From Elusimicrobia bacterium RIFOXYA2_FULL_50_26 (lineage in GTDB: Bacteria; Elusimicrobiota; Endomicrobiia; Endomicrobiales; XYA2-FULL-47-53), in the NCBI GenBank assembly GCA_001800355.1, contig MGVF01000088.1, positions 1 through 34,998 on the forward strand: a stretch of 34,998 nt of DNA, read 5' to 3'. This document shows positions 1-34,998 of the stretch, in pieces. Within the stretch, counting starts at the first letter, position 1. Every line of letters begins with the position of its first letter. Made by a program: the position numbers and the translations under genes. The notes below the pieces were generated by a model. That model was not told the DNA's origin and searched no databases. It saw nothing but the letters and a program-made list of their open reading frames with translations.

Positions 1-63
1 GACGGCCACTGCGTAACATTTGAATTAAGTGTAGTAGAAATGTGGAAGGAAAACAAGCGGTTT

Positions 64-714
64 TTATTTTTTGTTTATCGGCGGTGGGAACAGTTTTTGA
101 AAGCGGTTGATCGCTTTTTCGACGTCGTCGCTGCATACGACGGCCGAGATGGCGCACAAACCGTCGGCGCCGGCATCAATTACTTCGCGCGCGTTGGCGT
201 GCGTGATTCCCCCTATGGCTATGACGGGCAGCGTAACATTTGTTTTAATGCTTCGTATAAGCTCAGGCCCCGAAGCAAGCCCAGCGTCAATTTTGGTGGA
301 TGTTAAATAAATGGGAGAGACACCGATATAATCGGCTTTATGTTTTTGCGCTTGCAAAGCTTCTTCGACGGTGTGAACTGTAACGCCGATAACAGCGCCG
401 TCGCCCAGAAGTTTGCGCGCCATTGCATAGGGCATATCGTCCTGGCCAAGGTGAACGCCGTCCGCGCCGGAGGCAAGCGCTATGTCGACACGGTCATTAA
501 CCAGGAAAAGAACATTCTGGCACAACGCTCTTAAAACGCGCGCTTCGTCTATCATCTGGCGCGTTGTTGCCTGCTTGTTGCGATATTGCACAACCCCGAC
601 GCCGCAGGAAACAGCCTTTTCAACGTCGCTTGCGTTGCCGGTTATGCTAAGCCCGGAATCGGTAATAAAATAATACCCGTTGATTTTCTGTTTATGAGAG
701 GACGGTATCGGCAT
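64..714 (-). CDS. thiE: Thiamine-phosphate synthase ThiE
   Basis: 216 aa, the usual length for ThiE, a cytoplasmic TIM-barrel enzyme that joins HMP-pyrophosphate to thiazole phosphate to give thiamine phosphate. Family landmarks in order are a YRNK stretch near residue 45 (usually a QxRxK-type motif), the diphosphate/metal region NDRVDIALASGADGVHLGQ, the DYIGVSPIY...T.TK segment that binds the thiazole phosphate, and the AIGGI phosphate loop near residue 165. The ATG at 714 has an AAGG about 6 nt upstream. It overlaps the end of thiM by 23 nt, so the two are translationally close and make one salvage unit. No TPP riboswitch is visible ahead of the pair. The stop is 63 nt from the window edge. 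Confidence 0.96.
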   Translation of the reverse strand: MPIPSSHKQKINGYYFITDSGLSITGNASDVEKAVSCGVGVVQYRNKQATTRQMIDEARVLRALCQNVLFLVNDRVDIALASGADGVHLGQDDMPYAMARKLLGDGAVIGVTVHTVEEALQAQKHKADYIGVSPIYLTSTKIDAGLASGPELIRSIKTNVTLPVIAIGGITHANAREVIDAGADGLCAISAVVCSDDVEKAINRFQKLFPPPINKK

Positions 715-1507
715 TGTATACCTTGCGCCTGGATTCTATGGCTTTGCGGTCCAATGAAAAAACGGCATCGTAAAGCTTTTCTTTGAACGTCCCCGGCCCT
801 GCGGCTGTTTCCACAGCCAGTTCCGCAGCTATCTCGTAGCAGCACAACCCCGCTGCGGCGGCGACGACATAATCAGCTTCCACTGCCGCAAACGTACCGA
901 TTACGGACGCCGCCATGCAACCCGTTCCGACTATGTTAGCCATCATTTCATGGCCGTTCCCGACCAGCAGCGCACGATCTTTGTCAGCGACTACATCTTC
1001 CTTGCCAGTAATTACCACCACGCAATTTCTTTTAGAGGCAAGCCTGCGCGCGATTTCCACAGGATCTTTATCTATGTCGGTTGCGTCAACACCCTTTGTG
1101 AAAACGTCTTCACCGGCAATGCGGGCGATCTCGGAGACGTTGCCTTTGATAATGTCTATGCGGGTTTCGTTTAGCAACTCGAAGCACTTATCATCGCGCA
1201 ACTGTGTCGCACCGGCTCCGCAAACGTCGAGAACAACGGGAATGCCTTTTTCGTTCGCGCTTTTGGCCGCAAGCTTCATGGCATCCACAAAGTCAACGGT
1301 AAGCGTGCCGATGTTTAAAACCAGCGCCGACGCTATCTTTGCCATCGCGGCAACCTCTTCCCTGGCATGTGCCATCACGGGCGAGGCGCCGAACACTTTT
1401 ACAATATTGGCACAGTCGTAAATAGTAACCCAGTTGGTAAGATGATGAACAACCGGCTTCCTGGAGCGCACTTTTTCAAGCAATTCAAAAACAGGAACAT
1501 TATTCAT
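692..1507 (-). CDS. thiM: Hydroxyethylthiazole kinase ThiM
   Basis: About 271 aa, typical for ThiM, a ribokinase-fold enzyme that phosphorylates hydroxyethylthiazole to feed ThiE. Diagnostic segments are HHLTNWVTIYDCAN and GASPVMAHAREE near the N-terminus, LVLNIGTL, the DVCGAGAT stretch, and the anion hole with the family cysteine, VGTGCMAAS. A longer start (GTG at 1513) exists, but AAGGA lies only 2 nt before it and 8 nt before the ATG at 1507, so 1507 is preferred. Together with thiE this indicates thiazole salvage; genes for de novo thiazole or pyrimidine synthesis are not in the window. A copy of the palindromic repeat fills the gap to metW. Confidence 0.96.
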   Translation of the reverse strand: MNNVPVFELLEKVRSRKPVVHHLTNWVTIYDCANIVKVFGASPVMAHAREEVAAMAKIASALVLNIGTLTVDFVDAMKLAAKSANEKGIPVVLDVCGAGATQLRDDKCFELLNETRIDIIKGNVSEIARIAGEDVFTKGVDATDIDKDPVEIARRLASKRNCVVVITGKEDVVADKDRALLVGNGHEMMANIVGTGCMAASVIGTFAAVEADYVVAAAAGLCCYEIAAELAVETAAGPGTFKEKLYDAVFSLDRKAIESRRKVYNADTVLS

Positions 1508-1552
1508 TTTCACAATCCTTTAGTATCTCTTTAGTGTTAAGAGGTTGTCGTG

Positions 1553-1635
1553 GTCATTGCGAGCGAAAGCGAAGCAATCTCGACGTTGCTTCTGATAAAA
1601 AGCGAGATTGCCGCGCCCTTTGGGCTCGCAATGAC
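1553..1635 (+). repeat. Palindromic intergenic repeat, copy 1 (subfamily A)
   Basis: 83-bp core starting GTCATTGCGAGC and ending GCTCGCAATGAC (12-bp perfect outer stem), with an inner pair GCAATCTCG/CGAGATTGC (9 bp). Outside the core, degenerate arms GTATCTCTTTAG (left) and GCTAAAGATAC (right) are partly complementary. It lies in the 159-nt metW-thiM gap and would be transcribed as a hairpin. The right arm is identical to that of the copy at 8137. Confidence 0.93.
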
Positions 1636-1666
1636 AACATTTTACTTCTGAACGCTAAAGATACAC

Positions 1667-2260
1667 CTATTTTGTTACTACAAAAATTACGTTGCGGGCG
1701 AAAATGTTCGGGAAAAGATGAATAATCCCGGTATCGGAAAGGTAATGCGAATCAAGTATTTTCAGATTGCTTTGTTTGCAATAGTCGCGGAAATCCTTGA
1801 TGCTCAGGAAACGCAGGTTGGGCGTATCATGCCAATGATAAGGCAGGGATGTCGTAACCGGAGCCTGCCCGCGGAAAAAAAGCATGAATCGCGCGCGGTA
1901 ATGCGCAAAGTTAGGGAAACCTATTATAGCTTTTTTTCCCACGCGCAGCGCCTCCTTTATAACGTAATCAACCTTCTTTGTTTCCTGCAGGCTCTGATTG
2001 AGGATAACATAGTCGAAATTATCGTCGGGGTAGCCGGCAAGCCCGCTGTCTATGTCGCTGTGAAAAACGCTTAACCCTTTTTCAACGCATTTATAGATGG
2101 CATCCTCATTTAGCTCTATACCCTGAACCTTTGCATTGCGCACGCTGGAAAGGTAAGCTATAAGCTCACCGTTGCCGCAACCAAGATCCAGAACACGCGA
2201 ACCCTGTTCTATAATACCTGCAATAATTTTGTAATCAAGCTGAACGTTATCTTTTATCAT
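1667..2260 (-). CDS. metW: Methionine biosynthesis protein MetW
   Basis: 197 aa, the usual length for MetW, a SAM-methyltransferase-fold protein that works with MetX in acylation of homoserine. It starts with the family pattern IIAGIIEQGSRVLDLGCGNG (motif I, residues about 13-32), followed by VQGIELNEDAI, the GLAGYPDDNFDYVILNQSLQ stretch and the MetW-typical IGFPNFAHYRAR and LPYHWHDTPN segments. The ATG at 2260 overlaps the metX TGA (ATGA), a standard metX-metW arrangement and evidence of translational coupling. It appears intact although its partner metX is frameshifted. Confidence 0.95.
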   Translation of the reverse strand: MIKDNVQLDYKIIAGIIEQGSRVLDLGCGNGELIAYLSSVRNAKVQGIELNEDAIYKCVEKGLSVFHSDIDSGLAGYPDDNFDYVILNQSLQETKKVDYVIKEALRVGKKAIIGFPNFAHYRARFMLFFRGQAPVTTSLPYHWHDTPNLRFLSIKDFRDYCKQSNLKILDSHYLSDTGIIHLFPNIFARNVIFVVTK

Positions 2261-3437
2261 GATCCGCTTTCTTCATTTTCGCGGAATACGCGCTCCATGA
2301 AATGCTTTATCAGGGCGTACTCTGCGTCAACCTCCAGCAGGAAGGCGTCGTGGCCGTAGGTCGAGGTTATCTCGCAGTAGGTAACGTCGGCGTGGCGCAT
2401 TCTCATCTGCTGGACCATCTCCTTGGACTGGTAGGAAGGGTACAGCCAGTCCGACTGGAACGAAATAACGAGTATCCTCGTATCAATTTCCCGGCCATCC
2501 GGTATTAATTTACCGTCCGATACATCAAAATAATCCATGGCCTTGGTAATGTAAAGATACGAATTGGCATCGAATCGTTTAACAAAACTGTCGCCGCGTA
2601 ACGCAGGTACCCTTCAACCTCGAAATCCGTGCGGAAACTGAAGCTGTAACTTTTATCTTTAAGCCGGCGCGAAAATTTATCCTCCATGGATTGGTCGCTC
2701 ATGTAGGTTATGTGGCCGATCATGCGGGCGACCGAAAGGCCGCGCTCCGGCACGCTTTTTCCGTAATAATCGCCTTCCTGCCAGGCGGGGTCTGCCATAA
2801 TGGCCTGCCTGCCGACTTCGTCGAAGGCTATCTGCTGGGGCGAATGTTTCATGCTTGTGGCTATGGGTATGGCGCAGCGCACCCTGTCCGGGTAGGATGC
2901 AACCCACTGCAAAGCCTGCATACCGCCCATGGAACCGCCGGCGACACAAAGCAGCTCCTTTATCCCCAGGTAATCCACCAACCGCGCCTGGGCGTTAACC
3001 ATATCCGCAATTGTTATCATCGGGAAATCAAGGCCGTATGGTTTGCCTGTTTTCGGGTTTACGGATGAGGGGCCGGTGCTTCCCTTGCAGCCGCCGATGA
3101 CATTTGAACAGATAACGAAATACTTGTTTGTATCGAATGCCTTGCCCGGGCCTATCATGTCGTCCCACCAGCCTGGCTTGTCATCACCCGCGTGGTAACC
3201 GGCGGCATGCGCATCGCCTGAAAAGGCATGTTCTATCAGCACGGCGTTACTTTTTTCAGCGTTAAGCTCGCCGTATGTTTCATAAGCTATGGTTATCGGC
3301 CCCAGCGTTTGGCCGGATTCAAGCGGTATTTCGTCCGGCGGCTCGGCAAAAGTGAAGTACCTGGTTTCGACAATACCAATGCCTTTATTGTCAGACTGAT
3401 TATCGTTGTTCATTATTTTTGTTTCCATAAGAGCCAC
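2257..3437 (-). pseudogene. metX: Homoserine O-acetyltransferase MetX, broken by a 1-base frameshift
   Basis: An alpha/beta-hydrolase enzyme that transfers an acyl group from acyl-CoA to homoserine at the start of the methionine pathway. The 5' frame (3437-2505) carries the fold and the nucleophile elbow AGGSMGG (Ser about 169). The 3' frame (to 2257) carries the catalytic Asp (SFQSDWLYP) and His (YGHDAFLLE). Restoring one C at about 2597-2598 turns [10 protein letters not shown] into [20 protein letters not shown], the expected MetX sequence, so this is a single-base deletion or a sequencing error. The likely start is GTG 3437, with AGAAGG 6 nt upstream; the in-frame ATG at 3428 has no ribosome-binding site. 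The stop overlaps the metW start. Without the second part, the protein would lack two catalytic triad residues. Confidence 0.92.
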
Positions 3438-3443
3438 ATTTTT

Positions 3444-3543
3444 CCTTCTCCCCTGCGGGGAGAAGGGCAGGATGAGGGGTAAGCCGTCGGGAACAGAACC
3501 TTTAGTTCCCCCTCACCTTAATCCTCTCCCCGATGGGGAGAGG
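3444..3543. repeat. Double-hairpin palindromic repeat upstream of metX
   Basis: Two perfect hairpins: a 10-bp stem at 3444-3453/3457-3466 with a 3-nt loop, and a 9-bp stem at 3523-3531/3535-3543 with a 3-nt loop. The two halves are also inverted copies of each other (GGATGAGGGG on the left, CCCCCTCACC on the right). It fills the sigma factor-metX gap. Read on the minus strand, the first stem ends in AGAAGG, the likely ribosome-binding site of metX, so it could hide that site in RNA. It is unrelated in sequence to the GTCATTGCGAG family. Confidence 0.85.
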
Positions 3544-3546
3544 AAA

Positions 3547-4362
3547 CTAACTGGCGGCGATCAGGCGTTTTAGCTTTATAATTGCCACGATTTCCAGGTC
3601 GCGCACTTTTTGGGGCGATATTTTCAGTTTTTTTGCGATTTCCTTTAATGAATGATATTTCGCATCTATGAAACCGAAGCGCCATTCAATCACCCTGGCC
3701 TCGTTTTCGTTCAACTGGCCGAGCAGTTTTGCAACATTGCCCTTGCCTTCCAACTCCTCGAGAAATGCCTCTCCGGATTTTTCTCCGTCGGGCAGTATAT
3801 CTTTCAACGTTTGAACATTCTCGTCTTCATCAAGGGACTGGTCAAGCGAAACGGGCGTAGCGGTGCGGCAGTGCTCGCTTAGAAGTTCGCGGATTTTCTC
3901 CATTTTCATCTCAAGACGGACGCTTATGTCCTCGATGGATACTTCCTTGTTTTCCTTAGCAGCTTCCTGGATAAACCGTGTTATTTTGCGGAGATCACAC
4001 ACCACGCGCTCAGGCACCTTGAGAAATGCCACCATCCTGGTAACGTAATCCTGAATTGAATGCACTACCCAAAACCATGCATAGCTTGAGAACCTCGTGT
4101 GCCGGCACGGATCAAAATGCCCTATTGCCTGGAACAGCCCGAAGTTACCCTCTTCCATAAGCTCCTCAAACTGCGCCTGCGGGAAAAAATTGCGATACTT
4201 GCGGGCAATGCTTGCAACCAGTGGAAAATATACTTTAAACAGCTCATCCTGCGCCGCCTCTTCACTTGCGCGGCAACGCTTGATTAAAGCCTGTTCTTCT
4301 TCTACCGAAAGAATAATCTTTGACAACGGCTGGATAGCAACTTTCATTTTTTGTATTGGCAT
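3547..4362 (-). CDS. Sigma-70 family RNA polymerase sigma factor
   Basis: 271 aa with no region 1.1, so an alternative (group 2/3, RpoH/RpoS-like) rather than the housekeeping factor. Region 2 spans about residues 40-115: LMEEGNFGLFQAIGHFDP followed by TRFSSYAWFWVVHSIQDYV, which includes the core-binding and -10 recognition helices. Region 3 follows at about 120-170 (VRLEMKMEKIRELL), and region 4 with its helix-turn-helix (HSLKEIAKKLKISPQKVRDLE) is at the C-terminus. A hydrophobic MVAFLKVPERV stretch links regions 2 and 3. It lies 40 nt downstream of the response regulator in the same direction, so it may be the output end of that signalling cluster. No good ribosome-binding site precedes the ATG. 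Which stress or regulon it serves cannot be told from sequence. Confidence 0.92.
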   Translation of the reverse strand: MPIQKMKVAIQPLSKIILSVEEEQALIKRCRASEEAAQDELFKVYFPLVASIARKYRNFFPQAQFEELMEEGNFGLFQAIGHFDPCRHTRFSSYAWFWVVHSIQDYVTRMVAFLKVPERVVCDLRKITRFIQEAAKENKEVSIEDISVRLEMKMEKIRELLSEHCRTATPVSLDQSLDEDENVQTLKDILPDGEKSGEAFLEELEGKGNVAKLLGQLNENEARVIEWRFGFIDAKYHSLKEIAKKLKISPQKVRDLEIVAIIKLKRLIAAS

Positions 4363-4402
4363 AAAGAAGTTTCAGGAGGGCTAGTGTTACAGGTACTCGA
4401 GA

Positions 4403-5086
4403 TTACGGCACGAATTTAAAACCGCGGCCGAAAACAGTTACTATCTTATCGCCATACCCTCCCAGGCTGTGGCGAAGGTTTTTGATGTGCGTATCAACCG
4501 TTCTAGTGCTTACCGGTATTTTATAGCCGAAAACGTTTTCAAGAATATATGTCCTGTCAAAAACGATGTTCTGGTTCTTTACGAAAAGCACCAGTATATC
4601 GAATTCCTTCGGGCGCAGCTTTATGGGCTTCCTGTTTATAGTAACACTCTGGGCCTTCATGTCAATTTCCATGCTGCCGGTTTTTATGGTTTCATCATTA
4701 TCATCATGACGACTTGCGCGCCTTAGCAGTGAATTCACGCGGGCAAGCAGTTCCTTTGAACTGAAAGGCTTTGTAACATAATCATCCGCTCCGACCTCGA
4801 AACCGATTACCTTGTCGGTTTCAGTTGACTCTACTGTGAGCATCATTATAGGGATCTGTGCTGTTTCGGGATTATTGCGTAAAATCCGGCACAGCTCAAT
4901 ACCACCTATGCGCGGCACCTTTACGTCAAGGATTATAAGGTCCGGCTTTGATTTGAGTATGCGCGCATAGCCCTCGTCGGTATCAGGGCATGAGATCGCC
5001 AAGAAATTATTCTGTTCAAGCACATCCGTCAAAAGCGAACGTATAGAATCTTCATCATCAATTATAAGTATCTTTTTCTTTATCAT
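4403..5086 (-). CDS. OmpR/PhoB-family response regulator
   Basis: 227 aa. The receiver (residues 1-120) has the acidic pair in LIIDDEDS, phosphoacceptor Asp54 in LIILDVKVPRIGG, Thr in MMLTVEST and Lys in YVTKPFSSKE. The C-terminal winged helix (about 130-227) has the family features KPIKLRPKEFDILVLF and VSTRTVDTHIKNLRHSL. It should bind DNA as a dimer when phosphorylated. The ATG overlaps the TGA of the upstream GGDEF gene by 4 nt, with AAAGG 8 nt before it. It is the third gene of the kinase, receiver-GGDEF, OmpR regulator operon, so one kinase could feed two receivers. Confidence 0.95.
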   Translation of the reverse strand: MIKKKILIIDDEDSIRSLLTDVLEQNNFLAISCPDTDEGYARILKSKPDLIILDVKVPRIGGIELCRILRNNPETAQIPIMMLTVESTETDKVIGFEVGADDYVTKPFSSKELLARVNSLLRRASRHDDNDETIKTGSMEIDMKAQSVTINRKPIKLRPKEFDILVLFVKNQNIVFDRTYILENVFGYKIPVSTRTVDTHIKNLRHSLGGYGDKIVTVFGRGFKFVP

Positions 5087-6033
5087 TCTTTACGCCTTTC
5101 CACTACATAAGCGCTGTGATTATATTTTTTTGCAACTTTTTTCAGTGTGGCCGCTATCTCGCTTATCTGGGCATAATGAGTTATCCTGGTGTGAGCCGTG
5201 GAAACTACGGCTATCGAAACTGAAATGTACGGGAACTGTTGCGCGTTACGCTGCCTGTCTTCGGTTATTATGTAACCTTTCTTCCTGTCATCAGGATCAT
5301 AAAACCCGGGTATTGACTCATCGAACAACTGAATTACTCTTTCACATATTTTACCATATTTGCCCGCAGCGCAAAGTACCACAAAATCATCGCCCCCGAT
5401 GTGTCCCACGAAATCATCAGTAGAACCGGTTTCGCGCATTACACGGGTAAGAATAGTGGCAACGTGTTTAATTACCTTATCCCCCCTCTCAAAACCGTAA
5501 CGGTCGTTAAAACTCTTGAAATTAGAAAGATCTATGTACAACATGGCAAAGGATGCGTTGGATGATATTCTGCGCTCTACCTCGGAATTTATTGCAATAT
5601 TACCTGACAGCAAAGTTAGAGGATTGGCGCCGAGGCTTAGCGCTTTTCGTTCAAGAACGGTCTTTACCCTGGCCAAAAGCAGCGTAGCCTTAAACGGTTT
5701 TGTTATATAATCGTCAATACCGAGTTTAAGGCCGCGAATCTCGTCATTTTCCGTATTACGCACCGTAAGCATTATAACCGGTTTGTTTACAAGCATTGGG
5801 TCAGCGCGTACTTTTTCAAGGAACTCGTAACCATCCATGTTGGGCATCTCACAATCAAGTAAAACAAGGTCGGGCGATTCGGAATACATCTTGTTTAATC
5901 CGGCCAAACCGTCTTCCGCCGTAACAACATCAAATTTCGCCACTGAAAGAATGTCCCCAACCATCTCACGGAGAGCTTTTTCATCATCAATAATAAGAAT
6001 TTTCTTACCTTCGAGCAGCCGTTCCGTATTCAT
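5083..6033 (-). CDS. Response regulator with GGDEF domain (putative diguanylate cyclase)
   Basis: 316 aa. The receiver (about 8-130) has ILIIDDEKA, phosphoacceptor Asp60 in LVLLDCEMPNMDG, LTVRN and YITKPFKA. The GGDEF domain (about 160-310) has MLYIDLSNFKSFNDRYGFERG and the active-site loop GGDDF at 213-217. The loop is a tolerated GG[DE]EF variant, but the upstream RxxD inhibitory site is absent (S at the Arg position), so feedback control by c-di-GMP looks lost, and activity cannot be assured. A longer frame exists upstream (to 6120), but ATG 6033 lies 1 nt after the kinase stop, gives a normal receiver N-terminus and avoids an 86-nt overlap. It overlaps the next regulator gene by ATGA. Confidence 0.93.
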   Translation of the reverse strand: MNTERLLEGKKILIIDDEKALREMVGDILSVAKFDVVTAEDGLAGLNKMYSESPDLVLLDCEMPNMDGYEFLEKVRADPMLVNKPVIMLTVRNTENDEIRGLKLGIDDYITKPFKATLLLARVKTVLERKALSLGANPLTLLSGNIAINSEVERRISSNASFAMLYIDLSNFKSFNDRYGFERGDKVIKHVATILTRVMRETGSTDDFVGHIGGDDFVVLCAAGKYGKICERVIQLFDESIPGFYDPDDRKKGYIITEDRQRNAQQFPYISVSIAVVSTAHTRITHYAQISEIAATLKKVAKKYNHSAYVVERRKE

Positions 6034-6034
6034 G

Positions 6035-7456
6035 TTACTCCGTCGTTTTCCAGAGAGGAACCGTAAACCTGAACGTTGTGCCTTTACCGAAGACGCTTTC
6101 AACTGTGATATTGCCGCCATGCAGGCGTACGATCTCGGCTACAATGGTAAGCCCCAGGCCGGTGCCACGTGGTTTCTTGTTAGGGCCATCTGTTACCTGG
6201 TAAAACTTTTCAAATACTTTTCCCAGTTCATCTTTCGGTATGCCGACGCCGGTATCGGCAATACTGATTTCAATGAAATGGCTGCTGACTTTTTGCGCAC
6301 TTATGGTAATACTTGCGCCTGAAGGAGTAAACTTAAGGGCATTGCCTATAAGGTTGGTTATCACCTGCTTTATACGCTCAGGGTCGGCATCCATGCGCGG
6401 TAATTCAGGCTCGACAGCCACGCTTAACTTCTTGCCGTCCTTTTCCGATAACGGGCCGAATAACTGGACTATTTCCTCGGATATATCTTTTATATCCACC
6501 GGCATTTTCTTTACTTCCAGCCGGCCGGCTTTTATCTTTGCAAGGTCAAGTATATTATTGATGAAATTTGTCAGCCTCAAAGCGGACTCGCTGACGATTT
6601 CCAGCGCTTTCTTCTGCTTCTCAAGCGGCATGTTCTGTTGCATACCCTCGATAAGATAATCGCAGTAGCCGTCAATCGCGGCAAGCGGGGAACGAAGCTC
6701 ATGCGAAACACTGGACACAAAACTGTCCTTTAATTCATCAAGTTCCTTTATCCGTTGCGCCATCTCGTTAAACGAAAGCGCCAGTTTACCCAACTCGTCC
6801 TTACGGTCAACTTCGACCCGCACGTTTAAGTCACCACCGCCAAGCTTTACGGCCGCCTGGCTTAATTCCTTAATCGGTTTATTCAGGTGAGCTGAAAGTA
6901 TAAGGGCGAACAATATGCCAATTACGATGGCCATAATGGATATTACAATAATTTTTCTTCCAATCAGGATAACACCTTCGCGTATCTGGCGTTCAAGGTA
7001 ATCCTGCGAGAAACCCACTTTTATGGTTCCGGCATACTCGTCCTTGACTGTGAGAGGAATGCCCATTTCATATACGGCTTCATTGCGGTCGGAGACGAAT
7101 GTTTCGGTTATTGGCCGTGTTATTTTATGGATCCTGTAATCGAAAGAATCGTTACGGATATTATCGCGCAATGCGGACAGCGAAATATCGGCAGGCGAGA
7201 GATAGCCGGCATACACTATGGCGGGACGGTGGGTTTCTATAAGCGAACGGATGGTATTGATTACCAGTATCTCGTCGCGCACCGCAACAGCCTCCGAACA
7301 CGTGTACTGGAAATCCCTGAAAATTTTCTGCCTGTTTTGCTCCAGTTGCGCGCGGAAAAGCGTTTTCAGAGTAAAAAACAGGCTGACGGAAATACCAATA
7401 ATGATAATAGTCAGGAGGAAGGAAATGAGAAGAGAAAATTTAGTTCGCAGTGACAT
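6035..7456 (-). CDS. Membrane sensor histidine kinase
   Basis: 473 aa. Transmembrane helix 1 (about 8-30), an extracytoplasmic sensor domain (about 31-170) of no recognised family, transmembrane helix 2 (about 170-192), a HAMP domain (about 193-245), a HisKA domain with phospho-His252 in SSVSHELRSPLA, and a C-terminal ATPase with N box NLIGNALKFTP, G1 box DTGVGIP and G2 box GTGLGLTI. It is the first gene of a kinase/GGDEF-receiver/OmpR-regulator operon; its stop and the next ATG are 1 nt apart. The ATG has CAGGTGA about 5 nt upstream. Its sensor ligand is unknown. A palindromic repeat copy lies immediately upstream, with no convincing promoter of its own seen. Confidence 0.95.
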   Translation of the reverse strand: MSLRTKFSLLISFLLTIIIIGISVSLFFTLKTLFRAQLEQNRQKIFRDFQYTCSEAVAVRDEILVINTIRSLIETHRPAIVYAGYLSPADISLSALRDNIRNDSFDYRIHKITRPITETFVSDRNEAVYEMGIPLTVKDEYAGTIKVGFSQDYLERQIREGVILIGRKIIVISIMAIVIGILFALILSAHLNKPIKELSQAAVKLGGGDLNVRVEVDRKDELGKLALSFNEMAQRIKELDELKDSFVSSVSHELRSPLAAIDGYCDYLIEGMQQNMPLEKQKKALEIVSESALRLTNFINNILDLAKIKAGRLEVKKMPVDIKDISEEIVQLFGPLSEKDGKKLSVAVEPELPRMDADPERIKQVITNLIGNALKFTPSGASITISAQKVSSHFIEISIADTGVGIPKDELGKVFEKFYQVTDGPNKKPRGTGLGLTIVAEIVRLHGGNITVESVFGKGTTFRFTVPLWKTTE

Positions 7457-7481
7457 TTATCACCTGGATAATTTTGTCGTT

Positions 7482-7564
7482 GTCATTGCGAGCCCAAAGG
7501 GCGCGGCAATCTCGCTTTTCAACATAAGCAACGTCGAGATTGCTTCGCTCTCGCTCGCAATGAC
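7482..7564 (-). repeat. Palindromic intergenic repeat, copy 2 (subfamily A, inverted)
   Basis: 83-bp core bounded by GTCATTGCGAGC and GCTCGCAATGAC, in the opposite orientation to copies 1 and 3. Only the right outer arm is preserved (GCTAAAGAGACA at 7573-7584); the left arm is degenerate. It sits between the small membrane protein and the histidine kinase, where it would be read as a hairpin at the 5' side of the kinase gene. Confidence 0.92.
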
Positions 7565-7603
7565 CTCAAACTGCTAAAGAGACAGGATAATTTTAATCAG
7601 CAA

Positions 7604-7644
7604 ATAAGCGAGTAAGCAGGTGAATTACCCGCTTACCCGCTTAT
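7604..7644 (-). terminator. Hairpin downstream of the small membrane protein gene
   Basis: An 18-bp stem (7604-7621 with 7627-7644) around a 5-nt loop, in which both non-Watson-Crick positions become G-U pairs in the minus-strand RNA. It begins 22 nt after the stop of the 95-aa gene. The downstream side has only a weak A/T-rich tract instead of a clean U run, so it may act as a 3' stabilising stem or as a partial terminator separating this gene from the kinase operon. Confidence 0.6.
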
Positions 7645-7666
7645 AACTTTACATCTACCACTAAAA

Positions 7667-7954
7667 CTATTCCTGCACTTCTTCAATGTCTATGGAAATA
7701 CCGCCCATCTTCTTGGAAATCCAGTTATAAAGAGCAGCAACTATTACGATACCTAAAGCCATCAGCACGGCATACAGGACCACGAAAATAGCCCATGAAA
7801 GAAATTTCGCGCCAAAAGTAAGGTTTGAGGCTATCTCTGTAGGGAAAATGAAGAACGTGAACAACCCTATCAATGCTCCAAGAATGACGAATACTATGGG
7901 AAGGCCTTTAATCAACGATTTAATACCGATGTTTTTGACTTCATATGATGCCAT
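7667..7954 (-). CDS. Small two-helix membrane protein (resembles DUF3566-type)
   Basis: 95 aa. A short cytoplasmic-looking N-terminus is followed by helix 1 at about residues 15-37 and helix 2 at about 49-74, then an amphipathic tail YNWISKKMGGISIDIEE. The layout of paired helices and a terminal GGI-acidic tail resembles small membrane proteins of the DUF3566 kind; this is from memory and unverified. No enzymatic motif is seen. The start is clear: AAAGGAG lies 8 nt before the ATG. It has its own strong promoter and a following hairpin, so it is a monocistronic unit, and inverted copies of the palindromic repeat lie on either side. Confidence 0.85.
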   Translation of the reverse strand: MASYEVKNIGIKSLIKGLPIVFVILGALIGLFTFFIFPTEIASNLTFGAKFLSWAIFVVLYAVLMALGIVIVAALYNWISKKMGGISIDIEEVQE

Positions 7955-8073
7955 TTGGTAGCTCCTTTAGTAGAATCAGCTTCGAACGTCGTTTTGAGAA
8001 ACAGCATCCATCCAACCGGAAAAAAACGTTCACCTCCTCGCAACCCATATTTGTACGCTGCTATTTAGCTGAC

Positions 8074-8102
8074 ATTATAGTAGATAATTAACAACTTTTC
8101 AA
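8074..8102 (-). promoter_or_regulatory. Sigma-70-type promoter for the 95-aa membrane protein
   Basis: On the minus strand, TTGAAA (8102-8097) and TATAAT (8079-8074) are separated by exactly 17 nt. The -10 is a perfect match and the -35 is 5 of 6. Transcription should start near 8067, giving a leader of about 112 nt before the ATG at 7954. The leader holds an extra AGGAGGTGA at about 8030-8038 with no convincing reading frame behind it. Confidence 0.8.
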
Positions 8103-8116
8103 GCACTTTTCACAAG

Positions 8117-8248
8117 TGTCTCTTCAGCAGTTTGAGGTCATTGCGAGCGAGAGCGAAGCAATCTCGACGTTGCTTCCGATGAAAAGAGAGATTGCCGCGC
8201 CCTTTGGGCTCGCAATGACGACGACAACTTCAAAACGCTAAAGAGACA
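8117..8248 (+). repeat. Palindromic intergenic repeat, copy 3 (subfamily A, complete)
   Basis: Core 8137-8219 (83 bp, GTCATTGCGAGC to GCTCGCAATGAC). The outer arms TGTCTCTTCAGC (8117-8128) and GCTAAAGAGACA (8237-8248) are inverted repeats matching at 11 of 12 positions, which defines the ends of a roughly 132-bp element. It lies between the stop of the second RND gene and the promoter of the 95-aa gene. It is the best-preserved subfamily A copy. Confidence 0.93.
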
Positions 8249-8251
8249 TTT

Positions 8252-11200
8252 TTACAAATCTGTTTTTCGCTGTTTAGCGCTTTCTATGAGAAGATAGGCC
8301 GACGGCACGAAGAAGAGGGTCAATACCAGCCTGAATGTTTCCCCACCCATGATGGTAATGGCCATGGGGGCGGTGGCATTGCTGCCTACGGCAAGGGCGG
8401 TCGGCAAAACGCCTAATATCGTGGTAAGCGTAGTCATCAGTATCGGCCTCAGGCGCTCCACAGTGCATTCTATTACAAGCTCGACAAGATCCTTGTGCGG
8501 TTCTTCTATGCGCGCAACTTTATACCTGTCTACCAGTATAATACCGCTGTTTACAACCAGGCCTATAAGCATGATCATACCCTGCATGGAAACGGAATTT
8601 ATTGAATTGAACGAGAAAAAGAGCGCGTACACGCCGCCGATAATACCCATGGGAATCGTAATCATGACTATCAATGGAAGGACTAACGACTCGAACTGCG
8701 AGGCAAGTATCATGTAGATGATTACAACCGCCAATGCCAGGGCAAAAACCGCCGAATTCATGGACTCCCTGAGAGCCAGCATTTCACCGGTTATCTCGGC
8801 GGTAACGTTGTCATCCGGCGAAATAACATTGTCTACGGCTTTTTTCACACGCGCAACGGCTTTTGAAAAACCTTTGCCCGTATTTGCCATTATAAGATAG
8901 GTGCGTTGCCCTTCTATCCTGCGGATTTCAGGCAGGGATTTTACAAATTTCAACTCGCTTATCTGCGCAAGCTGAATATTCCTGCCGAATGGCGAATAGA
9001 TGGTAAGCTCGCCCATGCGCGAAAGGTCGCTCCTGTCCTCGGGACGAAGCCGCACGCGAATATCATATTCGTCTTCCTTTTCCTTAAACTTTGTAGCCAC
9101 GTATCCTTTGATGGCGGCAAGCAACGTCGCACTTATGTCCTGCACATTAAGCCCGAATAATGATGCGCGTTCGCGTTGGATGTCCAGTTTCAACTCGGGA
9201 ACAAGTTGCGATGGGATGGTTTTTATGCCGAATATGTCAGGCATGGCCGCCAGCTCATTTTTTATTTCCGTGGATTTCTTTTCAAGCTCCACGAGGTTAT
9301 TGCCTTTAACCTCGATGGTAAGCCCCGCGGACGAACCAAGCGATGAGCCGAACAAACCCTGCTGCGTGATAAACTCCGTCTCCATTTGCTCCACGCGCCA
9401 ATTCTTTAATTCCTGTCCCAGTTCAGCCACAATTTTATCCGTTGGCCTTCCGCGCTTCTTTAACCGCGCTATGATGCGCGCCTGGTTCATGCCCAGCGAT
9501 TCCACCTCCGAGCCTATGTCTTCACCCGACGAACCGATGTTGACTATGACATTTTTTACTTCCGGCACCGAGAACAGGTAATTTTCTATTTTTTTACTGA
9601 GGTCGGTGGTAACTTTAAGCGTTGTTTGCGGGGGAAGCGTAACATTTAACGTGAAACGGCGTTCGTCAAGCTTGGGCATGAACTCTTTTGGAATAAACAT
9701 AAATAAAATCATGCCTATAGCCAGATAAGCGTAAAGGAACCGCCAACTTTTACTGCGGGGCGCGGCAAGGAATTTTGTCAGCATGGGCGGGAAGGCGTCA
9801 AGTATTTTCATTGACGTATCCTGCTGCCTGTAACGGTCGAAATCAAGGTTTAGCGCAAGGCGCGGCACAAGCAATAGCGCGGCGGCGATTGACGCCACCA
9901 TGGAAAATGTTATAGTAAGCGCCATCTCCTTGAAAAGCTGTCCCGCGACGCCGGAAACGAATATAAACGGCAGGAATATCGCGATAAGCGTAAGTGTGGA
10001 CGCGATGACTGGGACAACCTGCCGGCTGGTTGCCTCGTAAATAATCTCTTTCTTGCTTTTATCGGGGTGTTTCTGCAAATAGGCAAATATACCCTCAAGC
10101 ACCACGTTTGAATTGTCTACAACCATTCCCACGCCCAGCGCCAGGCCGCCGAGGGACATGGTGTTAATTGAAATACCTGCAAAATACATCATGCTTAGCG
10201 CGGCAAGTACCGAAACGGGCAACGCCACAAGAATTATCACAGCCGCCGCCATATCCTTCAAAAAAACCAATATGATGATAAAGGAAAGTATCCCTCCCAG
10301 GGTGGCATCAAAATAGATGTTATGCAGGGATGACTTTATGAAATCCGACTGGTCATAAATTATTTCAACATTTACCGTCTTGGGTATTTTAACCTCAAGC
10401 TGCTTTAATTTGGCGCGAATAAGTTTCGACATTGTTACGAGGTTTGAGCCGGATTGTGGAAACACGGACAATGAAATGCTCTCCCTCTGATTGTAGCGGG
10501 AGCGCCCCGTCGCATCCTTTATGGACTCGCGCACTTCCGCTATATCACGCAGGTAGATAATGCCGCCCGTGCGGCGCGATGATTCCTTTCGCATCACCTT
10601 ACTGGTGCGTGCCTGCTCCTGTTGGCGATCATCTTTTGTAAGCAGCACATCGCCGACGTCAGATACATATTTGAACTCGCCGACGGTTTTCACCGTGTAT
10701 TCGTAGAGGTCTTCCTTAACCGTTCCCGCGGGATAGGTTATGTTGGTTTCGCGCAGCGTTTTAATGATGTCAAGCATGGAAAGCTGGTTGGCAAGCAGCC
10801 TGCCTTTGTCTATTTCGACAAGTATCTCTTTCTGCTCGCCGCCGCGGATTTCAACCTTGGCAACGCCGTCAATGCGCTCCAGCTCGTCTTTAAGATTCTT
10901 TTTGCAAAACTGCCTGAGTTCAACCTGTTTCCATGGGTCAAACTCGTCGTAATTGTAGCTTACCGCCATAACTATAGCTTCCATCTGGAAGGGGTTGAAT
11001 TTAAGCACAACCGGTTCCTGCGCTCCACGCGGCAGCCGTTCTTTTACAAGATCAACCTTTTCGCGCACGTCAAGCGCAGCGAAGTTCATGTCCGTGCCCC
11101 ACCTGAACTCGCAGATAACAAGAGACATTCCCTCCTTGGATACGGAGCTGACGCGGCGGATATTGCGCGCCGTGCCTACGGTTTCCTCCAGCAACTTGCT

Positions 11201-11389
11201 TATAAGTTTTTCGGATTCCTCGGGGCCGGCGCCCTCGTACTTTGTTACAATGGATATCTGCGGATAGGCCAGCGACGGGAATAACTCCTGCGGCAATCGT
11301 GTCCATGATATGATTCCCAGCAGCACAACAGCCACGAACAGCATAATGGTTGTAACGGGTTTTTCGATCGGAAACTTGATAAAATTCAT
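8252..11389 (-). CDS. RND efflux transporter, second subunit of the operon
   Basis: 1045 aa, the normal length for an inner-membrane AcrB/HAE1-type RND pump: about 12 transmembrane helices and two large periplasmic loops. The N-terminus NFIKFPIEKPVTTIMLFVAV is typical. In helix 4 the proton-relay motif is GLALGVGMVVDNSNVVLEGI, so the first Asp is kept and the second is Asn, a common family variant. GxxxPlxxAxG-like segments and IMLIGLVVNSGIILVDR in the second half match helices 10-11. The start at 11389 is chosen over 11413 because the ATG overlaps the upstream TGA by 4 nt and is preceded by GAGGA. It probably acts together with the preceding RND gene and the shared adaptor. Substrate unknown. 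Confidence 0.94.
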   Translation of the reverse strand: MNFIKFPIEKPVTTIMLFVAVVLLGIISWTRLPQELFPSLAYPQISIVTKYEGAGPEESEKLISKLLEETVGTARNIRRVSSVSKEGMSLVICEFRWGTDMNFAALDVREKVDLVKERLPRGAQEPVVLKFNPFQMEAIVMAVSYNYDEFDPWKQVELRQFCKKNLKDELERIDGVAKVEIRGGEQKEILVEIDKGRLLANQLSMLDIIKTLRETNITYPAGTVKEDLYEYTVKTVGEFKYVSDVGDVLLTKDDRQQEQARTSKVMRKESSRRTGGIIYLRDIAEVRESIKDATGRSRYNQRESISLSVFPQSGSNLVTMSKLIRAKLKQLEVKIPKTVNVEIIYDQSDFIKSSLHNIYFDATLGGILSFIIILVFLKDMAAAVIILVALPVSVLAALSMMYFAGISINTMSLGGLALGVGMVVDNSNVVLEGIFAYLQKHPDKSKKEIIYEATSRQVVPVIASTLTLIAIFLPFIFVSGVAGQLFKEMALTITFSMVASIAAALLLVPRLALNLDFDRYRQQDTSMKILDAFPPMLTKFLAAPRSKSWRFLYAYLAIGMILFMFIPKEFMPKLDERRFTLNVTLPPQTTLKVTTDLSKKIENYLFSVPEVKNVIVNIGSSGEDIGSEVESLGMNQARIIARLKKRGRPTDKIVAELGQELKNWRVEQMETEFITQQGLFGSSLGSSAGLTIEVKGNNLVELEKKSTEIKNELAAMPDIFGIKTIPSQLVPELKLDIQRERASLFGLNVQDISATLLAAIKGYVATKFKEKEDEYDIRVRLRPEDRSDLSRMGELTIYSPFGRNIQLAQISELKFVKSLPEIRRIEGQRTYLIMANTGKGFSKAVARVKKAVDNVISPDDNVTAEITGEMLALRESMNSAVFALALAVVIIYMILASQFESLVLPLIVMITIPMGIIGGVYALFFSFNSINSVSMQGMIMLIGLVVNSGIILVDRYKVARIEEPHKDLVELVIECTVERLRPILMTTLTTILGVLPTALAVGSNATAPMAITIMGGETFRLVLTLFFVPSAYLLIESAKQRKTDL

Positions 11390-14300
11390 GGATAAGTCCT
11401 CTTCAATGGCCACTTTATTTTAATGTGAAAACCGGATTTCAGTTTCGGCAGCAGCCTGGCAACGGCCGGTTTAAACTTTTTCAAATTTTTAAGGCGCACG
11501 TGGCTTAATAACCGGATGAAAGCGGGCAAACTATTTCTGATTCCGGCGATCGTGGAAGGCACGATGGTTTTACGGTTAAGGTAAAAACTCTCCATAATCA
11601 GGTAGCTTACCGGTATTACGAACAATGTAAGCAGCGTTCCCGAGAACATGCCGCCCATTACCGTAAGCCCCAGCGAACGCCACATGCCGGCGGCCTCGTC
11701 GCGGCTAAGCACTAAAGGGATAAGCCCGACGATATTATTCAAAGATGTCATAAGTACGGGGCGCAGCCGTTCCCGGCAGGATTCCATTATGGCGCGCAGC
11801 GTTCTTTTTTTCTCGGCGCGTGAAAGGTTTATGCGTTCCACCAGCAGGATGGATGCATTGACTACGGTGCCGCCCAGTATCATCATGCCTATCCATACGC
11901 CAAGGCTTATCGGCTTACGAAGTATAGCAAGCGTGAAGGCCACGCCGATACTTGAGAGCGGCAGCGCAAGCATGATAAGCAAAGGTTGCGAATAGGATTC
12001 ATAAAGCGATGCGAGGTTCAGGTAGATAAGGATAATCGTCAGCACGAGCGCAAGCGAAAAATCTTTCCTGTTCTGCATCGTCTTTTCATAGTCACCGGAA
12101 AAATTGTACGTGTAATCCTTGGGAAAATTTATGCCGGAAAGCACCTGTCTCATTTTACTTACCGCCGCCGTAAGCCCCAGCTTGTTGCGGTTTGCGCTTA
12201 TCTGTATAAACCGTTTTTTGTTCTTGTGCCATATCTCCTGGGCCGTGGTAACCTGGCTTATATCGCCAACCTGGTTTAACGCCACTACCTGTCCGGACGG
12301 CGTTACGAAACGCAAGAAAGGCAGTTCATGGCTTGAGCGCACCGTACCCGGGGTAAGCCGCGCTATAGTTTCGATTTCCTTTCCCTCGCTCCTGTAATGG
12401 GTGGCCACAAGCCCCCGCAACTGGTTGTGAAGCGTATTGGCCATGTAAAGTGTAGTTATGCCGAAAAGCGAAAGGCGATTTTGCGAAGCCACAACATTGA
12501 TTTCAGGTTCATCCTCGCGCATTCGTATTTTTATATCAGAAAGGCCGCGCACCTGCGACAGGCGGCCGGATGCGGCAAACGCTATCTGCTTTAGAACGGC
12601 ATAATCGTAGCCGTAAAAATCAACGTAAACCTCGCGGGAAGCTATATCCTGAGATTCCTGGTAATATATGAAAGCCGGCGAAAATTCGTTGAACCTGGCA
12701 CGGAATTCGTCCATCACTTTTTTCTTATCCTGCTTCATTTTCACTTCTATGAAGGTATGCAGTTTTTCCACACGGGACGATATGCGATCCACGGACGGGT
12801 AAGACAATAGCGTTTTCTCTATTTTTTTCACTATATCGTCGGAACGCTCGATGCGCATACCCGGCGGAAACTGGATGCCGATCCTGAAGGTGTTCGCCTC
12901 GCCGGCCTCGGCAAACTCAGAATCCCTGGTCATGAAAATAAATATCGAAGCTATAAACAATAGTATCGTGCCGGCAATAAACAATCGCTGGCGCCTGAAA
13001 ACCGACTTTAACGCTTTAGTGTACATTTTTTCAATCACCACATACCACCGCGGCGTTTCAAAATCAAAGGCGCCCTTGACGCGCACGCAAAGCGGCGGCA
13101 CAAAAATAAGCGTTCCGAACAGCGAGGCGCACAGCGAAATCCCTATGGCAAGCCCGAAAGGCACGTACATGCGCTTTATTTCCGGGTCAAGAAATACCAA
13201 CGGAAGAAAAACTATTATAGTCGAAAGCGTGGACGCGATAATAGGCATCATCAGTTCGCTTGTCCCCTTTACCACCATTGTTTCCCTGTCCATGCCGGGA
13301 GAACGTTTTGAGTGGTAAGAAAGGTTGCCCATGATTACAATGGCGTTATCCATCAGGTTACCGAGCCCCATGGCAAGCCCGCTCAACGTCATAATATTAA
13401 GGGACAGCCCGCCGAAATACATCAACACCGCCGAAAGCAACAGGCTTATAGGCAGCGTAGTTACAATAATACCGATGGTCTTGAAATTCCTCAGGAAAAA
13501 GAAAAGAATGGCCGTTACAAGTATGGCGCCCTCGAAAACTGAAATCTTCAGCGATGTGATCGCCTTTTGTATGAACTCGGCATCGTTTTTTACAATCGTC
13601 ATCGTCATGTCGGATGCATATTGGTTGCTTAATTCTTCAACCAGCGACGATATTTTATTTCCTACGGTGATGGTATTCGCTTCCGACTCTTTCTGAATGT
13701 ACATGGAAACAACAGGTTTGACGTTAAGCCGGGCGAAAGACGACGGCTCGTAATAGGAATCGCGCACCGTAGCGATATCGCTGAGACGAATAATCGAGCC
13801 TTGCGGCGTAACGCCGATGCCTGTATTCTCTATTTCCTTTACGGCCGAGTACTCGCCCGTGGCGCGCACGATGTATCTTTCCCCCATCTTTTCCACGTTG
13901 CCGGCCGACACCGAGATGTTGTTTACGTTTATCATCTCAACTACGCTCATTATCGGCAGGCTGTAGGCGAGCAGGCGCGCGTTATCAATGTCTATCAGTA
14001 TCTTTCTTTCCTGGCCGCCGCCTATTTCAATATTTGCGACGCCGTTGATGCGCATGATCCTTTCCTTGATCTTCTCCTCTGCGCGCTCGCGCAGCCGCTC
14101 GGGAGACAGGGACTCGGAACTAAGCGCAATAATCAATATGGGGGTGTCGAATTGCTGGAATTTGGCTATGACGGGTTTTTCGACTTCACGCGGCAGGCGA
14201 TGGCGGATTGTTGCAAGTTTTTCGCGCACGTCGAGCGTGGCGAAATTGAGGTTGGTGCCGGGATGGAAACGCAGAACAATAACTGATTCGGATTCACGGG

Positions 14301-14547
14301 AAGCGGACGTTAATTCTTTAAGGCCGTTAACCTCGGAAAATACTTCTTCCATGGGATGGGTAACGCCTTTTTCGACTTCGGTGGCAGGTATGCCGCCGCG
14401 AAGCCGCGTAATGACGCTGATTTCGCCTGTTTCAAGATTGGGATAGAGTTCGAGGGGTATACGCGGAAAGCTGACAACGGCAAAAACTACTATTGCCACG
14501 ACAAGCATCAGTGTGGTGATTGGCCGTTTAATGCCGAGTTCTATCAT
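11386..14547 (-). CDS. RND efflux transporter, first subunit of the operon
   Basis: 1053 aa. It starts MIELGIKRPITTLMLVVAIVV, the standard RND first helix. Helix 4 has LSGLAMGLGNLMDNAIVIMG (one Asp plus Asn), and helices 10-12 include MMILGGTVVNASILLVERI and TVMGGMFSGTLLTLFVIPVSY. The two large loops predict a periplasmic porter/docking domain. The C-terminus carries about 60 extra basic residues after the last helix, rich in Arg and Lys, which the sister gene lacks. It shares family features with the downstream RND protein but is clearly divergent, so this is not a recent duplication. Its ATG overlaps the adaptor stop (ATGA) and its own stop overlaps the next ATG, implying coupled, balanced synthesis. 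Confidence 0.94.
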   Translation of the reverse strand: MIELGIKRPITTLMLVVAIVVFAVVSFPRIPLELYPNLETGEISVITRLRGGIPATEVEKGVTHPMEEVFSEVNGLKELTSASRESESVIVLRFHPGTNLNFATLDVREKLATIRHRLPREVEKPVIAKFQQFDTPILIIALSSESLSPERLRERAEEKIKERIMRINGVANIEIGGGQERKILIDIDNARLLAYSLPIMSVVEMINVNNISVSAGNVEKMGERYIVRATGEYSAVKEIENTGIGVTPQGSIIRLSDIATVRDSYYEPSSFARLNVKPVVSMYIQKESEANTITVGNKISSLVEELSNQYASDMTMTIVKNDAEFIQKAITSLKISVFEGAILVTAILFFFLRNFKTIGIIVTTLPISLLLSAVLMYFGGLSLNIMTLSGLAMGLGNLMDNAIVIMGNLSYHSKRSPGMDRETMVVKGTSELMMPIIASTLSTIIVFLPLVFLDPEIKRMYVPFGLAIGISLCASLFGTLIFVPPLCVRVKGAFDFETPRWYVVIEKMYTKALKSVFRRQRLFIAGTILLFIASIFIFMTRDSEFAEAGEANTFRIGIQFPPGMRIERSDDIVKKIEKTLLSYPSVDRISSRVEKLHTFIEVKMKQDKKKVMDEFRARFNEFSPAFIYYQESQDIASREVYVDFYGYDYAVLKQIAFAASGRLSQVRGLSDIKIRMREDEPEINVVASQNRLSLFGITTLYMANTLHNQLRGLVATHYRSEGKEIETIARLTPGTVRSSHELPFLRFVTPSGQVVALNQVGDISQVTTAQEIWHKNKKRFIQISANRNKLGLTAAVSKMRQVLSGINFPKDYTYNFSGDYEKTMQNRKDFSLALVLTIILIYLNLASLYESYSQPLLIMLALPLSSIGVAFTLAILRKPISLGVWIGMMILGGTVVNASILLVERINLSRAEKKRTLRAIMESCRERLRPVLMTSLNNIVGLIPLVLSRDEAAGMWRSLGLTVMGGMFSGTLLTLFVIPVSYLIMESFYLNRKTIVPSTIAGIRNSLPAFIRLLSHVRLKNLKKFKPAVARLLPKLKSGFHIKIKWPLKRTYP

Positions 14548-15779
14548 CTCACGGTTTCATTGCCGGCTGGATTGACTTCTGTAAACTGCACGGGAAGCCC
14601 GTCGGAAAGCTGCGTCTGCGTTTCAACAACTACAAGTTCGTTCTCATTCAGGCCGTCCTGGACTATAACCGACTTTGAGACGGTCTGGCCTGATGTTATG
14701 GAACGCAGTTCCACCATGCCGCGATTGGGGACGGACGGGTCCGGCTTGACTATCGGGACAAGCCTGGTTTCGTTGCCGAGGCTTATAAGGCTGTCCTGCG
14801 GGATGGTGATAGTATCAGGCATTTCCATCAAAAATATATCTCCGCGGGCAAACATGCCGGAACGAAGCTGGCCGTCGTCGTTGGGTATTTCTATTTTCAC
14901 AATAGTGGTGCGCGTTTTTTCTTTTACCGTCGGCGCTATTTCCCTGACCTTGCCCCAGAAATCCTTGTCCTGGTAAGCATCACAATTTATTTTCACTTTC
15001 ATGCCGATCTTTATCTTTTCCACGTCTTTCTCAGGGACGTCAACCTCAAAATTCACTTCGCCGCCACTGATAAATTTCGCCACCACGTCGTGCGGAGTTA
15101 CAAATTCGCCGGCCTGTATAAGCCGCTCTGCAAGCACGCCGCCCGACGGCGCAAACAGGTTGGTTTTCTCAAGGTTGGACTGCGCAAGCTCAAGCTCCGA
15201 GAGCGCGGCCTCCATGCGTTCCTTCGCGGAGTCGGTCTCATACTTGGCTTCCTCGAATTTAGTCTCCGAGATGGCTTTCATCTTAAACAACTCGCCGTAC
15301 ACCTTCATGCGCTGCGCGGCCGAGAAATACGACGCCTTTTCGCTATTGTACTTGCTTTTTGCGTATGACGCCTTCGATAGCGAATCTTTTGGATCAAGCG
15401 ATGCGATAATAGCGCCCCTTCCTATGCGCGCACCCTCGGAAAAATTATAACGCGCAAGCGTGCCTTCGATTTCAAAACGCATATCGTTTTCAATCGTGCC
15501 TCGAATCGTTCCCATTACCGCGTATTTCTCGGTAAAGTTTTCCTTTTTTATTCTCTGAACGCGCACCTGGGCAACCTGCTCCTGCCGTTCATCACCGCCG
15601 CCTGAAAAAAATAATTTCCGCACAACAAAAAAACCGCCTCCAATAAGTATAATCGCCGTTACAACGATAAAAACAATTTTCCCTACCGGCAATTCAAATT
15701 CTTCGTCGCCCGCAATTCTATACATAATGCGATCATGCCAGTCAAGCAACATATCTTTTATACGGTACCAAAGATTCAA
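14544..15779 (-). CDS. RND periplasmic adaptor (membrane fusion protein)
   Basis: 411 aa from a TTG start. The frame is open further upstream to 15833, but GGAGG sits 8 nt before TTG 15779 and directly after the TolC stop, whereas the upstream ATG would overlap tolC by 40 nt. It has an N-terminal anchor helix at about residues 32-55 (GKIVFIVVTAIILIGGGFF) rather than a lipobox. A beta-barrel/lipoyl half (YAVMGTIRGTIENDMRFEIEG) is followed by a coiled-coil hairpin (about 115-190), the second lipoyl half (TNLFAPSGGVLAERLIQAGE) and membrane-proximal beta domains. It links the TolC channel to the RND pumps encoded on either side. The long cytosolic N-terminal segment is slightly unusual. Confidence 0.92.
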   Translation of the reverse strand: MNLWYRIKDMLLDWHDRIMYRIAGDEEFELPVGKIVFIVVTAIILIGGGFFVVRKLFFSGGGDERQEQVAQVRVQRIKKENFTEKYAVMGTIRGTIENDMRFEIEGTLARYNFSEGARIGRGAIIASLDPKDSLSKASYAKSKYNSEKASYFSAAQRMKVYGELFKMKAISETKFEEAKYETDSAKERMEAALSELELAQSNLEKTNLFAPSGGVLAERLIQAGEFVTPHDVVAKFISGGEVNFEVDVPEKDVEKIKIGMKVKINCDAYQDKDFWGKVREIAPTVKEKTRTTIVKIEIPNDDGQLRSGMFARGDIFLMEMPDTITIPQDSLISLGNETRLVPIVKPDPSVPNRGMVELRSITSGQTVSKSVIVQDGLNENELVVVETQTQLSDGLPVQFTEVNPAGNETVR

Positions 15780-15793
15780 GGTATTATCCTCCG

Positions 15794-17200
15794 TCAGCGT
15801 AATTGCAACATCGTAAGGCGTTCCATCTCGCATACAGCCAGGTAGTTTGTAGCAAGAGACCTCATGTAAGACATCACCGTTTCAGCATATTTGTAAACAC
15901 CATCCATAACTTCAAGGGTTGATATCTCGTATAATTCGTTGCGCTTGCGCATAACTTCAAGCTTCCGCTCGCGCAGGCGTATCTCGTCTTTCGTAGTGCG
16001 CGCATTCCACAGCGACTGCTGGTACTCGTTATAAAACTTATCGAATTCATAGATAGCCCTGTTAAGCGAATCACGGTATTCTATCTTTGAAGTCATTATG
16101 CCTATAGCGCTTTCCTTCTGCTCTACAAAATACCCCAGATCGTCGAATAATGACAGTTTTATTTCATTGGTTGTGTTATCAATGCGACGGGAGAGATCAA
16201 TAATTTCCTGGGGATTTGCATAATCCTTGGCGCTGCTTACTTCAAGCGAGTTGCCCCAAAGCCCCCATGAAACGCGGCCTGAAATGCTCCATGCTGTCGT
16301 CAGGCTGAGCGGCTGCGTAACAAACACTTCGCCGCTCTGGCCGTAATAACCCTCGGCGTATAGTTTCGGCAGTGTTTTTGCGCTTGTAATTTTCTTTTTC
16401 TGTTCGTTCATTTCTATCATGTTCAGGTTTGTGCGCGCATCCATGTTGTTTGTCGTAACAAAACGGCGCGCCTCTTCATGCGTGTACGAAATATCTTCCG
16501 GCGGCGCAAGGGAGCCTATGTCAAACGGGGCGGCAATTTCATCAAGGGCTTTTATGTCAACGGTGAATAATAGTTTCTTTTCCGAAAGCTCGGCGTTCAT
16601 TTTCGCCGAACGGTACATGTTTTCCACCTTGTCCCTGAAGTTTCTTCCTTCCTGCAGGTCAAGGTCCGAAATCGCCTTAACGTTGAATTCCAACTGGCTT
16701 TTCTGCTGCAGGCGCTGGATATCGTCAAACGTATCCTTAAGCCGTTTAAGTTCGGAGCGCGCCGCAAGGAATTCGTAATAGGCTGTTTTTATTCGGTAAT
16801 ACAGATCTTGCCTTGTCTTGGTAAGGTTTAACTTTGCATTTTCGCGCAACAGCTTATCGTAACGGTATGACGCCCTTAGCCTTCCGCCGTCGTACAACGG
16901 CTGGAGGGCGCGCACCCCAAGCTCTTCCGACTGGTACTCATCGGACTGAACCTCCCCGTTTTCAAGCGTTCTAAGCGCCTTGCCCCGCGCCGTTTTTCTC
17001 TGCAGGGAGATGCCGGGTAGGAACGCGCGCCCGGAACGCGTAATGCGCAGGGAAGCCGCATTAACCTGCTCTTTTGCGGCCAGCAGCTTTTTATCCCTGT
17101 TTTCGCCAACTTCCAGGCAGGCTTTCAGGAATTGATCACCGGCAAAAACATTACTGCAAAATAACACTATGATCGCAAACAGGGAGATGGTTTTACGCAT
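15794..17200 (-). CDS. TolC-family outer membrane efflux protein
   Basis: 468 aa. Signal peptide MRKTISLFAIIVLFCSNVFA is cleaved near residue 20. The mature part has the two-fold alpha-helical hairpin organisation of TolC-like channels: long heptad-rich segments at about 30-60 and 125-215, repeated at about 245-290 and 345-445. Stretches such as ARSELKRLKDTFDDIQRLQQ and SQLEFNVKAISDLDLQEGRN are typical of the family. It would form the outer-membrane exit duct. ATG 17200 has GAGG 6 nt upstream. It is the first gene of the efflux operon, and 14 nt separate its stop from the adaptor start. Confidence 0.92.
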   Translation of the reverse strand: MRKTISLFAIIVLFCSNVFAGDQFLKACLEVGENRDKKLLAAKEQVNAASLRITRSGRAFLPGISLQRKTARGKALRTLENGEVQSDEYQSEELGVRALQPLYDGGRLRASYRYDKLLRENAKLNLTKTRQDLYYRIKTAYYEFLAARSELKRLKDTFDDIQRLQQKSQLEFNVKAISDLDLQEGRNFRDKVENMYRSAKMNAELSEKKLLFTVDIKALDEIAAPFDIGSLAPPEDISYTHEEARRFVTTNNMDARTNLNMIEMNEQKKKITSAKTLPKLYAEGYYGQSGEVFVTQPLSLTTAWSISGRVSWGLWGNSLEVSSAKDYANPQEIIDLSRRIDNTTNEIKLSLFDDLGYFVEQKESAIGIMTSKIEYRDSLNRAIYEFDKFYNEYQQSLWNARTTKDEIRLRERKLEVMRKRNELYEISTLEVMDGVYKYAETVMSYMRSLATNYLAVCEMERLTMLQLR

Positions 17201-17242
17201 TGCAGCCTCATTGTAAATTTATTAACTGATGTTACACAGCGT

Positions 17243-17325
17243 GTCATTGCGAGAAGCTTGGCGACGAAGCAATCTCGTCGTTTTGATACGAAACAGCAAG
17301 ATTGCTTCGCTTCGCTCGCAATGAC
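17243..17325 (+). repeat. Palindromic intergenic repeat, copy 4 (subfamily B)
   Basis: 83-bp core from GTCATTGCGAG to CTCGCAATGAC, with the inner sequence GCAATCTCGTCGTTTTGATAC shared with the copy at 26261 but not with copies 1-3. The left arm AACTGATGTTACACAG matches the left arm of copy 5; the right outer arm is not preserved. It lies within the 222-bp lipoprotein-tolC gap, where it would be part of the tolC leader RNA. Confidence 0.92.
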
Positions 17326-17384
17326 CTCAAGACACCGTGAGCGATCCCTGCAAAAATTAAAACCGCGCCGGAACGTGTTTTATA

Positions 17385-17413
17385 AGTATTGTTGATATGG
17401 CTTTTGTTTTCAA
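17385..17413 (-). promoter_or_regulatory. Possible promoter for the efflux operon
   Basis: Minus-strand TTGAAA (17413-17408), 17-nt spacer, AATACT (17390-17385; 4 of 6 to the -10 consensus). It is placed just after the lipoprotein stop and ahead of tolC, with the repeat copy inside the resulting leader of about 180 nt. The -10 match is weak, so this is a candidate only. Confidence 0.3.
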
Positions 17414-17422
17414 TAGTATGTT

Positions 17423-18193
17423 TTATTTTAATTTCTCGGGTTGCGCTATCGGAATACTGATTACCTGGCGGCCGCTGTTGTTGATTATGCTAATCTCGCT
17501 AAATTCAAAAAAACGGTATTTGTGCGCTATCTTCGCGCTCCATTCCATTATCGTCGCCCTTATGAACTCCATGGACATATCGCTGAGGGTTTCGCTATCT
17601 GTTTTCAGCACAAGCTTGTTACCGCTAAGAGAGTCTATCTCCAGACGCGCACCGATGGCAGCGCTGACGAACGGATTCGAAACCGTCAGCCAGTTGAATT
17701 TGGAAACGATCAGCCGCGCCACGAATTCACGAAGGTCAATATCCCTGAAAGTTTCCCCTTCACCGGTATTCTTTAAGCCCAGATCGTAAATAATGCGGTC
17801 CTCAAAATCGCCGCGTGAAATCTTCTGGTAGAAATACCACTTAAGGTCGTCAAGACGCTGTACGATGGAAAAATGTGTTTTCCAGCCGGGCAGCTCAACT
17901 ATTGTAACAAGATACTCAATTTTCGCATCACTGCTTAACGACACCCTGGTTATGGCAAGGTGGACTTTTTGCAGCTTTTCAAGCACTTCTTTCTTTATAT
18001 TAGCCTCGGAGCTTACCAGCCCGGGCAGCGCCACCTTCAAATAAAATGTTTTCCCCACAAGCGCCGCATGGCTTTCAAGTTTACACTCCTTTTTTACTAT
18101 GCCCTCAACGGATTGGGTTAATTTTTCCCTCGGATAAGAAGGCCTGGTGCAGGAAGAAAGCGACAGGGCTATGACAAAGATTAAAAATCGCAT
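17423..18193 (-). CDS. Predicted lipoprotein of unknown function
   Basis: 256 aa. The N-terminus MRFLIFVIALSLSSC is a short lipoprotein signal with lipobox LSSC (Cys15). The residue after Cys is Thr, not Asp, so outer-membrane sorting is plausible. The rest is a mixed alpha/beta soluble domain with no family recognised; hydrophobic strands such as IEYLVTIVELPGW alternate with charged helices. The ATG follows the FtsH-like stop after one nucleotide, without a ribosome-binding site, so it is probably translated by coupling. This tight link suggests it serves the protease, for example as an envelope-side partner or substrate, but that is inference. Confidence 0.85.
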   Translation of the reverse strand: MRFLIFVIALSLSSCTRPSYPREKLTQSVEGIVKKECKLESHAALVGKTFYLKVALPGLVSSEANIKKEVLEKLQKVHLAITRVSLSSDAKIEYLVTIVELPGWKTHFSIVQRLDDLKWYFYQKISRGDFEDRIIYDLGLKNTGEGETFRDIDLREFVARLIVSKFNWLTVSNPFVSAAIGARLEIDSLSGNKLVLKTDSETLSDMSMEFIRATIMEWSAKIAHKYRFFEFSEISIINNSGRQVISIPIAQPEKLK

Positions 18194-18194
18194 T

Positions 18195-19847
18195 TTATTG
18201 TGGGGGCATGCTGCGGGGCGCCATGGCAGGCGCCTCCAACTGGGCGGGGTTGGCGCCTTGCTTGCAAGACTTGAAGATAGCGTCTATTTCATCATAGTCG
18301 AGCTCTTCTTTCTTCAAAAGTTCCTGGGCAAACGCCTCAACTACCTGCCAGTTTGCTTTCAGGAAATCATTTACATTTACAAGGCAGTTGTTTATTATAG
18401 CTATACTTTCCTGGTTTAATTTCTCTTTGAGTTCATTTGATATCTCGTTCTGGGGAATGCGCGAAAAGTCGCCGATAAGCATACTATTACCCGCCATACC
18501 CATCTGCCACACCATGGCATGGGCTATGTGCGTTGCGCCCTGGAAATCAGACACCACGCCCGTGGACGTAGTGTTATATTTAATTTTTTCCGCCGCATAA
18601 CCGGCCAGCATAACTTTTATGTCAGCAAGCAGTTTCTCGCGGTTGGCGGTGTGCAACTCCTCACGCGGGTGATGGCTTACCATGCCGAGGGATGCCTTGC
18701 GCGGTATTATGGACGCCTTGAACACGTCATCGCTGGGATGCAGGAAATACAATACCGCGGTATGCCCCGCCTCGTGGTATGCGGTCTGCTCTTTCTCCTG
18801 GGGAGTGATGTCCAGGCGGAAGACCATTCCAAGCTCAATGCGGTCCATGGCTTCGGAAATATCGTTGTACTCAACCATGTCTCTCGTTTTGCGGGTTGCT
18901 ATAAGCGCGGCTTCCTGCAGGATGTTGGCAATGTCCGCCGGTGATTTGGACACTGTTTTCTTCGCCAGGCGCCCGAGATCAATTTCAGCGGAATGTTTTA
19001 CCTTTTTAAGATAAAACTCAAAAAGGTCGTTTCGTTCCTTCAGGTTGGGGCGGGCAATATAAATCTTGCGATCAAACCTTCCGGGGCGTAGCAGAGCTTT
19101 GTCCAGGACGTCTTCAGAAGCATTGGTTGCGCCTATAACCACCACGTTTTCCCTGCTGGATTCAAGGCCGTCCATTTCAACCAGAAGCTGATTCTGAGTG
19201 CTGTTTGTTTCCTCGCCGCCGCCCATAAATGAGAACGTGCGCCCGCGCCCGATAACCTCGACTTCGTCAATAAATATAATACAGGCACCGTGCGCATACG
19301 CAAGCTGCCGCGCACGCGAAAATAATTTGCGTACCCGGCTTGCGCCCACGCCCACGAAAATCTCGACGAATTCACTGCCGGATGCGGAAACGAACGGGAT
19401 CCCGGCCTCGGTGGCAATGGCTTTTGCAAGCAGAGTTTTTCCGCAGCCCGGGGGGCCTATGAAAAGAAGGCCTTTAATTATCCTCCCGCCGATTTTCTTA
19501 ATACGGGAGCGGTCCTTCAAAAGCTGGACAACTTCCATCGCTTCCTTCTTGGCGGATTCAAGCCCGATAACGTCTTTAAAACGAACTTTGATATCCTCCG
19601 GCCTTATGCGGTTTTTTTTCATGGAAGAGAAACCGCCGCGGAAGACTGTCATATAAAGGTAAACGAATATTACCGCGTTAAGACCGGTCAGGAGAAGCTG
19701 CAACGGGATAGTGGCAAGCGTCATATTGCGGTAAAAAGATTCGAGCGTGCTGAGGCCGATAATTGTTAGAATTATGAGCGCCAGGCAAACGAATATAATT
19801 ACCAGCTTGAGCCAGTGATTGCTGAAAAACACCTTCAATTTTCTCAT
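18195..19847 (-). CDS. ftsH: FtsH-family AAA+ membrane metalloprotease lacking the periplasmic domain
   Basis: 550 aa, shorter than typical FtsH (about 610-650). Helices at about 12-33 and 46-68 are separated by only about a dozen residues, so the usual periplasmic domain is missing. The AAA+ module has Walker A GPPGCGKT (131-138), the pore motif FVEIFVGVGASRVR, Walker B IIFIDEVEVIG and arginine fingers ALLRPGRFDRK. The peptidase has zinc site HEAGH (358-362) and a third ligand Asp434 in SDFQGAT, so it looks catalytically complete. The linker ends in a short proline-rich tail. GGAG lies 7 nt before the ATG. It lies between a stand-alone receiver and a lipoprotein gene. It may be a specialised paralogue rather than the housekeeping FtsH. 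Confidence 0.93.
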   Translation of the reverse strand: MRKLKVFFSNHWLKLVIIFVCLALIILTIIGLSTLESFYRNMTLATIPLQLLLTGLNAVIFVYLYMTVFRGGFSSMKKNRIRPEDIKVRFKDVIGLESAKKEAMEVVQLLKDRSRIKKIGGRIIKGLLFIGPPGCGKTLLAKAIATEAGIPFVSASGSEFVEIFVGVGASRVRKLFSRARQLAYAHGACIIFIDEVEVIGRGRTFSFMGGGEETNSTQNQLLVEMDGLESSRENVVVIGATNASEDVLDKALLRPGRFDRKIYIARPNLKERNDLFEFYLKKVKHSAEIDLGRLAKKTVSKSPADIANILQEAALIATRKTRDMVEYNDISEAMDRIELGMVFRLDITPQEKEQTAYHEAGHTAVLYFLHPSDDVFKASIIPRKASLGMVSHHPREELHTANREKLLADIKVMLAGYAAEKIKYNTTSTGVVSDFQGATHIAHAMVWQMGMAGNSMLIGDFSRIPQNEISNELKEKLNQESIAIINNCLVNVNDFLKANWQVVEAFAQELLKKEELDYDEIDAIFKSCKQGANPAQLEAPAMAPRSMPPQ

Positions 19848-19850
19848 TAA

Positions 19851-20294
19851 TTACTCCATTACGACCTTGCTCACTTTATCGCGCAGATCGTCAACGTCGA
19901 ACGGTTTTGTTATTGCAAAACAAGCGCCGTGCCTTATGGCATCCTTTATCCGGTGGTGATCCCCTGAAACTACTATTATCCTGTTGCCGTATTTGTCGGG
20001 GTATAGGCTCATAACGTCTTTGATGAAATCAATGCCCGTAGAACCATTACTTGAATTAAGGTTAATGTCGCTTAGAATGGCGCTGTACTGTTCCATCTCA
20101 AGCATGCGCATGGCATGGCCGATGTCCGAAACACCGTGAACATCGCCTATGACCGCTATCTCGCGCAGGACTTCTGAAATCAAATCAACCATCCGCCTGT
20201 CGTCGTCGAGAACAAGCACTTTCTTTTTTGCCGAGCAATCTTTCTTCTCAACTGCCTGTTTATGTTTCATAACTATATCAATTTTCCTTTCCAT
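19851..20294 (-). CDS. Stand-alone receiver-domain response regulator
   Basis: About 147 aa, a single CheY-like receiver without output domain. Acidic residues are in VLVLDDDRRM, the phosphoacceptor is Asp76 in AILSDINLNSSNG, followed by IIVVSGDHH (Ser in the Thr/Ser position) and AITKPFDVDDL (conserved Lys). The start is uncertain: TTG 20300, ATG 20294 and ATG 20270 are all in frame and none has an ideal ribosome-binding site; residues before about 27 are basic and outside the fold. The stop is 3 nt from the FtsH ATG, so it leads that operon. No kinase is adjacent, so it would take phosphate from elsewhere, possibly the kinase at 6035-7456. Confidence 0.9.
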   Translation of the reverse strand: MERKIDIVMKHKQAVEKKDCSAKKKVLVLDDDRRMVDLISEVLREIAVIGDVHGVSDIGHAMRMLEMEQYSAILSDINLNSSNGSTGIDFIKDVMSLYPDKYGNRIIVVSGDHHRIKDAIRHGACFAITKPFDVDDLRDKVSKVVME

Positions 20295-20340
20295 TATCAA
20301 GAGTATATCTTATTCATTAGTCATTTATAAAAAACGGCCA

Positions 20341-23300
20341 TTACTGAGATTTGAACAATTCGCCTGTAAGCCCTGCACTCAATAGTTTTTCCCGCTTTTC
20401 CTCCCTTTGAACTGTTTTGCGTTCGGCATGTGCGAGGATTAACGCAACAACGGCGTTTATCGCCGCGGGATCCCCTTTGCGCGCGCAAAGTTCCTTTATT
20501 TTAAGGTTCAACCGGCCATAAAACACAACCGGCTCAACGTCATTTTCCGACAGAAACGCTTCCGGCGTAACAACCAGGCCACTGGCCCCGGCGCCGCCTG
20601 ACTTTTGTGCAAATAAATTCTGCCCCAGAATTACTTCAAGCTGGTGATCGGCAAGCTCAACCGCGCCAAGTTCTTTGATGGCAAGCAGTCTTTCGACTAC
20701 CGCTTCCGAGAATGCCGCCTGGATGGCGGGAATATCATTTTCCCTGGATGTTCCCTCAAGTTCAACTTGAATTTTTTCAAGATAGAGATTTACACACCCG
20801 ATGTTTACATCTTTCAGCGCATTGACAATATGGCCATCCGCAGACGCATTTAACAGACTCTCCAGGCTCGCATCAGGGATGTTGAGTTTTTTGCGCTCTA
20901 GCGCATGAGCCGCCTTTTGTACGTGAGCGGTATCCATCGTTTCCGGAGTATACATGCTCAATATCATTGTTCTGAACATGCCGGTTATCCCGACAAGCGC
21001 TTCCACGTCTCTTTCACCCCCGTTTAAAAGCACGGCAAGTTCGCTTGCCATGAACGTTTTACTGACATTATTCGAACGTATAAACTTTTGTCTTAACTGT
21101 TCAGCAGCGGAACAATCGTCTATTATCTCTGATATTTCTTTATTTCCATTCAAATCATACATGTGAAAAAAACCGGCCACTTTAATTGAATGATATGGAA
21201 ACCCGATTTCAGCGTAATGTCCGCTGTTAAGGTTAAAAGTGCCCTGTGTCATATTGATACATATTTCCCAGCCGTTAACTTGCGCAAGCCTCGCAATTTT
21301 CATGGAAACTTCCTGTCCCAGGCGATCAATTACGGTATCATCAATTATCAACCGGCTCATTCCAGTATTAGCAAGGGTGTGAATGCTTCCCAATAGCTTG
21401 CTTTCAATATCATCCGCTTCCATGCCGGCATCAAGGTCGAGATAAATGCTGTTGGATCGCGCCATGGCGAAGCTGTCGGCATTACGCATGGCTACCATGT
21501 CGCCAAGCATACTTTTAAGCTTGTCTTTATTGATAACGCCATTTCCGTCAACAAAGTAGTGCCTGCCTGCCTTAAGGCTGCCGTCGCGCGCATAGGTTAA
21601 TACCTTATTGTGGGATGACCAGTCAATTGTTATCCCGGGCTTGAATTTTCCGGCTTTCAGATCTACATCCAGCGAACTTAAAACATTTTTTAAGTTTTCG
21701 CTTAACCTGTTGCTGCCGGGCAACGATCCTCTCGGGGAAATCGCATCATTTACGGCAGCGGAAATATTGCGCATATCAGCGCCATCGGCAAACAATACCA
21801 AAGCGCCCGGCATGGCGCTGGCGCGTAATTGCCTGCCGTCAACGTTTATATCCAAGTCTTTCCACTCCAATGACTCCATATCTTCAAAATGCCTGTCAAA
21901 AATATATATGTTAGTGTGCAGGTTTCCACTGTCATCCGACCATAATGCACCCAATTCATTTATGTTTTCAGCGACACTTCTCACCGATGTAATTCCATAA
22001 TGATAATCCAAATATACATCCGGCTCAGGATTGCCGCTGCGCGCCGCGTCTTTCCGTGCAGTAAAATCGCGCGGATTCCTGCCTTTTTTGTCCCGATTGC
22101 TCAACAACAGGACAGTTTTTACGATCCACATTTCGTAACGCGACCAGATCCAGAATGCGCTATTAACCAGAAGGGGCGCCACAAGAATGGGCGGCACGGA
22201 ACCGCTAATCATATTTATTAATAAAGCGCTGAATGCAATCATTACGGAACTTACTATAACAGCGCCTTCATGCTTCTTAAAAACGAACGCAAGATTAAGC
22301 ACCCGCATCATTTTGAAGCCGTCATCGCCTAACCTTTTTGATAATAGCAACAGGAAAAGATTTAAAATTTTCACTGACACATGCCACAAATTATATATAA
22401 TCGCACTTGCCATTATGAATAAAACTGCATTTGAGCCAAGCAAATCCTGGACGCCGGGCATCCCTGGCGCGACATCAATGCGGAATGCCGCAAATAACTC
22501 CGGCACATGACTGAAAATACTCGAACCGCCAATAAACAACAAGGACATCCATAATGTAGCCATGGCAAATCTGGCGATGTACCGCGTTAAATTAACCGGT
22601 GGAACCAATTCATTATAATAGCCGGCAAAGAACGATTCTATCGCCGCGGCAGTAAGCGCAGGCCTCTCATGCAACCCGGCACCAGGCATGGCGCGGACAA
22701 GCAATGAGGCGATGGCCATGGCAAGTGACGGGATAAAAACATCGAACCGTTTTACGTCTTCGGCCATATGCGGCACAATAAAGCCAAACTCCCTGTCTAT
22801 GTCAACGAATACGGGCAGCATGCTATCGGGATGGTTAACAATCTGCCGTTGGCATGCATGCCAGTAATTAAACAGTTCATTCTGCGATATATCACCGCGC
22901 GCAAGGCGGTTTTCGCCAAGATAATAATCCAGCGCCTTGTAATGCCATGAGCTGCTTACGTTAAGAGCAAGGTATTCGGCAACCTCGTGTCCCATCAAGG
23001 CGATGCGTTCGCCGTCTGAACTGCACCTGGCGCATCTCATTATTACAGTACCGTCAACATTCACCTCGAACATACCCGCAATGCCCAGTCCGTCTTTGGT
23101 AAATATAACATCAGCATCGGCCTCGCTTATAATTACTTTATCCACCGGAAGCTTTCCTTCCTCTTTCCTAAGCTTGTTCCAGTAATAAATGAGTTGGGAA
23201 ACCAGCGTGTTAACAACGGCAACTTCACCGGGAGTATAAACATATCTTTTTCTTATGCCCGCCGCATCAAGCGTTACCCGCCTGAACATAAGGATGGCTA

Positions 23301-26196
23301 TCCTGGATGCGCTTTCGTTCAGGCCACCCAACCACGGCATAAATTCCAGCGCAGTTATAAGCACGTTCCTGCTAATACCGAACATCCCGCCTGTAGCGCC
23401 ATCCGGGTTATCATTCTTAAAACAGAGCGTGTTTTTTTCCAGGTCTATAACCACATCACCGGTATCAAGATATTTTTCCAACCTTGTTTTTACCTCATCC
23501 CGCAACGGCACCCCTTTACGCACGTATTCTGCCAATTCATCCGAAACAGGCGATGAATCCGGAATTTTTGCAACGCTGCCGTTAAACTCTTTTGTTACGC
23601 CGCGGATTTCGCTGTTCTGGTAGTTGTAGTAATATGGCGTGCCTTCAAAATAATTCAGGTATTTTTGAGGGTAGCCGGCGCTATAACCCGCGAGTTCAAT
23701 TAACTCTGAATCGCTCAATGCCCCGGCATCAATATCGTAAGTGCTGAACCTTTTTATCTGCCACCCGTTCTCAGCCTCGCTGAGCCATTCGCCGCTTGCC
23801 GTAGCAAACGCGCGCAATAACAGGTCCGGCCTTGTAACAATGGCTACGCTGGGCTTAACTTTATTTCCGAAAATGGCGGCAATGGGTTTTTTGCTGAACA
23901 AGAAATTCTCCAGTGTTTTTGTTGACCCTTTGCCGTTCTTTTTTTCTTCTATAGCGGTAACCTTCACGCCTTCAATTCCGAATATAATTTTTACTACGTC
24001 AGCCTCGGTAATTTTTTTATTCTCTTCGCTTATCTCATTATTTAATGACTGTAACATCCACTCTCTGCTTCGGGAATCAATGCGATCGCCATAGCGTTCA
24101 ATTGTTCTTGTTATCAAAGGCGCCGTTCCGCGCCCCCAGCCGCCCGCGACAACCACTGGCACTTCCCTGCCTGAATTTTCCTTTATCGCCTTCCATTTTT
24201 TTGCAAAATTTACGTAAACCCTCATGTCCGGCTGCCCCAGGACAAGAAATACGTCCGGCGGGTTTTGGATAAAATCATCGCCTTCGGTTTCTGATAAGAG
24301 GTTAATATATCCCTGGACAGCCTGCACAAGTTCATTGCGAATTATAGTTTTTAACGGAAGCAAAAGGGATGCTAACGTGTCCTTCAAGGAAGCGCCGTCA
24401 TGAGTGTGTTGCCGGATTTCAAACCTGTCTTTGCCGTTGTTGAAAAGCGTTATCTGTTCGCCTCCCAGTTCTATGCATATCTGATCTTCGCTGACAGAAA
24501 TTACTTCTACATTTTCAGAACCGGGAATTAATGCCAGGGAACCTGTGATGCCTGTAAAATGCACTGCCGTCAGGCCGGTATATTTGGGGGCAGCAGACTG
24601 CTTAACTGCCTGCATAGCCGCCTGCTTTTTTACAAGTTTTGAGTACATAACACCGGCGGCTGCGGCATCCGTTGTTACATTCGGGGTAATGGTTATATAA
24701 GGTATGTTTCGTTCACGCAGAAGCTTGTTTATTCCTTGAGTGTGAAAGCCGCCGGTTACAAGCAATATAACTCTGGAATCGCCCAGCAACCGGTCGGCGT
24801 CGTCATATTGTGCCGCTTCAACCCCGGCCATGCGGACGTTAGTCCCGGCAATAAGCTCCGGCATGTTCTTTATGAAAATTTCATTCCGGGTTTCGTTAGC
24901 TTTATAATAATCATTTAAAAGCTGAAAATCCGCGGTAAGCGCCGTGATTTTATCCACGGGAGCGTACTTAGCCCAGATGTTGCGGAACTTGCCGAATTTT
25001 GCATTAAAGTAAGCGTAATCCTCGGCGGATAATTTTGCGGAAAGATAATCGCGGAAACAGTCAAAAAAATCTGCGACGAATGAAACTTCAACCTCGCTTA
25101 CGTCCGCCGATAGCGCAATCCGTATTTGCCCTATCAGCCGTCTTTCCTCATTAATAAGTTCCAGCGGATTAATATCGCTGTTTTTTTCCGTGAAGTCCAG
25201 AAAGCGGGACAGGTCGGGGTATTTCATGATGACCGTTCGAAGCGTTTCACGGTGACGAATCGCCGCAAGTTGAATGTACAAATCGTCAGTTTTCGTAAAA
25301 TTTGCTGTTTTCTGCAATAATGAATTGTACTGGGAGTAAGTAACGTTCGATTTGATATCTGCGATGAATTGCTGCGCCTGGCGGGGTATTTTATTGTAGT
25401 TTAATTTTTTTGCAATTTGCGTCAACTCTATTTGCGACAAAATATTCGGGTAATCCGTAATGCTGATGTTATGCATATCGCCGAAATCATGCGCGTCTGC
25501 ATTGATTCGTGCGACGTATCCGGCCAGCAGGGCGTAATACTTGCCGTCATTTATCCGCCCCAGTTTACGGCGTGATATGATGTCATTAAGTTTTTTGTTG
25601 GCAGGCCCTATGAACTCTGCTGTAATAAATCCGAGGTCCCGCTCAAGTTCCGCTATTTTTGTTCCGAAATATGCTCTTTTTTCAAATATCGTGTCTAACC
25701 GCGCAATGTTTTGGCGGTAAAACGTCTCATCCTCAAGACCGCGTAACAAATCATGCCGGTTGGATGCCACGGAGTAGTATTCCGCGCCGGTTAGCAACCC
25801 GCTATTCAATAATTCATCAGCTATTTCCGTTGCCCTGGCGCGGTCGGATGTTATTTTGTCCATCCATGCGGTGCTGATTTTACCATATCCGCCTTCGACA
25901 TAAACCTCGTCTAAACCGTACTTATCGTCCAATGCGGCCAATATTTTTGAGATATTGCGCTGGGTCTCGGCATGACAGTGGAGATCCTGGATATTGACGA
26001 CAAGAGTATTCGAGGGGCAGTGGCCGGGCCACAAACCGGTGATCCTGCCGGCAGTTGGCGGTATTATCTCGTTTGCGGCCGTCCGTGCGGGGTAAGCAGG
26101 CGCGGGTCCGGCGGTTACCGAAGCGCGCAGCGCTTCCCCGAATACTGATGACAACATAAAGACGGCCAATGTAATTACAGCTATGCTTTTTTTCAA
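20341..26196 (-). CDS. Giant multidomain envelope protein (ChaN/Tiki-like, YdcF-like, membrane block)
   Basis: 1951 aa from a TTG start with AGGAG 11-12 nt upstream. Signal peptide in residues 1-25. About 60-540: ChaN/TraB-Tiki-like domain (IQDLHCHAETQRN at 69-81, VYVEGGYG near 100, LLVTGGFHTQGI near 480-490). About 640-800: YdcF/DUF218-like fold (VFLVLGQPD, VVVAGGWGRGT, GKGSTKTLENFLFS, VTRPDLLLRAF). About 1000-1150: zincin-like segment with HEVAE at 1070-1074 in MGHEVAEYLALN. About 1205-1385: four or five membrane helices. The remaining roughly 550 residues are mixed alpha/beta and unrecognised. Domain names are from motif resemblance; overall function is unknown. The large N-terminal part should lie outside the cytoplasm. 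It follows an even larger gene that shares the HEVxE...ALN motif. Confidence 0.88.
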   Translation of the reverse strand: MKKSIAVITLAVFMLSSVFGEALRASVTAGPAPAYPARTAANEIIPPTAGRITGLWPGHCPSNTLVVNIQDLHCHAETQRNISKILAALDDKYGLDEVYVEGGYGKISTAWMDKITSDRARATEIADELLNSGLLTGAEYYSVASNRHDLLRGLEDETFYRQNIARLDTIFEKRAYFGTKIAELERDLGFITAEFIGPANKKLNDIISRRKLGRINDGKYYALLAGYVARINADAHDFGDMHNISITDYPNILSQIELTQIAKKLNYNKIPRQAQQFIADIKSNVTYSQYNSLLQKTANFTKTDDLYIQLAAIRHRETLRTVIMKYPDLSRFLDFTEKNSDINPLELINEERRLIGQIRIALSADVSEVEVSFVADFFDCFRDYLSAKLSAEDYAYFNAKFGKFRNIWAKYAPVDKITALTADFQLLNDYYKANETRNEIFIKNMPELIAGTNVRMAGVEAAQYDDADRLLGDSRVILLVTGGFHTQGINKLLRERNIPYITITPNVTTDAAAAGVMYSKLVKKQAAMQAVKQSAAPKYTGLTAVHFTGITGSLALIPGSENVEVISVSEDQICIELGGEQITLFNNGKDRFEIRQHTHDGASLKDTLASLLLPLKTIIRNELVQAVQGYINLLSETEGDDFIQNPPDVFLVLGQPDMRVYVNFAKKWKAIKENSGREVPVVVAGGWGRGTAPLITRTIERYGDRIDSRSREWMLQSLNNEISEENKKITEADVVKIIFGIEGVKVTAIEEKKNGKGSTKTLENFLFSKKPIAAIFGNKVKPSVAIVTRPDLLLRAFATASGEWLSEAENGWQIKRFSTYDIDAGALSDSELIELAGYSAGYPQKYLNYFEGTPYYYNYQNSEIRGVTKEFNGSVAKIPDSSPVSDELAEYVRKGVPLRDEVKTRLEKYLDTGDVVIDLEKNTLCFKNDNPDGATGGMFGISRNVLITALEFMPWLGGLNESASRIAILMFRRVTLDAAGIRKRYVYTPGEVAVVNTLVSQLIYYWNKLRKEEGKLPVDKVIISEADADVIFTKDGLGIAGMFEVNVDGTVIMRCARCSSDGERIALMGHEVAEYLALNVSSSWHYKALDYYLGENRLARGDISQNELFNYWHACQRQIVNHPDSMLPVFVDIDREFGFIVPHMAEDVKRFDVFIPSLAMAIASLLVRAMPGAGLHERPALTAAAIESFFAGYYNELVPPVNLTRYIARFAMATLWMSLLFIGGSSIFSHVPELFAAFRIDVAPGMPGVQDLLGSNAVLFIMASAIIYNLWHVSVKILNLFLLLLSKRLGDDGFKMMRVLNLAFVFKKHEGAVIVSSVMIAFSALLINMISGSVPPILVAPLLVNSAFWIWSRYEMWIVKTVLLLSNRDKKGRNPRDFTARKDAARSGNPEPDVYLDYHYGITSVRSVAENINELGALWSDDSGNLHTNIYIFDRHFEDMESLEWKDLDINVDGRQLRASAMPGALVLFADGADMRNISAAVNDAISPRGSLPGSNRLSENLKNVLSSLDVDLKAGKFKPGITIDWSSHNKVLTYARDGSLKAGRHYFVDGNGVINKDKLKSMLGDMVAMRNADSFAMARSNSIYLDLDAGMEADDIESKLLGSIHTLANTGMSRLIIDDTVIDRLGQEVSMKIARLAQVNGWEICINMTQGTFNLNSGHYAEIGFPYHSIKVAGFFHMYDLNGNKEISEIIDDCSAAEQLRQKFIRSNNVSKTFMASELAVLLNGGERDVEALVGITGMFRTMILSMYTPETMDTAHVQKAAHALERKKLNIPDASLESLLNASADGHIVNALKDVNIGCVNLYLEKIQVELEGTSRENDIPAIQAAFSEAVVERLLAIKELGAVELADHQLEVILGQNLFAQKSGGAGASGLVVTPEAFLSENDVEPVVFYGRLNLKIKELCARKGDPAAINAVVALILAHAERKTVQREEKREKLLSAGLTGELFKSQ

Positions 26197-26221
26197 AACT
26201 AAACTCTCCTGTTATTGCAAA

Positions 26222-26390
26222 ACTCCCCTCTTTTTTTGATTAACTGGTGTTACGCAGCGTGTCATTGCGAGGAGCCTTCGCGACGAAGCAATCTCGTCAT
26301 TTTGATACGCAACAGCAAGATTGCTTCGCTTCGCTCGCAATGACAGTAAATTTGCATTTCTTGCGTAACATCAGTTATTCAGAGGGGAGT
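26222..26390 (+). repeat. Palindromic intergenic repeat, copy 5 (subfamily B, complete with long arms)
   Basis: Core 26261-26344 (84 bp). Beyond the core, arms AACTGGTGTTACGCA (from 26242) and TGCGTAACATCAGTT (to 26376) pair at 14 of 15 positions. Outside these, ACTCCCCTCT (26222-26231) is the exact complement of AGAGGGGAGT (26381-26390). The whole roughly 169-bp element is one imperfect long palindrome filling the gap between the two giant genes. It might act as a terminator-like or processing structure, but no U tract follows on the minus strand. Confidence 0.93.
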
Positions 26391-26412
26391 ATAACCCTGC
26401 AACGTTAAGGCA

Positions 26413-29400
26413 TTATCCCTGGGTTCGCAATGTTTCGACGAGAGCGGGAAGTATAATATCCCGGGCAGCTTGTGCGGGCTTGCGGACGCGGCGTTCCGCA
26501 GCGAGCGCGAACATTCGCGCGGATTCGGCCAGCGCCCAGCCAGCCGTTTTGTCTTGATTGCCCACTATGTCCGGCAGGGTGCCTGTTTTCTGAAGGGCGT
26601 CAATCTGCGGCTGCATTATCGAACGTATCTCGGCAAGCACGTACTCTGCCTTATTGTCAGCATCGGCGTGACGGACGGACGCAACAGCTTTGACAAATAA
26701 TACCATCGGCACCAACGCCTTAAGTCCGGATGTTACAGGCAACGCTTCGTAAGCGGCTCTTGCCTTTTCGATACTTAATGAACCAGACTTGCCGGTGATC
26801 ACATTAATTATTTCCCTGAAATAACTGCCGCTGATGTCCTCGCGTTTATTCAACGATGTCGCTATATCGCCACTAATTTTATACATAGCACTGTCTTTGG
26901 CCGTTTTAACGGCATCGTCGAACGTGCCATGGACGTGAGCGGCCAGCAGTATGGCGCGGAAACGCCTGTTATCCTGTTCACTGACAAATTTTTCCAACGC
27001 GGAGTTCTTTTCGTAATACCTCGCCTCAACTACGTGTTCCATGGCTCCGCGAACCAGGTTGAACAGCTCAACATGGCTTCTTACAATATCAGCGGATGAA
27101 GCATTGGCGGGCATTCTGTTTTTCAGCAACTCAACCTGCCTGGCCAGGGCAACCCAGTTTCTGTTTTCCACTACATCCGTAAGGCGCCCCAACATGCGCA
27201 AAGTTTCATCAAACAGGCGGCCGTTTGCCAATCCCGCTGCCAGGGGGGCGAGTTCATCATCGTTGCATTGCTGGATATAACGCCCGGCTTCAAGCACCGC
27301 GCCAAGCCCGCGACCGCTGAAGGTTTGTACAGTTTGTCCGTTTCCGTCAACCAATGTAATATCGCGCGACTTGTCAAACCATGTGAATTCGGCGGCATTC
27401 ACTTTTTCAGGCGCGACCTTGTAGCCTTTTTGACAGGCCAACTCACCCACCTCTGCAATACTCTTAGGCCTGAGCGCACGCACGCTCGTCAATTCGATTA
27501 TAAAATCGCGGTAGACATTGTGACTGGCGTGGCCGCTGGCCAGGTCTCTGAACTGGGCATCATTTGCCGCGACGCCGCTGGCAAGATCGGGCATGGCAAT
27601 AACGCTTACGTTTTTAGAGGCGTCAACAAAACCTTCTATATTTTTTTTGAATTCTTCGACGTCATCTCCGGCAATGACCGTTTTGCCTTCTTCTATGTAC
27701 ATCATGCGTACAACGTTTTCCCCGGCAACCTGCGACGGGGCAATTGTTCCGTAAGGAACCCTGTCAACAAAAGCAATATCCAGCCGGTCGGCCAGCCCAT
27801 GCGCCTGCCGGGCAAACAATGGCGATGGGATAATGCCGACTGTGTCTTTCCCGAGCTTGCCGGCCAGGCGCTCTATCCACTGTTCAGGCAGCGTTGATCG
27901 CGCAGACAGGTCAAGGTAAACCCTGCTGAATCCAAGTTTAATCCATGCATCTATCTTGTCCTCTAATGCTCCGAGGTTTGCATCATCGTTTACAGTCACG
28001 TTAAACGTAACCTTGACCTTGTCTTTAACCTGCGAATGGCGCAGAACCTCTTTGAATTGGAATTTCGCGGTTTCTTCGAGGAAAGCACCGAGGTCGCCTG
28101 TATACCCGCTATGCTTGTAAGCCATATGCGCTTTGACAGCATCCCTTTCATCACGCTCACTTATGTTTTCTTCCATATGGGCGGCTTCGGTGACTATAAC
28201 ATGGCGCCGATCAACACCGTCAACCCTTGACCAGTCAATGTAGCGCACCAGCTTGTCAAATACGTTGTCGAGCATTACGGTATCCACGTTCATTTCAGAC
28301 ATCTTTATTATAAATGCCACAAGATCAGTAATCTTTCCTTCACCCAGGTCTTGTGGCCTTCCCACCTGGCGAAGCTGGCTGATATTCTTGTAAACCGCAA
28401 CGCCATAAGGCAGTTTAACTTCACCACCCGCCTTTTCTTTCCTTAGCGGCAGGTAATCTTTCCATATTGCTTCTTTTACGCTTTCTTCAACGTCGCCGCT
28501 AAAATCTATGAGGTTTTCGGCGCGATGCAACGGCTCACGTTTTTTCAAGTTATCGGCGGCACGCACAATGTCGTATTTGCTGAATACATCCTCGCTTAAG
28601 CGCTCCACATCGCCGGATGATCTAAAGCGCACTTCAAAAATAGTTTCTGCCAGCAACTGGTGATTTTTTGCAATATCCTCATTGGAAATAAGCCCGGCAA
28701 AACCGTTGCACTGCAGGATGTCGGGATTTATTTCGCCGGCGTACGGGAGTCCCATTTCACCCAGCTTCTCTTTAACGGTGAGTTCCCCATCTTTAAGCAT
28801 TACACCTTCGCGCATGGAGTTCATTATAACAAGCACTGCCCCGCGAAGCGCCGCATCGCGGTTTGCACCCCGTGGCAACCTGACCTGCAACCTGATAGCG
28901 GAAGCGCCGTTGTCAGCCGGCTCTGCTTTGGCATAGACAGGCACGGTAACGGTTTCACCATTTTCCAGGGTAATATTCTCATCATAAAGATATATGCCCT
29001 CGGGATCAACGCCGTCAGCAAGCACGGCCAGGTGCAAGGCGTTCATACCGATGGCGGCATACGCTTTTAATTCATCAATATCCGCATCGCCTATGCTCCA
29101 GACGGTTTTGCCGGCAAGCTCGTGGATGCCCATCTTATCCAGCCAACTGCGGCCGGCAAAGGCTTCGGCAACGCTTTCGGCAACATTGTTTACGGCCTTA
29201 TGCGGCATTACGGACTCTGCCGCCACGCTTGCCACGGCGGCGGGCTCTACATCCTTAATGGCGCCGGCGATAGACTGCACCGTGATCAACGACCCGCCGC
29301 CCTCTGCCTTAATGCGTAGCATGGCGATAAGATCCTTAATCAGGCTGTTAAATCTGGCATTCTTAAACTCACGCGGCTCGTCGCTGGCCTCAAGCTGCTC

Positions 29401-32400
29401 AAACCAGGCCGCCAACTGATCGCAGCACGTGCGCCCCTGGAAAAGAGAGTTCATGAACATGCCGTAATCGCTAAGGTTATTATCGGCATGACGGTTCCAG
29501 TGATGATCATTGGCGACATCACCGTGGTTACGCTCAATCCGCTGCTTTAGTTCATAGAAACCTTCCAACCCATGCGATATGCCAAATCCATTAAAATCAA
29601 ACGTGTAATGCGGGTTTGACAGAATGGTGTTGGCCACGCTCGCAGTTACGCTTCCTTCCACGCTCCCGATCAGGTTGCGGTCGTATGAAGCGCCCTCGTC
29701 AAGCAGAACACCTTCAAGCCGTTCTACAAGGCCGGACATAAACTCCGTGAAACGCCGGTCAACCTTAACGGGTGTATTCTGGGGGTCATTCCTGCTTTCC
29801 CTGAGAGTATCGAACCAACGCGTAACTTCGGCCAATGCCCCGGGGTTGGATTCAAACATGTATTCAACGTACCAGCGGAATGAAGATTTTTCCCCTTTCC
29901 TGTCTTCCAGATGGTGCCTGCTCCATAAACCGATGTTTGAATCTATTCCGGCTTCACCATTCTCTATGACAATTTTCCTGCGGATGAAACCTGCAAGGCC
30001 GGGTTTTGCAATACCATTTCCGTTAAAACTAAAACAGCTGCCGTCATACAAAAGTTTTTTAATAGATTCTTTGCTCGCACCCGTTTTCGTGGCGTTGACA
30101 ATCGCAGCCATTGCCTTTTCATCTTCCCCGCGCTGCTTCTTTTGGCGCGCGAGTATACGCTGATATTCCGTCAAATATGAGGCGGAGGTATTCATGTAAT
30201 CCAATATACGGCTGAAACGCACGGATGTTGCGCAATGCATGTAAAAATCGCTGCGGCGATCATTCCACACGCTTACCGCTTCCCTGATTGCATCAAGGTA
30301 ACCGTTTGGCGTATCGCTGTGCGCTATTACAGTATTCCCGCGCCCGGGACGCTTCCAGTCAACAGGCCTGCCCTGGGCCATGATAGTGCCTTCCGGATAT
30401 ACAGGGCTTATGACAAGCGCTCCGTTAGCGGAAAAAGGCACCTCGGTATATTCCGACGCGCCGGTATCCCTGGTAGATGGCAGGATGCCCATATCGCAAG
30501 CGGCAAGCATTGCCAGCTTTTGCTCCTGTACTGCACGATCAACAAAAATAAATTTCCCGGCATATCCTTTTGCATTCAGTTCGCTTTCCCAAAGCATAAG
30601 GCGTTTTGCCGTGGCCTTGCTTTCGTCAAACCCCTGCACGTTGCCAAAATATAGTATTTGAACGCCATCCTTGAGCATTTGTTCGATGTTTTCATAGGTG
30701 AATGCGGTCGTTAAACCTGTTTTCTCATCTACAAGGCGGCCATAGTATCCCAGAGTTATTTTTTCCGTGTCAACATTGGCGTAGCCCCCAATCTCTATCA
30801 TAGCGCGATTAATAATTTCATCATCTACTACACCATCGCGTTGTAATTTCTCCAGGAACGAAAGTATCTTGAAATCGTTAGCCCCTTTTACCTTTAATGA
30901 ATCCACTACCGAGCTGATTTTCTTATCCCTGAATTTAATAAGATTCTCTTCCAACCCGTCATTTCGCGCTTCGCGCACAATTGAATTGAATATTCCATCA
31001 TCCAAACGCTTTTCCCGGTTAATCATATCATAGTTCATGAGTATGCCAACTGCCGTGTTGTCAGCCCTTACGTCGTCAGCAATTGAGGCAAGCGCCTCAG
31101 ATATGGTTTTACCTCTAAGATTATTAAGAGTTATGGATAACTCAATACCGTTTGCAGTCATCATCATGGAATCATTGAAGTATTGTTTACAAACAGGCTT
31201 GGAAACCTGGATTTGTTCACTTGAAGGCCGATATAAATCTACTGTTTTTCCATATTTTTCTTTCAATGCTTTATGAAAATACTTGGCCATCAATTTCAAA
31301 TCCGTGCCATTGGTAATACCTGTCAGATGAGTCCAGCCTTTGTCAATATGCCTCATCAGGCCGCCATGAATTTTGCTTACGCCATTTGCCCAGCCGGCAC
31401 GCACGGCGGCGCTTGTCCAGTCCCAGAAACCTATACGTTTGAACATTGACCAGTATTTCTTGTCAATTCCCAGCCACCGCAAATATTTTTTTACATCTTC
31501 TTCAGTACGTGTACGACGGTTGCCTATGGTATGCGTGGTTTCATATGACAAAATGCCACTGACAATGGGATCATCAGGATACATACTTGCAAGCAATGTA
31601 TGCAGCGGGCCATTCTGTCCGTCGTTACCATGCACTATGGCCGGGTTAAAGTCCGCACCCCATTCCTTATGACGCTTAACCTCAAGATCATAAATAAGCC
31701 TTGCTATCGGCTTGTTTATACCACCGGTTGACTCTTCCCACGACGGGTTTTTAGAACTTACTTCGTCATTTACCTTGCCGTAATCGGTTTCACGGTAGTT
31801 ATACGTCATCCGCGTATAGAAGCTGTCTCCATCTTGTTCAACTACGCCGCGGTAGCCGGATCTCTGAACATCTTTTACAAAATGCTTGGGCATTCCGGTA
31901 TCACTGTCCTGCCCCACAAAAACTTCACAAAATATTTTTTCTTCACTGCCATCGTCATTAAATACACTGACATCGTATCCCATCAATTTTTTCAACCCTT
32001 TGACTCCCTCATGCTCATAGTCTAGAGGCGTGGGATTGCCACTGGCATCAAGCTTATCGCGGCGAAGCATGTATTTAGGCTCTATGGTGGTGAAACCGCA
32101 GCGAATACCCATATCATTTGCCATCTTTATAAGTTCGTACATTCCCTTTGCATGGTATGTCATCACGGGACCCAAGCCGCCGACCCAGAAAGTATTTTCA
32201 GCAGCAACGTAATATATCATGCTGCCTTCCAGCAGAGGCGCCTGCCGCTTAACCCAGTTGCGCAAATAGTTATTAAGGTATTTCTTTATATCTCGTTCGA
32301 ACCCGTCTCTATCAGCCGCTTCCATAAGCATAATTCTATCGAAAAGCACGGCATAAGCCTTATCTTTAAGAAACACGTTCTCGTTTGCTATAAGTATGCG

Positions 32401-34998
32401 TAAAAAGTCTGTCTCCTGCTCTTTGGTAAGTTCCGTAACCGACTGCAGAACCGGCCATGCGGATTCAACGGGGTTAAGCAACGATTCACTCTCAACCTGT
32501 TCGGAACAAATCCTCATGAGACTGATAAGCGAATCCGGCGAGAAAGTACCGTCGCCTGTTATACATGCTTTTAACCGATCTGATATAAATTCCTGATCAT
32601 TATCACGAATCGCCCGGGATACATTCGCAACAACATTCTCGTCGGCTTCCAACACATTGGCGAGAAGACTAGGCTCCCGAGGGGCGGCAACCATGTCAAC
32701 GGCGGCTTGTTGGACGGCGGGGATGGCGGCTGCCGACGCTGCCAGGAGGCGCATTCCGTTTATCGCATCCCTGGAACCATTTGTGTCGTAATGCAGGAGG
32801 AAGGCGTAAATGCCTTCGGGCTTAAGGTCCCCGCTTTCGATATATTCAAGGATTATGTTTTCCAATGCCGGCGTAAGATTGTCCGGCAGGTTTTTTACTA
32901 GTTTTCCAAATGTTTTATGGCGGGATGACCTGGTACGTAGAACTTTGCGGTGCGCCTCACGTATCATTTTGCGCACCTGCAACTCGAAAATCAATTCGTC
33001 AATTCCTGCATCCGTAAACCCGGCAGCCTCGCTCAGGCCTGGCGCGGACATTTCGCCGGACTGTTCGCCTGAATACAATTTTTCAATTTTAGTTATATGG
33101 GTAAGGATGTCAACGATCTCAATTCCTTTTTCATGCAATGCGTCCATCACTTTGCCTAGAACATAATCGGAAATAGAGTTGTCTTTTAACTTGTCCGTTA
33201 TAAGTGAACGGATATAAGCTTTATCGTAAAGCTTGCCGGAACTTTCTTTTATTGACGGCAGCGGCAATGAAGTTGCGTAATCCAGAAGCAGCTTCTGACT
33301 GGCAAGCATTTTCTCAAGCTCGGTTAGCGATTCCGGCGGCTGACTTGCAAGATGGCGGATATAGTTATGGAAATTTTCCTGCTTGCGGCCGCCCCTTTTG
33401 CTTATGTGCATCTTGCCAAGGTAACCGGAAAACAGTGCGTAAACACCGTTAGGTTCAACCGTGCCGCGTGGCTTGTTTAATGCCATGAACTCGAATACTT
33501 CATGCCGGGCAAGAAGGGTGAAGAACTCATCGGCGTTTAATCCTTCGGGCAGGCCGTCTTTTTCAATTTTATCTATAAAATAGGCCGATGGGCTGAAGAA
33601 AATAAATTCCGCCTCTCCACGGCCGGCAACCCGTCTTGTTGTATTACCAATCCCCATGGTCGCAAGCAGGCACCGTTCTTTGTGGGCTGAAAGGATACTT
33701 CTATTTAAAATTGTAAATACAATCTCCGCATCATTGCGAACGCCAAGCTCATGGTAGTATTTTCCTTTCAGAATCTCGAGTTCTCTGCGTAAAATGCGTG
33801 TCCATTCCGCATCAAGGGGGCTTTCATTTGCAAGGCTGCCGCTTCCGATACTAAGCCGCATGACATCCAGCGCAGGTTGTGAAAGGTACTCAGCCAGGAA
33901 TGGAAAGCTTGATCTTAATTGACTGACAAGCTCGTTTATGCCGTTCCCCATGCCGACTATCCGATTCACACGCTTGTTCTGAACCTCTGTCCCGGCAGTC
34001 TGCCGCATTTCCCTGCGCTTGAGATAATCAGCGCGGAAGGCATTAATATCGTCAATTTTCACAAATGACGCGCCGTTAACGGTAACGATGTATTTATCTC
34101 CGACAACAGCGCGCCAAAATTCAAGCGCATCCGCATCGGCAATTTTGCTGGAGCGCAACCTGACGATTTGTTCCGGATAATTATAGTTAATCACAGCCTC
34201 TTCAAACAGTTTCCGCCCAAGCCCGGAATAGAGGTATTCGGCCTCGGTAAAAATAACGTCTATTTCCAGGTAATCCCCGGCTTTATCGCTATCCTTATAT
34301 ATTTGGACGTACCCTAAAGTATTTTCGTCAGTATCAATAGCTTCGAAACCGTATCTGCCTGCGACCGTATCAACAGGCCCCGGAACATTGATTTTTATAG
34401 CGTTAATATCAAACTCAAGATAGAAAATAAGTTCGCTGTCTTGCGGGAGAAATGGCCTTAGCGTTTCGGCGATGCCGGCGCGGGTAAGCCCTGCTTCCTT
34501 GATAAGTTTCGTCAGCATAAGCTTGTCATGCCGCAGCGATTCCGTATCCATCCCCGCCTCGTGGCGAAGCTCATGTGCGATGCCGGCGACAAAAAGCGCT
34601 TTCGCGGCATCTTTATCATTGGCCGCAATTTCAAGGAATGATTTATTTATGCCGATTAGTCCGTTTTGGCGGTGGTCTTCAAAGAGGTATTTAGAGGAAT
34701 TTTTTTCAAGGAGGGTAAGGAGAATGTTTTTATCTGTAATCTTACTCACATCAACAAGCCCCTCGGCAGCAAGCGCCGCCATCGCCTTTGAAATAAGCGC
34801 ACCCAACTCGCCGTCGGACACGCCCATGGCCAGCTTCAACTCATTCTTATCTTCCGTCGTAAGCTTTATCAAATCGTCATAGTGAACACCATTAACGTCA
34901 ACCGGCACACCCTGCGCCACAGAATTTTTGACCGACTTAACCTGTTCCGCGTCCCCCGCACTAAATTCACTACGATTCCCCTGGAGTTTCATCAAGCT
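26413..34998 (-). CDS. Giant multidomain protein with GNAT-like, zincin-like and glycogen-synthase-like modules (5' end beyond window)
   Basis: At least 2860 aa. No stop lies between residue 1 as numbered here (TTG 34995) and the window edge, and there is no signal peptide, so the true N-terminus is probably outside. Modules: HExxH motif IAHELRHEAG (HELRH 141-145); GNAT-like segment about 200-310 (YSGLGRKLFEEAV at 256-268); second zincin-like motif RHEVFEFMALN (HEVFE 498-502); helical region 620-920; GT-B glycosyltransferase about 925-1610 resembling glycogen/starch synthase (WVGGLGPVMTYHAKG with GGLG at 939-942, IVHGNDGQN near 1121, YYGRLVDEKTGL near 1417, PSTRDTGASEYTE at 1506-1518, then NGALVIS). 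A module is repeated at about 1655 and 1800. The C-terminal 950 residues are unrecognised. Substrate unknown; a glucan is a guess. Confidence 0.85.
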   Translation of the reverse strand, partial: SLMKLQGNRSEFSAGDAEQVKSVKNSVAQGVPVDVNGVHYDDLIKLTTEDKNELKLAMGVSDGELGALISKAMAALAAEGLVDVSKITDKNILLTLLEKNSSKYLFEDHRQNGLIGINKSFLEIAANDKDAAKALFVAGIAHELRHEAGMDTESLRHDKLMLTKLIKEAGLTRAGIAETLRPFLPQDSELIFYLEFDINAIKINVPGPVDTVAGRYGFEAIDTDENTLGYVQIYKDSDKAGDYLEIDVIFTEAEYLYSGLGRKLFEEAVINYNYPEQIVRLRSSKIADADALEFWRAVVGDKYIVTVNGASFVKIDDINAFRADYLKRREMRQTAGTEVQNKRVNRIVGMGNGINELVSQLRSSFPFLAEYLSQPALDVMRLSIGSGSLANESPLDAEWTRILRRELEILKGKYYHELGVRNDAEIVFTILNRSILSAHKERCLLATMGIGNTTRRVAGRGEAEFIFFSPSAYFIDKIEKDGLPEGLNADEFFTLLARHEVFEFMALNKPRGTVEPNGVYALFSGYLGKMHISKRGGRKQENFHNYIRHLASQPPESLTELEKMLASQKLLLDYATSLPLPSIKESSGKLYDKAYIRSLITDKLKDNSISDYVLGKVMDALHEKGIEIVDILTHITKIEKLYSGEQSGEMSAPGLSEAAGFTDAGIDELIFELQVRKMIREAHRKVLRTRSSRHKTFGKLVKNLPDNLTPALENIILEYIESGDLKPEGIYAFLLHYDTNGSRDAINGMRLLAASAAAIPAVQQAAVDMVAAPREPSLLANVLEADENVVANVSRAIRDNDQEFISDRLKACITGDGTFSPDSLISLMRICSEQVESESLLNPVESAWPVLQSVTELTKEQETDFLRILIANENVFLKDKAYAVLFDRIMLMEAADRDGFERDIKKYLNNYLRNWVKRQAPLLEGSMIYYVAAENTFWVGGLGPVMTYHAKGMYELIKMANDMGIRCGFTTIEPKYMLRRDKLDASGNPTPLDYEHEGVKGLKKLMGYDVSVFNDDGSEEKIFCEVFVGQDSDTGMPKHFVKDVQRSGYRGVVEQDGDSFYTRMTYNYRETDYGKVNDEVSSKNPSWEESTGGINKPIARLIYDLEVKRHKEWGADFNPAIVHGNDGQNGPLHTLLASMYPDDPIVSGILSYETTHTIGNRRTRTEEDVKKYLRWLGIDKKYWSMFKRIGFWDWTSAAVRAGWANGVSKIHGGLMRHIDKGWTHLTGITNGTDLKLMAKYFHKALKEKYGKTVDLYRPSSEQIQVSKPVCKQYFNDSMMMTANGIELSITLNNLRGKTISEALASIADDVRADNTAVGILMNYDMINREKRLDDGIFNSIVREARNDGLEENLIKFRDKKISSVVDSLKVKGANDFKILSFLEKLQRDGVVDDEIINRAMIEIGGYANVDTEKITLGYYGRLVDEKTGLTTAFTYENIEQMLKDGVQILYFGNVQGFDESKATAKRLMLWESELNAKGYAGKFIFVDRAVQEQKLAMLAACDMGILPSTRDTGASEYTEVPFSANGALVISPVYPEGTIMAQGRPVDWKRPGRGNTVIAHSDTPNGYLDAIREAVSVWNDRRSDFYMHCATSVRFSRILDYMNTSASYLTEYQRILARQKKQRGEDEKAMAAIVNATKTGASKESIKKLLYDGSCFSFNGNGIAKPGLAGFIRRKIVIENGEAGIDSNIGLWSRHHLEDRKGEKSSFRWYVEYMFESNPGALAEVTRWFDTLRESRNDPQNTPVKVDRRFTEFMSGLVERLEGVLLDEGASYDRNLIGSVEGSVTASVANTILSNPHYTFDFNGFGISHGLEGFYELKQRIERNHGDVANDHHWNRHADNNLSDYGMFMNSLFQGRTCCDQLAAWFEQLEASDEPREFKNARFNSLIKDLIAMLRIKAEGGGSLITVQSIAGAIKDVEPAAVASVAAESVMPHKAVNNVAESVAEAFAGRSWLDKMGIHELAGKTVWSIGDADIDELKAYAAIGMNALHLAVLADGVDPEGIYLYDENITLENGETVTVPVYAKAEPADNGASAIRLQVRLPRGANRDAALRGAVLVIMNSMREGVMLKDGELTVKEKLGEMGLPYAGEINPDILQCNGFAGLISNEDIAKNHQLLAETIFEVRFRSSGDVERLSEDVFSKYDIVRAADNLKKREPLHRAENLIDFSGDVEESVKEAIWKDYLPLRKEKAGGEVKLPYGVAVYKNISQLRQVGRPQDLGEGKITDLVAFIIKMSEMNVDTVMLDNVFDKLVRYIDWSRVDGVDRRHVIVTEAAHMEENISERDERDAVKAHMAYKHSGYTGDLGAFLEETAKFQFKEVLRHSQVKDKVKVTFNVTVNDDANLGALEDKIDAWIKLGFSRVYLDLSARSTLPEQWIERLAGKLGKDTVGIIPSPLFARQAHGLADRLDIAFVDRVPYGTIAPSQVAGENVVRMMYIEEGKTVIAGDDVEEFKKNIEGFVDASKNVSVIAMPDLASGVAANDAQFRDLASGHASHNVYRDFIIELTSVRALRPKSIAEVGELACQKGYKVAPEKVNAAEFTWFDKSRDITLVDGNGQTVQTFSGRGLGAVLEAGRYIQQCNDDELAPLAAGLANGRLFDETLRMLGRLTDVVENRNWVALARQVELLKNRMPANASSADIVRSHVELFNLVRGAMEHVVEARYYEKNSALEKFVSEQDNRRFRAILLAAHVHGTFDDAVKTAKDSAMYKISGDIATSLNKREDISGSYFREIINVITGKSGSLSIEKARAAYEALPVTSGLKALVPMVLFVKAVASVRHADADNKAEYVLAEIRSIMQPQIDALQKTGTLPDIVGNQDKTAGWALAESARMFALAAERRVRKPAQAARDIILPALVETLRTQG

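Follow-up and report, generated by a model that had tools for sequence, protein, structure and literature searches.

A conserved HExxE...H domain with a predicted zincin-like fold recurs in giant proteins of the Elusimicrobiota

Do two neighbouring giant genes of an Elusimicrobia bacterium carry one and the same domain, and what might such a domain do inside so long a chain? Giant bacterial proteins are frequent in several uncultured phyla and are almost wholly unannotated. Giant ORFs with few annotated domains are reported from Omnitrophota, Elusimicrobiota and relatives (PMC10066038, PMC11573180, PMC12057145), those of Elusimicrobiota being described as poorly characterised (PMC11573180), and the available portions of these publications describe neither a recurring metallopeptidase-like domain nor a shared N-terminal module. 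The window, by which we mean the whole stretch of 34,998 nucleotides that was analysed, is the full length of C88, one of 138 contigs in a 2.01-Mb genome. Two giant genes lie on its minus strand, P0002 (20341..26196), an open frame of 1951 aa with a TTG start codon and AGGAG upstream, and P0001 (26413..34998), an open frame of at least 2861 aa whose 5′ end lies beyond the contig end. Both are thus very long frames with few known domains, as giant ORFs are defined; neither has a Pfam match above the family cut-off, and NCBIfam yielded zero matches for both.

A sequence-only reading of 20341-34998, which covers both entire genes and is wider than the domains proper, had pointed to a similar motif in each protein. 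Both motifs are present: in P0001 HEVFEFMALN starts at residue 499, numbered along the open frame (33475-33504, minus strand; residue 498 when numbering starts at the first possible start codon), and in P0002 HEVAEYLALN starts at residue 1070 (22960-22989, minus strand). Composition alone would give HEVxE[FY]xALN 6.5e-7 times in P0001 and 3.7e-7 times in P0002, and bare HExxE 0.31 and 0.13 times, respectively. Single-sequence searches and direct BLASTP were too weak to connect the two copies, the sole BLASTP hit between the proteins being weak, local and at the motif site (25.8 bits, E 0.09), and a comparison of small profiles of the two types reached only P 0.003. Larger profiles confirmed the shared domain by HHalign, since the A-type (the P0001 type, 46 domains) matched the B-type (the P0002 type, 4 domains) over 89 colinear columns (probability 94.1%, E 1.3e-7), and a match survived removal of the two most bridging sequences (80.9%, E 1.2e-5). 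Among the places reached when 149 related genomes were searched, one (G007:C66) was matched from both P0001 and P0002 queries.

Membership of P0001 in the family is strong, because a profile lacking the window genome and all B-type copies scores it at 44.0 bits (4.9e-12). The same profile scores P0002 at only 9.9 bits (E 0.14), the top of 400 shuffled proteins reaching 5.7 bits, and the membership of P0002 consequently rests on its own small subfamily. P0001 and P0002 very probably carry homologous copies of one domain of about 125-195 residues. In P0001 the profile match and an AlphaFold2 model place the domain, predicted zincin-like, at residues 382-578 (33265..33855, minus strand), with HEVFE (H499, E500, E503), conserved in the family, at 33490..33504 and H544, a proposed third ligand in an FH motif, at 33367..33369. 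In P0002 the same kinds of evidence place it at residues 1002-1126 (22819..23193, minus strand), with HEVAE (H1070, E1071, E1074) in the translation at 22975..22989 and H1113, likewise a proposed third ligand, in a WH motif at 22858..22860; both third positions fall in a conserved column.

The domain is not confined to the window. A profile of nine copies (A1) found it in 26 of 340 Elusimicrobiota genomes and a profile of 49 copies (A8) in 35 of the 340, including 26 of the 191 well-completed ones; 28 of these 35 belong to the Endomicrobiales (83 genomes of the order), one to the same class and six to other parts of the phylum. With A8 the 41 genomes of genus g7, mostly of 0.2-1.4 Mb, gave no copy. 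The A8 search listed 93 places, a few of which, at E 0.002-0.01, are doubtful, and for 88 of the 93 the frame is 1000 aa or longer (median frame 3285 aa, maximum 11894). A search of the window genome for more copies, as the sequence-only reading had advised, gave one further copy, of the P0002 type, on contig C126, and this is the closest relative of the P0002 domain (34% identity, E 2.5e-33); that of the P0001 domain is found in another genome (G005:C16). A scan of genome contigs with two A2 peptide patterns, an insensitive method, gave four loci, all from Elusimicrobia, Endomicrobia or Endomicrobiales, and scans of viral contigs with A2, A3, A4 and A5 gave no relative. Two loci with weak or false matches (L004 and L037) were excluded from the tables, and a match from the first phylum search (G028, a 484-aa frame, E 0.008) was dropped as it reads as a ribonuclease E-like protein.

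Scans of the 49 domains against Pfam and NCBIfam gave scattered sub-threshold matches to unrelated families, and a sequence search of the PDB gave no relative (best E 1.8). The HExxE...H domain is absent from Pfam and NCBIfam as searched and marks a family new to both; the literature searched, chiefly non-subscription, yields no description of it.

The residue counts are based on a profile derived from A8, with 123 aligned rows reduced to 87 distinct copies. Conservation runs from a strand and SxxPxLI through a D- or E-containing loop, an ALATL-like segment and an LYIH-like strand to L..L..HExxEyxAL, with an H directly preceded by F, Y or W about 20-60 residues later; the stretch between the motif helix and the last helix is missing in some subfamilies. 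HExxE is kept in 72 of the 87 distinct copies, and 68 of those 72 also hold the later His. In the 15 copies with a broken HExxE the later His is present in nine and missing or gapped in six, so that co-loss is only partial, and the association between the two (Fisher p 0.0014) is uncorrected for relatedness. No residue is better conserved than the first Glu, kept in 121 of 123 rows, and the later His fills its column in 110 of the 123. Broken copies occur mostly in relatives outside the Endomicrobiales, with some also in G001, G002, G003, G005, G007 and G047, and their first His is often replaced by R, K or W. Both window copies have the full set, H499/E500/E503/H544 and H1070/E1071/E1074/H1113. 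The domain had previously been called degenerate, a description which fits those other copies and not a family that as a rule conserves HExxE; the idea of a metal-binding, zincin-like domain fared better, as the conserved HExxE and the downstream His suit a metal site and the predicted fold agrees. We consider it probable, from this conservation pattern, that the residues form a metal site with ligands H-E-H. Two further observations were set aside as evidence. The invariance of H, E and E in alignment A8 is true by construction, because the copies were cut out with HE..E and two lacking it were dropped, and the counts of HE..E (62 versus 12.5 expected) and HE..H (16 versus 2.0) in the giants are no independent test, because the sample is redundant and was chosen for HExxE.

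Structure prediction was carried out with AlphaFold2 on residues 390-580 of P0001 and 985-1145 of P0002, using a shared alignment of seven sequences. The P0001 model (pLDDT 82.4, pTM 0.82) has a helix at 5-29, strands at 36-39, 57-68 and 72-82, the motif helix at 100-118, a helix at 129-143 and a helix at 151-163 on which H544 lies (position 155 of the model). For P0002 the model is poor (pLDDT 65.1, pTM 0.60) and shows a helix, three strands, the motif helix at 77-95, another helix and a helix at 121-137 with H1113 at position 129. The two models share their order of elements, a likeness which is not independent because both were built from the same seven sequences. The strands that had been noticed ahead of the motifs are also recovered, FIFFSPS (residues 465-471 of P0001) within strand 72-82 of its model and GTVIMRC (residues 1049-1055 of P0002) covering strand 66-71 of the other.

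Foldseek searches of the PDB with the P0001 model gave no hit at E <= 0.001. The first row of the list was an unrelated GPCR complex and the top row with a real probability was YbeY 1oz9 (probability 0.60, E 0.33), and the zincin matches were not taken as proof. On re-alignment the P0001 model matched YbeY structures (1oz9, Z 5.3; 1xm5, 4.9; 7y7o, 4.4), selecase 4qhi (4.4), abylysin 4jiu (4.4), 2ejq (4.4) and 3e11 (4.3), and its list also held unrelated folds, namely baculovirus capsid chains (5.3-5.4), level with or ahead of the zincins, and, lower down, Hsp90 C-terminal domains (up to 3.7). The list for the P0002 model is headed by an M. tuberculosis regulator (Z 5.1-5.2), which we take to hold an ImmA-like domain, followed by selecase 4qhg (4.3), jannalysin 4jix (4.0) and YbeY, PprI and Ste24 (3.8-3.9), with 6mdw, a DPC protease by its title, within Z 3.8-4.3. 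Fold scores of Z 4-5 are weak and within reach of unrelated folds. What speaks for a zincin-like fold, predicted with good likelihood, is that both lists bring up one and the same superfamily and that the conserved residues are placed on the helices where they would be expected.

What the giants themselves are made of bears on the role of the domain. P0002 begins with an N-terminal module of about 510 residues (24592..26196, minus strand), delimited by a family profile, with a signal peptide-like start region (26119-26196) and invariant Q-D-x-H, E-G and G-G-x-H. The module heads 22 of the 27 domain-bearing frames whose start lies in the fetched DNA, five being without it. Searched for by itself, it turned up in 69 of the 340 genomes, which gave as many as 80 first-look candidates each, four of them scored, and at seven places in the window genome, and it mostly heads long frames. 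One of 24 members matched ChaN/Tiki at E 0.001, too weak for naming. The module may serve a large family of variable giants as their shared means of export or anchoring. P0002 further has hydrophobic segments at 1258-1345, and a simple scan of P0001, the N-terminus of which is missing, gave no signal peptide-like or hydrophobic segment. As to the earlier suggestion of an envelope-associated system common to both genes, P0002 has the signal peptide-like N-terminus and hydrophobic segments, P0001 does not show them in the part at hand, and adjacency is weak evidence for a single system, the closest relative of each domain lying elsewhere.

P0001 also contains a second, separate zinc-peptidase-like domain (34381..34887, minus strand), recognised from its family and alignment, with a canonical HELRH at 34561-34575. 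Its family (NGFIGVN...HExxHE) is found in long frames of 18 of the 83 genomes of the order, and a scan of P0001 gave it no Pfam match; a kinship with the HExxE domain was considered, but hhalign (P 0.006, probability 5.9%) did not establish it. Across 13 frames of an orthologous giant in family f6, the N-terminal module is retained together with two HExxE domains whose positions vary little (about 700-890 and 2370-2900). In other giants the domain is accompanied by matches to the families of phosphofructokinase, PPDK, CofD, GFO/IDH, radical SAM, Dus, Maf, alpha-amylase or SNF2. Metabolic or housekeeping enzyme families of this kind lie inside the giant frames at L055, L059, L060, L061 and L042, some of which have a signal peptide-like start.

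Several other features of the window were recorded. A 25-base sequence has two exact intergenic copies, at 17300-17324 and 26319-26343, where shuffles give an expectation of 0, and the region around the second (26250-26350) looks palindromic. At 2262-3437 an alpha/beta hydrolase gene beside a MetW gene, metX-like by position, ends early, and a frameshift or assembly error is suggested because the reading continues in another frame. Downstream of the giants, 8252-17200 holds two genes for RND pumps along with membrane fusion and outer membrane genes. The giant closest to P0001 (L062) adjoins two RND-like frames on the other strand, and the proximity to RND genes at both loci may be coincidence.

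We propose, with a probability of roughly 0.45, that the domain is a metal-dependent peptidase carried in giant exported proteins, where it cuts the giants or their neighbours in maturation. The first helix, the three strands and the HExxE helix would build the site; one metal ion would be held by the His and the second Glu of HExxE together with the His of the later helix (H499, E503 and H544), and the first Glu (E500) would act as general base. The ligands H-E-H would be those of gluzincins in another order. The peptidase would travel inside the exported giants and act there on these chains or on adjacent ones. That it is a peptidase at all is, by analogy, an evenly balanced call. Self-processing is proposed because PVC-metallopeptidases probably process large exported proteins, and on this analogy action on the giants themselves is the likeliest single role, tentative as it is. 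More speculatively, and with lower expectation, the giants may be exported polyproteins in which a common N-terminal module and enzyme-like modules are combined with built-in H-E-H zincin-like peptidases that cut the chain into functional parts.

The main alternative to self-processing is a metallopeptidase acting in trans, whether against prey, host or competitor proteins or to acquire nutrients, with the giant chain as its carrier. Such a role agrees with the signal peptide-like segment at the head of the shared N-terminal module, and giants of sister phyla are discussed as predatory surface proteins in the available parts of two reports (PMC10066038, PMC12057145). Yet the domain is interior to the chains, not terminal like a warhead, and is often present twice or more, and some giants hold enzyme-like modules besides; we hold a trans role to be unlikely. 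Of similarly low probability is a non-catalytic module, metal-stabilised or metal-free, with a structural or binding function on a zincin-like fold. This would accommodate HExxE in place of HExxH and the partial loss of the motif in the 15 broken copies, some with R or K at the first His, a replacement of the sort that one study (PMC3650047), in its accessible text, describes for zincins whose sites are broken. It sits poorly with the full residue set in 68 of 87 copies and with the first Glu as the most conserved residue of all, since a metal site of purely structural function could do without it. A metal-dependent hydrolase other than a peptidase, for instance with YbeY-like nuclease chemistry, is improbable: YbeY structures stand high in the ranking of the P0001 model, but minigluzincins rank about equally high. 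The YbeY motif, H-x3-H-x5-H, is moreover absent from the domain. A chance resemblance of two helices, to which the marginal BLASTP value alone lends itself, has a negligible probability against the profile-profile match, the colinear strands and helices and the 87 distinct copies.

A peptidase within the giants remains our preferred reading, and a recurrent domain with a proposed active site offers a handle for biochemistry and an early clue to what the giants do and whether they are processed. One source names HEXXE as the motif of the self-cleaving metalloprotease CLCA1 (PMC6851300), CLCA being treated elsewhere as an HExxH family with substitutions (PMC3650047), and in one fungal study HEXXE is given as an M35 signature (PMC7215534), as far as the available text of these sources goes. 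The metalloprotease domain of CLCA, for which HEXXE and, in CLCA1, self-cleavage are reported, shares HExxE with the domain described here. This resemblance is one of motif, and CLCA_N was not among the best 25 of the 44 Pfam families matched by the 49 members. PVC-metallopeptidases of polymorphic toxin systems are likewise zincin-like, reside inside large exported proteins, comprise three strands and three helices and are thought to autoprocess large toxin proteins, according to the portion of the source at hand; their signature given there, HExxHxxQ...E, is missing from both window domains (PMC3482391). The best structural matches were mainly minimal zincins of about 105-150 residues, and the minigluzincins (abylysin, jannalysin and selecase), 2ejq, 3e11 and YbeY have the same order as that predicted here, a helix, three strands and the motif helix, the minimal zincins likewise having a following helix with the last ligand. 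The metzincin signature HExxHxxGxxH is not present in the P0001 or P0002 domain sequence. Canonical gluzincins use H, H and E as metal ligands, the third being a Glu on the helix after the motif. Minigluzincins accordingly combine HExxH with a third Glu, whereas the present family combines HExxE, in both window copies as in most others, with a conserved His in the later position; if the site is catalytic, this order of ligands would widen the known variety of zincins.

Follow-up and report, generated by a model that had tools for sequence, protein, structure and literature searches.

A GT5-derived GT-B module with a putative Glu/Gly exchange in its catalytic loop inside a giant protein of Endomicrobiales

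The closest described systems to the locus analysed here are the GT5 glycogen synthases (GlgA), the GT35 glycogen phosphorylases and the giant proteins of Omnitrophota and Elusimicrobiota. In E. coli glycogen synthase, Glu9, Leu19 and Asp137 are known as acceptor residues, and Lys15, Gly18, His161, Asn246, Arg300, Lys305, Glu377 and Thr382 as donor residues (PMC6210743; PMC7137382). Giant Omnitrophota and Elusimicrobiota proteins have been published, with carbohydrate-related domains proposed for them (PMC10066038; PMC11573180), and are also treated in the preprint of West-Roberts et al., as cited in PMC12057145. The protein described here resembles them in its very long ORF, few annotated domains, transmembrane segments in its relatives and carbohydrate-related domains, whereas its GT5-like module, the exchange in the loop of that module and an associated N-terminal module of about 530 amino acids are not found in PMC10066038, PMC11573180 and PMC12057145. 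Giant proteins are already known, but a GT5-derived module with a rearranged catalytic loop appears to be undescribed.

The window, meaning the whole stretch of DNA that was analysed, is an entire contig (C88) of 34,998 bp, on which a single frame of 2861 codons ends at a stop at 26413 and is open at the contig end. The frame of at least 2860 residues in the original prediction is thereby borne out, and the motifs quoted in it are all present and in order, namely WVGGLG (residues 938-943), HGNDGQN (1123-1129), GRLVDEKTG (1420-1428) and PSTRDTG (1507-1513), with NGAL starting at 1525 and HELRH at 142. Since the window is the complete contig, the N-terminus of the giant protein is lost at its end; 8.6 kb of the ORF are visible, as compared to a giant-ORF criterion of more than 20 kb. 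A genome of the same family (G001) contains a complete ORF of 8801 residues (26.4 kb), whose residues ~5847-8780 are matched piecewise and in order by the window protein, and both proteins stop 21 residues past the last aligned block. Behind the G001 ORF lie a response regulator, an FtsH-like protease, a 256-aa ORF, OEP, HlyD, two RND genes and a histidine kinase, followed by a GGDEF regulator, a response regulator and a sigma factor, and the window shows the identical gene order after its giant frame and an additional 1951-aa ORF (Table 1). From this C-terminal collinearity and synteny, the full protein is probably near 8,800 residues in length, with about 5,850 N-terminal ones lying off the contig, so that the predicted size holds as a minimum but not as a total of about 2,860.

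Database searches with the whole window protein gave little. No Pfam or NCBIfam family was found above cut-off, the sole meaningful weak match being Glyco_transf_5 (E 0.012); NCBIfam and single-sequence PDB searches returned nothing, an initial scan of the genome contigs revealed no relatives and a plasmid search no matches. The isolated, below-cut-off Pfam matches to Sec8_N, ADH_zinc_N and EF-hand_6 were dismissed as chance, and a cyclic beta-1,2-glucan synthase, considered for its size of ~2800 aa, was rejected, the only GH94 match of the genome being on another contig. The hydrophobicity profile of the window protein contains nothing strongly hydrophobic and one borderline stretch.

The kinship of the glycosyltransferase module became evident when its relatives were included. 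An alignment of six members compared by hhalign with five Endomicrobiales GlgA sequences gave a probability of 98.6 (E 1e-15, 450 columns), spanning the full length of GlgA at about 20% identity, far beyond the probability of 0.6 obtained with a control, an unrelated module of similar depth from the same proteins. The six-member profile is also collinear with starch synthase 4, as a weak match. PF08323 (Glyco_transf_5; cut-off 22.7 bits) is matched by five of the six members, with nearly the whole profile covered by the G005 module (46.1 bits, 6.8e-12) and 34.3 bits for that of G001; the window sequence alone reaches a below-cut-off 15.8-18.1 bits. An AlphaFold model of residues 880-1700, built from six sequences only (pLDDT 64, pTM 0.61), retrieved starch and glycogen synthases first in Foldseek (E 9.6e-15, target TM 0.6-0.7), the best matches being 6gne, 6gnf, 1rzu and 3vue, with a target TM of 0.69 for 2qzs, and GT35 glycogen phosphorylases as a second set. 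A GT-B fold and GT5 relatedness are thus confirmed for residues ~921-1622, as was predicted from motif order and spacing, and the finding that would have contradicted that prediction, the lack of such a fold, was not made. A ~115-residue insertion between the two lobes is specific to the window member.

A GT35 phosphorylase-like module, with glucose-1-phosphate as donor instead of a nucleotide sugar, is improbable. Its appeal lies in the GT-B fold, in the second Foldseek set and in the possible availability of glucose-1-phosphate beyond the cytoplasm; the spacing within the loop as far as NGAL is presumably also compatible with GT35. However, GT5 ranks first by Foldseek and by profile matches, PF00343 matches none of the six members, and the loop before NGAL, where we take the PLP-binding lysine of GT35 to be located, has P1521 and offers no position for that lysine.

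Among 341 genomes of the phylum, the module occurs in six, namely G000 (the window genome), G001, G003, G005, G044 and G204, relatives having initially been found only within the same order. The G005 contig (C19; 41,718 bp) and JAFGGC010000008.1, from an Endomicrobiales (Elusimicrobiota) MAG, have the same sequence in the compared portion; the window genome is assigned to the order of G005, and an Omnitrophota host, which the giant ORFs had suggested, was rejected on this identity. The host ORFs have at least 1848 residues in every case and up to 10,958, several ending at contig edges. In a tree whose long branches make the deeper splits uncertain, the six modules group together as a clade (99/98) and GlgA stands separately (99/99), and a recent GlgA duplication as their origin was rejected on this separation. 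GT5 proteins occur in 295 of the 341 genomes, and the window genome has its own canonical GlgA of 484 aa on another contig (G000:C6). That an ordinary intracellular glycogen synthase, to which the module is akin, was fused by chance or mis-assembly is hence scarcely credible, given the separate GlgA, the clade of its own, the occurrence within very large ORFs in six genomes, where two of the contigs are 114 and 432 kb long, and a frame that in G001 is conserved as far as the same C-terminus. Other Endomicrobiales giant ORFs similarly carry GT-B modules, one GT5-like in a 5435-aa ORF (G001:C6; L058 9894-12605) and one GT35-like, without a lysine at the PLP position, in a 7386-aa ORF (G007:C63; L059 10570-12714), but these keep the EPGG (the usual loop) and EASG loops, respectively, and fall outside the clade of the window module. 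Separately, the 10,958-aa GT-bearing ORF of G003:C1 (L028 1-9999, minus strand) contains an adenosine-deaminase-like stretch above the Pfam cut-off (E 8e-7).

Compared with GlgA, the module has the GGL, HxxD, THN/THT, NG and R-x4-K elements in collinear order. At an identity of 25-42% among the six sequences, D1126, H1156, N1230, R1421, K1426 and E1519 are all invariant, the first five being equivalent in the alignment to Asp137, His161, Asn246, Arg300 and Lys305; the Arg and Lys of GRLVDEKTG, named as donor-site residues in the original prediction, thereby line up with donor residues of E. coli glycogen synthase. A Glu (E934) is retained ahead of the GGL loop, while as a difference from GlgA the KxGGL lysine (Lys15) is missing in all six members.

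The second difference concerns the catalytic loop. As hhalign leaves a gap there, its register was taken from the family alignment, in which the six loops align gap-free (pattern T-[GE]-A-x-[EG]-[YG]-T-E). The four Endomicrobiales members have GAxE, reading T-G-A-S-E-Y-T-E in the window, T-G-A-A-E-Y-T-E in G005, T-G-A-N-E-Y-T-E in G001 and T-G-A-N-E-F-W-E in G003, whereas ExxG is found in G044 (T-E-A-N-G-Y-T-E) and G204 (T-E-A-M-G-G-T-E), both outside the class. In the latter two, the spacing from the Glu to the Gly ending the next helix equals that of GlgA (E-P-C-G-L-S-Q-M-I-A-L-A-Y-G). The ungapped alignment together with this spacing indicates that the catalytic Glu and the loop Gly are exchanged in place in the Endomicrobiales members, ExxG having become GAxE. 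The model cannot settle the loop geometry, since its pLDDT is below 50 at residues 1511-1519. The original prediction of a changed catalytic loop was correct in substance but mis-registered in proposing an Asp for the Glu: D1511 was discarded as its counterpart, since the four close members differ there (D, G, G and R) and the loops align without a gap, and instead G1513 occupies the Glu place and E1516 the Gly place. Because two defining GT5 sites (the KxGGL lysine and the Glu377/Gly380 ExxG) differ from the canonical state, the module should, as judged from its sequence, be called GT5-derived rather than a GT5 glycogen synthase. We infer that the exchanged pair may alter the chemistry, and with Gly at the catalytic Glu position of the Endomicrobiales clade, catalysis via the GT5 mechanism is doubtful.

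Table 1. Features of the window, with coordinates, strand and basis of assignment
Feature	Coordinates	Strand	Basis
C-terminal part of giant multidomain ORF, 5'-truncated	26413..34998	-	collinear with G001 8801-aa ORF, conserved neighbourhood
HExxH module (HELRHEAG 142-149; residues ~81-170), putative zinc peptidase-like	34489..34758	-	conservation
GNAT-like segment (residues ~214-300), weak	34099..34359	-	sub-cut-off Pfam, Foldseek
GT5-like GT-B glycosyltransferase module (residues ~921-1622)	30133..32238	-	hhalign, Foldseek, PF08323, alignment
WVGGLG, acceptor-side GGL loop, KxGGL Lys absent	32170..32187	-	alignment
HGNDGQN; D1126 = Asp137 of E. coli glycogen synthase	31612..31632	-	alignment, invariant 6/6
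TTHTIGN; H1156 = His161 of E. coli glycogen synthase	31519..31539	-	alignment, invariant 6/6
GRLVDEKTG; R1421/K1426 = Arg300/Lys305 (donor phosphate)	30715..30741	-	alignment, invariant 6/6
Catalytic-loop segment PSTRDTGASEYTEVPFSANG; G1513, E1516 at places of Glu377, Gly380	30421..30480	-	family alignment
First copy of the repeated module, immediately after the GT module; bounds approximate	29674..30021	-	
Repeated module, copy 2	29311..29628	-	E 5.3e-15
C-terminal region (residues 1951-2861)	26416..29148	-	common to ends of G001 8801-aa ORF, partly G002 1611-aa ORF
Next ORF, 1951 aa	20341..26196	-	first ~530 residues = N-terminal signal-peptide module
Conserved neighbourhood	3547..20300	-	response regulator, FtsH-like AAA+M41 protease, 256-aa ORF, OEP, HlyD, two RND pumps
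Conserved neighbourhood, rest	within 3547..20300	-	histidine kinase, GGDEF regulator, response regulator, sigma factor

Around the glycosyltransferase, the remaining modules foreseen from the motifs fared unequally. Repetition of the repeated module is confirmed by its second copy, and the HELRH motif, taken initially as protease-like, belongs to a conserved HExxH module, in which H142, E143, H146 and G149 are invariant in four aligned copies; ten further genomes have the HExxH in large ORFs. This conservation supports a putative zinc site and is the basis of the protease likeness, while Foldseek and Pfam gave zero matches for the module. For the GNAT-like motif, YSGLGRK is present at 257-263, and three GNAT Pfam models fall on residues 214-300 with E 0.007-0.016, but all are below cut-off; Foldseek with a low-confidence model of the segment returned mostly GNATs (E about 0.006-0.1), so that a GNAT is plausible, though not proven. 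The motifs HEVFEFMALN and HEVAEYLALN occur in the window at 33484-33504 (minus strand), in the 1951-aa ORF (P0002) at residues ~1070 (window ~22980) and in G005:C16, and may possibly mark a second metal-site module.

The location of the protein has to be read from relatives, as the N-terminus of the window copy lies off the contig. In the G001 ORF, a hydrophobic signal and a ~530-residue module come first, LysM and HEAT domains are present and about 15 segments are hydrophobic, which suggests that the giant protein is exported and envelope-associated. The same ~530-residue module with a signal peptide begins the 1951-aa ORF of the window (24517-26196, minus strand) as well as the GT-bearing giant ORFs of relatives, and starts giant ORFs of up to 12,027 aa. 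It is found in 69 of the 341 genomes of the phylum, often in four or more copies where present, and has invariant QDLHC...E.Q and GGFH motifs; it is also present in L030, L033, L026, L029, L031 and L064-L066, and no convincing relatives of it were found in Pfam or the PDB. Among the neighbours, an FtsH-like AAA+M41 protease, a 149-aa response regulator and the 256-aa ORF (18195-20300 and 17423-18193, minus strand) are linked to giant ORFs, the protease and the 256-aa ORF adjoining a 5939-aa ORF in G005 (L031) as well; the 256-aa ORF has no Pfam match.

Export, if it occurs, bears directly on function. Nucleotide sugars are absent outside the cytoplasm, which counts against an exported transferase and in favour of a pseudoenzyme, that is, a GT-B module serving as a non-catalytic alpha-glucan- or nucleotide-binding scaffold in a giant adhesin or surface protein. 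That the Endomicrobiales clade has lost both the KxGGL lysine and the catalytic Glu would also fit such a scaffold, and published giant proteins have been interpreted as adhesins (PMC10066038). Still, a scaffold need not keep H1156, N1230, R1421, K1426, D1126 and E1519 invariant at so low an identity, and the members outside the class retain the canonical ExxG, for which reasons we hold the pseudoenzyme to be a possible explanation, short of an even chance.

The reading that we prefer, at a probability of roughly 0.5, is that the GT5-derived module still binds and, slowly or in a re-tuned manner, transfers sugar as part of an exported giant protein; an active or re-tuned transferase as such has about even odds. 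According to this proposal, an ancient GT5-derived GT-B module, distinct from the glycogen synthase of the cell, would have been kept in a giant modular Endomicrobiales protein and would retain the binding of an activated sugar (diphosphate or phosphate) and of an alpha-glucan-like acceptor. Transfer would be slow or use a different donor via the rearranged loop, in which E1516 and E1519 may substitute for the missing catalytic Glu. The whole protein would carry an N-terminal signal peptide when synthesised and function outside the cytoplasm, where the module and its neighbours could bind or remodel glycan belonging either to the cell envelope or to a partner cell. The full combination, a retaining GT-B enzyme with its catalytic Glu shifted by three residues (ExxG to GxxE) in an exported ~8,800-residue protein acting outside the cytoplasm of its producer, whether on that cell's envelope or on or inside a partner cell, is, taken as a whole, unlikely.

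Giant proteins abound in Elusimicrobiota and Omnitrophota and their modules are mostly unannotated, and with the present analysis one of them gains a defined enzyme ancestry, a residue-level hypothesis and a module of tractable size. The putatively exchanged Glu/Gly pair belongs to a loop with otherwise very high conservation among retaining GT-B enzymes. If the module is active, it would represent an unusual catalytic-loop solution, and the donor source of a seemingly exported glycosyltransferase would become a question in the biology of these bacteria.
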